This document shows positions 1 through 64,000 of a stretch of DNA of 64,000 nt, in pieces. Made by a program: the position numbers and the translations under genes. Origin of the DNA: Albula goreensis (lineage: Eukaryota > Chordata > Actinopteri > Albuliformes > Albulidae). The notes under the pieces were generated by a model. It was not told where the DNA came from. It ran no database searches and saw nothing but the letters and a program-made list of their open reading frames with translations. The stretch's first letter is position 1. The number at the start of each line of letters is the position of its first letter. The stretch covers positions 8,808,141 to 8,872,140 of the forward strand of contig CM040763.1 of NCBI GenBank assembly GCA_022829145.1, given 5' to 3'.

Positions 1-3000
1 AAACAGTAAAAACTGAAATCTGACGGATTTGTGTAAGCTTGTGTGCTCGGAAAAGGGTTTTAAAAATAAAGGGAAGAATCATGAAAGAGAGACATTAATT
101 AATAGATCAGGTAAACATAAACGGTCTGACCAAAGAGGTAACCCTATAGCAGTGGCAGCTGGTGAACTCAAAACCAGGGGAGGAACAAACTTTACCTTTA
201 TACCTATATTATGTTCAGCCTGTTCCCATTTATCCTTCTAATTACTCATTTGCAGTGTAATCAACACCAATTGATGTTAATACATTAAAAACATCCATAG
301 ATGTAACACTAGATTGCAAAGAACAGAAATTTATTACAAAATGAAATTGGTAACCATTTACTCTATTTATGGCAGCTGGTGTTGATTATTCTGTGAATAA
401 TTTGTTTTATTGTTAATCAAGGAGGATAAATGGAAACAGGCTGAAAGTAATGATAGGTTTAAACCTAAAGTTTGTTCCTCCCCTGTTTTGAGCTCACCAG
501 CTGCCATTGCCCCATAGTGAGGGAGTACATGGAGAGAGAATCTCTGTACAGTAAGGTGAATATGGAAAATTCCATAACACAGATGTTAAAATTTCTCAGC
601 TGTGAAGTGCTCCAGACAGCCAGCCATACAAAGGTGCTAAAAGGCCAGTCACAGTGAGAAAGAGCATGCATGTTCTTGCCTTCCAGCTCACTGCATTTCA
701 ATGCAAGACTGTTTTATAGTGAATGCTCCCACAATCACAATACAAGGACATGGACTTCCAATTCAAATACCATTTCAATGAAACAGCAAATTTAGTGAAC
801 CACCAGGGGAAAGCAGGTTTCTAAGAAATTCCATACTACATTATTTTTTTATATTTAGACAAGAGTGAAGAACAAATATCTGATTTATAATTCATGATGC
901 TCAAATTGTAGGTACAGTAAAACTGCTATTGACAAGCTAGAATACAAAATAACCGCATTAAAAAAAGATTGATGGAAAAAAACAACATTCTTTCCTGAAG
1001 AGAGAGGCCATTATCCAATACTAATGGTGAACCGGTCTGGAAACGACACAAATGAACAAACAATGCAGTCTTGGATAAGCCTTTAGACCCAAAAGGAGAA
1101 TGTGGACACAGGCAAATGGAAACATGCTGGCTATTACTGAGTGAGGGAGGCTCTGTAATACACAATGTCTGACTGGGAGTGTCTGATTTCTAACACACCA
1201 TGGCACGGGCATAGCATGGTATGAGTTGGCTAGACAACTTCAAATCAGTTCTTTTCAGGAGTAATAATCCAGCAAGTTTATCATATTATAGGAACAGCAG
1301 CTGCCATTCATCTATAACCATGTACACACCAACAACAACATGCTTCAAATTCAAAGGCAAACCTGCTATAAGAGGATTGTATTCTTGTACTGTGTATTGT
1401 CACTAATATTAATTTTAGAATAAATTTTGTATTAAAATATGATTACAGGTTACAAAATGATTCTCAAAAAAAACTTTAGTTATGTGATGTACACCTTATG
1501 ATATATTAATTAATCAGAATCTGCATCATTACCACATGGAAAACATTACAATTGTTTAGCTTTGATTAGATATAAAAATCATTCGAATGCATTGGAATCA
1601 CATCTGCGCCCAGCTTTAAATTTGGGGGAAAATACCCCTGCCATCTGTTTCTGGCTCACATATTTGCTTTCAATCATTATGACACCATTAAAATGAGAAA
1701 CCTTATACTAGCAGACAAGACATTTTGTTTTCCAAAAATGTTGAAATTTCTTTACAGTACATTCAACTACTTAGATGCTGGAATATCATTGTTTTAAATG
1801 CAACAGAAACTAACTTTTAAATGTTAGTTGAAATGATTCACTCACAAATAGTACACATGCAGAATAACATGGCCAAAATCAGGGGGCATGGATGAAAGAG
1901 GGCATCATAGTGATTGTTTAAAACTTCATATTGATGCATCTTTAACAATTAAGAAGTTTGACCTTTATACACAGTATTCCGTTGGTTGATTTGAGAAAAG
2001 GTAGCAAATTAGACTCTTCAACAGTGCCCCCTGCTGGTCTGATCTGCATTTACATATTTATCACTGGAATATTTATGCTGCTTACACAATGCTGCAGCCA
2101 GAAGCCCCAGAAACAATGTCCTGTCAACATAGTTTACAGCTTGTACAGTGTCATAGTAGGGTCTAACTGAAATGTAGCTGGTCTTGTAGAGTATGCAATA
2201 ATAATATGGCATCCAACCCAAAGACAACTAAAATAAGAACTTAAAATTTAAAAATGTATGCATGGGCTATCTATGAACCATTAAAGCAAGGTTACTCCAG
2301 TTTTAGACAGTATGCATGGGCCAAATTAAACTTTGTGTGTAAACCAAAAAAGAAAGGTTATTCCAGACAGCCCTTTGTTTGCAGAGGTTTGAGAACATGA
2401 AACATGATGGATCAACAAGTCATGCCAAGTCTGCAAATGCAGGGTGTCAGCTTACCCTCGATACCAAAGACAAAGCAAGGAATGCCCAGCAGAAATCAAT
2501 ATTGTTTACATAGGTATTAATTATGCAGTCATTACAGTGGACAAAAATCAATTCCCTGGGTTCCTTGTTTAATCGTATTATGGTAATCCCTTTCCACAGA
2601 GGAATGTTTAAGCATAGGAACAGAGTCAGTGCCATGAGAGATTTAAAGGTGGTCTGCACCCATTTTCATCAAAAGACAGGTGGGAACACACTCATGGCTG
2701 GAGGTTCAATTCCAGATCCTGCACTGATTAGAAATACCCAAATACAGAAATAAAATGAACTTCTCTGCACAGCCAATGGCATTTTGGATACTGCAGTCAG
2801 TTTCAGCTCATTTTCAAAGCAACCCTGTTTGCAGACCTCCAGCTCACAGTATTAGTGCAGTTCTTCTGTAACCAATAATTACATTAAAAATGTAATGTAA
2901 GATTCTGTTGTGAGGACAAATGCAAATATCTGTTTAACATAAATGGTTCAGGGAAAAAAACTGAAACATGAAACCATCTAATTAATTATATTTTACTTCA

Positions 3001-6000
3001 TGACTTCAAAATTATATTTCATGAGGACTTAGAAAGGAGGGTGAGTTTTCCCTGTCCGGGACATGGCATGGCGTGAATAAGGTATGGCTGTGGTTGTACC
3101 TATCCACCTGCATCTGCATTCCTGCTTCAGTCCCTTTCAAAAAACTGAGATCACAATAAAACGGTTTCTGTGAACATTATCAGCTCACAGATGGCTCATG
3201 TTTGGAAGTGAATTATTGAGAGAGTAAAGTGGGGTTTTATAAAGATCCATTACCATCACCTTTTGTCAAACTAATAAACAGCAAAAAAAATTAACCAAAT
3301 ACAAGAAAACAATAAAGGTAATAAATGCAATAAGGAAATAAAAAAGGAAAAATGATTTACATCACTCAATTCATTACATGATTTAGAGCTGGCTGAGCAT
3401 AAGTCATTTTCTTTGTTGTCTACTAATGTAATCAAATGTATGTATTCCTCATTTAACCATGGAAAAAACTTAACTTTATCACAAAATTCCTCAAGGATGA
3501 TGTCACAATATGTAAATGAATCCACAATAGATGACTGTGGACACTGGTACCACCAGGGAAAGGCCTTTCAGTGCTCAGTGAATGATGACTGACAGATCAT
3601 TCACAACAACACGCTTGTCATTGTGTGGAACAATATAATAAGGGAGAGTGGAGCTGAAACCCAAGCCCTCAGATTAAAGTGCTACTATGGCTTCCAGGAC
3701 AAACCCACTTCTTCATTCCACAGTAGCCGTTCATGTGCACTTTTCTCAGTCATTCCAGGTGGAAGTGATGTTTACATTTATGTGCTTTTTTATGCAGACT
3801 TAAGAGAGATATTTTTAACATAACAGCGGTGCCGTGGGGTAGCATACCCAGGTGAAGAACTGGTTGCCAGTGCACTGGTGTATCACCGGAGACAAATCCT
3901 GATAAAACTAGTTGTCCATCACTTTGTCCATGGAGGGAGGGTTCCAATTAGTGGATAAAGGATATTTAAGGGATGATTACCTTCAAACACAATAGGCCAT
4001 TCCAAGTCAGAAAAAGAGACATGGCACAGGGTAAGTTTTTTTCCCCAACTCTAATAATGGTTCACGGAGGGTGCCAGTAAGTCTAATCATTCTACTGTTT
4101 AAGCACAAAGACAGGAAAATTGATTCAGAAAACAAACCCCATGGTGAAATGCACAGTCCAACTATGTGTGCGCACTCTCCTTTTTTTCCCCCTCTTTGTG
4201 TTTCACTGGACAAAGGGAATGATTAAAAAATACAAAGGCAATTATGGGCTTGATGGGACAAGTGAATTAATACATCCAGTGTTCAAAGAGGTAACCATGT
4301 TATTATTACGTAAACGTAATGAACAAAGCTATTTGGAAATGACCCATTATAATTCCCTGTTTTGTTCAAGTAAGATCATGGGGAACAGCATTAAAGCACA
4401 GTGTCTGGGCTGCTCTGTCCCATCACCCTCTTTTACATGGCGGCAAATGACAGGTCACCCTGACTGCAGAGGTCCTGGCCAGGGAAAAATGCCCTCCATG
4501 CAGTTCAGGGAGAGCCGAGCGCAATGTGTGTATAACGGATATTGCGCTCCGTGACATTGAATTCAAAAATGTCACAAACAATACTTCTCAAAGAACACAT
4601 CTAGCTTTGGAATGTCTTCAAGGATATTGCACCCAGTGTATGACATCAAATGTTGTATAGCAGTTTAAATAAAATGATTGGATCAACAACTGGATTTTTC
4701 CTGAAGTTGTAGTTGCACGAAATATAAATCCAAACAAACAGAGCATACATGCAAATCTTGGCACTGAAGCTTTGTGTAATCAATCTGTCAGCCTTCATTT
4801 TTCTACATGATTTAAATTTTAAACCACAAAAACAGCCAAACAGAAAGATGCTTAACACTTAAAATCAACCATTTCCTGCTTTGTGGAAATGGACAACATA
4901 CAATATTACATCCAAATTTGTCTTCAGCAATAACAGCTCTTTAAATATGGACAAACACTTTATACATACACACCATTGGACCATGATTCCAAAGTAATGT
5001 TTGTCAAAATGGCTGCCAAAGACCACGCACAAAAACACCACAAAGCCATGAGACTGACAGCACCAGGATGTCCATCGTCACATACATGAAGGTGAAGATG
5101 ACGTAGCCATGCATGCACATGTGTGGTTTGTCTGCGAAACGCCATATTGACTGATGTTGATTCAGATGAGTCAGAGTACATAGTATATAGTAGTACACAG
5201 CATGGCAAAACCTGCCCAATTGCACTGAATGGCTAAAAACAGATAAAGCTGTACCTCAGACTGAATTCTGGGATCTTTTCCCAACCAACAGATGAAAATC
5301 GACTCTAAAAGGGCTAGAAACAGATTATGCAGATTATCTGTGGGGATGACCGATCAATGGGGGCTACTGTAAATTTGGCAGCTGGAATGGCTATGCTGAT
5401 GAGCGGACATTGATGTAGACGGACGCTGAATTTGGGATTACACAGTGACTTACAGGGATTACAGAAACATGGGAACCCAATGTGCCAAGAATACGTCTGA
5501 AAATTAATGACAGTGTAGTATTAAAAATATTTAAATGTTTCAACACACAGTTGCTCCAAAACTGTTTGGAGTTTGACTGAAACGGGTGTACAGCTGGAAA
5601 TTCTTACTTGGTTCCCTTAGAGTTCATAGCTCCCCATAACCAGTGTCAGCTGTGCTTTGATCAAATCAAGTATTTCACAATAGTAATTGATTTGTGCTAC
5701 AAAGCATGTAGCAGGCAGCACAAGTCAAAGTTCAGATTATGTGTCACAACAGAAGAGCAAAATAACAGAAGAGTTAAATAATTTAAAGTCACTTTTAAAC
5801 ATTGTCTAGAAAAGTACATTTATCCATTTAGCGACACAGTCCTCTAAACCAAGTATTACTTGGCATGCAGGGATGCTGCCATAGCAACATGTTATACTTT
5901 TACATACAAAGATACTCTGTAAGAAGAGTGGGCACGTCACCTTACCCACACGAAACTTCAAAAACACATCTAGCTCGGATTAAAACATTTCTTCTTATTC

Positions 6001-7341
6001 CTACTTATTAATTACTACTTGGTCCTCTTATTAATTGCTATCATTTTCATTAATAATTCAAACATCTCTGTAAAACAGTGGTTTTTCTATGTAGGTTACC
6101 AACCAAATCTCAGGAGTGCACAGGGAATAAAATCTGGCATACTTCAAACACTGTCCTAGAGGAATGTGACAGTATGTCTATGTCACGCTCAAAATGGTAG
6201 GACCGCTTGGGCTTTTAATCTTATTCTACCTGTAAGCACATGGACACCTAAGCATGCCCCATGTAAGCAATCACTGCAAATGTTTATTATGCAGCCTTCT
6301 GTATACCGTACTATATACAGTTCATCTTTTTTTTTTTCTTACAGTGCATGTAACTGCACTACATATCTATATTTGTAAAGATGTGTATGACTGTACATGA
6401 GTAGCAATTTGTGTGAACAATGTCTGTTGTTGTTAAACCAGAAATAACCCAGACATTTAAATATCAGCTTGCTTTGTACTGGATAATGCTGAATGACCCG
6501 CACATGATTTCACTTGTGTTATACACATGGTTCCCTTTCTCTGGTTTATCAACATTAATCATGAGCATCATGAGCCTGCCATTGTGTAACATATTTATTA
6601 AATCAGTGTTTAGCCCATGAGCGTTTCTTATGTCAAACAGCATTCTACTAATCTAAATGATACAATTTAAAATAAATATGCCAACATTAAAAGATAGCAT
6701 GCATCTCCATGCGTGTAATGGAGTGCCCCTGTTCTTCTCCATTTCTCTTCAACTCACCTTCTAAAAATAGGAGCACCAGAGGAAAGCATTTTTAAAAAAA
6801 CAGGGCTGGATGCAAATGTCTGTGGGAATTTTCCTGTCAGAACGATGTTCTCACACGAATGAACACCCTTGCTTCAACCCAGTGACTAAAGCCTAAGATA
6901 ACCTACATTTCACGCTCTGACCAAAGAAGTAGGTTTCTAAACCTGTAAAATGGAGTACAAAAAATAGTAAACAGCTACACTACAGAGCAGCTACACTGAA
7001 GGAAGGGAGAAAATAAAAAGACATCTTTTATGGGGAAAAAAAAAAACAGAAAACACCAATTCAGTTTACAACAGATGCAACACAAATGGTATATAAGACA
7101 AATGTATACACATAAAAGCATTAACAGTCATAAATCTATGTCAGGGCACTGAGATATGCCTTGCGCGCTTGGATTAGGCGGGAACATCAGTTGAAGCGCT
7201 CTGCCACTGATACACCACTCAGGATCCAAACGGACACATAAATTATTTCAGACCCTTGCTAACTGCAACCACCACTGACACCCATCTGGGAGGGTAAGTA
7301 AGAGAGGGGGAAAACAGACACCATTTCTGGGCAGCACTGAC
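1..7341 (-). other. Intron-like sequence of MTUS1 3' half
   Basis: Mostly AT-rich non-coding sequence. I looked for the conserved ATIP coiled-coil exons on the minus strand and did not find them. Apart from the hydrophobic segment near 5004-5120 and a tRNA-like remnant near 7160-7225, nothing is supportable. Confidence 0.55.
5004..5120 (-). other. Candidate hydrophobic coding segment in MTUS1 3' intron
   Basis: On the minus strand a frame starting at ATG 5118-5120 reads MCMHGYVIFTFMYVTMDILV then LSVSWLCGVFVRGLW, to a TGA at 5004-5006. Codons in the first half end mostly in C or G, unlike the AT-rich sequence around, and the product would be a transmembrane helix. No strong phase-1 donor was found, so a splice link to MTUS1 cannot be shown. 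It may be another alternative first exon, a small independent ORF, or chance. Confidence 0.22.
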
Positions 7342-7462
7342 CTGTGTGGAACACCACTGTGCTCTTCTTGCATCCTGATAGCAGCTGAAGGTTTCTGAGC
7401 AAACCTTTTGCCGTCAGTTTCACGTGGATGTTGGACAGAGAGAATTTCGGAGACCATAACAT
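7342..7462 (-). CDS. MTUS1: MTUS1 alternative first coding exon, short isoform ATIP1
   Basis: ATG at 7460-7462 (G at -3) opens 40 codons plus one base, ending at ACAG|GTCAGT. The peptide begins [20 protein letters not shown] and ends KKSTVVFHT. From memory the human ATIP1 isoform starts MLLSPKFSLSTIHIRLTAKG and also reaches STVVFHT before the shared AVEKSRQ-type region, so this is a near residue-for-residue match. The amphipathic, basic, acid-free N-terminus fits the mitochondrial targeting reported for ATIP1. It leaves in phase 1, the same as the long-isoform exons, so both isoforms can splice to one shared set of coiled-coil exons. The open frame beyond the donor is intronic. Confidence 0.92.
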
Positions 7463-10400
7463 TGCTCAAAAGCGTTCAGGGAAGTGGAACACCCCCACCC
7501 GAAGAAAATAAAAATAACCAAAAGTAAACCCCCCCCTCCCCAAAAATAAAACTCAAAAAAGGTCCTTCTTGGGTGGACTACCGCATGCCAAGCACCGCAA
7601 GGTGCAACGTGCTACTGGATTGCCCTGTGTGGAATCCAATGAGAGGAGCACGGAGAAGAGGAGGGAAAATTAACAGCAGCCACAGCACAAAAACAACCCC
7701 CACCCCCCAACCCTTCACTTCACCATAACCGCTCTCCTCCACGGCAACAGAAGCGGATTCGCTGGTCCGACGGCGACGTCTTGGGTACGGAGCGAGATCT
7801 GGACAGATGTGACAGAGGCGCAGGCTAATCCGTACAGTCAAAGCGGCTCTTTGGCCATTCACACCGAGACAAAGCTCGACAGCATCTCCCTGAGCTAGCA
7901 GCAGAGAGAGAGAGGAGAGGAGAGGAGGGAGCGGGGAAGAGAGGGATGCAGGGAGCAGGGAGGAGGGGGGTGGGGTAGTGAGCGGAGATCCTGGAGTGGG
8001 CGGGCCCTGACGCTGGGCTAGTTCGCCATCTCTCTCTGCCCCTGACACACAGAGGAGTGAGAAAGGGAGGGAGGAAGAATGGGTGGTTCATGGCAAGGTT
8101 ATGTCTGATAATATGGAGTAAAAAGCAGCCATAATGCATGCCTGCTGCCGGGCCGCTGCCCTGATTATCCTCCATAGCAGATGTGGCATGCTGTCTCATC
8201 AATTCAATTAAAATCTCTAGAGGGACCGTGTGAATTAAAGTGTGGTGAATGCCACTGAGGAAAGAGGAGCTAGGGGAAAAAAAAAAAAAAAAACACAGGG
8301 GTTTCTGAATATTTATGAGTGACGACGCTCCACAAAATGGCTTACGTGAGACGGATCCAAATCAACCCCAAAGGCTGTCTGGTGGAGGGGGGAACAGAAC
8401 GATAAACAACCTGTTCTAATGAAGGATGCTTTTGCAAAGACTACATTAAACAAGTGGAGAGAAGGACAACCCAGAAAGGCTATCATATTATAAATCACAT
8501 GGTGGCCTTGAGTGTGAAAGCAGTATAAACTTGCAAATGGTGATTTTGCATTCCTTTTCAACAATACAGTAATGGCACACATTTAATCTCTGTAGTGTGT
8601 TGCATTGGTATAGCATGTTTTTGAAATAAAAAATAAAAAGAAATAAAAAATAAATAAATAAATAAATAAAACACTGAAAGTGTGACCACAACATTGAAGC
8701 TAGTAAAATGGGAGCAGGAGTGATTTTTTTTTCCATATAAATTTGATGAATTGATGTTTTTTTGGAATTTAACACACAGAGCTTTGTGCAGCAATCTCTA
8801 CACCAGAGTAAGCACTGTAAATGCATGCCCACAACACTTTGAGGTCAGGCTATTTACTACATGGGAGCTGCATAGCCAGAGAGGACACCCTGCCCCACTT
8901 TCTGACACAGATTACTCAGTCACTGCAACTCTTACTAGGGCAAATTCAATTTAGCTGCACAGAAATTAATATATGCAAACATGAACCGGTGCCAGATAGG
9001 AATTTATGAAAACAGGAGGTGTTTTTTTTTTAAAAATTGCAGCCTTTTAAATGCACGTTTAGAGACACTGGTGTTTGGGTAATATGTATAACTAGTAGTA
9101 TGAACATGCGTACATGCTGTATTAAACATACTTGTTAAAATTCCTTAATATCAGTCTCTTTTGTCAAAATGCAGTTGGATGTAATTCACTACAGCTGAAA
9201 GCCATGGTTTTTTTTTTCCCCCTTACCCCTTTTCTAATCACAATTTAGAATGCCCAGCTATATCACCATTCTGTGCTCATCACTACAACCTGCACAGCCA
9301 GTTCAGGAGAGCACACAGAAGAAGGCTTCACACTCTTCTGAAACACACCTCAGCGCATGCCAATTTTCCCACCACGGTACACAAGATCAGCTTGCATGAG
9401 TCAGATGAAGACACTTCATGCGTATCTGTGAGGAGGTGGATGGTGGGTGCCTGACTGTCCACTGAGGTGGGTGTTGCTGGAGGGTGGAAACACGTACATC
9501 CATCCCCCCAAGCTGGTGTAAAGTCAAAGACATGCTGTGCTGCAGTGCTGCTGACTACACTGGTCTGTACTGGTACTGCCCACATTCAATACCATTCTGT
9601 GTGGCCCATTAACACACTGCAACACTGTCTTTACAGGCCACTCTGTGGCCCACTAGTGAATAAAAAGACAGAAGACAAACAAAAAAAAGGGATAAAAGCA
9701 AGACTACTGTTTCTTATTGTCAAGACAAACTCTGTACACTGTAACGAAAGCATCATTTCTGCAGCATGGTATGCTACCAGATATTATGGAGTTAACCAGG
9801 AATAATAAAGAAATAAAGAAACAGTCCCTTGTAACTGAATGGAACACTGACTGCGCATAAATGCACTGGAACGCAGCATTTTGTAATACTGCAAACAATG
9901 GGGAACTCCTTCCCCAAACCGACGCCAGCACAGCATTGCTAACAGTGCCTTCTCCTGGGTTGTAATTATGTCTCAAGAGCAATTATGCTTACAGGAAGCA
10001 CATGTGGGGAAGGCAGAGAGCTGCTAAACTTTATGTGCCTTGAAAATCCCAGAGAAGGGCAGCCAGTGAAGGAAAGTGAATGTTTAAAATAGCCACTCAG
10101 AAAAAAATTCTGTACAGAGTTAAGTGGGAAAAGGGTGTTTGGACACACTATACAGAACCAAAAGCAGAAAAACCCCTGAGAGCAAGATTCAGTTCCAACT
10201 TACTTATCACAAAACACACACTTACTATTAAAATTCGGGGTGCTAGTTCAGTTCTTGGTCCAGACACCGATTTCAGGTGTTAATGATGACTTCCTCAGGA
10301 AAGTCTCTAAATTACTGAAATGTCAGTCCATATTAAATGATTAACTCATACTGCCAAGCCTCATCTTACTGATTTCGGTCAGATTTGAACAAAACTCAGG

Positions 10401-13400
10401 CATTTGTGCCAAAGAGGTTTATTGCCAACACCACAACTGAGATTATTTCAGATTACTCAAAGAGGTCATGTTTAATGGACCAATATTCAAGAGCATTAGA
10501 TTACCCAACTGGCAGTGTAAAACAAGGTAAAACTATACACACTAAAGGAGAAATATTTTACACATTAAATTACACGTGTGTCGCAAAAGGCTACGTAAAA
10601 ACAGGGCAGGAATAGTTCCATATGAAATATATTAGTCCAAGTTTTAGACAACAGAAATTCTACATTTATCTTAGCCCAAGCCATGGTAAATTACAGCAGA
10701 CATGGTGGTAAGTGCTGACTTGGATATGGCTGAAAAGCCACTCAATGCAGCAATATTTCAGTCTGCAGTACATCCACCGGGGCTGTTAAAAGACTGCAGA
10801 CTGGTGTCCTTGTCATGTCAGTGACAGATGTGCCTGGTGCTGCAGCATGCTGTCACTGTGCTGCGTGGGCGGATCTGGGCAGGCCACAGGTCTCCACCAG
10901 CCCGACTGTTAACATGAGAAAGGGGCTTGGGCAACATCATGCACTGTCTGCCCACAACAAAGTCTCATTGTAGAGTTCATTTCCGCCGCACTGCTGGTGG
11001 TGACAGCAGCTTTCTTCCATGCCACATGTAGGTTTTGCAATACAATGCACACAGCATTCAAGCTTTCCCCTGCTCCTAGCATAACAACTATTTAACAAAA
11101 CACATTACTAAAATTACAATTCATTCCCATCTGGGCCATTATCAGTACATTTTGGATTTACAATTTTTTTTCCCAGCTGTAAACACTCTCATATGACATA
11201 TTTTAGTTTTAATTTGAAAAAATTCAACTTGCATAAGTGCAATGTCTATTCTTTCAAGTGATTTTCAGCCTGAAGTGCTAATTAGCAGCTGGCAGTTCAG
11301 TCAGCATGAGTCATTTGTTTACAGTGAGGAGGCGGCTTGAGTAAAGGCTAGTTAGATATTTTAAAGCAGGGCTGTGGAATGATTGTGAAACCAGAACCCA
11401 CGGGTGGGTCACATTAGATGCAAGTAGAAGGACATTAGCCGTAATAAGACACTGGCTCACTGTAGGACAGTGAGAGATGCAACTGCCGTAAACACTCAGA
11501 TTCTAAAAAACACACAATGTATGCAGTTTGGTCAAACTTTTCCCCAAACATACCTGGTGGACCAGTAGCCGGGCGCTGGAATCTTGCCGAGCCAGTCCTA
11601 TGCAGAGGGCCTGGCGCAGACTTCGAAGGCGTTTGACTTGGTAAAGCTGCATTCTTGGTACCTGGGGTCATAACATGAAGACAGACAGATTCCATAAGGA
11701 TTTGCAGTGGCCTGTCCAATAACACACTCAAGGCAGGCTTGGTGGCTAGAAAAGTCAGGAGCCACACTGATGCAAGAAATGCTACTATAGACTATAGGAA
11801 GATTGAGGAGGCAGGGTGAGATGGTCAGGAGCCATTCAGAGATACAGAGGGCATTTGATCAATTTAGATTGCCTGAACAATCAGTGGGCGGAGTGTGGCT
11901 TTAATTTAATCAACTTCAATGCATGTACCAAGGCATGCCCATACAGGCTTCAAATGAAGATGTTTATGTCTTCATGCATTTTTAATTCTTCATTTAACAC
12001 AAATATTGGATGTTTTTCCACTCAGCCACTGCATATGCTAATAATACCGCAACAGGTACAACTGGAATGACAGCCTACATGGTGTAGATTCATAAGTATA
12101 TTTCCATGTCACGTAACGTAGCGCGTTCACAAGCTATGTTCCTCTGAAAAGAAGCTGTTACTATAGCAAACCAAGACTGCCCACAATAATATCTGCTCTC
12201 ATAAGGCTGTCTTAATATGAAGTTGCCAATAGCAACTGGTTTAAAAAAAAAAAACAAAAACTCACAATACATACATTTTGCTGCATTTGCAACCGTTTTA
12301 GTGATAGTTTGGAGACTTTCCAGGCAAGATCCCACATGCCATATACTACCAAACTGCTGCAGTGTTAAGCTGTTAAGCTTTGACTTTGACAGTGGATTGT
12401 CCAGCATCCATCAATGCAGATGAAATATATTAGTCATATGTTGTTAAGTTGTTGGAGAGACACTCATACTCTTTCAAAATAAACACTGCATAACCAGAGG
12501 CTGGTTTTAAACCAGAGGGGAAAACATGATTATGGAATATCATTCTTTGGTGGAACTAGAGATCATTGGCCTCATATGTTAACGGTTTGTATGGCAATGG
12601 CAGTCATATAAACTAACATGTGAGGGACCCACTGCTTCACATTATTAATTAAAAACCAATGAAGGTTGCAGAGAACCTGCAAAGTATGATCCTTTTTAAA
12701 ATGCCCTTCACCTGATGTAATAACTGTGCTGCTCATTTAGCCAGGCAGTGATTTTTATTTGGTTTGAAACTTGGTTCCAGAGGCTGATTTTTTTTACCCA
12801 CAGCTCCACTGTTTTTAAGGCTCTGTAGCTTTGTTTTAAGGTTGGGACATGTTTTATTAAATTATTTAGATAACCCTGATGTTCCAATTAAAGCAACTCG
12901 TTGCTGTGAATAAACAAAGGAAGGTAAATTATGTATGTGCAGGAACAATCAGGACAGGCCATGCCATACTGAACATTAGGCTCTCAATTACATTGTGCTA
13001 TGAACAAACAAGAGAATGGCATGTGCCAAGGAAATCTGGCAGTTCAGCTTCCAGAAATCATACACCATTTTCACATTTGTGCTTGGTGCGCTTTTGCTAC
13101 ATTTTCTCTTGTCCTGCTACAGAATTCTTAACATGCAGTGCAATAGTATTCATACTTTTCATTTCTTTCCCGTGCTTTTATCATTTCTACATAAAATGAC
13201 TGTTGGATTTCATTCAGTCCATGTTCAACATCATACCCTCAAACTCCCCCATTCATAAATTCAATATACATTTAAATGTGTGCAGCAAGCAAAGTGCGCA
13301 TCTGAATGACATACATGGGTTCTGTACTCTGCCCATGAAATGTGCAATACCTACACCAGCTCTCCACAAGCACTGCTGGCTGGTGTGAATGGGGTTCACA

Positions 13401-16400
13401 GATTAATAGCAATGGTGAAGGGCCATAAAAGGGTTACACAGGAAAAGAAATACCTCAGGGAAGCAGCAGCATTGTCCTCCAAATCTGTGTACATATACAA
13501 TGCATTTGCACAATTCACCCAGAGGCTACCAGCACACAGACAGCAGGGGTGGACAGTTTTTTGCACACCATGCTTTGACTTTAGCCAGTCTGAAACAAGG
13601 TCATGCCGACTGCGCAGCTCCTTACCTGCAGTCATGCCCTTCCCTTGCGGAGACTGGACTCTGTTCCGAACCCCCATGGCCTTGGTGATCGGGGATTTTC
13701 CCAAAAGCCTCGGAGCCGGGCCCCCTTGGGGACCTGGGCGAGGAGGCTTACTGTCTGGCTTGCAGACAGCTGGAGCAGAACCTGCAGGTGGAGCAGCAAA
13801 TGCAATAGACCAGTTTCACACAGGGTCACTCAAATTCAAGAGACAGGAGAATGACCTGCTACAACCTTCCTTTAGAGGCTGCACATTCTAATGGATATTT
13901 AGTTGTATTGTTTAGTTGTATTTATCATTAATTTATCCAAGAAACCCAATTCAGATTATCATCTTTTTTTCTCCAAGGGGGACCTGGTTATAGTGAAGAG
14001 AAAATGAAATACCACCACATTGGGTGTAAAAAAGTAACTATTCAGTTTATCAGATTTGTAAAACAACAGGCTAATATCTGAAATTCATATTTATTCCAGC
14101 ATCAGAAATTAAGAAATAACAGTAACCTTTTAAATGTCTGGGAATTGCAAGGACAAGTGCCTTGGATTTAAATGTACTTGTACAGCATGCATCAATTACA
14201 ACTCACAATCAGAATTTAATTGGTTAAGCTCAATTACCATTATACCATAATACCGTAGATTAAAGCCTTTAAGAATCTCCCGTCCTTTGGGAATCCTTTC
14301 ACTGCACACCAGAAATTCACTTTCATGTAAACAAGCAGCCCACATGTTCCCACATTACAGCCTTCACGCTGACACTCCATCACCAAGACAACTCTACTGA
14401 TCCTGCTGCTAAAAATCACCCTGCAAACATGTCTAAAACACCATAAAAATGACTAATGCTACCAAACTGAACAAGCGAGAGCATGCAGAAACACTCCTAG
14501 AGAGGCACAGCCCGGGGAAAGATTTCCCCATCATATGTTCATGTACTATTTGAGCCTGTATGAATAACAATGGCTTTGCTTCAAGCATTTCAAATGATGG
14601 CTGCACATTGCATTTCACAAGTACAGTCAGGCTGGACGCAGGCAAAAACGCACATGGACACAAAATACGACAAATTCTTCTAGTAAACTTACTTTTCCAT
14701 AGCTGCACTCTAGCTTTTCCGTTAAAAGCAGCCAACAAAGGAATGATACAGAAGCGATAGGATCCAATGAGCAGGCATGTCAACAGTGTGAGATCGCAAT
14801 GAGAGCCTGCGCTGCTGTGCGGAATTAGGGTGGAATTGATAAAAAGGTGAGCCGAAAACTCGGTTGAAGTGCAGCTCCGCAGTCCTCCAGGAGCAGACAT
14901 TGGGAAAAAAATAAATAAATCAGGGACTGGGAGAGAAAATAAAGCAGTAACAAAACCACTGTGAGGGCACCTCAGCCATATTCCTGCGTGCTCCCCCTCT
15001 GCCTCCACTTAGTGAAGTGGAGTGGAACAAACCCACCCTCCCAGACATCCGCATGTGGGGAACAAACACAAAGGCAGCGTGCCCCTCGGCCAATCACAGA
15101 ACGGCACACTGTTGAAGATGCTGGAAGAAAGAGGCCCATTGTGTCATGGGCTGCCTCCTCAGGAACCAGACAGAATCTGGAGCGAGGGCCTGCTACACCC
15201 TCAGCGTCCCCCTCTGAAGCACTGCACACAGTGACTGAGGCCGAGTCAGCCCAGTCCAGCACCATGATCTTGTAATTACTCTTTGAAGTAAGCAAATTAT
15301 TGAATTAATGCAATATTTCTTTCCAGGCCTGACATAAACCATCGGGCCTCAGACATGTCTAAGAGGCTTAGTCTTAAGCATAGACGAAAAAGCAAGATTT
15401 TGTGCCGCAAATCTTCTGATCTTCTGAAAACTCTGAGTGTCCTAAATTCCCTACATTCAAAACGGTCTGAAGGGAAATAACATCCTTTACCAGTGAAACA
15501 CCTTCCAGACTTTATCATTTTACTCTTCAGTGACACTCATTTAATAAAACTAATCTCAGTTTTCATATGCAGGTATTAAGAAAAGAGGGAAGAACACATC
15601 CAAAACATTGACTATTTTGCAATCATATTCATGTAAACATCATAGATAGCAAACCAAAATTCGAAATTCCAGTGCAAATGTAGTGGCACATCTGTTCTCT
15701 GGAAACACATATCCTATATCTGTAGAACAATTAGGGGAGAGAAATGATTTAAAAAAAAAAAAAATAGAAAATGAAAATATTCATTTTTCAGAGGCAGAGT
15801 TAAAACCTGGGGAATTAATTCTGAGGATCAGTTCAACAAAATCAATTTGTCTTGAAATGTAGGTCGCGCGCACGCGATAATCTCTGTTTACATTAGCCAG
15901 CTGTGACCTCTGAACTGACATGCGGAATCATCGCTGTGCCACTGAGGCAGATAGAGAGGTCTGCATGGCGAGCATGGCGGGTAGGAGTTTAAAAACAGCC
16001 ACGGTACATGAGAAGACTGGGGGAATTAATGCGGCAGCACAGAGCGCGGTGATGAATAGGCCGTCTCGAGCCAGGGAATAACACGCAAGGTGTGAGCGAC
16101 GGAGGCATGAGTCAGGGTGGCCCTGTGCTGGAGGAGGAAAAGGCACTCCCTCTGACTACGAGAAACTAAAGCCTGATCCACATGCACCATCACGCTCCAC
16201 ACCCACCTACAGCCGTAGGACACCACCCAAGATCACACTCGTGTGAAAGTCAAGGTAGTGGACAAAAATCTGCTTAGCACACAGCTTCAGCACAAACTCC
16301 GTAATGAGCACAGTGGACACATATGCATGCACATTCATGAGAATTCTCATGCTGACACTACTCTATGAAAGCAGTTCCACACAGTATGTTGTGTGACGAT

Positions 16401-19400
16401 GCCATTTCTCCTCATGGCAAAGCATCGGCATAACTGATGACATCTTCAGAGTTAAAAAAAAAAAAACAAAACAAAAAAAAAAAAGCAGACAAACTGCGGT
16501 ATGTTCTGAACCCTGTCATCCGGAACCATGTGTTTGTGTGCTCTTGTACTACCTCAAACCACAATCTACAAAAACAGACACAAAACCACCGGAGAAATTT
16601 AAATATCTAGCAAGCGTAGAAAATCAACAAAGATTAAAAAGATAAACCTATTTGCTCAACTCATGCAGAATAATAGTATAAAAAGAAAATGAACTCACAT
16701 GAGAGATTATTTCAATATTTGCATTACAAATCTGTTTAGAAATATGCTTCAAAGAAATTCTTAGAAAGACACGCCTGCTTTTAGCATTATTATTAGATTT
16801 GCGATCACATTTAAAATTCACGTTCCAATCGCTGTCGCAGTCAGTCAATACTACCATACCCAGATCTTAAAATGTATTCACCAAAATGCATTGCTTCTAT
16901 TTTTATGAATTATATTAATACTGTAAGCATAGTAATATGCAGTAGGTACATTGTAATGGGTTTTCTATAACATAAAAATCAACGTGGCAATATATTGCAC
17001 TTGGGGTGTTAAGCATGCTGCCTCTTAATTGTTTTTACTGATCTGACCCCTGAAACAGGACCTCTCCTAGACTAGATGCATGAAAGTTTAAATAAATGAC
17101 AAAACTGTGTTTAAACTGAGGATGAACTCCTTTCTTTTTAGGGACAGAAATGTCACTGTCAGAAATCCTGTCAGGTTATTAATTGTGTTATTAATGAATT
17201 TTTTGGGGGAAAATGTGAGGAACACTGTTTAAAAACCAAAGACTGATACACACATTTGATGCGTACCACAATGTTTTGAGCATTTGAATTTTGAATATCC
17301 AGTTTTAACACAAGAACAGAAGAACATTTCAGGTCGTTTGACAAAACACCCTTCCTTACCTCGTGCACTAGCATTGCCTGCACCAGGTTGGCTTTGAATG
17401 CTGGGTAGGGGTGAAGGTTTGGCGCTCTCGCCCTGATCCTGTGCCTTAACAGGCAGCTTGGAGCCTGCTGCAGTGTGAGTCACAGCCAGTCCTGTGGCCA
17501 AGGTGGGTTTGGCGACAGTGACAATGACGGCCGCGACAGATGGCCTCTCTGTCAGCCGCATTTTCTGATTACCTGCAAAAACACCATTATATCACAAATG
17601 GGTCACAAAAACATGGCATCAAAAACCTATGTTTATTATCCACAGCCACTCCTGTCATTTCACTGCTGAAGGGTAAAATATAGGCTGATTAACAAAACCG
17701 CACTTTTGTAGCTTTAAATCATGCACAGAATCCTTAAAGCAAGTCTGCAACCACACAAGCTTAGACATGCTCCTGATCAAGCCTGCACCGGCTCTCACTT
17801 ACGCAACCTTCCTACTACTGGAATAGTGTGAGGCCCAATGAGATCAATTACAAGGTGGAAGGATAAAGGCGATCACTGTTGCTAGGTTGGCAAATGATGG
17901 TGTTGTTGGGGATAAAGGACATTCCTCCTGTGCCCCATGGGCCAGCTGGAGAAACATCCAAGGCCTGTGAACACCGAGGTAGTTTCCTGCCGGGAGGGAC
18001 CTCAGTTGACACAGCTTTAGAAGCCGGGGCCGCTATGCACTGGAAATCCCTGTGGTTAGCGAAATTAGCTTTATTTGGAATCGAATAGAGCTAAGAGGTT
18101 TGTTGGCACAATCTACGCTGGTAGTAGAATCTCAGAGTCTGAGGTGCTGAACTGGGAACAGCTTGCACCTTCATGCAAAGCAAACAGGATTTATGGCCAG
18201 TACTATTCAAATCAAAATGGTCTGTAAATGTGACATTGGCCGAGCCCAGATTTACCACCTCGCATCTATGTGTTGATTTCCAATCTTCACCGCTTGTGAA
18301 TTACATATGAAGAGCATGGGTATTAGCAAATATGAGCAAGATGCTTTTCCAAGACAAACCAGGCCATAATTAATTAGTTACGTATATTAAGCATGGGCTT
18401 GGAAAAAAAGTAACAATCAGGAATAGAAATCTAAATGCAAAGCTTTAAATTTGTTCCCAGCATTGATCAGGCTTTTCTTAATGACTGCATGATAATCTCT
18501 AATCACCACCAGGATAGGGTAATCCCATTAAAACTGTCTAGATGTCCGGCATTTTCCAAAGCAGATAAAGGCTGATGCCAGGTGCTCCAAAAATGAGAGC
18601 AGTTTACTGGTTTCAGGATCCTCCTACTCTCCTGTTGTGGGAGATCAGCTCAAAGACGTTGTGTTCTGCTGGAGAAGTGCTGCAGCAAACTTTACAACAT
18701 CTCTTTTCCCTGTGTTTTCCATGACCACAGTCAATTTCTGATTGGAGTAAAGACCTGGCCCGATGACTCCTTCCTTAACACTGCCTAGAGGATAAGCAAT
18801 GCAAAGGAAGTGTTTATCAACATGTGCCAAAGGGAGAGTTTGGGGTGAAGGAGGTATCCGTGTCTGACACATACGCTTAGTTCATCAGGGACAGGAAGGC
18901 TGTAATGTGCAGATTAGCAAGACCTTTATACACATACTGCCCTCCCATGGCATGATGCAGTACTGCACATTAACAGGAATGCCTGAGAAACTGCCTGCAG
19001 GTATCTATGTTTGACAGAGATCATAATAGAAAATTCAAATAACTGTGGAATGCATAGGGTCTGTTGTGAAATCATATCTTTGCCTGGCTGAGGGTGGAGG
19101 CTTTAAAGTCATTTTTTTTTTGTACATGGAGGACTTGCTGTGATGCAGTAACTTCTGAAAATGAGCCAACAGCTTAAGAGATATTCTATAATGGTCCTAA
19201 GAAAGCTTTGCATTTGCCCAGTCTGGTTTCAGTTTGCACGTCAACCATTTTCTGGTTCTGAACAGACATTTTCCTCTAATACAGCATATATTATAGCTTG
19301 TCTTCTATACATGTATTTTGAATGCAAAAAAAAAAAAAAAAAAACTCTCTTGTATAAGCCAACCTAGTGGGTGTCACAGTAACAATGAAAACAGAGCCCA

Positions 19401-22400
19401 TTTGAACTCAGGACTCTGCTACATGGGTTTCAAGCCAACTTTGAACAATTTGCGATTACTAACAAAAAGGAAACAGTGCCCACAATTGTATGAGAAGGAT
19501 TTGGCATTGGATTTGGAAAATGATAGCAGGCAGAACCCCCTGGCCCCCAAAGCGAGACTGGAAAGACCAAAGCACATCCATTAGGAGAAAAGGGTTTGGG
19601 TTAAAGGGCAGCGAGAAGGCTGGAAGTTTCAGAGACCAGGCTGCTATTTAGAGCTGAATGCTGCTGTAGCTCAGTGCCTTAACCTTTCAGTCTTAGAAGC
19701 TTGCCTCTCCTCTCCTCTCACAGCCAGCACACATTGGTTTCAATTTCCAGAAACAAGCACTTCTTTGTATAGGTAATTTAATGTGGAAAAAATAAAGCCA
19801 TCTGTTCATTACGCTGAGCCTCTGGGCTGGAGTAAACGTAAAAAAAAAAAAAACTAAGTTTGATCTTGCTGGCAGCTCTTCAGGCAAATACTGAATCATT
19901 TTAAACATTTTAATCTAAAAAAAAAAAAAAAACTAATGATTTTACCTTTTCAAAAATGCATTCCTCTGAAGAACAGAGCACTCTGAGCTGCATTACAACA
20001 TGCGGCGTAATAGAAGTATCGGTTACATAACTCCTACACAGCACTGCATCAAGACAGATATCCCATTCAACATCACTGCTGCATTGAGAGTAAATAACAG
20101 GAGACAACTGTGAAGACCCTGACATAACTTTCACACAATCATTCCTTGCTGGTGTTTGTAAAAATGAACAGCATCGGTTTGCAGAGCCTGTTTAAAGGCA
20201 GAGTTCTGGAATGTGGGAGGAATGCGTTTCTCTGCTGCATCTACGGTCTCCCTGCAGCGCACACTCGGCAGCTAGCATGGAACAGTGTAAACACAAACCG
20301 TGTAAAAAAAAAAAAAAAAAAAAAAAAGTGAAGAAAAAAAAATACAAAAACAAGCAGATCTAAGATTAAAGGTGAAAGGCGGAAAAAGGTGACAGAACTA
20401 TGTGAGAACAATTAAAGTTACGTGGAAGGAAAAATAACCTGAAACACAAACTAGAAACCCTGAGCGGAGGAGCTGGAGATAACAGAAAATGCCTGCTAAT
20501 GAGAAGACGCAGCACACAAAGAAGAAAACTGGTTGGAGGTGAACTGGAATTCTGGCTGAGGCGGCATGTACTCACCAGGAGTGGGGATATTCTTGGTCCT
20601 TGAAGCAGACATGCTGCCAGAGGTGCGGCCATCTTTGCTGGAAGTGCCCAGCTTCAGCTTTGCTACAGGAGGTGGCAGTCTAAGGTTTGCAGTTGGAGTT
20701 TGTGAGGATGAGGCGCTTTTCGCTCTGCCGGGGGATGGCCGCTGTCCAAGCCTGCCTCTGCTCCCATCTGACGGCCCTCCTGCCACGGCCAGCTTAGATG
20801 ACACCGACTGCAAGTAGTAGTCTTTCTTACTCACAGAGTCCCACGCCAGCAGCCTCAAGTCCACATTCCCAACTCTGACTATGGTGTTGGCCATAACAGA
20901 GCTTGGAAACGTGAAAAGGGGGGGAAAAGCTCACGCAAGCTCTGAATCAACTTGCTATTGTACTACATTCCCCTTGGGATACTGGCGGTTCCAGCCAAGT
21001 TTTTTTTTTCCCCTCTTCTATAAACACTCTGTGCACATGGAGTATATTTGTGGGCGGCTAGCACAGTGTCGTCGTATTACTCATAGTTTCAAAGGAGCAA
21101 TTAAAAAGGCAGGGAAAAGTATCAAATGTTTTCTGTTGGTAGGACATTTTTCCCCACCAAAAAAACTTCTAAATCTATGCCTTGTAAACTCATCAACTGT
21201 TTTTCTAAGTTGGTTTAATTACAAAAAAATAAAATGTTTTACTGTTCCACTTCATTTACAATATTTCAGGTTTCCTCTGTAAGGAAGCCAAAATCATGTA
21301 GGGCTTTAAAACAGTTTAAAAAGTTGGCTAAAAGCACCACCCGAGAAGTCAGACAAATGAATTCAAAATTCTCCACTACAATGTGGAATTACATTGCTAT
21401 ATTGAAAAACAATTTGCTTGTAAATGATTCATCATTTACACTAGAAATTGCTCTTGTATCTTCAACTGGGTAGAATTATATCACAAAACCATGCAAAATA
21501 AGCAGATGAAGAAAAATGACACAAATTTGCAACAGATGCCTAGACGGAGTAATGTGTGAACTGACAAAAGGCTATTTTTAAAAACACAACAGAGCTCACT
21601 GATCTGTCACGTAGCTGTCAGTCAATACATGTGTTCAGAAATAATCAACATTGAAGAAGATTAAAGATTTTGCAAATTTAAGAATTAACTTCTTATGTAT
21701 GGTCAGATCATTTTTGATCTTCTGAAGTTACCAGAACATTAAAGCTTCACTTTCACTCCAAAGGATAAAGTCATTAAAATTTTGATAAATGAAAAGGTAA
21801 GCTATTTAACAAAGTCAAATCAACAGTGCTAATATCAGTTAAATCATTCCTACCTCCACATGAACTGAATCGATCTTCAAACACAACTCCTGACGGTATT
21901 TGAAGACCAGAGGTCAATTGAAAGCACAGCAAATCAATATAAAGGCACAAACATGTACTTACAACAGAATGGCCTTCTTGATTCTCTGCAGTGAGTTCCA
22001 CTGTGGTCACTTTTCCAGTTGAATCTTCCTTCGGGGCTCTATATGTACCACCCTGTACAGCGTCTGTCTTTACAGGCTTATTCTGACAGTTCTTGTCAGG
22101 TGGTGCCGGGACAGCAATGAAGGTTGTGTTATTGATTGAGGAGCTGCCAGGGGTTGAACCAATGTCACTGACCACCATCTGCCTCTGCGGAGAGGAAACC
22201 ATGGCATCCCGAGGGGTTTTGACAGTTAAAGCCGGGTCACACTCAGAAACCCTACGTGAGCCTGGCTTTGGAGCGACCCCTTTGAGCAGATTTGAAGAGC
22301 TGCGTCTCTTATTCCCATCACCAGTAACTGCTTCCATTTTTCTCTGGGCAGGCCTTGGAGTATTGACAGGGGTGCCCTGATTAGCCAGAGAGGATTTACC

Positions 22401-23798
22401 AGGTGTGGACATTACTCTGCCCGAGTTAGGCACTTTTAACGGGGTGGCAGTCCGTGAGGTGACCTTTGGCTTGATGTTCTTGAAGTCTGGCTGGGGAAAC
22501 TTCTTGACATCCATTCTGGTGTGCTTGCTTGGAGTGGACACGGGTGTCCTGGAAACAGCTGTGGCTGTTGAGATGGGTGTGCCTGGCTGCCTTTTGACAG
22601 CACGAAGAGCAGGGCTCCCCAAATCTCCTCTGTCATGCTGATATGGAGACTCAGTCAAGGATGGAATGGAGAATGTCTTATTCTGCAAACCCTGTACCGG
22701 AGTGGAGGTCTGCGCATTGCCACTCGTGTCCGATTCCTCAGATCCAAGTAACAAAACGGTCGTCCCATGGATAGGAGTACACATCTCTGAGCTACACTGC
22801 AGTGGCTCCACTTCAATGTAGGTTTTACCCAATGGCCCTGGACCAGCGCTTTCACACTCAGTGGGGACACAAAATGGATCTGCTGATGCCACAGGTGGAG
22901 GACTTTCCTCCTGCATTTCACATGGCAGACTAAGTAAACTTTCCTCAGCAGCTAAAACTCTTGTGCACTGGAAGGAAAACTGAAGCCTGTTGTGTTGGGA
23001 GTCCATATCGTCCTCATCTGCAACACCAGTGTGCTGTTTTTCTTCGAGGCCTTCGCAAACATCAGGCAAAACGATCGACAACGTGCCTTTTTCAGAGGGC
23101 ACAGAAGAAGGGCTGAGAGTGTCTCCAACCAGAGAGACGCTGAGCAGCTTTTCACTTTCGGACTCGTCCAGGCTAAAGCTGTTTTTCCTCATCACCATCT
23201 CCCCATAGCTCAGGGACACAGTGGAGTCTCGTCCATCATCGCAGGACCCACGGGGAGAGGGGTCGGGATGTCCTTCGCTCCCCTCCGTCATGGCGCAGTC
23301 TGGAGAGGTGTCAGAGCTCCTGTCGCTGCCCGCAATGCTGCAGCGGCCCAGGGTGTCCCTGCATTCCTGAAGATTGGTTATGACCAGATCCATGTTCTCA
23401 TTCCAGTTGTCTGTCTTGGTGTCCAAGTATATGGATGTGGCATCCTCACTAGACTGTAGGCTCGATGTTCTTTCATCACTGCAATGATGCAAGTCATCGA
23501 AAGGGGTGGGGATGAAGGGCTGGTTGGCAAGGACATTGCCAATGGTGACATCCTCGGCAGGTGCCTCCTTGCTCAGACAGCAGTCCAGCATCTCCACGTC
23601 GGCAGGGCTGTCACGGCTGCTGCTGCTCAGACTGCTGATGCTCCGCAAGGAGTCTGGAGATGAGGATTTGTTGCCATTACAGGAGACTTTGTTGCCGTTT
23701 TGGTCACCCGGGTCCAGCAGAAGGTGCATCCCATGAGCTGGGACTTCTGTGTTCTTGACTCCAACTCGGTTTTGTGCGCCTGACTTCCGTACACTCAT
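7342..23798 (-). CDS. MTUS1: MTUS1 (ATIP) gene, coding part visible here, incomplete at the C-terminus
   Basis: MTUS1 encodes the ATIP family: microtubule- and mitochondria-associated tumour suppressor proteins that bind the angiotensin II AT2 receptor through a shared C-terminal coiled coil. Coding exons read on the minus strand are 21963-23798, 20576-20901, 17360-17572, 13626-13781 and 11554-11661 for the long isoform, plus the alternative first exon 7342-7462 for the short isoform. Identification rests on the ATIP1-type first exon (near-identical to the mammalian N-terminus as I remember it), the [13 protein letters not shown] stretch of the long isoform, and the neighbouring FGL1 and PCM1. 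Downstream of 7342 no coiled-coil exon could be recognised, so the 3' end of the gene is off the left edge. The paralogue MTUS2 is the main alternative, but synteny argues for MTUS1. One junction (21963 to 20901) does not keep frame and probably hides a small exon. Confidence 0.9.
7463..8240 (-). promoter_or_regulatory. MTUS1: Presumed internal promoter of the MTUS1 short isoform
   Basis: Immediately upstream (minus strand) of the ATIP1-type ATG, the base composition changes from AT-rich to GC-rich with several CpGs around 7740-7860 and a purine-rich GA/GGA tract at 7903-7980. The region has no convincing coding frame of its own. Position and composition suggest the promoter and 5'UTR of the short isoform; no TATA box or start site can be fixed by eye. 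Confidence 0.45.
7903..7980. repeat. GA/GGA-rich purine tract
   Basis: Long purine-rich tract on the plus strand within the presumed short-isoform promoter of MTUS1. Confidence 0.85.
8625..8670. repeat. (AAAT)n-like simple repeat
   Basis: A-rich stretch ending in five to six AAAT units, in MTUS1 intronic sequence. Confidence 0.9.
11554..11661 (-). CDS. MTUS1: MTUS1 internal coding exon, phase 1-1
   Basis: The exon is 108 nt with acceptor GACCCCAG and donor CCACCAG|GTATGT. It is entered and left in phase 1. It encodes [18 protein letters not shown] followed by a Arg/Thr/Pro-rich end (ATGPPG). It is the last long-isoform exon I can recognise before the ATIP1-type first exon; the C-terminal coiled-coil exons should follow to the left of the window. 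Confidence 0.75.
13626..13781 (-). CDS. MTUS1: MTUS1 internal coding exon, phase 1-1
   Basis: The exon is 156 nt with acceptor CCACCTGCAG and donor ACTGCAG|GTAAGG. It is entered and left in phase 1. The product is Gly/Pro/Lys/Arg-rich ([20 protein letters not shown], then [13 protein letters not shown]), typical of a disordered basic microtubule-binding region. The surrounding longer open frames on both strands (13340-13891 plus and others) are shadows of this GC-rich exon. Confidence 0.78.
14693..14900 (-). CDS. Candidate further MTUS1 alternative first coding exon with hydrophobic segment
   Basis: The ATG at 14898-14900 opens 69 codons plus one base, ending at a strong donor TGGAAAA|GTAAGT in phase 1, exactly the phase used at the other MTUS1 junctions. 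The peptide ends with a hydrophobic stretch (about residues 42-58, [20 protein letters not shown]) followed by a basic [10 protein letters not shown] tail. A GC-rich block with CpGs (about 14960-15270) lies just upstream. A membrane-anchored ATIP isoform has been described in mammals, but I do not remember its sequence, so the link is inference. Confidence 0.35.
17360..17572 (-). CDS. MTUS1: MTUS1 internal coding exon, phase 1-1
   Basis: The exon is 213 nt with acceptor TTTTTGCAG and donor CGAG|GTAAGG. It is entered and left in phase 1, so it could be skipped without shifting frame. It encodes Gly then [12 protein letters not shown], a hydrophobic/Thr-rich middle and a Pro/Ser/Gln-rich end ([15 protein letters not shown]). 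It is low-complexity and probably disordered, in the middle region of the long isoform. No catalytic or folded domain is seen. Confidence 0.78.
20306..20341. repeat. Poly-A tract
   Basis: About 22 As, a GTG interruption, then more As, in an MTUS1 intron. Similar shorter A runs lie at 16453-16484, 19326-19343 and 24027-24043. Confidence 0.85.
20576..20901 (-). CDS. MTUS1: MTUS1 internal coding exon (basic Ser/Pro-rich)
   Basis: The acceptor is a C/T-rich tract followed by TTTCCAAG; the donor is CTCCTG|GTGAGT with the intron starting at 20575. The exon is 326 nt. Read in the only open frame that also matches the next exon, it begins with the last base of a split codon and ends with one base (G). 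The product contains [16 protein letters not shown], then a basic Ser/Arg/Pro-rich stretch ending [13 protein letters not shown] split Gly codon (G|GT) joins it cleanly to exon 17360-17572. Its entry phase does not fit the large upstream exon (which ends in phase 0), implying at least one unrecognised exon between them. Confidence 0.75.
21963..23798 (-). CDS. MTUS1: MTUS1 long-isoform (ATIP3-type) large first coding exon
   Basis: This exon gives 612 codons from the ATG at 23796-23798 to a GTAAGT donor (intron begins 21962), ending in phase 0 after GHSV. The start has A at -3 and is the first long-frame ATG after four short uORFs. The protein is Ser/Pro/Thr-rich and probably mostly disordered: a Ser cluster near residues 45-65, an acidic stretch in the middle, and a basic, TP-motif-rich second half (residues about 395-530) of the kind that binds microtubules. 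Around residues 433-447 the [14 protein letters not shown] segment resembles a conserved block of mammalian ATIP3 (YPRPNFKNVKAKV in human, from memory). The rest of the N-terminus is poorly conserved, which is normal for this protein. The open frame continues past the donor to 21774, but that extension is intronic in character. Confidence 0.88.
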
Positions 23799-24014
23799 TT
23801 TGACAGTACTACGTAAACCAGCTCTCAGGTCACCAATAGTACAATTTATTATTATTTTCTTTTTTTGAGCGGAGTCTGGACTTCTTACATATGCATAATA
23901 TTATTGATCTGTTTCAGATTTCTTCATTGCAGTGCTTTACACATGCATGTTAAAGCTGCTAGGACCCATCTTTTATTAATCCAGCATTGATGTTGGTAAG
24001 ATCAAAGCCATCAT
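23799..24014 (-). promoter_or_regulatory. MTUS1: MTUS1 5' leader on the large exon, with four uORFs
   Basis: A splice acceptor (polypyrimidine run then TTTTCCAG) ends at 24015, so the exon begins at 24014 and 216 nt of leader precede the main ATG. Four short upstream ORFs are visible in order: one of 12 codons starting at the first base of the exon (23976-24014), one of 10 codons, one of 8 codons and one of 3 codons. All stop before the main start. None overlaps the main ORF, so they would act through reinitiation or leaky scanning. Confidence 0.7.
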
Positions 24015-27000
24015 CTGGAAAAGGAAAAAAAAAAAAAAAAAAATTAAACAGCCATTACGCTGCCACTAGGATTCCATTCAGACAGAAGCCAGATAAACTT
24101 GTATCCAACTTAATGGAAATAAAAAACCTGCAATGATTGAACACAAAATCCCTGATACTTTTTTCCCCATATGTCTGAATCTAAAACACAAGATATGAAA
24201 GTAAAGCAACAGTTTCTCTACCACACCTACACAGAAATTCTCCTCCAGCAGATTTTAAGGTATGTAAAAACTAGCCAAATAAAACTTTATTCAGGAAACT
24301 TTGTGTTCTGAGTAAAAGCATTTTTTAAGTGCGTATATTTGATTACTTCTTTAAGCTGTTAATATTCATGGGGCTTGTAAAGTCATTCGCAACCACCGCT
24401 GTCACAGAGCCATCAAAGTACCCACTGTGTGGCAAGGTATGCCTGGCACAGTGAGCTCCTCCTGTTCAACTGTACATTTAATTGATGAACGGCATTCAAA
24501 CCAAATGGATTACATGATCTGGCGTGATGGCTGTTACTATGGAATAAGGGTAGAGTTGGCCATCTGCCCTACTGTCATCCATGGCTTCATGAAAACCCAG
24601 TCTATATTTTTCAATAAAGGCCCAGGTGCTCTGTTGACCTTTGGACCTGAAAATAAATGTGGATCTGTGGGCCACTGGGGACTGTGTTGTCTTTCAGCAA
24701 ACCCAGTACAATGTATAAGTGGCTGTATTGAAAATAAAAAAACATGATGAATAAATAAACGTGATGCTGTGGTCCAGTATTTTTTCCCCAGCAATCAGCA
24801 TACATAACAAGATCTTTCATACATGCAACAATTTTCTAATAGAGTGGTCTACAGCAGGTTTCCATGGATATTAATAAATAAATATTCCAGTTCTAGCACT
24901 CACACAGACAAAGGTTTCCAGTAATTTTATCTTATTTGTCATTCTAAACCATATCACTTAACACAGCCACAAAATCTTGGCTATTAGCATAAATGACTGG
25001 GCAAATCCAACCAGTATATACTCTACACTGCACAATCAATATGAAAGAAGATCCCAGACCTAAAGCTCATCTTGAAGGACTGGGGGGCAGGACGGTGTTA
25101 AGGTGATTTTAAACAATGTGATTGACAATCAGGTTATTTCAACTTGCCATCCTAGAGCAATAAGAGACCAAAAAGCCATTTGTTTATTACTACTACCCTT
25201 TAGATGGAAGAATGACCTCCTATACAAATGTCATAACTATTAAATCAATCAAAATTACAAGCAGATTAAAAAAAACACATTTTTAACAAATACATATGTG
25301 AACATGTGTACTGGGATTGAAAATCATATTACAGACATTCTACAGACTCTTCAATTCTAAATTTAAAAAGTGCTGAACAGTTACTGGAAAGGCATACAAG
25401 TATTTAGGAAATATTTCCAAACACCTGGAAAATAATGTCAGCTGTGGGATAGAACTAATAACGTTACCATTTCCCTAATTTAAAACACATCACTGGTACT
25501 TGCTGCGCAATAGGAAACCAAGCACTGTATTTTACATTTACATAGCAATTTTAAAATGACTATGTTTTAAAAATGAAAGTGTATTCAAGTTTTAATACAG
25601 ACTATTACTTTAAAAAGATGCAAATGAATACATTTTGTATCTCTTCTCTTGTTTAGGTATGGATTCTCCCCAGATTAAATCATTTTAAAACCCTATCTAA
25701 TCTCTAATAGGCAGAGAGAGATCCCTCTCCCCCTAATGACTGTGGAATGAGGTGGGACACCTATAATTTACCAGACCAGATCTCTTGCTGGTGGATCACT
25801 CATTTTTCATTTTAGAGATTCCCCTGTTAAAGCAATTATACACTCCCAAATCCATTCTGAGTGAGTGGTATCAGCCAGCCTTGATATAGATGTTGAAATG
25901 CTCACCCCTGCCTGCGGTCAGGGATTGAGGATTTTAAAAAAAAATAAATAAATAAAAATATGTATATATATAATTTAAATTTCACTTCAGGGTTGCACTT
26001 AAAATTAATGACATACAAGTAATTGAGAAGCTCAACAATAACCAGCAATAAGACATTTTGATGTAATGCCATCTAAACAGACCTGTAAACACTTTAATAT
26101 CCTGTAATAAGAGGAAACCATGATTTTGATGCATGTGTTTTTTTGTGATTTTCTCCATTAACCCCTGAAAGTGACCATTACGGTGATGACAGGTATGAAA
26201 ACATTTCCAGGGGACAAATGGCTATTGAGTAAACACCACACTCAGCACTTTGTCTTTGGGCAAAACAGCGAGTGCATTGTTAAAGAATCACTAGACGTAG
26301 CAAACGCCTGCCTCATGTGCATTTCCATAGCATCACGACGTTGAGCAATTCCATCCTGCTCTCTGCTGTCAGAAATATCAAATTCCATGTATCCGGTTCA
26401 CCCCTGTCTTAAACTAATGAGTTTTACTGTGCTGTGATATCCTATTGAATTGTTAATGACTGAAGGAGACACAGCAGAGCTGGCACTCTGCAGCAGTGGC
26501 TCCATTAAAAATGAATTAGTTTCGGACAATGGGATCAGGGCGCAATTTTCTGCCACAACACACGATGGTCTACAGGCTGGGCAGAGTATAAAAGGAGGTG
26601 GCAGTGCTATACTCTACATTAGCCCAAATGTTGATCCAGACACACTGACATGTCTGCACATTTCAGCGCTAACATACCAAATCAATCACGGGAGACGAGA
26701 GAGATAAGAATTCTTGGGAAGCTCACTGGTTGAAAGATACTTTTACAATAGGGCTAGTGATGGTAAACAATCATCAAGGCTTGGTTTGGATGTAATGTAC
26801 AAGATAAAGGTATAGCTCTATGTTAAAGAGACTAGACATGCTACTTTCCCCTTTTCAGATGTGCTGGCATTTGCTGTTAACTGTGCAAGTTTGAACAAAA
26901 TGATGACTAAACTATAACAGTCCATTAGCTACAGAAAAAAAAAAAAAAGTAAAAGAACATCTGTCCACCTCAACAATTCTGGTCAACAAATATCTCAAGC

Positions 27001-30000
27001 ATATGCCCTCTGGAATTATAGCCACCCTACACGATATACGCAAACATGACCATTCAGAGGGAGCATGAGTCGGTCCAGCCCCGCGCTGCCCTGATGCTGC
27101 ACTGCTGGCTGAGGAAGGAGAGAGCGGAGGCTTGTGGAGTGAGTTAATGCGCGATGGCCTCTGCCCACTCATGCATCCAGACAGCCAGCACGAGGCTGGG
27201 ACTGGCTGAGCAGGGCTTGGCATGAGCGGCAAGCAGCGTGCAGGGCTGCAGAGCAGGGTGGCTCTGCAGTCAGGCTTGTGTGAACCAAAATGCAATGCTT
27301 CCCTGTGTCCTCCTATTGTGTTTGGTTTGGCTCTGCAATGGAGACTGGACCGTAAAGACCATTTCATCCTGCTAGACAAACACCTCATTGTCATGGCCAC
27401 AAATAACAAGCCGTGTACAAGTACACAAATGCTGGAGCTGTGCCAAGAACAGCAAACCCTAATTTATGCTATACAATTTACATCTGAAGAGTTAATTACT
27501 TTAAGACAATATGCTTATTTTAATTGCATCAACAGCAAGTGATAACCCAAAGCAAATGACTTTGGACAATTTCAATTATGCAATCATGGTTTTACATAGA
27601 GAAACCACATGAGAAAAAGGTTTTTGTAAACTTTGATTACCGATGAGCATTTATCAACTGTAAAAATTAATGATCAACGGTTGTTTTTCTCGCCAGAACT
27701 CAAAGCTGTGTCTGTTCTCCTTACAATCACAGCCCGTCTCCTCAGGGCACTCACTAATTCAACATCATTCTCAACTGTGAGAAGAAAGCTCGGCACGCCT
27801 TGCTGCACTCCTGTCAAGTGCAATAAGAAAGGGCAATGTTCTGAACCAAGTGGGAGGACAAACAGCGTCTCAGTGCTCATTTCTTAGGGTGAGCAAATCC
27901 CCTCAATACAAGAGAGGAACAACTGCTGCGGATTGGAAGAAAAAGAAAATGAATAAACCTTCCACTGGGGTCTCTGGGATGTTAAACGACGGCCCACCAA
28001 CATTTAATTACACCCTTATCCATCAGGCATAAAACTACACTGAGGAAGGGTTTGACGACAGTGTTGGTCTTGAATTTCTCATACCAAAGTGCGGTCTCCT
28101 TACCTTAGGATTCAGGTGTCTATCGAGCTGGAGTGATAAGGGTAAGGTGGTTAGAAGGGTGAAAACCATCCATGAGTCTTCCTTTGCTTTTAGTTTTTAA
28201 AAACAAATACCTTTCGAAACATTTAGCCTACAGAATTACAATATCTCCCAACAAAAGAAAAACATAAATAAAAATTCAGTATCAACATGATGCACCATGA
28301 TAATAAATAAACCCTGTACATAAATGTACAAAATAAGTATCCATATTTTGTGCTTTAAAAGCACCTGTTTAACAACATTTTCCAAAACTGCCAAATACAT
28401 AATGGCATTAGGTCACACAATTTTCTCTAAGGACTAAATTACATTGATTCCCATAAACAAATAATTTAGAGTAGACACTCCCTTTTATTTCAGTGGGTGC
28501 TTGAGGGATTGAATTTTTCCTTTTACTGTAATTGATTCTTGTGGCATAAATGTAGTCCTGTTATGTATGGTTGCCATGCTAACCACAGAGAACAAAAATT
28601 ATGAAAATGCTAATCACAGCCTTCCTGTTCACTACCAGTGGAATCTTATGTTTGTGTGCGGGCTGTTGGACAGACTCCAAAGGATCCTACTACCAGCCTG
28701 GTGATCACCACTGATTAGTGGGTGGGTCAAAGTTAATCTGGCCCTAAGAAACGGCATTAAATCAAACTCATACTAATAATATGCTAGGTGCTGATTAAAG
28801 GTTACCACTGGGATAGCATGGCAGACTCCTGTAGAAGTAAAAACTCCCCCTAACTCTGGTTTGACATGCATGATGAAAGTTATAATTTGACACTTAATCT
28901 CCCAAATAAATTTTCATAATTCATACATTTTTCTTCCAATGGGAAGTTCTATTTCTCATATCTGGAATAAATCTGTCCCGAGTTAAATTTCAACTCAAGC
29001 TATCCAGGCACTATTTTGGAGGGAATTTAACCTGCTTAAAAAAGCAGCAACATTTCTGGGAAGCTGTCCTGTTATTCTACATGCTGTTGGGAAACAAATT
29101 GCCTTTTGTATTCAGAGCTGTGTCATAGTATTATATGACATGCAAGTACAACAGCCAATGAGCAGACTTTTCCCCTCCCTGAATGTATAGAACTTAAAAT
29201 GCGACTTCTTATGTAGCCCTATTGCCCAATGCTTAAGAATCAAGGTTAAAAGAGAAAGGTTTAAGTCACAATATCATTTTTGCCACGTACGGAAAGTTGT
29301 GTTTATACAATATTTCTGTCTACAAGAATTTAATCCTTACAAAAAACAAAAATGAAGCTGTTACCACACAAATAAGGTTATGGCACTGCTGCATAATCTG
29401 ACGCATTACATAAATCTAAACCGATCTGCAAGCCGAATCAATAATTGCCTCCTGAAGCCCCAATGCAAGATTTAATTCATTCAACATTTGATGAAAACGT
29501 TTGCTGAAACTGCCAGGCGACGATACATCACTCCTTGCTGAATGAAAGGTTTCCTTGGGAACGGCAAGTATGCTTAGTCATTTACAGTCAGTCTCCGGCA
29601 AACCAGGGCCAAGGTTTTAAAGAAACAACATCCACCCTAAATTAATGCTTAACTCAACTACACATTGGACTCTGGTATACTTCCATTCTTCTGTGATTGC
29701 TAGCAGGAAGAAAACATTGAAGGATGGCACTTAAGACATGCAGTTTTACCCTAGAGATCACGAGACACTGATGACAATCCTTGATGTAAATAACAGACCA
29801 ACAATGATTGAATAAACAACACCCATCTTAATATTAAAAAAATGAAATAAAATAAAGAAAAGAAATACCTTCCTACTGACAAAAAAAAAAATCAATTAAT
29901 AGTCAGCTAAATTATTCTCTCCAGAGCAGAGGATAGCTTTTCTCTGCCCACAGCACATACACACAGTCACAGAACAAATCTAAACATACGATAAACTAAA

Positions 30001-33000
30001 TTGAAGTGCCTGTCAATCATTGCTCGCTACCATGTGCAAAAGCTCACACATCATGAGTAATGAAACTTACCAGACAGTCAGTGTTCCAGTCCCAGGACTG
30101 AGTCAGTCAGAGCTGCAGATCCCCATTAAGCTACTGAACATTCAGTTTTTCACTTACTCGCCTGCCAGGACTTTCACTCTCACACTCAATCCTATTAGTG
30201 CTTTGCAAAGCACTAAAACAGGAAAAAGCCTACTTGTTTCAGAGCGCCGCAGTTCTGAATGTGAGCGCTTCCCCTGCACGGCCTGGCCCAGTCGTGCAGC
30301 AGTAATAAGGGCTAAACTGTGGGATTTTTCCAGGCAGCCAGGGAAGGGAATGTGTTTTTCCTGAGAACTTCTTACTAGCAGCTCATCCCAAAGTACACCA
30401 CACACACACACCTCTGTGCTGGCAGATGCCTGTGCTGGCAACGTGCTTGAGACCGCACGGCTTCGCATGAGTTCAAGGTCCACCTTAGGGGAGTGTGTTG
30501 TTCCCTCGTAGCGTTCCTGTGCTAAGTTTACTGTAGAGCAACTGGTTACCTTATCCATCTCAGGCTCATTCCCGTGTGGGAGGGGCCTCAACATGTCAGA
30601 CCAAATCAGCATTCACTGTTGCTAAGCAGCCAAAGTCCCCCTTTTTTATAAGAGAGCAGACCAACCAGCCTTTTAGCAACTGGCTGGAAACTGAAACTGG
30701 GGGGGAAAAAAGGAAAAGAGGGCAGGCCTACAAGTTTATCTGCCATTTCTGACTTACTGATCCTTAGGTTACACCACCTTCTTAGACATTATACAAGCAG
30801 ATTATGTGTGTAATCCAAGCACATGACCGCTAATTTTGGACGTCAAGAGACAGACAAAAGAACAGCCAATCAATACACAGCCATTCATTTGGTCACTCAG
30901 TCCAGTGCCTTTACAGCAACACTTGCGCAAGATTGAAGAACAAAAGTCAACAGATAGTGGAATGAATTCAAAGTCAGACTGCTTGAAAGATACTGAATGT
31001 GAAATTGATAAGGCAAATTGCAGAGCACAATGCACAAAATGCCAAGCTAACAAGAGTACTTCTAAATACTAAAAGCAATTGTACTGCATACCCCAAATAT
31101 GCATATTCATATTTCTATATAAAACCAGCTTGTAGCATTTACAGATTCAGGTGGCATCAAAAAACACTTTGCTAAACTTGACAGTCCAAGATCCACAGAA
31201 CCTTTGTCCCAACAGATCTATTTTCTGCTTAATCCATATAAGGTCATTAGGCTGAAGAAACAACCTTGGCTAACAAAAGCCACAGCAGCCATGGGAAACT
31301 TTCCGAACCAATCCTGTTGGTGCAGGAAGGGATTGCATTTAATCACCCTTTCAATGTAAATAAATGCAGATATACACAGCACATGCGACATACAATCCAC
31401 AGTATAGCCTGTACTGTAGCCAGTATGAATACAATATCAGTGGTGTCCATGTGGCGCCCTTCCCATGCAGGTCAGGGGAAGTTTGAGATGTATAAAATGT
31501 TATGGTCCAAGATCCATACATGAAGCCTCTTCTACAAAGAGGCTCCAGGTCTGTACAAGTCATCTTCTCCCTAAAAAGCCATTTCAATGGAAGAAACCTG
31601 CCTTCCTAAACAAAAAAATAAAATGACTGCCATGTTGAACCTCAGCAGAATGCAGTCTGTTTGGACAATCAGCAGTACTTTCAAAACAGCCTCATCCATC
31701 CACCTGCGCCTCTAAAATACAAGAAAAACATTTAGTACTGTACAAGTACTTCAGACAACTGGTGTTGTGTTAAAATTAATTCTTTCCAGTTAGTGTTTTA
31801 ACTTTTCCACTACACAATTTACTCAAGGATACAGTTCATCTTGACTTGAAATTTCTTTTGAGTGAACCAAAAGCACTGAGTGAGCCATGAAAAGGCTACT
31901 TTGTGTTAGATCATGTGAAAAAATGTGTATATGAATTAAATATCAGGCATTAAAAGACAGTAAAATGAAATGGGATTTGACCAAAATATTTACTGTACCC
32001 AAGGTAAGCAGACATCATAACACAATCAGCATAGAGAAAACATAAAAATGCCTCATCTTAGACAGCAAGCCAGTTAACAAGCTAATCAGCAACATTTACA
32101 GCCAAGTTTCAATAAGGGTACTGTTATCAGCACATGACATCATAAACATACTGCTGAGAGGAAACATGTGGGGGAAAACATGGGAGTCTGCAGGGCTGTA
32201 ATTATAGATACAAACTATATGCAGGAGTACAAACTGTGGCAGATATCGCTTACTCTGCACAGACCCGTTATGTAAATAGAAGCCAGCGCAGCTCCACGTG
32301 TGCGCACTGCTCTGCTAGCATGTGCCCTGTTAGACTCAGAGAGGAAGTCATCAGCCATTATCAGCAGCCGACCTGACAGCACAATGTTTTGCAGCGCCCT
32401 CATCCAAGACAAATCACGTATCAGCCCCATGCATGCTTCCCAAATAAATATTAGCGGAAAGAATACCCACTTATTGTACAATATGCTGCCAGTTGAGGAG
32501 TGCCATCATTCAAATAAGCAAGTAAAATAATAAGTAAAATAATTTTAGATTAAGGATTATTGCACAAAAGCAGCAGCCTAAATAGTCCATCATTCCTTTC
32601 AAGTGTACCAGTTACAGTACATAATGTTTATGGTTACAAATCAGAGCCACCAACAGACTCAATGCAGCAGAAGTGCTAATCTCAAGTACAGACATGTTTA
32701 CTTCCACAGCAACCTGACAAAGTCACTCCAAATGACAAGGTAGGTAGTAATTAAAAAGTCCTACAATGTCAGATAAAGGCATCACCTCCAAATACGTGAA
32801 AAAAAAATTTCCAAGACAGTAAATGCATCAGATACAAAAACAAGGAAATGTTTCTCTTGAACAGCATATTATATATCTATATTCCATGCTCAGATTCACC
32901 TTACCACTCCATCTGAAAGACCAGGGGAGGAGAGCACGAGGCATGTGTGTGCAGATGAACAGCACTGCCCTTAGTCACTGAGGGAAGATGAAATGCAATG

Positions 33001-36000
33001 CCCTGACAGTGTGGGAGTGTCTCACTGGCACAATGAGAGCTCAGTGGAGCTGGCAGACACTAATCGCACAGTTCAATTGAAAAGCGAGTCGGCCCTGAGC
33101 CCCTCAAGAAATACTTTGCACTGGAACAGTGTACAAACCATGCAAATGCAATTGTTTTAAACTGTTCTTGTCACACATTAATGACTCAGGAAATATAATC
33201 ACCATTTTATTATCCACTAAAATATGTCATAACCAATACAGCATATTGATATAGAGTAAAAGTCATAACACCACTATAAAAAGGCGAAACATGGCAGTTA
33301 ATGCTAAATTTGAGTACTTCTTCTGAAGCACCAAACGCAGAGTCATGTCCACATGCACCATTACCCTTACCCTGCAGCACTGGAAAAATGAATAAAAGTT
33401 GCCACGGCAACTCACGCTGGCCCTGTGAGAACTGGGTCTCAAAGACACAGCAGACCGTATTGGACACTGAGGCAGGGGGAGCACTACAGAATATACCACT
33501 GCTCCATCACTGTCATACCTGCCCAACCCCACAGACCTCTGTCCAGAGCCAGACCTGCTGTATATTCCCAGGGATTCCTGAGCTGTGCAGACTCGGCCCT
33601 AGCTCACCACTGCCTGCAGGGGTTACAGGCCACCAGGTCAGAACACTATATTTCACCCACCATGTCACACTGACAGGCTTTTTTCTGGACACTAAAAAGA
33701 ATCTGGGGTCATTACTGCCCTCTAACAACTTAATAATAGCCAAATAATTATACATTTTACAGATTTTTTAAAAATGTATACAATCAAAAACAACATAATA
33801 TTTGCAACTCAACAGTGCTCAACTGGAGAGAAGTTTGGTTACATTCATTCAATTGCCATAATCCACTTATTGTAATTCAATTCTGCACCTCAACATTGGA
33901 CCTTTCAAGCATATGAAGTAGCATAAAATAACCTGAAATTCAATTCTGGCTGCCCTTCCAAAAAAAAAACATAACCAGTCTTTCCCTGAATAAGTATGGT
34001 CAACTCTGCAGATTTTTAGCCGATCAATACCAGCACAAACGGCCAGCCAAAGGGTACAGCCGGGATGATATCAGGTTGCCAGAGCACTCCTTCACCTGAA
34101 AGAGCTGAAATCAGCAAGCAGAGCCTTAAAGCAACAGCGGGCTCAGTAAAGTCCGATGAATGGATGCCGTTCTTCAGCACAGAACCGCATCGCCTGAATG
34201 GACTATGTATTTACAGCAACTCATTCCTTTCCAGATGCCATTTCTTATGAGGTCATCCATCTCCCGTGCCATCTATTTTTTAAGTACCAACACCCAAGTT
34301 GTCCTTTCCACCTGACATACACATATCAGACGGCTATTTGGCATGTCTGACTGCCTCATCTAAAAATAGACATGAGGAGTAAACATACAGTAAATCAAAA
34401 GAAGAAGCATAATCCTTCGCTACACAGTACGACTTTGCTACAAATACATGTGCTCAGTCTCAGAATAAACTTGCTTTGCAACTTATTTTAATGAACTTCT
34501 TGTGAACTCAGAGTGATAATATCAGCATAGGGCATATAAGAACCAAATGTAGTGTATGAGAGCAGTTTGCAGTTTTAAAAAAATAAAATAAAAAAAACAG
34601 AACAGGGCTACGGTCCTTGGACGTCAACACATCCAAACAGCAACAAATGAGTCTAATTGTCAAAGTAAGCTATATCAAGATGACTATAATTTAAATGCCG
34701 TTATTCATGCACCATTGACAGACTTTTGTTTACATTCAGGGTTGTGGTCCAATAGGACTTTGGTCACTTTGTAAAACCCTTAATGGCAGCCCTTGTTTTT
34801 TACCTCACCACCACTAAAAAAGGTTCAGACACTTCCCTGTGGGAGATCTGGTTACAGTACTGAAGACTGTGGTGACCACCAGCTGACCTGTTTGGGACCC
34901 ACCACAGAGTTCCCCCACAGTCCTCCACAGGGCAGGATAAAGTAGGAAGTCGAGGGATTTAGTGGATCTCCAATGAGGAACACAGTGAACTCTCCCTCCC
35001 TGTTCCAATAGAACTCATCTGACCTTTCAACACACATACACAGTCTAGCACATGCTCACAATTATCATCATTGGAGATAGCCTATGTGTGAATACATACC
35101 AACGTCTAGAAGTATCAGTGCTAATGAGGTGAGAGGTTACTGTCATTTCTGATTGCATATCATAGCAAAACCTGAGAGTCTCCAAGTGCTACTATGAAGC
35201 CAACTCATAGAAACATACACATGATTAGATATTCCATCACATTAAACTTGAAGCCAGATTCACAGTGGTATTCCTTCCTAAAAATGTGTTTATTACAATG
35301 ATTCGCTCCTCCTGCTCTGACCCTCTGAAAAAACTACCTGTATTCAAGAGAAACACTTCTAAGGCTTCACATAGGACAAATTAAAATAACAGTCTCAGCA
35401 AGTTACTAATAAACCACTTTGATTACAGCTAAGGAGTGAACACCTTCCAAGTAGCAGCCCTACACACTGCATACAGACGCAAATGCATGCATGTATTGTC
35501 AACGTGTACCCGTTTAAATGATTCATTGCTTTTACAGCCAAAGATAATGTTATTCAGCTTGAGTTATCGAGAAGCAATATTCAGCTAATTGAACATGTTA
35601 TTCAAATTACAGTTAGCTATACTGTAATTTTACCTGGCGAGGGGATAGTCGCACCTTGTGCCGAGTCAATCCAATTGACACAGCTGTTTAACATAGGTCT
35701 TGTTCAACCGTTTGTCGCCGTTATTAAATGTATTCCAAATGTTGTCAAAAAGAAACATTAGTGTTTTCGGATACATCACACATTATTTCTACTAGACTTT
35801 ACTTTCAGTGGCACGGATTTATTCCTACTAGGATATAGCTACCAAAATGTCTCAGGAAAATAAAAACTCGATATAATCTATTGAACAAGCAAATAAGCTA
35901 CAAAACTTTCTCTCATTTAAACGGGGCAAATGTGCTTTGCATTTTAAGTAGCCTTTATTAGTAAAGGTCTGTTTATTAATTTTAACACCATTAACATAAT

Positions 36001-36070
36001 TAAACCTTATGCAACTGAAAATATAAGACACTTTTTTCAGGTAACAACATCAAATTGCGGGCATACTCAC
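24015..36070 (-). other. MTUS1 first intron, no gene recognised
   Basis: These 12 kb are AT-rich and hold no reading frame that resembles a protein on either strand. GC-richer islands occur at about 27050-27290 and 30230-30560; they could be regulatory. Poly-A/T runs and short A-rich simple repeats are scattered. Frames such as 30154-30612 (minus) and 27222-27542 (plus) lack matching splice signals and were not called. Confidence 0.6.
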
Positions 36071-36200
36071 TGAAATCACCACCACGTCCGGCAAACACAA
36101 TGAAAGCCCGCAGGTAATCTCCTCTCTTCACCTGTGCAGAAGGTGACGTCATTGACAGTTTCTAATATCTTCATTTGGTAACCATCGGTTACGTTTAAAA
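36071..36200 (-). promoter_or_regulatory. MTUS1: Presumed MTUS1 5' noncoding exon and promoter
   Basis: Read on the minus strand, a good donor TTTCA|GTGAGT sits with the intron starting at 36070, after a sequence with several CpGs. Just upstream is a perfect palindromic CRE (TGACGTCA, 36144-36151), and a perfect 6-bp inverted repeat with 3-nt spacer (GTAACC-ATC-GGTTAC, 36178-36192) resembling an RFX X-box. This is the natural start of the long MTUS1 transcript: 12 kb upstream of the coding exon and 2.3 kb from the end of FGL1. The transcription start is not determined. Confidence 0.45.
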
Positions 36201-38462
36201 ATGACCGTTAGGCAAAAATCCTTGTTTGGGTAAAGTCCGTGGCCGGCATTCAATCCACTTTTGTCCTTGGGCTCAAAATCCGGCTGAAATGTACATTATT
36301 TTTTCACCTACACAGTTAGTCGAGTCCATCTAAAATGAAAATTAACTCGTCAACAATGAACTGTTATTGTAAGGGGGAAAAAAAACCTGACAGCCTAGTT
36401 AAAGTTCAAGGACAAATGTTTTTTTTTTTTTTTTTTTGTTAGGCCCTTTTATTTTACTTTGTGTGGTCAAACGGCTATGCAAACTAATATTTTTTCTAAA
36501 ATAAGCGTTTTAATGTACATCGTTAAGAGTACGACTTAATTGATTCAATGAGCTTAACTCAGAATCATATATAAATCTGTAATTCACTTTGAAGAACATT
36601 AAACATACATTCAGACAGGAGGTTACAGACCATGTGGTTAACCTGATTTTTAAAAGGTTGATATTCAAGAGTAAATCAAAACACATTTGCAACATTGACG
36701 TTTTGTGTATATACTCATTGACAACATTTAAGAACATTTTTTTTGTATTTCCCTTTGAATCATTTGCAAAAAGTCTTGGTTACATTTCTGTATCGTGGTC
36801 ACACAGATAGCAAGGTTGATAGCTTGTATGCTCACCCACGCACACACACACACATGAACATGCTACCTGTAAATGTATGTAGTCTACTTCGATATGTTCA
36901 AGTGCACTCACCTTTGTCATATTTGGACTTTGTCTTCGCTCTTTTCAAGGATTTCAATTACAGGACCACCATGCCATATAGTTACATGCAGTTACAGTTA
37001 CTGAAACTTAATCTCTGAGTGCTTCTGGTGCACTAGAAAGCATGTTTTTAAGTTTACCTCATAGTCTTCCTGCATAATGTCAAAAGGATATAACACCACA
37101 GAAACCAGACCTGATGTTATTGTGAGACATTTGAACTTTATTTGAATGTTTGCTCAGAAAGTGATATTGAAACAGTCACACCCCTGAAACCCGTTTCAAG
37201 TATATTCTGCCACATCAGGAAAAAGGAAATGTGACATCAGGATCAGGATATCTGGTTCGTTTATTCAGGATATCGTGCCAGAAAAAGAATACTTCTAACG
37301 CTTGTGTCTTTTTGTCCCCGCTACGGCAAGAGACTTCATAAGGAGCATATAAAATGAATTCACTATACAGGAACTATTAAGATGTTTTGCAGGGTTATTT
37401 TGACCGTGTGCTGTATGGTTCCTGCTATTACAAGGTTGTAAATAATGTTTTATTTCACTGCATGCACTAAAATTATTTTGTCATTGTGTAGTTATGTCAG
37501 TTTGCTTGGAATGTAGCTGAAGGGCCTGTACAATATATATCACAGTATGTTTAATCAAAAAACCTTTTAATTAAGCTGTTGTTGAGCATGCTTGGACATG
37601 CCCTTGTCGTGTTCAACAAACAGAACTTTCTGGAAGAGGACATACTCTTTGAACCATGCAGTTCAAGAAGGTGCTCCTGTTGTTGGGTTGGCCACACTCT
37701 GGATTCATTACCTGCCCATGTTGGGCATCCACACACTTGTCTGGCATAATGTCTTAACAGGATGAGCCATCCAGTGTCTCCCATGCGCTATACTTCTACT
37801 TGTTTTCAGTTGTGTGGCTCTGCCAATTTCATCTCTGAGAAGTATTATATCAGTATATCCAGCAGCTGTCAATACTTTCTTCTCTGGCATTTAAATTATG
37901 AAGCGTTTCCAGGTAACTGAGAAGAGAATACACACTCTCCTTTCTGAAAAGCAGGCCTCAGTATTTACACCAGACCTGGCTACAGCACTTGAGGAAAGCC
38001 ATATTAAATAATTGCTCAAGACATTTTGGTGTTACAATGTTAACATTTTAATCAAAAGCTAAGTACAGTGTTTGCAATCAGAAACCATTAAAATCTGGTG
38101 TTAATACAAATTGCTCTGAAGTGTGAACAAAATATGTTTTCTCAAAATATATATTTTTTATGAATTGTGTGTTTGATTAACTGTATGCTTTGCAGTCAGG
38201 TGGCTCCAAAAAGACCTGGATATTGAAGAATTCTTCAGTTTTGTACTTTGACCATGCACATGAACAGAAACTGAAGACAAGAAAATATAATTCAGTGTTT
38301 AAGCTGCAAGTAAGGTGCTCTTTTGTTTATGCAGATCTAAATCTTCTCCACCCCTCAAACAAGTAGATCTAACTTCAACCAATGTGACATGTGGTAAACA
38401 ACATCATTTGCAGTGATTTTTTTCCCAGCAGATTTTAAAATGAAAGCATGTCTTGATGATGT
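36201..38462. other. Intergenic stretch between FGL1 3' end and MTUS1 5' end
   Basis: About 2.2 kb, AT-rich, no gene recognised. It must contain the FGL1 3'UTR and polyadenylation site; minus-strand candidates for the signal are ATTAAA at 38047-38052 and AATAAA at 37449-37454 and 37260-37265, none decisive. A short CA repeat lies at 36838-36853 and a T run at 36420-36437. Confidence 0.5.
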
Positions 38463-38622
38463 CTAAACATCATTTGGTTCAAAATCTTCTGGCCTGATTT
38501 TCATTTCCACAAATTTCAAGGAGTACCACCATCCATGCCATGTGTACCAGACAATCCCGCTGTCAGTCACAGCGCTGTAGGGGCCCTTGTAGTAGAAACC
38601 ATTCAGATTGGCAGAGTGACAT
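38463..38622 (-). CDS. FGL1: FGL1 coding exon 7 (C-terminus)
   Basis: The exon is 160 nt with acceptor TCTCCCCTAG and stop TAG at 38463-38465. It encodes [32 protein letters not shown] and ends [12 protein letters not shown], close to the human end MKIRPNDF. Confidence 0.96.
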
Positions 38623-41600
38623 CTAGGGGAGAAAAATGGAACAGCATACACAAAAGTAATGTGAGATTAGTTTGTTTCTGCAGGCTGCTCAAAGGCAGGA
38701 ATCAGTTCTGTTGAATGGGACTATAATCTGAGGAACCTTTCATATATTTTATATATTATATTTTTTTAATATAGCCAAAAAAACATCTATATTGAAGATT
38801 GGTGTGCCACTGTACACCTAAGCACTGTATTCTCATGTAACATATTGTTCTGCTAATTTATGGTTTGTTCCCCTCAGTCAGGTGAGGGACTTAAACAAAA
38901 ATCTGGGCTGGGTAACTCCAAGCCTAGAGGGTTTACAGTATATACATTCTGGTTTTTGTTTCTTGTAATTGGAATGGCTCAGCTAGCTAATTAGCTGCAT
39001 CCACTATTATATTTGCTTCAAGATTATGCCACAGTAAAACCATAGAGTGCCCTTAAGCTCTCATTTGTGATCTTATCAAGAAATTAGCTAAAACATCAAG
39101 TCATATGCTTGATTGGAATAATTCAATAATTAAGAGCAGAAGTTGGCATGAAAACCAGACACAGGCAGCGGTCTCCCTTTCCGAACCCAGGGCTATAGCC
39201 AAACAAGGAACGTCATGTGACCTGTTAAACCACCAGCCGCCCTTGTCTTCACGTGCACAGTTCCTTTCATAGCGGTCGTTGTCACGGTCGTGTGTGCTGA
39301 ACTTCATCCCCTGGTGACTGGCCCACCACTGCACCTCAGGGTGGTAGCTGCCAGACAGCGAGTCCCCCGCAGACCCAGAATACCTTCCAAACCCCAGCTG
39401 ATAACTGTCCTGTAGACAGAATCAAGCCATTAGTCTACTGGTGGTGCAATGATAAAAATGACCTTATCATACTGAATGAGTGGTGAATCATTTCTTTTCA
39501 AACAAAGATTTTCCTGACATCTGTGTCAAGGCAAAACTTATGCCATATAGTTTTGAAATAAACAATTCCTCAAGGTAATATGCTCTATTTGTGATGACTT
39601 TCAGTCATTAAAATGGAGACTATTATCTCTGCAAAGTGTTTGCATTGCCCAGTTTAATTTGGAGCAATTATGAAAACCTGCACATAGGGTTTGGGATATA
39701 TATTAAGACCAATTTAGAGTATCACTATTCTCAAACACAATGATATAGTATATGTCTAAATCAGGCCCAATGGACTAGTACATAATTTTAAAAAAACATA
39801 GAGATTTTCTTAACGATTTGCTTTGTTAATATTATAAGCTCACGATTAATTTTGACAACGCTGCTTACAATCAATTTTGACAAAACTATGATTTGCATTT
39901 CACTGGACTGACTGTTTAAAATAATTGATGATTCTATAGATGTTTCTGAGGTGAGGGAGTAGTTCAAAGTTTGAAGATTTACATGTTTACGCATCACCTT
40001 TGCCCTTATCATTGGTTTACATACTGCCCAAAGGGAGGGATATCTAAACATAATCATGTATGCACTGTGAGCAGTATTATTGATTTTTTCTGTGCTGTGC
40101 TGATAAATCCCTGAACAAGAATTTCAAAATTGCGGAAAAAAAAAGATTGTTTGTGTGTGTCTGTGTGTGTGCGTGTGTCTGTGCAACATTAATTCCCCTG
40201 TGCATTTGTAGTGGCACTGGACTGAAAAAAAAGATTCTTTCAAATGCAGCTTTTAAACCTATAAGACATTTGTCAATCATTGTAGCGTTTTTCAAAAAGT
40301 AATCCTGAACATTTTGACAGTCACAGTCTGGCTATGTAATTACCCTTTGATATAACAAAGTTTAGAGAGCCTAACATTACCACATAAGGTGATGTGTGTG
40401 TTGAACTTTGTAGCAAGATAGAGGGCTTCCAGTTAACTCTTCACTGCATGCTATGAGATAGTTGAAAATAATGAGGGGTATACATTCCATTACCTGCCAT
40501 TGCAGCCATTTAGCAGACTTACAATGTGGTAGAACATGAATGCACTCACCTGATTCATATGAGCAATAGTAGCACATTTGGTTAACAACATTCCCACATC
40601 AAAGTATCCATACACCCTCACTAAAGTAGTAATGCAGTTCACTCCGCTAACCAAAACTACAAGTCCTTGCACAAATAATATATTCAATTCAAGGTACAAG
40701 TCTCGATCATACTCTTCCTGTTGTCCTTACCTTTTCACTTGCAACTTTGAAACCAGTGTACACTGCATAGCGATAGTTATCCTCAAAGTCTACCAAGTTG
40801 ATCCTGAGGCTGTAATCACCTTTTAAGAAAATGACAGGTAGATTTGACATTTATTATTGGTACAAAAAGATTGATCATTATGAGCATATATCAACTGAAT
40901 CTGTTTTTACACTGGTAAATGGTGTGAATGGAGTTTTGTAAACATACTTGGAAATAGAGAATGTATGTTATGTATCAGGCCATGTATAGTTTCACAAACA
41001 GAGCAGTGTAATCCAAAAACGTATCTGGTAACTGCTAGTACTCTCAGTGCCTACATGTTCCCTCTTACCTTGTGAAGTTAAATAATGCAAGTTATCATTT
41101 CCTAACCAAAATTCTCCATTGGCAGACTGCATGTTTCCAAAGCCTTGTTTATAGTCATCCCATGGTCTGCAGGACAGGAAAAAACATTTCACCCAAACAG
41201 AAAATAAAATCAGTGGTCCATACAATGATTATTAACCTTGCTACTCTTTGCAATTTAGTATTGTGTTTTTCGTATTTTAGCTTGACACAAACATACAAAC
41301 AAGTATATTCATCTTTGTAATCATAGAGATCCATAATCTCAAACTGCAGCCAATCTAAACCTTGTAAACGTGGTGTCAACATGTGTTTATACAGATTGCT
41401 TAAATCAAGCACTTAAATAAAGCAAACAACAACAGTCACTGCATTTCATTAGGATGTCTTTGTTTGGAGGATCTTGCTCTGCAAGGTGAACATTTTTCTC
41501 ACCGGTCAAATGACTCACTGCCATCTGATCGCCTCTGGATGACCGTCCAGCCACCGCCTTCACTCATGTCACAGTACACCTTAACCTTAGATGGAGCCTG

Positions 41601-42597
41601 CAGGGGTTTTATCATGTAAAACCCACTCTTTCTGTTCCCATCATTGTAGATCTGAGCACAGTCTGTTGAAGGCAGAATGCTTTAGTTATACTGCAATCCT
41701 TAGTTATGTGTGTACAATATAAATGAAATAGTACAAATTTGTGTTACTTTCAGCACAATATGCAGGACTAAAATACATTATTTTCAAATCACAGAAAGGG
41801 GATGACTTAGACCTCCCTTTAAAAAGACATGAAGCCTTTTCAATTTATAGCTACACAGAATTTGACATGTATAGCTGGGTTATACATACTTATAACTCTG
41901 AACTCACTGTTGTAGTTGTTCACTGTGCTTCAACATTTTTCAAGGGTGCCATCTATAATTCTATGCCAATATTAATAAATGTCACTCAAACACATTTGTG
42001 AATGAATACACCTCAGACAATCTCTTACAGAGATCCTAACCTGCATACTCCTTTAGGTCTCCCAGGTCAACAAAGACATCTGTTTTGACAGAAGTCTCTG
42101 CCTGTTGGTTGCGGAGCTTTTCGATGAGCTCCTGCTGTCTCATCAAACGACTCTCCAGGGTCTTCAGCTGAGACCGCAACCTGATAGTCTCCTTCTGGCA
42201 ATCACTTTGTGCCTGCACACACAAGCAAATGCATGCACACATGCACACATAACAAATAAGAGGAAATGAATGCACTCGAAAAAATACTTAATCCATTCTT
42301 TTCCCCCACAAATTATACTGGAAATTTTAACTTTCTTGATAAATAGTTTCATTTTATAACTTAAAAAATTATTTACAATATACCACAGGAACATGAACCA
42401 TCATAAGAACCTAAATATTTTTCACCTGTGCAATACTGCGTCTGCAGCCGCTTACATATAATGTTGAACAATGTTGAACCAAAATAATAATCACTGTGAT
42501 ATCCTTCTTCTGTACTTACCGCAACAAAAAATACATCCACAGTGAAAACCAATCCAAAGATAAGTAGCCTTTGTCTAAGTGTTGTGGTCATCTTCAT
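38463..42597 (-). CDS. FGL1: FGL1, fibrinogen-like protein 1 (hepassocin), complete
   Basis: Seven coding exons in the order 42520-42597, 42041-42212, 41503-41662, 41069-41166, 40731-40819, 39222-39409, 38463-38622 join in perfect phase to a 314-residue protein (human is 312). FGL1 is a liver-secreted hepatocyte mitogen and metabolic regulator, and in mammals a ligand of the immune checkpoint LAG3. Residues 1-26 are a signal peptide. Residues 27-83 are an amphipathic coiled coil with a Cys (SDCQKE) that could mediate dimerisation. Residues 84-314 are a fibrinogen-related domain with the four framework cysteines (DCAQIY, VYCDM, RNCARED, RCHSANL), the [10 protein letters not shown] motif, the Ca-site-like [11 protein letters not shown] and the GWWFNRCH / [12 protein letters not shown] signature. 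ATG context has A at -3. Confidence 0.96.
39222..39409 (-). CDS. FGL1: FGL1 coding exon 6
   Basis: The exon is 188 nt, phase 0 in and 2 out, with acceptor CTGTCTACAG and donor AACAG|GTCACA (weak beyond GT). It encodes [20 protein letters not shown], the [17 protein letters not shown] segment, and the calcium-site-like [15 protein letters not shown] to GGWWFNR. Confidence 0.95.
40148..40183. repeat. GT dinucleotide microsatellite
   Basis: Interrupted (GT)n, in an FGL1 intron. Confidence 0.9.
40731..40819 (-). CDS. FGL1: FGL1 coding exon 5
   Basis: The exon is 89 nt, phase 1 in and 0 out, with acceptor TTCTTAAAAG and donor GAAAAG|GTAAGG. It encodes [20 protein letters not shown] then TGFKVASEK, matching the LRIDLxDFE core of the domain. 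Confidence 0.95.
41069..41166 (-). CDS. FGL1: FGL1 coding exon 4
   Basis: The exon is 98 nt, phase 2 in and 1 out, with acceptor TCCTGCAG and donor CAAG|GTAAGA. It encodes [20 protein letters not shown] followed by [11 protein letters not shown], the conserved WLGN(x)LH block of the fibrinogen domain. Confidence 0.96.
41503..41662 (-). CDS. FGL1: FGL1 coding exon 3 (start of fibrinogen domain)
   Basis: The exon is 160 nt, phase 1 in and 2 out, with acceptor TTCAACAG and donor GACCG|GTGAGA. It encodes [16 protein letters not shown] through [20 protein letters not shown], the N-terminal signature of fibrinogen-related domains with its first two cysteines. Confidence 0.96.
42041..42212 (-). CDS. 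FGL1: FGL1 coding exon 2 (coiled coil)
   Basis: The exon is 172 nt, phase 0 in and 1 out, with acceptor GTGTGCAG and donor GCAG|GTTAGG. It encodes [20 protein letters not shown] and continues with heptad-like [15 protein letters not shown], ending LGDLKEYA. It aligns with the human DLGSKRQYADC boundary. Confidence 0.95.
42520..42597 (-). CDS. FGL1: FGL1 coding exon 1 (signal peptide)
   Basis: The exon has 26 codons, starting [20 protein letters not shown]: basic n-region, hydrophobic core, small residues (VA) at the end. The donor is GCG|GTAAGT. A splice acceptor (TTTTATTGCAG) lies 8 nt upstream of the ATG (exon starts 42605), so at least one noncoding 5' exon lies further upstream. An in-frame upstream ATG at 42645 is in that intron and was not chosen. 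Confidence 0.93.
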
Positions 42598-42605
42598 GAT
42601 AGGTC

Positions 42606-45600
42606 CTGCAATAAAATGATCAAATGTACAGAAATATTGTTTCATCTACTTCATAAATTTAATTTATTCTCTTCTGTGGCAAAAAATGAGGCAACATAAA
42701 CAGAGCAGACATACCACACTTGTTTCTTCAAAATGTTCTGAGGGAAAAATCCTTTGTTCTGATCTGTTCAGGATGTCTTGTCTCCCTTAAATCTAGTGGT
42801 GTTTGGCAATATGTTGATGAGTCACAGGAGAAGAATGCCCATATGGGTCTGATAAACCCATGTCTAAGAACACTGTCTAAACAGCAAGGCCCGACTGGGT
42901 ATACTTATCCTCAACAGCTGACATTTCAAATTCCCAAAAGAGGGAACTTTGTGCCGATAGAGAGGGACCTCTAGGCCATTCCATAATTACTGCCTTATCC
43001 ATGCCATAATCACAGGAAACCAACCATTTTCCTGTGCAAATATTCAGTGTTAGGTTTACCATTTCAGATGGACCATACTTCTGTTTAAAAGAGAGAGGGG
43101 GGAAGATTTGCTAATACTTTATGCTCTCCATAAAAGCATTGGCAATTCAGCACAAAAACATTCAAATATAAGTGAAACACCACATGCCCCACTTGTTACT
43201 TACATGTTTCCTTCCCATACCTGTAATAAGATTTAAAAAAATATTTACAAAATTCCACACCAAATGTGTACATTTTGCCTTGTTGTCTAAATCAGAAATT
43301 ATGCTAAACATGAACATGATCCTTAAAACAATCACTCCGTCAACCAGCTCATGTGTCATTTGGCAGATTCTTCAGAATCAGAGTGACAACCTGTATTGGC
43401 AAAAATGCCTAAGGAAGATTCAAAATAGGTGTGTTTGACCAAATAAAAAATAAATTTAAAAAATTGTAGTAGCAACAGCCTAAACATACAGAGCGGGGGA
43501 AAAAAAAGGTTTTCACTGTAAAACCACAATGGATTTGGTGGCATTTGTCTTGCAGCTGTCCCTGGTGTGTACGGGACTCCTGTATGAGCTCCACACTTGG
43601 ACCAAATCCAAGTAACTACTTTCTGTTGGACGTTTTTTTTTTTTTTTATGACAGACTTCTTTACACACAGCCTGAAATTCCAAACCTACACTCGCCTATT
43701 TAATAATCCGAGAGCATAAATAGTACCAAACTAGTTTGCCCACTCTTTGAGGCAGGTGTGCTTAACAACCGTAGCGTACAATTCATTTGGCCAGTGATAA
43801 TAGGAATTATATTTAAAAAGGGTGAGATGAATACCTGGAGTGCAGAGTATGTTAGCTAACAATAGCTGGTAACTATTGGTAACGCCAGAATATCTTTCCG
43901 CCTACTTGCTTGTTTGGATATACACTAGGAATGATGGCGGCGGACGAGTCCTGGAGACGTTCACAAATAAGGCATTGAATAGGTTTATTTAATATGTATT
44001 AATATAATATTTCATTTACAGTTAATGTTTATTCAACATTGATGATCCATTGCTGTAGCTTCAATCGGTTTGATAACCTCTCAGGTAACTACGTTTGCTT
44101 GCATGGTGAATTCTTAGTTTGTTTTGGAGTGGAACTATTAGCCGGCCAACAGTACATTGGCTGGTGAAAGTGCATTAAATATATCAGATTGTTATTGGTT
44201 AGCTTGCTAGGTATTTGATTATGTGGTTTTGACAGCCAAACGGTTATAAGTTAAGCCATATAGTCACCTGGATAAAATGGTAGTGATAGCTAGGTAGCAC
44301 TAGCATGTCAATGTTCATGTAGTCACTGACACTGTTGTGACCCCGGTTGCTAGCTAGGATAGCTCGTGCAGTATTACAAAAATTATACGTCGTGCGCCGT
44401 AGCCCCAGTCAGCAATCGTTAGCGAGTAAACGAACGAAACAAGTTGAGTAATTTCATGATTCGTTTAGCAACCAAAAGTAACTACGTTAGATAACTTCGC
44501 TAACTGATAGTGGCAATAAGTATGTTTTGGGCCTTCATTTTACTGAATCTAAATTACCAGGATGGTAAACCAGCTAGCGCCACCAGTGTTAGCCAAGTAG
44601 CATTAAGGCTAGTTGGCTTGTCAATGCAGTTAGCAACCAATTTATGAAGCTGTAGCAATATCCAGAGAATGCGTTGACTAATACTAACATTACTGTCTTT
44701 GGTGATTTTTAGCTGAGGTTAGCGATCTGTTTCCTAAACAGGAATTCAAATCGCTGACAGACTTTCAAGCTTTATAGAAAGTTGTTGCTAGAAAGCATCA
44801 TGAAAACTTGAAACCTTAACGTTTGTGAGAGCTGCCGTAGTATCCAACCAACTTTCCTCTATCGAGATAGCTTAGCTAGTTGCAACAGTGACTTTCTACT
44901 TGCATATCAGACTAAACCAACTAAGTTTTGGCACTTGCTATGGTCTAATCAAAAAAATCAGTATTCTATATTAATCTCGCCTTGGTGCTTGTATGGTCAA
45001 GTTCACTGTGAAAGTTAGCCTCAGACTCAAGGGTTAGCCGTGGCACCAGCTAGCAGGCTATAACGCACCAAGCGTAATGATGTAATGAAGCCAGCAGAAC
45101 CCGCGGTATTACGCGGCAATATTATTGTTCTGGGTGGACTCTTGAGCCGTTAACGTTCAGCAGATTGACTCAGGAGGCCAGGTTAATCTGAATTTTGTTC
45201 ATTTGTGAAAGGAAGCTTTCTTTGTCGCGGCAGCAGGTAATTTAAGGAACCTCATGAAAAGAAAACATTGTATTGTTATATGAGCATAATGCTACTCTTT
45301 GTTGTATCACAGTGGCAACGTTATGTCTGTAGCAGTGAGTTTGACAATCTAATGTTATTCACTCTTTAGTTTGCTGTTAAAATTGCATGACGATGTTACA
45401 AAGGATCCTTAGTAACCTCATCTATACCGGGAAACGTTGAGCGGATTTGTAATCAATGAATATTGAGTCATGGCAGCTATGAATGTTAATGGTTACGCTT
45501 CAGTAAAAAAAAAAAAGATTTCCTAAATTCGCTTCTGAGTGTACTGAATTTTTTTCATTTGTGTTAAATGATGTGTACTGATTTGCTCCAATTGAAATGG

Positions 45601-46127
45601 CTATTTGAGCATGTTAAGGGGGTCTATAGCATACACCTGATTGATTGGGTGATCTTCAGATAAACACATACTGGCATTAATCCAGACCTACTCTCAAAAT
45701 GAGCAAAGTTGTAAATGTATGCAGTCATAGGGTTGGCTGCAACAAAAGGCAGTACAGTGTTCATGAGTTCACTTCAAAGGGCCATGTAAGTCTTCTATTT
45801 ACAGGAAAGCCTTAAGTGTTGCTATTTTGTCACTTTGATTATGAAAAGGTCCTACAATAAAATGCTCTATTCAATTGTATGCCTTTATAGCCTTGAAAGT
45901 TTAACATCTTAATAGAGAGCTACAGAAAGTACCATACAAAAATGTATGGTAAATTTATACTCCATTGTAAATTAACTTGGAAATAACATGGCATGGTAGA
46001 CATGGCAGGTGTACAACTTTTTTTTTTGTCCTGACACTTTGCAAGCTGGTGAGTTCTTGTTATTAAGCTCATATGTTGTTATGATGTAGCATAAACACTT
46101 ATCTCTGAATGGCATTGTCCCCATTAG
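42606..46127. other. FGL1-PCM1 intergenic and 5' noncoding region
   Basis: This holds the upstream part of FGL1 (minus) and the promoter and first intron(s) of PCM1 (plus), which diverge from here. No coding exon was recognised. Between about 43850 and 45060 the sequence is unusually rich in GTTAGC, GCTAAC and GCTAGC words. Confidence 0.55.
43861..44084 (+). promoter_or_regulatory. PCM1: Presumed PCM1 promoter and first noncoding exon
   Basis: A YY1-type ATGGCGGC element (43934-43941) is followed about 140 nt on by a good donor CTCTCAG|GTAACT (intron starting 44085), consistent with a noncoding exon 1. An alternative or additional donor, GCAGCAG|GTAATT, lies at 45236/45237. CpGs are frequent through 43930-45240 compared with flanks. 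Start site and choice of donor are inference. Confidence 0.4.
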
Positions 46128-46143
46128 GTTGAGGATTGTCAAG

Positions 46144-46242
46144 ATGGCAACAGGTGGGGCGCCATTTGACTGTGCTGATGAGCAAGAGCTGCCCAACTGG
46201 GCCCTAGGCAATGGAAGTCTGGATGACAGACTGAACAACATG
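46144..46242 (+). CDS. PCM1: PCM1 coding exon 1
   Basis: The exon has 33 codons from ATG 46144 in an optimal context (AAG before, G after). It encodes MATGGAPFDCADEQELPNWA and ends SLDDRLNNM, like human MATGGGPFED...DDRLNNM. The exon itself starts at 46128 after CCATTAG, giving 16 nt of leader. Donor ATG|GTAGGG, phase 0. Confidence 0.96.
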
Positions 46243-49200
46243 GTAGGGTGAAAAAGAAAATACATTCAACAGGTTGCATATTGAATCATTTTTAATCCAT
46301 TACAGTCTAAGATATATATCTTTAATGGAAAGAACAAAGTACTACAGTGTTTTGGAATTGACAAAAACATCTTACCGAAAGTACTACAGTGTTTTGGAAT
46401 TGACAAAAACATCTTACCGAACATTACCTCCTAATTTTAATGTACTTAGAAACAGGTGTATTGATTTCCTGATATATTATTTGTCATTACTCATAACTTA
46501 TTTAAATGTCTATCGTGTTCACAGTATGTATGTTCTTTTGGTTTTCTTTTAGGAATGGGGTATGTCACAGAAGAAAGCCAATAGATCATCAGAAAAAAAC
46601 AAGAAGAAGTTTGGGACAGCAGTGGAGAGCAGGCTCACGAACGACATCTCCCCAGAGTCGACTCCAGGGGCCGGGCGCAGACGAGCACGTACCCCCCACT
46701 CCTTCTCCCATGTGAAATATGCCACGCAAATGTCTGCCCCAGAGCAAGCCGAGCTGGACAGACTCAAGCAAAAGATAAACTTCAGTGATTTGGATGAGGT
46801 AGGTACTAACATGGGTGCTCAACACAACAGTGGCATACTCAGCAAAAATGGAATTCTAAGAATGATGAGAAATTATAATACTTCTTGCAGTTGGTGTCTT
46901 CTTGATTTGATTTCAGTTTGAGGGCTGTTATGTTCGTAGTTTTGATTCCGCTGATTACCCTTTCAGATAGCTGATTTGTAGGTTTAGCTATATTACAATA
47001 AACAGTGGTTCTCAAACTTGGGTTGATAAAAAGACCTTAAATATTGTATGAGTGTTGGCTGCTTATGATGTTTTCCCATACATTTTTTTTTTTTTTTACA
47101 GAGAAGCATTGGAAGTGATTCTCAAGGCCGGGTTACTGCTGCAAATAACCAAAGGCAGTTAGCAGAAAACAAGAAAGCCTTTAACTTTCTGCCTCTACAC
47201 GTCAATACTAATAAAAGCAAAGAGCTAGCTGCTTCAGCTTCTGGCTGTGAAGACACTAAAAAACAGCCCACTGGTAGGGATACCTTTGCTGGTCCCCAAA
47301 GGCAAGGCAAGGATGCCTTTCAGATTGAATGGACACCTTTCCTTATGGATGGGGCAGGAGAACCAGGCATTGATAGCAGTCAGGTAATTGCTTTTTAAGT
47401 GTATTTGAAGCAATTCGATTTATTATACAGTGTCATAGATGTTAAGGACTGCATTGTACCTATTTCATAGCTTGGTGTATTGTTTGGAAATGTATATAAA
47501 AGATCTACATAAGCATTTGATGTATGTGCAGATCTTAGTCATCAATCCCTGTGCTTTCTGCAGTCTCCTGTGTTGTAAAATGTCTGTATCCTGTGCCTAT
47601 TGCCCATGTCTGTGCTCTGCTGTATACTCTTCCCCAGGTTGTCAGCAAGCTTGTTCAAATAAGGGAGTATATTGCCATGGCCTGCTGCATGAGGGATGAC
47701 CTGGTGGAAAAAAATGATATCCCAGCCAATGTTGAGCATTTAACACAGCTAATTGATCATCTAAAGGAGCAGGAAAAATCCTGCTTGAAATTTCTACAAA
47801 AGATGTTGGTTAGTATGCAGTGATTATTCCTCTGTCATTATGATTCAGAGTGAAAGTTTTCTCAACATTGCTATATGTGCAGTAGCTAACCCCATATGTA
47901 TTTTTGAAGTGCCTGCCCAATGAAAGTAATGACATTTCAGAATGACTTCAATTTCCGATTATTGTGGATGTCTGTAAAGAAGATGGAGGTTAGTCAGTGG
48001 TAAAGGTGAAAGCAATGCAGCTGGCTGGACCTTTTATTGAAGACAGGGTCTGAAGCTGTTCTACACAAAGTTGTCTATATGCCGAAGTGCTAGTATACTG
48101 ATGACAGATGGATGCTGGGTCATTAATTTTAACTGATTCAGCTAGCTGCTCTCTCTAGACACATGTTTTGTGTGAGAGTGTGGTTATTAATGCCCTTATA
48201 CCCTCAATGATCCCTGCAGGCCAGAGAAAACGATGAAGATGATGTCCGCACCATAGACTCCGCTGTGGGATCGGGCTCTGTAGCTGAAAGCACATCCCTG
48301 AATATAGAGGTGCACTCTGAAGCCTCAGATGGCACAGTAAGTAAAATGATCACATTTATTCAAGTCACACTGTTAATTATAATGCTGATCTTTTTATAAT
48401 TCAAATGAGTTTTATTTTGTATATTTGACTGACTTTTCAAAGCAAAGACATAAGAAAAGGAATTAATTCATTGTTGTTGTATATTTAAAAATATAATTTT
48501 GAGACCTTTTAAATCGTACCAGGGGAACTTTTTCTGCCGTGTTATTTTAAAAACGAAAGTTTCATGCTGTGTCATTTATTGCCTTTAGGACTTAAAGCTT
48601 AATAATATTGTTAACAGTTGAAGTATTATTATAAAATGATGAGTGGTTGTCCCTAATCATAATTTACTTAAACTTACCAAAGGACATCTCTCAAATTGTG
48701 AGATATCGACCACGCATTGAGGACAATCTAGGGAAGTCAGCGTCCCCAGAGCAGGGTTCTCACTTTGATGTTACTGCAGCTCCAGCCCTCAATGACATGG
48801 GGGTATGGCCTGATAAGATGGTTGGAAAGGTACCTTCAAACCTGCATTCAATCCTTATTCAGCAATCTCCACTCTTTCGGTTGCTTTTCCTTCATGCAGC
48901 ATAATCAGACTCGCCATCTCTTCTGCAGTACCTGCCGAAAACGGGGATTAATTGTCTGAAATGTATTAGCATTGCGGTGCTTCTCCGTCTTTTGCTTTTC
49001 CTGTGGAATGCTGAAAATGGAGAAGCTGATTCATTTAAAAGCTTTTCCTCCTGATGCTTCCATTATTGCCTTTTTAAACATTTTCTTTGACCAGTTTGCC
49101 ATCCAGTTTGATCAGTGCATTTGCTGTAGCATAGGTGAGCCAAAAGTAATTTTTCACAGTAACCATATTGGCATCTTAATCAGCAAAAATACATGAAAGA

Positions 49201-52200
49201 ATGTTGATCAATTTTTTAAAAATGGGTTTGAGATGCATAGTTTAGTGATGGGAGAAGAAAGTATTTGACACAGTGCCTCCTTTTATTAAGCAGAACAAAT
49301 ATTTTAAATATTGATGATAAGAAATGTGTTTAAAAGTTACATTTCTATTAATAAGAACATACTCTTTGAAGTTAGGGTTGACATGGCAAGTACAAATTCA
49401 GAATAATTTCATCATTCAGATTGTGGAAAATCCTTTTGCATATGTATTCAAATCATACAGACAAACTTTAGGGACACAACCATGTTTTTGTCAAGAGTGT
49501 AGAAACAGCAAGTCAGACTTCATAGGAAAGAAAAACACTTTGCACATGCTGTTTGTGGGAGCTGACCCCTCTGTCCTGCTGGTCCTCAGGGCCGAGATCC
49601 ACACGGGGAGGCGAAGGAGGAGCTGGAGAATCTGCGCAAACAGCACGACCTGCTGAAGCGCATGCTGCAGCAGCAGGAGCAGCTGCGGGCTCTGCAGGGG
49701 AGGCAGGCCGCACTTCTGGCCATGCAGCAGAAAGCCGAGCAGGCCATCGCAGTCATGGATGACACGGGTGAGTTACCTCTGGAGAATTAATGTAATTAGG
49801 ATCGCTTTCAAACACTTAACCTACTCAGGCTTAGCAAAAGAAGACCAAGGGGGAATCAAGTGAGTTAAATTCATTCAAGGATTTATAACAAATTATAAGT
49901 ACAAAAGTTTTTTTCAGATTGAGTTTGGTCAGCAGAATAAGGGGAGATAGATGGAAATTAGTTAAAGAAAAATTGATAACTAATATCAAAAGTATTGTTC
50001 CACAGAGGGTTGTTAATTGTTGGTGCAACTTGTTATGTCATGTAGTACAGGCAGAAACATGCCTTTTGTCTTATTTCATAATACCAGGCTATTACAACTA
50101 TTTAGGATTATTGTTTTTCTCTCTAGTTGTTTATGTAAATTATTGAAAGATTTGTTTTTATATATAATGTCATTACTGAAGAATGTGAAGATTCTTATTT
50201 CTTTTAATGTATTCTATGAAGAAAGTAGAACAATGATGACAATAAATGCTATTAATGGACTACTTGGCTAATTCTTTTAGCTTACTGTCTAGGTTTTTGA
50301 TACGGAGATGCAATTGATAATTTAATTTTTGAATGATTGTTTTACTATTATGTGCATAATCGTGTGTTTGTGGTCTTTTGCCTTGGTACATGCAGTCGTC
50401 ACTGAAACAACAGGCAGTGTTTCTGGTATCAGCATCACTTCTGAACTAAACGATGAGTTGAACGACTTAATTCAGCGATTCCACAACCAGCTTCATGACT
50501 CACAGGTAGAAGGGAAACATTTTTACTAACCCCAGAATATTGTGTATTATGAAAAGTGCAATGGATGTAACCTAACAGTTACTTTAAGATTGTGCATTGT
50601 GTAAAAGGTTATTGTAGTAATTGCACAGAAATGTATGATTACCTGAACATGATATAATCTGAAACCTTCTGCCAGGAGTTGCAGAAAGGTGGAAATTGTC
50701 ATCACACTGGGAGTAATTAGCTGTAATGAACCTGCTTGCTGTCTTAACTGCTGTTTCAATAAAAAAATAATTAGCCTTGAGCATCATCCTGTGAGGACAG
50801 TTTTTATGTACGTTTCCTCAGGATGTGTTTCTTGTGTATTACACAGACGAAGGCAGTCCCTGATAACAGGAGGCAGGCAGAGAGCCTCTCCCTCACCAGA
50901 GAGGTGTCCAGGAGCAGGGGAGCCCATGGCTGTGAGCCCGCCGGTCGGCCTAGCGCCCAAGTCACCAAGCTCCAGGAGCTCCAGGACAAGAAGCAAACCA
51001 TGGACAAAATACTGCATGAGCTCCACACATTAAGAGACCACACTTTAAACAACAACTCCTGTGAGTACTACCTGTCACAACTGTATTCATATTCATTTTG
51101 GTTTGACACTAGAACTTTATTTGTACCTTTATTGTCTAGCATAGTGGTAGGTGAGGATGGCCCCACCCGTATCTGCATTTCATCTCTCCTCTCTCTCTCC
51201 TATCTCTCCAACTGTACAATTGAAAACATTAATCTCTGTGATTTGAAATGTAACAGTCATGTGGATGTGTAAAGCATAACACAGCTGGGAAACTTCTGCT
51301 TTTATTTGCCAATATCTTTGCAGTGATAGGAATTATTACACATCAGTGTGACCTTTACATCTTAAATCATGGAGATGAATGTTTTTAATAGTGATATGTG
51401 GGGATATATGTAGAAAGCAGTAAAACTGCTACCTACATTGTGCTGCTCTGCCCCAGAAATAGGGCCCATCGTGCACCTAAATTAAATATTTTACAGTGAT
51501 ACAATTCACAATTTAATTGTTAATGGTATATACATATATATAGCCAATTAGCTAAGTTAGTCAGGCTCAGCGTTGGAAACAAAAACCTTCCATGATCACA
51601 GCCTCCTACCTCTGGTGTTTAGTCTGGATATGGTCTTTTCTGGCTGAGTGCGAGTGAGTGTTTGGATTCATCCCTCAGGTCAGCGAGTCCAGGCCTCGTC
51701 TCAGAGAAGTGCCTCGGGGTCAGCACTCAATAGAGTGGCCAACGGCCGCCCCGGAGCCAGACTGGACATCACCTCTGTACCCCATGCCGAAGCAGAGAAC
51801 GTCCACTCTGCTGAGAAACTCAGGTGCTTCCCCGCAGCCTCTCACCTCTCACAGAATAGGGCAAGGAAGAGGAGAAAGAAAATCAACTGCCTCTCTATAA
51901 GTTAGCCTGTCTTTGCCAGGCCAATAACCATGAGTAGTGTGGCTCGTTCCAGTTTGACATCATTCTTCCCAGGTTCCGGGGATTTACATTAGTCAACTTC
52001 TTTTTCTGACAAATCACAAATCTTGGAATGTGCGCTTTGAAATGGTAAACAGCCTTTGTCAACCAAATCGCTAGTAGAAATCTGCTTCCTCCAACAAGAT
52101 TGTAAGAAGCCTAGGCCAGGATAGATAACAGCTGTCCAGCTGCTCATTCAGAGATTGAATGTCTGGACTTGAGACTGGTCTTTCTAGCTGGCTGTGCTGT

Positions 52201-55200
52201 TGAAACGTCTGTGTGAAATGTGTTTTTGATGAAGGAAACTGAAGGAGGTGCACAAGAGACTGAATGAGCTGAGGGAACTAGTGCACTACTATGAGCAGAC
52301 CTCAGACATGATGGCAGACACAGTCAATGAGAACATCAAAGATGAGGATGAAGAAACTGAGGAGGAGTCCATATTTGAGCCCATGTTCGACTCTGAGCAG
52401 GAGAATCTAGAACCCATCATAAATATAAGGCAAGTCTATAAATGCATTGTAAAGGTGAACAAGAGAAGGTACTGTAGTATCACTTGGAGGATGCATTCTG
52501 AGCAGTGACAGTGCTGTAAACATATAAACATTTTGGAAAATCAGAAGTGACAGGAGAAAATGGCCAGTGTTTGGGTTCCATCCTTTTCCAAGGGCTCAAA
52601 ATAAAACATTATCATGCACAGACTGCATGCTCGCGTTTGACAAATTTATTTAAAAATATTTTTGCGATTTTGGCACACAAAGTATGCCTCATGTTCACTT
52701 TGATTTATGTTGATTCTGTGACATCCTTTCTTGAAAAGTCTCTGAGAAGAAATGATTATTTCTGGCAATGAAATCTTATCTGTTGACAGATGAGTGTGAT
52801 TCAGACACATGTATTATATTGTACTGTGGAGAAATTCAAAGGAAGAGATAGACCCTGGCAGCCAAAGGGACAATCCCTCTAGCTTTCGAACTGGCACACA
52901 GAGATACTTTTTCAGAGAATCCCTCAAGGGCCTCATCCACATACACAAAAAAGTAGATGTTGTTGTGGCATGATAAAGTTGGCCTCACAATCCTATCTCT
53001 GGGCTCCATACCTCTCTTCAGAGAGCTAGGGTCTGATGACTCAACCCAGAGCAATGTATTACCTGTGGACACAAAACATGCCCCTCTGACCAAAGAGAGA
53101 TGCTCAAAGCATAACTAATGATTTCCACAAATTCATGTGACAGTCCCCAATACATAGAAAATTATATATGAATGGGTTCAATTATGTACGCACATCAAGT
53201 TTCGGAAATGCGTCAACAGTTCTGAAAAAAGAATATTTAATCATACACTTTTATATAAATATTTTTCATTTTGCACATGAGTTGAGCATATGGGAACAAC
53301 TTAGTTGTGTGATAGAGTGAACTTAAAATCATGTGTAATGAGGACTTTTTCATCATTTAACCTACACAGCATTTAGATGTACATTGTTCCATACTGCTAC
53401 TTCTAAGTCTTTCTGTCTTTTCCAGAAACCCACACCGTTCTGGCAACTGGCTGGATATGAACAGTCTAACCAATGGCTGCAGCACTAGCAACAGAGATGG
53501 ACGGCTAAACACTGAGCATGAAATCAACAACCGCTCTGCTGCTAACCTCAGGAGCTTAAATATCCCATCAGCTATAGGTACACCTGTCTTGGAATTAGCT
53601 TTATTTCAATGCCTTATTCTACTGTGTTTCATACATATTATTAGTAGTTCTCAGTTTTCTTCTTGTAGCATCCCCTGGACTGCTGATATAAGATTGCAGT
53701 AATTCCTCATGTCATGAAGGGCAGTGTTTTTTTTTTTTTTTGTTCTTTTGTTTCAGTGGGCAGCAGAAAAATGTTGCCAGATACTTCATAAACAATTTGA
53801 ACATCCAGTTGCAGTGTTGTCACTATGCTTCCTTTGTTAATGGTCATCAGTGTGTCAGACCCTGCTTCAGGTTATACATTGCAATCCTGCAACAACTGCA
53901 AAACAGGAGCAAACACATCTTAAAGATTGTATTTGCATGTTTCAAACCTTTTCAGGTGAACATAATATTTAATTCAGTCTGTTGCAAAATGCCCTAGAAT
54001 GTTAAATCTTCAGTGAAGCCGAGGTGTCTGCTGGATTCAGTGTCTCTAGAATTTAGTTGCTAAAAAAACAGCAGAAACCAGTTAACATGGCCACTCTCCA
54101 GGACTGGAGTCTGACAGCCCCGCTATTCCTGGATTTAAATGTTCCTCCATATTTTGCAACAGAGTGTCAGTATAATCGTGGGGACCGATCCCACAATGGG
54201 GCAAAGGGCACCAGCCACGAGGACGGTCTGGATGCTGAGGAAGGCCCTCGGGGGAGAGTGGGCGTCACCAGCTCCGGATCAAGTCGCAGAAGCAGCCAAG
54301 ACGAAGACCCAGAGTTTCTGCAGAAGGTCCACAGGCTCCGCTCTGCCAAGCAGAAGCTCCACCATCTGCAGCAGCTGGTAGCCATGGTGCAGGTGGGACT
54401 GGGTCACCTCTTTTAGCCTCAATTTTTAAATCTCCAATGTGGTAGAACTTTACCAGTCTTTTGGGATGTGTTTTCCTTATAATCCATTTGCTATCTGCAA
54501 CTTTTGACAAATCAGAGATTGAGCATCTGGAGTTGAAATTATTGAATTTTTTCACTGAAGCTGGATAAATCATCCTGCAAGTGCATGTGCGTGTGAGAGA
54601 GCCTGAATGTACAAGACTACCTGCCCTACTAGTTCCTTCTCATGACACAGTGTGGCTTTAAAATTACAGAGGCAGTGTAACAGACTAATGAAAGACTGCT
54701 ATCTCCCAAAATATTAACATGCACCTGCAGTTATTTTTGGGTAGCATACTTAATATGGCTGTCATAATCTCATTAGTAAACAGGAATTGACAAACTGGCA
54801 CAACTAATCTTACTCAAATTGCAAAATGTAGGGCTGCATGATGGCACAGATGTGTCTGGGCTCACTGCTTTGTGTTTGTTTGTGTGCCCTGTGCCTGCCC
54901 ACCGCAAATGCTACAGCAGGGTTATTGAAAACGGATGTGTGTAAAAAGTCATGATAATGCAGTTATTGAAAAAGAATGGATGTAATAAGTAGTGGTGATT
55001 TTGATGCCAGTGAAGGATGATGGTTGTTTTTAGAGTGATGACACAGATGGGACCACCGCTAACGCATCCAGCGTGGCAGAGGATGACGGACTGAACCAGC
55101 AGCCCAACAACACAAGAGCTGCCGCTTCCAAATCTCAGAAAGCTGTTGCTCTCTCTGAGAAAGAAAGGTACGCAAACCATTACTGGAATGAAGGAATAGG

Positions 55201-58200
55201 AGAATGATGTTGGCACCATATGTCTCCTGTCGATTGTCTGATGTAGCAGTTTACTGGCAATATTCTGGTATTCAGCAATTACAGGTAATAAGAATTATAT
55301 GCAGCGGAAAAGCTTCTTTTTTGTGTATGGCACAAAGTATAGAACAGTTGAAACCTGCCATTAGCATGACGTTTGTTAATCGAACCTCAGTTAGCTACTT
55401 CTTTTTCCATTGTGTTTGTTTTGGTCTGTTTTCTGAATACTGCCTTTTTTTACTGCATTTTGAAGCACATTGAGCTGCTTGTTTCCTTGCTGTACATATA
55501 AAGTTCATCATTGCTGTGTAGCACATGTAATGTGCTTGTTGGGCACTGTGCTGTGTGACAGAGAGATGTTTTACGAAGCAAAGCTGAAGCAGCAGCAGCA
55601 GGAACTGAAGCAGCTGCATGACGAGCGGAAGCGTCTGATGGAGATCAAAGGGGAGATCCAGGACCTCCAGCGAGCATGTCCCGATCTGCAGGTACCATCT
55701 GCTGACCCATGTTAACCGATCACATCAGGCCTGGGACGCTGGCACTCTGTTGTACAAATCGAGTGCACCACTTTTTCGGTGCAGTTGAAGGAAAAAACTG
55801 ACTGGTTTGGTCAAAAATGGCATTTCGTATTTGGCTCAAATGCCTCAGAATAATAAAACACTTAGTAGAAACATCACAGTAAATTGCATTCTTAAGATGG
55901 CGCTACATAACGTTTAAAGATGTGACTGCTTTAGACAGAAGTCTCTGTAGTGCAGTGCTCTTAAGGCAGCCGTTCCTTGCCTTGTCATTTACAGTTATCT
56001 GTGCCTGGTGTGATAAATCAGCATGGGCCTGGCAAAGCTCCTGTTGCAACATCGACCCCTGCAGTCAACATCAGTGGAGCCGTTCTGAATCGCACTGTGG
56101 AGCCCATTGCCACATCTGCTCCTGACAATAAGGTACCAGTCATATCCCGCTTGCAGTGTCACTAAAAAAAAAAAAAAAAGGGATAAATAAATAAATAAAT
56201 AAAACATATCTCATGTCAGTCACATAGACCTTTGTTAGTTCCTTCCAGCTCTGTAGTGAAATTGGCTGTTTTTATCCTTGTGCAACTGTATGTTGATCTT
56301 ATATCTTATGGTCTTATATTTTAAAGATGCTATGTTGTGTGCTATTTTTGAAGGAAAATAAATAATCACATGTTGTAGCTTTTGTTACGGATTAATTATT
56401 CACAGCATGAATGATAAAATAGTGATTAGATGGGAGTAATGTCACCTGAGTTGTAGAGAACAGAGCTGAGCCAATTATGGAGTATGTTTGTAGCAACCAG
56501 CAGACTACACAGATGGTGATTGGTGGATACTGTGTATGTACACTTACTGGTTCCTCGTGGGTATTATGCTGGAAGTGGTAGCAGCCAGTCACCATTGGGG
56601 GATCTACTGTTCTCCTCCTATGTGGTGACATCAGGGTTCTCTTACCCCTGTTTAATGTTATTTGCGGTTCAGAGCCATACATTTGTGAGATATGATACCA
56701 CGGCTCCCATAACAGATGAGCTGTTACCCTTTTCAGCTGTGGTCGGAGATGCACCGACACCAGATCCTACGGGAACACCTGAGACAGAGGAGGAAGCATC
56801 TTGAATCTTTAATGGAGGAACATCAGAGGCGAAAAGTACTGAATGACTCTCCCCTCAAAAGCAGTGGGATGGAACAGCGAGTCTCAGAGCAGCTCGGCAG
56901 AGATGAAAGGTTGGTCTAAGAAAGTCATTCAGAATCTGTCATAACAGTGACTACCTGATCCAGATTAATCATTTTAAATGGCCTATGACTGACAGCTCAG
57001 GCTGTCTTAGCATTACTGAAGGCATCCACAACCCACACAAAATCATCAGTTCAAAAAAAAATGTGGGTGCTGGAGTTTGTGTGACTAAGGTATGGCCATT
57101 TAGATTCAAGATGTGAATAATGAAATCTCATTAATGCATGATTTAATGGGACATTTTTGAAAATGTTATGAACAACTTGACTGCTTATAGTTACATTTCA
57201 TCAGGCAAAGTGGTACTTGTGTTTGTTGTGTGCACAGCATGATAGCTAATTAGTCCCTATCTCCCAAAACTGCTGTTGCTCATAGTTAGTTTCGGAAAAT
57301 ATGTAGACCAATAACAAATTGCTATCTCACGCATACAATTAGGTCAAGCTCAAATTCCAAAAACTTTCTTTAAAACTTTATTTAAAATGCAAATGAAAGT
57401 GCAGTTCTCAGATGTGCAAAGATGAGTAAATGAATAATAATCAGTGTTTTGAAATGTTGCTTCAGGACAATGGCAACGTGGGGAGGGTCACCGCAGAGTC
57501 TCCTTGCCGATTATGAAGATGGAGATGACAGCGTGTTGGGGACTGGAGCTGGGGTAGAGGAGGAAGAGGAAGTAGATTCCAGCTCCAGTGACGACTTTCC
57601 CACATTCCCCAGCCAGAAACGTAGGCCTCACAGCTCAAGAAAATCAAGAGACAGGTATGTTACTGCTGAGGAGGATTTATTCCAATGAGAAAACTGCTTG
57701 TGAATATTATACCTGTGACTGCATGGTGCTGCGTTTTGTCCCCAGCACTCTGTGGGCCTCACACCCACGCTCACTGAACAGCAGCTCGGCGCGGCCCTCC
57801 TCCAGATCCCGGCAGCAGCAGAACGTCAGCACACGGCGGCAGGAGAACCCGCGCTGGGCCTCGGAGCTGTCCTTCCTGGAGGAGAAGCAGCACTGGCAGG
57901 AGCAGATCAGCCAGCTCAGGAAGCAGCTGGACTTCAGCACCAGCATGTGCCAGACGCTGCTGCAGGACCAGCAGGTCACGCCCCCATCATCTCTGTTTTG
58001 AGCTCAGCCATTTCTGATCACTCTCCTCAGAGCCACGCTGTGTACTGGAATACAAATAAATACTGCTTGTTATGCTTAGGCTTGGCTGTTGTAAACAAGA
58101 ATTACATGGTGTCTGGTTGATACTGAGGAATGTGTGTTTGTCATGAAAATATTAGTATTATTATGTCACTTTCAATAAAGGAGCTAAACAGCCCCAAATC

Positions 58201-61200
58201 TCAGTGTGCTTCAATTCTCCTCATTCCTCAGGGTAGTCTTTTTCATGTTACTTTTTTTAAATCATTGTGTAGTTGCAAAAAAAAATGAAGTTTGCCTAAA
58301 CTTCATGTTGAGCCAAATGTATTTCAACCATCAGGTTTGAGTTTGTTTACTGAGTGTTGGTCTCTGTGTTCTCTCTCAGGCGCTGTCCTATATGCTCCCA
58401 TCGCTGCTCAGCGCCCCCTACAGCATGTTGCCAAACAACAGCGGTCCCCCACAGGTGCACCTCCTCATGCACCAGCTCAACCAGTGCTGCGCGCAATTGG
58501 CATGGCAACAGAACAACGTTCAGAGGTATTTTTAAAAAAAAGTCTCTTTGGACACACAAATATCTCCATTGCAGAACATGTTTAATGTGATTGAACATCA
58601 CATTTCTATTATATCTCCAACCATCTCAGATGTTACAGCGTTGTGATGTGATGCAGATGAGAGGTGACAGGTAGTAATAATGTGTGTTATTTAAAGATTG
58701 AAACAGATGCTGGGTGATCTACAACAGCAGCAGCAGCAGCAGGCTCAGCCAACAGAGCAAAGTGCAAATGGAGACACCAGTGCTGCATTCCTCCCTCTCA
58801 ATTTACCGCCTCCATTAAATACCATCAACATGCCCGGACTTGGAAACTTCTCTTTTCTGTCCCCTGGTATGTACCCCACAGAAATTACACGTTTATTATA
58901 TATTGTAGGAAAGTGCTCAGTTATTGAAAAAGGTGGTGAAAAAGTAAAAAAAAAAAAAAAAAAGAAAAATTGCAACCTTGGTAACAGTACATACATGGAA
59001 AACTCCAGATTTGGTGTGTTGCTGCTGTAACGTGTGAAATCTACCTGGGTGTTTTTGAGATTACAGACCAACTCTGTCAGCAAGTTGTCACATCCATCTC
59101 TCCTCAGGGTTCAGCTTCAGTCCTGTGTTTCCGCCTGCTGCTGGAGACTTCCAGCAGAACCCAGCCACCCAAGATAGCCCTGAGCCCCTGCAGACCGGCC
59201 ACAGCTCCTCTGTGAAAACAGACTGCATGGGCTTCCCGCAGCCTTTTGAGAGCTCTTCTGCCTGTGTAGAAAGATGGTAAGACGTCTCTATGTGTGAGCC
59301 CAGTATGGCTCAACAGCACGCACACAATCCAGAAATATTGCTGACTGCACTAGTACTACTGTACTCCAACGGCATACCCCTAGATATTCATGGACATTAT
59401 TGTTGAAAATTGTATACTCATGCACTTGGAACATATAATCATATAACAAAAAGAACAGACCAATCTGTAGGAATAGATTCTTTGTAAATCTTTTACAGCT
59501 TAAATGATATATGGTCATGAGTATGTAGTTTTTCCATAAGTATGTAATTGGAATGCAATTAAACAATTGTCACAATAGTACCTCCATTCAAAGACCTTCT
59601 GCAGTGCATTCCCCCACATTTAGACCATAATTTTGGTGCACTCTGCAATGTAAATGTTTTGAGATATAAGTTGTTTTTCTTATAAGCTGCCTTCTGTTAC
59701 CAGTTGAACCCTCCATTAATGAATTTCTGCATTAGACTTTATGAGAAATTCAAACAGCTACAGTGCCATGGGGAAACATTTATTTCCAAGCTGTTCTCTA
59801 CGACTCTGTTTATCAAAATGTCACCGGCTCAGTCAAGGCCTTAACTTAAAGAGCTCCAAGGGCTTTTCTCTGAAGAGTTAGCAACATATGTTGTGATTGT
59901 CATTAGCATTTTTATATCATTTAAACTCAAAACTTTGAACTTCATGGAAAATGTCTAGGGTGTTTCATAATGAATGGGCAGGGAATGTTTATTTTTCAAT
60001 GTTTTCAATTTAAGAAGTTTTCTTTAGAAAAGTAATCTGTAAATGTTTGCTGTGTCCAACCTAACATCATCTTGAAGTTTATCTTCCTCCAAATGTGTCT
60101 TAAAGACCCACTCCAGACGTGTATTTCCTGAAATTAACTTGTAAATACTCACACTTTCACTACCATGTGAATTTTAGGGTTATATCATCGTGAAGTGCCA
60201 TTTCCAAACTAAAAAGCTAAATAAAAACATCAGGATTTGGGCTTTTAAGCAGAATTGAACGGTGGATACAAACATGTATTTTGTAAAATGCACAAGTTAT
60301 ATAAACTTAGTGTTATGAGGGTAGTGTTGAACATGTTAAATAGTCAGGATGCATGTTTGTCTTGAAGGAGTAAGAAGGAGGGGGAAGGAGCTGGCTGGGT
60401 GGAGCATGCCCACAGCAGGAAAGCAGACCAGGGATCTGGACTCACAGACAAAGATGGACAGAGCCAGAAAGGCGCCCATCAGCAGCCTCCTCCCAGGATC
60501 CTCAGCAGCCGGCCGTTTGACGAGGCGTTGATGGGGAGCTTCAGCAGTTTACCTGACCCCTCGGACCCCACCACTGTCACAAAGACCTTCAGGTCAAAGA
60601 AAGCTTCGGCCCAGGCAGGCCTCGCCTCCAAAGACAAAACACCCAGACCCAAGAGCAAGAGGAAGAGAAGTAGGGGACACGGCAAGAAGACAGGCACGTA
60701 CTCACTCTGTCTCTTTTAAGTTCTTTTATAAGATTATGGGTGTTCTAGGCCTGGTGTATGGGGAAAACCCCACAATACTGGCTCAATGTGGAGCTTAAAT
60801 ACATATGTTAGACTTGCTGAGCTCATCAGCTTTTGAACATTAATGTACATAAATACCGTAGAGGAAGTAATAGTCTGACCTGTTTGATTGTGATGAGGGA
60901 TTATTGTCAACTTTTGTGGAGGGCTGCACTGAGGACGGCTTTGACCAGAATACATCCACACTCATTTTCATATGACAGCTCTCACTAATGGCCGTGGTTT
61001 AATTTTCAGGATTGGAAAGTGACAATGTGTCCAGTGACTACAGTAAAGACAAGTGCCCCCAGAACAGACACACAGAAAGGCCTGAGAGGATCCTGGAGAA
61101 GCTAACTCAGGAGAAACTGGACAGCAAACTGAAGGTCAAAAAAACCAACGACCTCTCCTCCGGTAAGCTGGTATCTCTCATATTCACTGCAAGTAACGTA

Positions 61201-63774
61201 ACGCCAGGCCAAGATGGGAATGCCAAATTTGTAGGGTTTGAAGAGCCAACACCCATTTTCCTCTGGACAAAACATTTAAAAATATTCTGTTATGTATTTC
61301 TTGTCTTGATTACCAGACTGAATTGAAGTCATTATTACTACTGCCATTTATGATTAAGGAAAATGATAGCAGATTACATACTTTTTTTTGTTTTTCCTCT
61401 CTGAATTTAAAAGTTTGTGGAAATGATTTTCATTCATTTAAAAAAATTGCCAACTTTATGTTCTAAAATCTTTAATCCAAGCCAGTCTGCTTTTTGTGAG
61501 ATCTCTAGGGGGCAGTGTAACACATCACAATAACCTTTCCTGTTAAATGTATGTTTAACATCTTTGATTTTCTGCAGAAAATAATGTTTTATAATTGTTT
61601 GTGTTTCACTACCATTTTAATTTGTGCACACATTTTGTTTTGTGAATGTGTTGTCATGTTTATTTGTCCCATTCTACACAGCATATGCTTGGAGAACACC
61701 CTTCCTCTCTAACAGAATTGCATGCACTGAAGTACAAGGTAAAATATCACAATATGCTTGTTTAACAGCTGCTAAGACTGGCTGGCTGTTTTCCCCTGTC
61801 CTTCCCAGATTATTTTACATGTCTTACTTTAGTTCTCCAGGGTCCAATTAACGTATCCTTGCTTGCCATATTGAGTCTGTAGCAGAGTACGTAAGAGTTT
61901 CCATTTTTCTTTTTGCTTCTGTGTCCAAAGCTTGGTAGTGCTTGTCCTTTAAAATACTAAGGCACCAAATACATAGTGCTAATTACATGCATGCTTGTCA
62001 GGAAAAGTTATTATCAGATCATTTTTCAATATCTTTGCATCCTTGCATATTTGGTGCATATTCTGCACAGAAATATGTTGTTTTTTTTTTGTTTTATTTA
62101 TTTTTTTTTTTTTTGGGGGAGGGGGTGTGAGATACTGGTTATGGCAGAAATCATAATGCAGCTTCATGATACTGCTTGTCATGCAGTCAAAAAGCCTTGT
62201 GCTTTTAGATAGGACAATGCTGGAGCTGTAGACATTACCATTTTTGTTTATTAGTGTTATATTTTCTCATCTGGGAGTTGGCTGGTGCACAGGTGTTAAA
62301 TGATGAAATGTTCTTTCACAATGATCACATTTAATGGTTCTGTAGTAGGTGATCAAATTGCTGTAAAGCTAGATATGATCACTGATCTCTGCTAGATTGT
62401 ATCTGTCTGTAATCGTATCTAGTGTGAAGCAGTGTGGTGTTACCTTAAGGATTCTTGTGGTTTCTGTCAGTGTCCATTTTGTTCAAAGTAGCAGTGATGA
62501 GCGTGTAGAGAATTCAGGTGCCAGGTCCCAAGGAAGTGTTTTTTTATGTTTAATTTAATTTTTTAACAGATACCAGCAGTGATTTCTCCTTGTTTGAGGC
62601 ACTGCGGGAGACCATTTATTCAGAAGTGGCCACTCTGATATCCCAGAATGAGTCCCGCCCACATTTTCTCATTGAGCTCTTTCACGAGCTTCAGCTGCTA
62701 AATACTGACTACTTGCGTCAAAGGGCGCTTTTTGCCTTACAGGTAACTCCGTTGAATCTCATTGTAACAGCATTATCAAAACATAAAAGTATTTTGAATG
62801 AATGAGTGCATGTATGTATGTATATGTATGTGTGTGTATGAATGAATCTCATTCAGTTTCTCACATTTGTAATTTGCATATAACTCAGAACAGGCATTCA
62901 AACACAGCTCCCCATGTAAAAGATGATTTATTCAGCAAATGATATTTAAGAAATAACTGGAACAATACTATTGCATATACCTTGCTTTAATGGTATGGTT
63001 CTTGGTTAATGGCTGTATTTGGTGCTTATGGTTGACTGCGGCAGGACATTGTGACGAGGCACCTAACGGAGAAGGATGTGGGGGAGGAGAAGGCGGCCTC
63101 CCTGAGCTCGGCTGCCTGGGCCGCCTCTAACTCAGAGCTCACCCCCAGTGAGAGCCTGGCCACGAGCGATGCCGTAAGAGTTCACACGTCACTGCGACAC
63201 GTTCCACCTTTTTACAGCTCCTGTGTGAATGATATTTTCCACTTCCACCATACTGGCACATTTATATTTCATTTTATTATTGAATTCTAAGACATCACAA
63301 CACACATTTGTAAGTCTCAAGGAGGACTGTTTCTTCACTTTTTGCAAACACTTCATTCAATAATATCTGAGAAAAGTAACTTTTGTATATTTCAAGTTCC
63401 ATTACTGTGAAATTTTATGTTGCGTTAGCAATGTTTGCACTTTCATATTTTATGCATTCAGTTTCAACAGTTGGCAGCAGAGCTAAAGCACAGTTGCAAC
63501 AGACCATGTAAAAAATCAGTCCTGTTTTCCTCAGATTCAGCATCAGCTGTCCTAAATTCCATTATTGATGACACTAGTGTTAGAGCACAGTTTTGATGTA
63601 TATTTCTAGTGGAAATGTAACCGTTCACCGTGTTTTATTCTCAGGATGTTTCCGAAAAGGACATAGTGAATGCTCTTCACTTGAGTAAGAGCCGTGAGGA
63701 AGACGACTCTGTGGATAATGAGAGCACCCTATCTACCTCCTCTAATCTGGACCCATTCGCCAGTGATGATTTGG
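46144..63774 (+). CDS. PCM1: PCM1, pericentriolar material 1 (5' three quarters; runs off right edge)
   Basis: PCM1 is the scaffold of centriolar satellites, the microtubule-transported granules that deliver proteins to centrosomes and cilia. Twenty-six coding exons with fully consistent phases give about 1509 codons: 46144-46242, 46553-46798, 47102-47383, 47638-47808, 48220-48336, 49590-49767, 50396-50505, 50847-51060, 51679-51823, 52235-52429, 53426-53577, 54163-54392, 55034-55167, 55562-55691, 55995-56132, 56737-56909, 57466-57654, 57746-57974, 58380-58525, 58697-58866, 59108-59276, 60368-60693, 61010-61162, 62570-62742, 63045-63173, 63645-63774. The protein matches mammalian PCM1 throughout, with several coiled coils (LRALQGRQAALLAMQQKAEQ, RLNELRELVHYYEQTSDMM, FYEAKLKQQQQELKQL, QISQLRKQLDFS) and the highly conserved ESRPHFLIELFHELQLLNTD block. 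Two introns seem to start with GC. The C-terminal quarter is outside. Confidence 0.97.
46336..46419. repeat. Perfect 42-bp tandem duplication
   Basis: Positions 46336-46377 and 46378-46419 are identical 42-bp units, with two further matching bases after. It lies in the PCM1 intron between the first two coding exons. No divergence between copies suggests recent origin. Confidence 0.95.
46553..46798 (+). CDS. PCM1: PCM1 coding exon 2
   Basis: The exon has 82 codons, phase 0-0, acceptor TTCTTTTAG, donor GATGAG|GTAGGT. It encodes EWGMSQKKANRSSEKNKKKF, TNDISPESTPGAGRRRARTP and PEQAELDRLKQKINFSDLDE, all conserved N-terminal PCM1 landmarks. Confidence 0.97.
47102..47383 (+). CDS. PCM1: PCM1 coding exon 3
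   Basis: The exon has 94 codons, phase 0-0, acceptor T-run then ACAG, donor AGTCAG|GTAATT. It encodes RSIGSDSQGRVTAANNQRQL and FNFLPLHVNTNKSKE, then a less conserved acidic/Gln-rich end. Confidence 0.96.
47638..47808 (+). CDS. PCM1: PCM1 coding exon 4 (coiled coil)
   Basis: The exon has 57 codons, phase 0-0, acceptor TTCCCCAG, donor ATGTTG|GTTAGT. It encodes VVSKLVQIREYIAMACCMRD, DLVEKNDIPANVEHLTQLID and HLKEQEKSCLKFLQKML, matching the human VSRLVQIRDYI...LIDHLKEQEKS region. Confidence 0.97.
48220..48336 (+). CDS. PCM1: PCM1 coding exon 5
   Basis: The exon has 39 codons, phase 0-0, acceptor ATCCCTGCAG, donor GGCACA|GTAAGT. It encodes ARENDEDDVRTIDSAVGSGS then VAESTSLNIEVHSEASDGT, closely like the mammalian segment as remembered. 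Confidence 0.94.
48683..48829 (+). CDS. PCM1: Candidate extra in-frame PCM1 cassette exon
   Basis: A 49-codon segment, phase 0 in and 0 out, sits between two well-supported exons. Acceptor ACTTACCAAAG is weak (poor pyrimidine tract), donor GGAAAG|GTACCT is fair. It would insert DISQIVRYRPRIEDNLGKSA followed by SPEQGSHFDV and a Pro/Met/Trp-containing end. I do not recall this in mammalian PCM1, where SDTT is followed directly by ARDPQQEP. It could be a fish cassette exon or simply an open stretch of intron. Confidence 0.35.
49590..49767 (+). CDS. PCM1: PCM1 coding exon 6 (coiled coil)
   Basis: The exon is 178 nt, phase 0 in and 1 out, acceptor TGGTCCTCAG, donor ACACGG|GTGAGT. It encodes GRDPHGEAKEELENLRKQHD, LLKRMLQQQEQLRALQGRQA and ALLAMQQKAEQAIAVMDD, one of the best-conserved coiled coils of PCM1. 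Confidence 0.97.
50396..50505 (+). CDS. PCM1: PCM1 coding exon 7
   Basis: The exon is 110 nt, phase 1 in and 0 out, acceptor TACATGCAG, donor CTCACAG|GTAGAA. It encodes VVTETTGSVSGISITSELND then ELNDLIQRFHNQLHDSQ, nearly identical to mammalian PCM1. Confidence 0.97.
50847..51060 (+). CDS. PCM1: PCM1 coding exon 8
   Basis: The exon is 214 nt, phase 0 in and 1 out, acceptor TGTATTACACAG, donor ACTCCT|GTGAGT. It encodes AVPDNRRQAESLSLTREVSR, a variable GC-rich stretch, then KKQTMDKILHELHTLRDHTL. Confidence 0.96.
51679..51823 (+). CDS. PCM1: PCM1 coding exon 9
   Basis: The exon is 145 nt, phase 1 in and 2 out, acceptor ATCCCTCAG. The donor CTCAG|GTGCTT is weak. It is Ser/Ala-rich (QRVQASSQRSASGSALNRVA, NGRPGARLDITSVP) and ends ENVHSAEKLR, equivalent to human SEKLQ. 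Confidence 0.93.
52235..52429 (+). CDS. PCM1: PCM1 coding exon 10 (coiled coil; GC donor)
   Basis: The exon is 195 nt, phase 2 in and 2 out, acceptor TTTTTGATGAAG. It encodes KLKEVHKRLNELRELVHYYE, QTSDMMADTVNENIKDEDEE and EPIINIR. The exon must end after ATAAG to keep frame with the next exon (human NIRNP), and the intron then begins GCAAGT, a GC-AG intron with otherwise perfect donor consensus. Confidence 0.95.
53426..53577 (+). CDS. PCM1: PCM1 coding exon 11
   Basis: The exon is 152 nt, phase 2 in and 1 out, acceptor TCTTTTCCAG, donor CTATAG|GTACAC. It encodes NPHRSGNWLDMNSLTNGCST, RDGRLNTEHEINNRSAANLR and SLNIPSAI, equivalent to human NNRDGRTVN...EINNRSAANIRALNMP. Confidence 0.96.
54163..54392 (+). 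CDS. PCM1: PCM1 coding exon 12
   Basis: The exon is 230 nt, phase 1 in and 0 out, acceptor ATTTTGCAACAG, donor GTGCAG|GTGGGA. It encodes ECQYNRGDRSHNGAKGTSHE and ends RSAKQKLHHLQQLVAMVQ. The long Glu run of the mammalian protein is replaced by a Gly/Ser/Arg-rich stretch. Confidence 0.95.
55034..55167 (+). CDS. PCM1: PCM1 coding exon 13
   Basis: The exon is 134 nt, phase 0 in and 2 out, acceptor GTTGTTTTTAG, donor GAAAG|GTACGC. It encodes SDDTDGTTANASSVAEDDGL, then NQQPNNTRAAASKSQK and ALSEKER. This region is variable among vertebrates, but NNTR and K(S/T)QK are shared with human. Confidence 0.94.
55562..55691 (+). CDS. PCM1: PCM1 coding exon 14 (coiled coil)
   Basis: The exon is 130 nt, phase 2 in and 0 out, acceptor GCTGTGTGACAG, donor CTGCAG|GTACCA. 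It encodes EMFYEAKLKQQQQELKQLHD and IKGEIQDLQRACPDLQ, nearly identical to human KFYEAKLQQQQRELKQL...ALQTACPDLQ. Confidence 0.97.
55995..56132 (+). CDS. PCM1: PCM1 coding exon 15
   Basis: The exon has 46 codons, phase 0-0, acceptor GTCATTTACAG, donor AATAAG|GTACCA. It is a Pro/Ala/Thr-rich linker (LSVPGVINQHGPGKAPVATS, TPAVNISGAVLNRTVEP), with weak resemblance to human LSAASVG...TSTPTVNQ. Confidence 0.88.
56164..56204. repeat. Poly-A followed by (ATAA)n
   Basis: Sixteen As then several ATAA units in a PCM1 intron; could be the tail of an old retroposon, but no body is recognisable. Confidence 0.8.
56737..56909 (+). CDS. PCM1: PCM1 coding exon 16 (coiled coil)
   Basis: The exon is 173 nt, phase 0 in and 2 out, acceptor CCCTTTTCAG, donor GAAAG|GTTGGT. 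It encodes LWSEMHRHQILREHLRQRRK then HLESLMEEHQRRKVL, equivalent to human ELWSEMRRHEMLREELRQRRKQLEALMAEHQRR. Confidence 0.97.
57466..57654 (+). CDS. PCM1: PCM1 coding exon 17
   Basis: The exon is 189 nt, phase 2 in and 2 out, acceptor GTTGCTTCAG, donor GACAG|GTATGT. It encodes TMATWGGSPQSLLADYEDGD, an acidic run (EEEEEVDSSSSDDF) and basic KRRPHSSRKSRDR, equivalent to human KTMATWGGST...EEEEEEQDASS. Confidence 0.96.
57746..57974 (+). CDS. PCM1: PCM1 coding exon 18 (coiled coil)
   Basis: The exon is 229 nt, phase 2 in and 0 out, acceptor GTCCCCAG, donor CAGCAG|GTCACG. It encodes SRQQQNVSTRRQENPRWASE, LSFLEEKQHWQEQISQLRKQ and LDFSTSMCQTLLQDQQ, strongly conserved. It is markedly more GC-rich than its neighbours. 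Confidence 0.97.
58380..58525 (+). CDS. PCM1: PCM1 coding exon 19
   Basis: The exon is 146 nt, phase 0 in and 2 out, acceptor TCTCTCTCAG, donor CAGAG|GTATTT. It encodes ALSYMLPSLLSAPYSMLPNN, PPQVHLLMHQLNQCCAQL and AWQQNNVQR, equivalent to human PQVHFIMHQLNQCYTQLTWQQNNVQR. Confidence 0.97.
58697..58866 (+). CDS. PCM1: PCM1 coding exon 20 (polyglutamine)
   Basis: The exon is 170 nt, phase 2 in and 1 out, acceptor TTATTTAAAG, donor CCCCTG|GTATGT. It encodes LKQMLGDL, then seven Gln (CAA followed by six CAG), then a Pro/Leu-rich stretch (FLPLNLPPPLNTINMPGLGN) and FSFLSPG. It matches human LKQMLNELMRQQ...NIPGFTNFSSFAPG. Confidence 0.95.
58724..58741 (+). repeat. (CAG)6 trinucleotide repeat in PCM1 coding exon
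   Basis: Six CAG codons follow one CAA, giving a seven-glutamine tract in PCM1 coding exon 20. Confidence 0.9.
59108..59276 (+). CDS. PCM1: PCM1 coding exon 21
   Basis: The exon is 169 nt, phase 1 in and 2 out, acceptor TCTCTCCTCAG, donor AGATG|GTAAGA. It encodes GFSFSPVFPPAAGDFQQNPA and DCMGFPQPFESSSACVER, equivalent to human FSPLFPSNFGDFSQN...YMAFPKPFESSSS. Confidence 0.95.
60368..60693 (+). CDS. PCM1: PCM1 coding exon 22 (apparent GC donor)
   Basis: The exon is 326 nt, phase 2 in (split Trp) and 1 out, acceptor TTTGTCTTGAAG. It encodes a variable basic first half, then RPFDEALMGSFSSLPDPSDP, TTVTKTFRSKKASAQAGLAS and KDKTPRPKSKRKRSRGHGKK. To keep frame with exon 61010 and preserve the length of the basic tail, it must end ACAG, with the intron beginning GCACGT. 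A GT alternative inside the exon (AGAA|GTAGGG, intron at 60670) also keeps frame but removes eight codons. Confidence 0.9.
61010..61162 (+). CDS. PCM1: PCM1 coding exon 23
   Basis: The exon is 153 nt, phase 1-1, acceptor TTAATTTTCAG, donor TCCTCCG|GTAAGC. It encodes LESDNVSSDYSKDKCPQNRH, TERPERILEKLTQEKL and KTNDLSS, moderately similar to human YESASMSSTCEPCKSRNRHS. Confidence 0.9.
62570..62742 (+). CDS. PCM1: PCM1 coding exon 24 (conserved core block)
   Basis: The exon is 173 nt, phase 1 in and 0 out, acceptor TTTTTAACAG, donor TTACAG|GTAACT. It encodes SDFSLFEALRETIYSEVATL, ISQNESRPHFLIELFHELQL and LNTDYLRQRALFALQ, almost unchanged from human PCM1. Confidence 0.98.
62805..62847. repeat. 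TATG/TGAA simple repeat
   Basis: Imperfect TATG and TGTG units followed by TGAA units in a PCM1 intron. Confidence 0.85.
63045..63173 (+). CDS. PCM1: PCM1 coding exon 25
   Basis: The exon has 43 codons, phase 0-0, acceptor GACTGCGGCAG, donor GATGCC|GTAAGA. It encodes DIVTRHLTEKDVGEEKAASL, then AAWAASNSELTPSESLATSD, equivalent to human DIVSRHI...TWIASNSELTPSESLATTD. Confidence 0.97.
63645..63774 (+). CDS. PCM1: PCM1 coding exon 26 (last in window)
   Basis: The exon is 130 nt, phase 0 in and 1 out, acceptor TTATTCTCAG, donor TTTGG|GTAACT. It encodes DVSEKDIVNALHLSKSREED, DNESTLSTSSNLDPFASDDL, equivalent to human VLSVSSNFEPFATDDLG. In human PCM1 about a further 400 residues follow; they lie beyond the right edge. 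Confidence 0.96.
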
Positions 63775-63937
63775 GTAACTACAACACATATGATAGTAGG
63801 CCCTGTCTCAATACTCTGAAGTCGCATCCTTCCTTCCTCTGTGTGTAAATTTCATTGTTTGTATCCACCTACTGATTGACTTGGTGAAGTTTTTAGATTG
63901 ATTGCTTTCGCCTTTCTGTGTCCTACAGATCAGCGAA

Positions 63938-64000
63938 GGGCTAGCAGTGTAATGTTATGGTTAGGTGGCTGGGCTTGTAACTCAAAGGAGGTAGATTTAA
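63938..64000 (+). mobile_element. tRNA-derived SINE head, cut by the window edge
   Basis: The sequence reads like the 5' head of a teleost tRNA-derived SINE: an A-box-like GGTTAGGTGGCTGG (63958-63971) followed about 30 nt on by CTCAAAGGAGGTAGATTTAA, which has the position and look of the B box. The 3' body is outside the window, so family cannot be named. Confidence 0.5.

What the first reader, a model, noticed from the sequence alone, without database searches (positions are those of the whole stretch)
7342..7462. The ATIP1 alternative first exon of MTUS1 is preserved almost residue for residue in a fish
The 40-residue peptide differs from the human ATIP1 N-terminus, as remembered, mainly by conservative changes, while the long-isoform N-terminus has diverged heavily. 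Strong constraint on a short isoform-specific exon implies an old internal promoter and an important function for this N-terminus (mitochondrial targeting in mammals).
Basis: partly seen in the sequence, partly recalled or inferred. Interest (0 to 1): 0.7.

Follow-up and report, generated by a model that had tools for sequence, protein, structure and literature searches.

The report
Fish ATIP1 first exon of MTUS1
This is the fish version of a known start exon of the MTUS1 gene, kept in two fish gene copies, which points to an old internal promoter and an important but still unclear job for this short protein end.

Summary
Window 7462-7342 (minus strand) is a 40-codon first exon ending in a clean phase-1 donor. 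"Almost residue for residue" is somewhat strong. The order PDGFRL-MTUS1-FGL1-PCM1 supports orthology.

The same genome holds a second MTUS1 on C18, beside a second PCM1. Its ATIP1 exon is 35/40 identical, dN 0.076, below eight shared-exon segments (0.161-0.264); long-isoform exons are 31-39% identical where they align. The dN/dS ratio (0.139) is not the lowest: two of eight segments are lower. Both copies splice in phase to the shared exon and share two collinear upstream elements, so an internal promoter is likely. In human that promoter is already published (PMC2706840).

"Mitochondrial targeting" is not supported as stated: reported locations conflict. A side result: an ATIP4-like first exon (14900-14693) is also kept in both copies.

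This is an orthologue of a known exon; no transcript data were available.

The parts
7342..7462 (-). ATIP1-type alternative first coding exon: 40 codons (7462-7343) plus one base of the junction codon (7342)
   Evidence: second copy with ATG at C18:17045380; in-phase joining to the shared exon in both copies
7336..7341 (-). 5' splice donor GTCAGT after exon-final CAG
   Evidence: Direct reading; the second copy has CAG|GTCTGT
7463..8006 (-). Probable 5' leader and core promoter: GC- and CpG-richer stretch with up to four short upstream ATG frames; start site not mapped
   Evidence: Windows at 7351-7950 are 3 of the 5 CpG-island-like 500-bp windows among 1270 in the window; uORFs; the last 150 nt have no unusual RNA fold, z = 0.17
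7993..8006 (-). GGCCCGCCCACTCC, GC-box followed by a C/T-rich tract, shared with the second copy at -432 from its ATG (here -544)
   Evidence: weak alone (8 of 200 shuffles share 14 or more bases) but collinear with the next element
8296..8319 (-). CTCATAAATATTCAGAAACCCCTG, 23 of 24 bases shared with the second copy at -711 from its ATG (here -857)
   Evidence: E 1.8e-6; 0 of 200 dinucleotide shuffles reach 23/24, maximum 20
13626..13781 (-). Internal exon of the long isoform; phase 1 at both ends, would join the same shared acceptor as the ATIP1 exon
   Evidence: Splice signals read; 39% identical to the second copy, E 2.2e-4
14693..14900 (-). ATIP4-like alternative first exon: 69 codons plus one base, hydrophobic span about residues 37-59 (with one arginine inside), one N-glycosylation sequon NST at residue 22
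   Evidence: 57 of 69 residues identical in the second copy, dN/dS 0.088; resembles the in-silico description of human ATIP4
17360..17572 (-). Probable internal exon of the long isoform, phase 1
   Evidence: Splice signals read; only a chance-level match in the second copy (E 1.0)
20576..20900 (-). Internal exon of the long isoform (5' limit uncertain)
   Evidence: 36% identical to the second copy, E 1.9e-9
21963..23798 (-). Large coding exon of the long (ATIP3-type) isoform
   Evidence: Open frame and donor; weak match to recalled human ATIP3 and no significant match in the second copy

Best explanation
The segment is the first coding exon of the ATIP1-type short isoform of a teleost MTUS1 gene. 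An internal promoter about 0.5-0.9 kb upstream starts a transcript whose first exon carries the ATG and 40 codons. It splices in phase 1 to the shared coiled-coil exons that begin about 8.8 kb downstream, outside the window. Shown here: the exon, its orthology (with recalled human probes), an in-phase acceptor, and protein-level constraint in two copies. Supported but inferred: the internal promoter (about 0.8). Inferred: the 40 residues act as an address or docking segment, basic and acid-free with a possible helix at 9-30, that brings the shared AT2-binding coiled coil to a membrane or partner (about 0.6). Mitochondria specifically as one such address: about 0.3.
For: Exon and match to recalled human ATIP1. 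Length agrees with published figures. Order PDGFRL-MTUS1-FGL1-PCM1 found with recalled human proteins. Only two significant places in 932 Mb. The second copy sits beside a second PCM1 and is 35/40 identical, dN 0.076, dN/dS 0.139. Pooled nonsynonymous differences 0.072 against 0.179 in 8 shared-exon segments, Fisher p = 0.006 on rounded counts; 0 of 264 40-residue windows of those segments reach 35/40. Identity stops near the ATG and donor: 20/60 and 22/60 in the flanks. Shared acceptor codon V in both copies. Shared upstream elements. CpG-richer stretch at both exons. The human promoter P3 in front of exon 8 is active in 4 of 4 cell lines and was called conserved in 11 of 11 orthologous loci.
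Against: No transcript, CAGE or RACE data for this fish. The human sequences used as probes are recalled, not fetched. By dN/dS the exon is not the most constrained: 2 of the 8 shared segments are lower (0.094 and 0.112, both with dS above 2, so unreliable), as is the ATIP4-like exon (0.088). Forty codons is a small sample, examined because it looked conserved. CpG enrichment is modest: the 500 bp upstream has observed/expected 0.59 here and 0.57 in the second copy, just under 0.6. The helix prediction has mean pLDDT 65 from one sequence and the helical moment is not above shuffles. Two papers give cytosol as the location set by ATIP1's amino-terminal motifs, against a membrane address.
Confidence: 0.85

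Rival explanations
1. The 40 residues are a classical cleavable mitochondrial presequence, so ATIP1 is imported into mitochondria and the conservation reflects that.
For: No D or E in 40 residues here or in recalled human ATIP1, nor in the second copy (sequence); basic and hydroxyl-rich; a low-confidence helix at 9-30. Reports of mitochondrial ATIP1. The second copy keeps 3 arginines.
Against: Helical moment not above composition shuffles (1645 of 5000 here, 1305 of 5000 for recalled human). Only 1 arginine here against 5 in recalled human. Protease K on crude mitochondria removes ATIP1 together with MFN1/2 and TOMM20, which places it outside. Cardiomyocyte study finds it at the plasma membrane.
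Confidence: 0.12
2. Membrane docking without cleavage: the segment binds a lipid surface or a partner (for example MFN2, AT2 at the cell membrane, or Golgi), and the address differs between cell types.
For: Outer mitochondrial membrane and MFN2 co-precipitation; plasma membrane; Golgi; positive charge kept at three of the four changed arginines.
Against: No study in the passages that I read deletes or swaps this N-terminus; the shared C-terminus alone could give the membrane association through AT2; three papers call ATIP1 cytosolic.
Confidence: 0.5
3. The exon is conserved mainly as DNA or RNA (promoter-proximal element or splicing signal), not as peptide.
For: Synonymous divergence is somewhat lower than in the shared segments (pS 0.39 against 0.52), and at DNA level this exon is the most identical of 10 alignable stretches.
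Against: The synonymous difference is not significant (p = 0.33); synonymous sites differ at 11.5 of 29.7 against 6.5 of 90.3 nonsynonymous, and identity drops to chance right outside the exon.
Confidence: 0.05
4. A chance open frame with no transcript.
For: No expression data were available.
Against: E = 1.3e-14 to the recalled human peptide, retention with few nonsynonymous changes in two copies, valid donor and in-phase acceptor in both.
Confidence: 0.02

Closest known systems
Human MTUS1 transcript variant 5 (ATIP1), first exon 8 with promoter P3 (PMC2706840)
   Same: Short isoform-specific first coding exon inside MTUS1, about 40 residues, just upstream of the shared exons, with its own promoter
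   Different: Fish sequence differs at 9 of 40 residues from recalled human (second copy at 12 of 40) and exists in two copies; promoter not tested by reporter
Human MTUS1 transcript variant 4 (ATIP4), first exon 5 with promoter P2
   Same: The second fish first exon at 14900-14693 has a short N-terminus followed by a hydrophobic span, as described for ATIP4 (36 residues, then 24 hydrophobic)
   Different: Human ATIP4 letters were not available, so the likeness is by position, phase and topology only; the fish span has an arginine inside
N-terminal mitochondrial presequences
   Same: Basic, without acidic residues
   Different: Poor in arginine in this copy, amphipathicity not above shuffles, reports place ATIP1 on the outside of mitochondria or elsewhere

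Membership tests
ATIP1 isoform of MTUS1 | Isoform-specific N-terminus of about 40 residues matching human ATIP1 | tested here: met
   31/40, E 1.3e-14, recalled human sequence; length agrees with papers
ATIP1 isoform of MTUS1 | Splices in phase to the shared coiled-coil exons | tested here: met
   Phase-1 donor and acceptor with open frame in both copies; splicing itself not observed
ATIP1 isoform of MTUS1 | Lies in the orthologous gene | tested here: met
   PDGFRL-MTUS1-FGL1-PCM1 order by tblastn of recalled human proteins; shared exons including the C-terminal end at 80.6%
ATIP1 isoform of MTUS1 | Transcript starts at an internal promoter | not testable with these tools
   Only indirect: CpG-richer stretch and two shared upstream elements
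Cleavable mitochondrial presequence | Arginine-rich amphipathic helix without acidic residues | tested here: inconclusive
   No acidic residues; 1 arginine here, 3 in the second copy; moment not above shuffles; helix 9-30 at low confidence
Cleavable mitochondrial presequence | Import and cleavage | not testable with these tools
   Published protease data in human cells argue for the outer surface
CpG-island promoter | 500 bp with GC over 0.5 and observed/expected CpG over 0.6 | tested here: inconclusive
   3 windows at 7351-7950 and one stretch at C18:17045000-17045500 pass narrowly; the fixed 500 bp upstream of each exon falls just below
ATIP4 isoform of MTUS1 | First exon with about 36 residues then a 24-residue hydrophobic span, joining downstream exons | tested here: inconclusive
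   Kyte-Doolittle 1.93 at residues 39-57 (arginine at 49 inside) and phase-1 joining; no membrane predictor was run and identity to human ATIP4 was not tested

The most novel reading that the evidence does not exclude
The evolutionarily stable products of MTUS1 are its short isoforms: the ATIP1 and ATIP4 first exons, each with its own internal promoter, change less in protein sequence than the shared coiled coil and far less than the long isoform. The ATIP1 peptide is then a conserved, uncleaved membrane or partner docking signal older than the teleost genome duplication, not a mitochondrial import sequence.
Probability: 0.35. Interest if true: 0.5.

Novelty: new member of a known kind. Interest (0 to 1): 0.35.

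Why it matters
MTUS1 is mostly studied as a tumour suppressor, and where ATIP1 sits in the cell is disputed. The comparison shows which of the measured parts of the protein changes least between the two fish copies: the 40 residues that only ATIP1 has. A peptide that small is an easy object for swap and deletion tests that could settle the location dispute. It also suggests that the three-start layout of MTUS1 reported in human (long, ATIP4, ATIP1) is present in this fish.

Tried and rejected
Classical mitochondrial presequence as the main reading: tested by composition, helical moment against 5000 shuffles and arginine content; not supported.

A third copy or an MTUS2-like exon: the genome search with the 40 residues gave two significant places and one at E = 1.83 on C20; the C20 place is an unremarkable open frame. 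MTUS-family C-terminal exons exist on C2, C11 and C6, but one search reported no ATIP1-type exon on those contigs.

CpG stretch at 15801-16350 as an ATIP4 promoter: it lies about 0.9 kb upstream of the ATIP4-like exon, but the second copy has no such stretch near its own ATIP4-like exon, so it is left open.

A structured 5' leader: no, z = 0.17 for the last 150 nt. Rfam (whole window), Pfam and PDB searches gave nothing for the exon. My first scan for an ATIP4 exon listed its open frame but for a different hydrophobic stretch, so I did not recognise it; it came out of the comparison of the two copies.

Chance-level matches of recalled human ATIP3 elsewhere in the window were discarded. One shared stretch alignable at DNA level (73.6%) is not among the eight segments of the dN table, which were chosen by matches to recalled human ATIP1. 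In one search my join of the 17-kb and 13-kb exons left out the base at 17360 and read out of frame; phases are taken from the sequences. Paper searches on mitofusin or mitochondrial targeting, MTUS2/TIP150 and ATBP50/Golgi added nothing that I used.

Full report
What was claimed.

The exon. The minus strand at 7462-7343 reads 40 codons from an [43 protein letters not shown]; base 7342 is a single G before the donor GTCAGT. Of nine differences, five score above zero in BLOSUM62, one scores zero and three are negative. I could not confirm the human letters in a database; a full-text search for four fragments found 0 papers. A check that does not need them: residues 422-436 are given as the C-terminal peptide of human ATIP1 (passage, PMC12071853) and the isoforms share 395 C-terminal residues (passage, PMC3566609), leaving 41, which equals 40 codons plus the junction codon.

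The gene. Recalled human FGL1 and PCM1 match the window at 42278-38472 (minus) and 46144-56832 (plus), and recalled PDGFRL matches downstream on C23. The order PDGFRL-MTUS1-FGL1-PCM1 is the human 8p22 order as I recall it. Recalled ATIP1 matches nine places on C23: this exon and eight below the window start, including the C-terminal end at 80.6%. The acceptor that the ATIP1 exon would use is at C23:8806677, 1464 bases outside the window, and restores the frame as V-DKNKQK, parallel to recalled human V-EKSRQK. The exon at 13781-13626 also ends in phase 1 and would use the same acceptor.

A second copy in the same genome. After several unanswered tries, the window's own genome (932 Mb, 208 contigs) was searched with 259 bases around the exon. 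It gave two places: the window and C18:17045379-17045500, 85% identical over the exon only. A protein search gave the same two plus one at E = 1.83 that looks like chance. C18 also holds PCM1 and one FGL1-like exon match (41%) next to this MTUS1 copy, as expected for a pair from the teleost genome duplication; that dating is inference.

Constraint. Between the two copies the ATIP1 exon is 35/40 identical, with dN 0.076, dS 0.546 and ratio 0.139 (Nei-Gojobori). The second copy is 28/40 identical to recalled human. Eight shared-exon segments, found by their match to recalled human ATIP1 and trimmed to their BLAST-aligned cores (303 residues), all have higher dN, 0.161 to 0.264; the trimming makes the contrast conservative. 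One more shared stretch that aligns at DNA level was not measured. Pooled, nonsynonymous differences are 0.072 against 0.179 (Fisher p = 0.006, rounded counts), and none of 264 windows of 40 residues in those segments reaches 35 identities, the maximum being 33. Against this: by dN/dS the exon is not the lowest, since two of the eight segments have 0.094 and 0.112, both with dS above 2 and so unreliable; synonymous differences are 0.39 against 0.52, not significant; the exon is short and was examined because it looked conserved. Long-isoform exons: the large exon has no significant match in the fetched C18 stretch (30.6% over 49 residues, E = 0.53), two others 36% and 39%, and the 17-kb exon none. 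At DNA level the ATIP1 exon is the most identical of the 10 stretches that blastn aligned between the two loci (85.3%). Sixty bases on either side are at chance, 20/60 and 22/60.

The promoter. CpG-island-like windows are rare here: 5 of 1270 windows, 3 of them at 7351-7950. In C18, one of three such stretches in 130 kb is at the ATIP1 exon. Of the other exons checked, 1 of 12 here and 1 of 9 in C18 fall in such stretches. The effect is modest, since fixed 500-bp upstream windows are just below 0.6 in both. More telling, the two 1.5-kb upstream regions share, in the same order, a 24-base element (23/24; window 8319-8296; 0 of 200 shuffles reach this) and a 14-base GC-box (window 8006-7993; 8 of 200 shuffles share 14 or more bases) at -857 and -544 here and -711 and -432 in C18. 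If the GC-box is part of the core promoter, transcription starts upstream of 7700 and the leader holds up to four short upstream ATG frames. In human, 5' RACE and reporter tests already showed a promoter (P3) in front of exon 8 for variant 5, active in 4 of 4 cell lines, described as conserved in 11 of 11 orthologous loci (PMC2706840, first of two parts of the text read). That variant 5 is ATIP1 is my reading of that paper's remark on AT2 interaction. So the old internal promoter is a known idea, extended here to fish.

What the N-terminus does. Literature passages disagree: outer mitochondrial membrane with MFN2 (PMC11077360, section 18 and passages), mitochondria or Golgi (PMC3763398, passages), cytosol, with membrane and nuclear pools in neurons (PMC3566609, passages), plasma membrane in cardiomyocytes in contrast to mitochondria (PMC12071853, passages). 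Two papers say that amino-terminal motifs set the location of the isoforms and give cytosol for ATIP1 (PMC4393571 and PMC5445029, passages). None of the passages that I read maps a mitochondrial address to residues 1-40. The peptide has no acidic residues; of five arginines in recalled human, three are lysine and one glutamine here, while the second copy has three arginines; its helical moment is not above shuffles (1645 of 5000); a one-sequence model predicts a helix at 9-30 with mean pLDDT 65. Twenty-seven of 40 positions are identical in both fish copies and recalled human, including the run [10 protein letters not shown]. I favour an uncleaved docking segment for a membrane or partner (about 0.5-0.6), with mitochondrial import unlikely (about 0.12) and mitochondria as one of the addresses at about 0.3.

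A second alternative first exon. The comparison of the two copies also exposed window 14900-14693, in a stretch 77.7% identical over 224 aligned bases. It encodes 69 residues plus one base, 57 of 69 identical, dN 0.125, dN/dS 0.088, with a hydrophobic span (hydropathy 1.93 at residues 39-57, one arginine inside), a conserved NST sequon at residue 22, and a phase-1 donor that joins the 13781 exon in frame. Human ATIP4 is described, from its sequence alone, as 36 residues and then 24 hydrophobic residues (passage), and its first exon 5 lies upstream of exon 8. Position, phase and topology fit ATIP4; the sequence match to human was not tested.

Novelty. A search for MTUS1, zebrafish and ATIP found 4 papers, none about fish MTUS1 judging by titles, abstract openings and one set of passages. 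A search for mtus1a, mtus1b or mtus1 found 480 papers, of which I saw ten listed, none on fish. Fish isoform annotations probably exist in public databases, which I could not search. The finding is an orthologue of a known exon with useful evidence on constraint, not a new kind of thing.

Noticed in passing
window 14900-14693 (minus); second copy ATG at C18:17040351: ATIP4-like alternative first exon with a hydrophobic span and a conserved N-glycosylation sequon, kept in both MTUS1 copies (57/69 identical, dN/dS 0.088).
   Followed up: partly
window 42278-38472 (minus) and 46144-56832 (plus): FGL1 and PCM1 orthologues (recalled human probes); gene order around MTUS1 is as in human 8p22 as recalled.
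   Followed up: yes
C18:16965000-17094999: Second MTUS1 beside a second PCM1; only one FGL1-like exon match (41%) in between, perhaps a remnant or a diverged gene.
   Followed up: partly
window 15801-16350: The only other CpG-island-like stretch in the window, about 0.9 kb upstream of the ATIP4-like exon; possible promoter, not mirrored in the second copy.
   Followed up: partly
window 7463-7885 (minus): Four short upstream ATG frames (8, 6, 3 and 2 residues) in the probable ATIP1 leader; could dampen translation.
   Followed up: no
C2:39743475, C11:22269719, C6:41083050: Further MTUS-family C-terminal exon matches (E 3.1e-7, 7.1e-7, 0.005, the last with an internal TGA), perhaps MTUS2-type copies.
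   Followed up: partly
window 46336-46421: Two perfect tandem copies of a 42-base unit, between the first two PCM1 exon matches.
   Followed up: no
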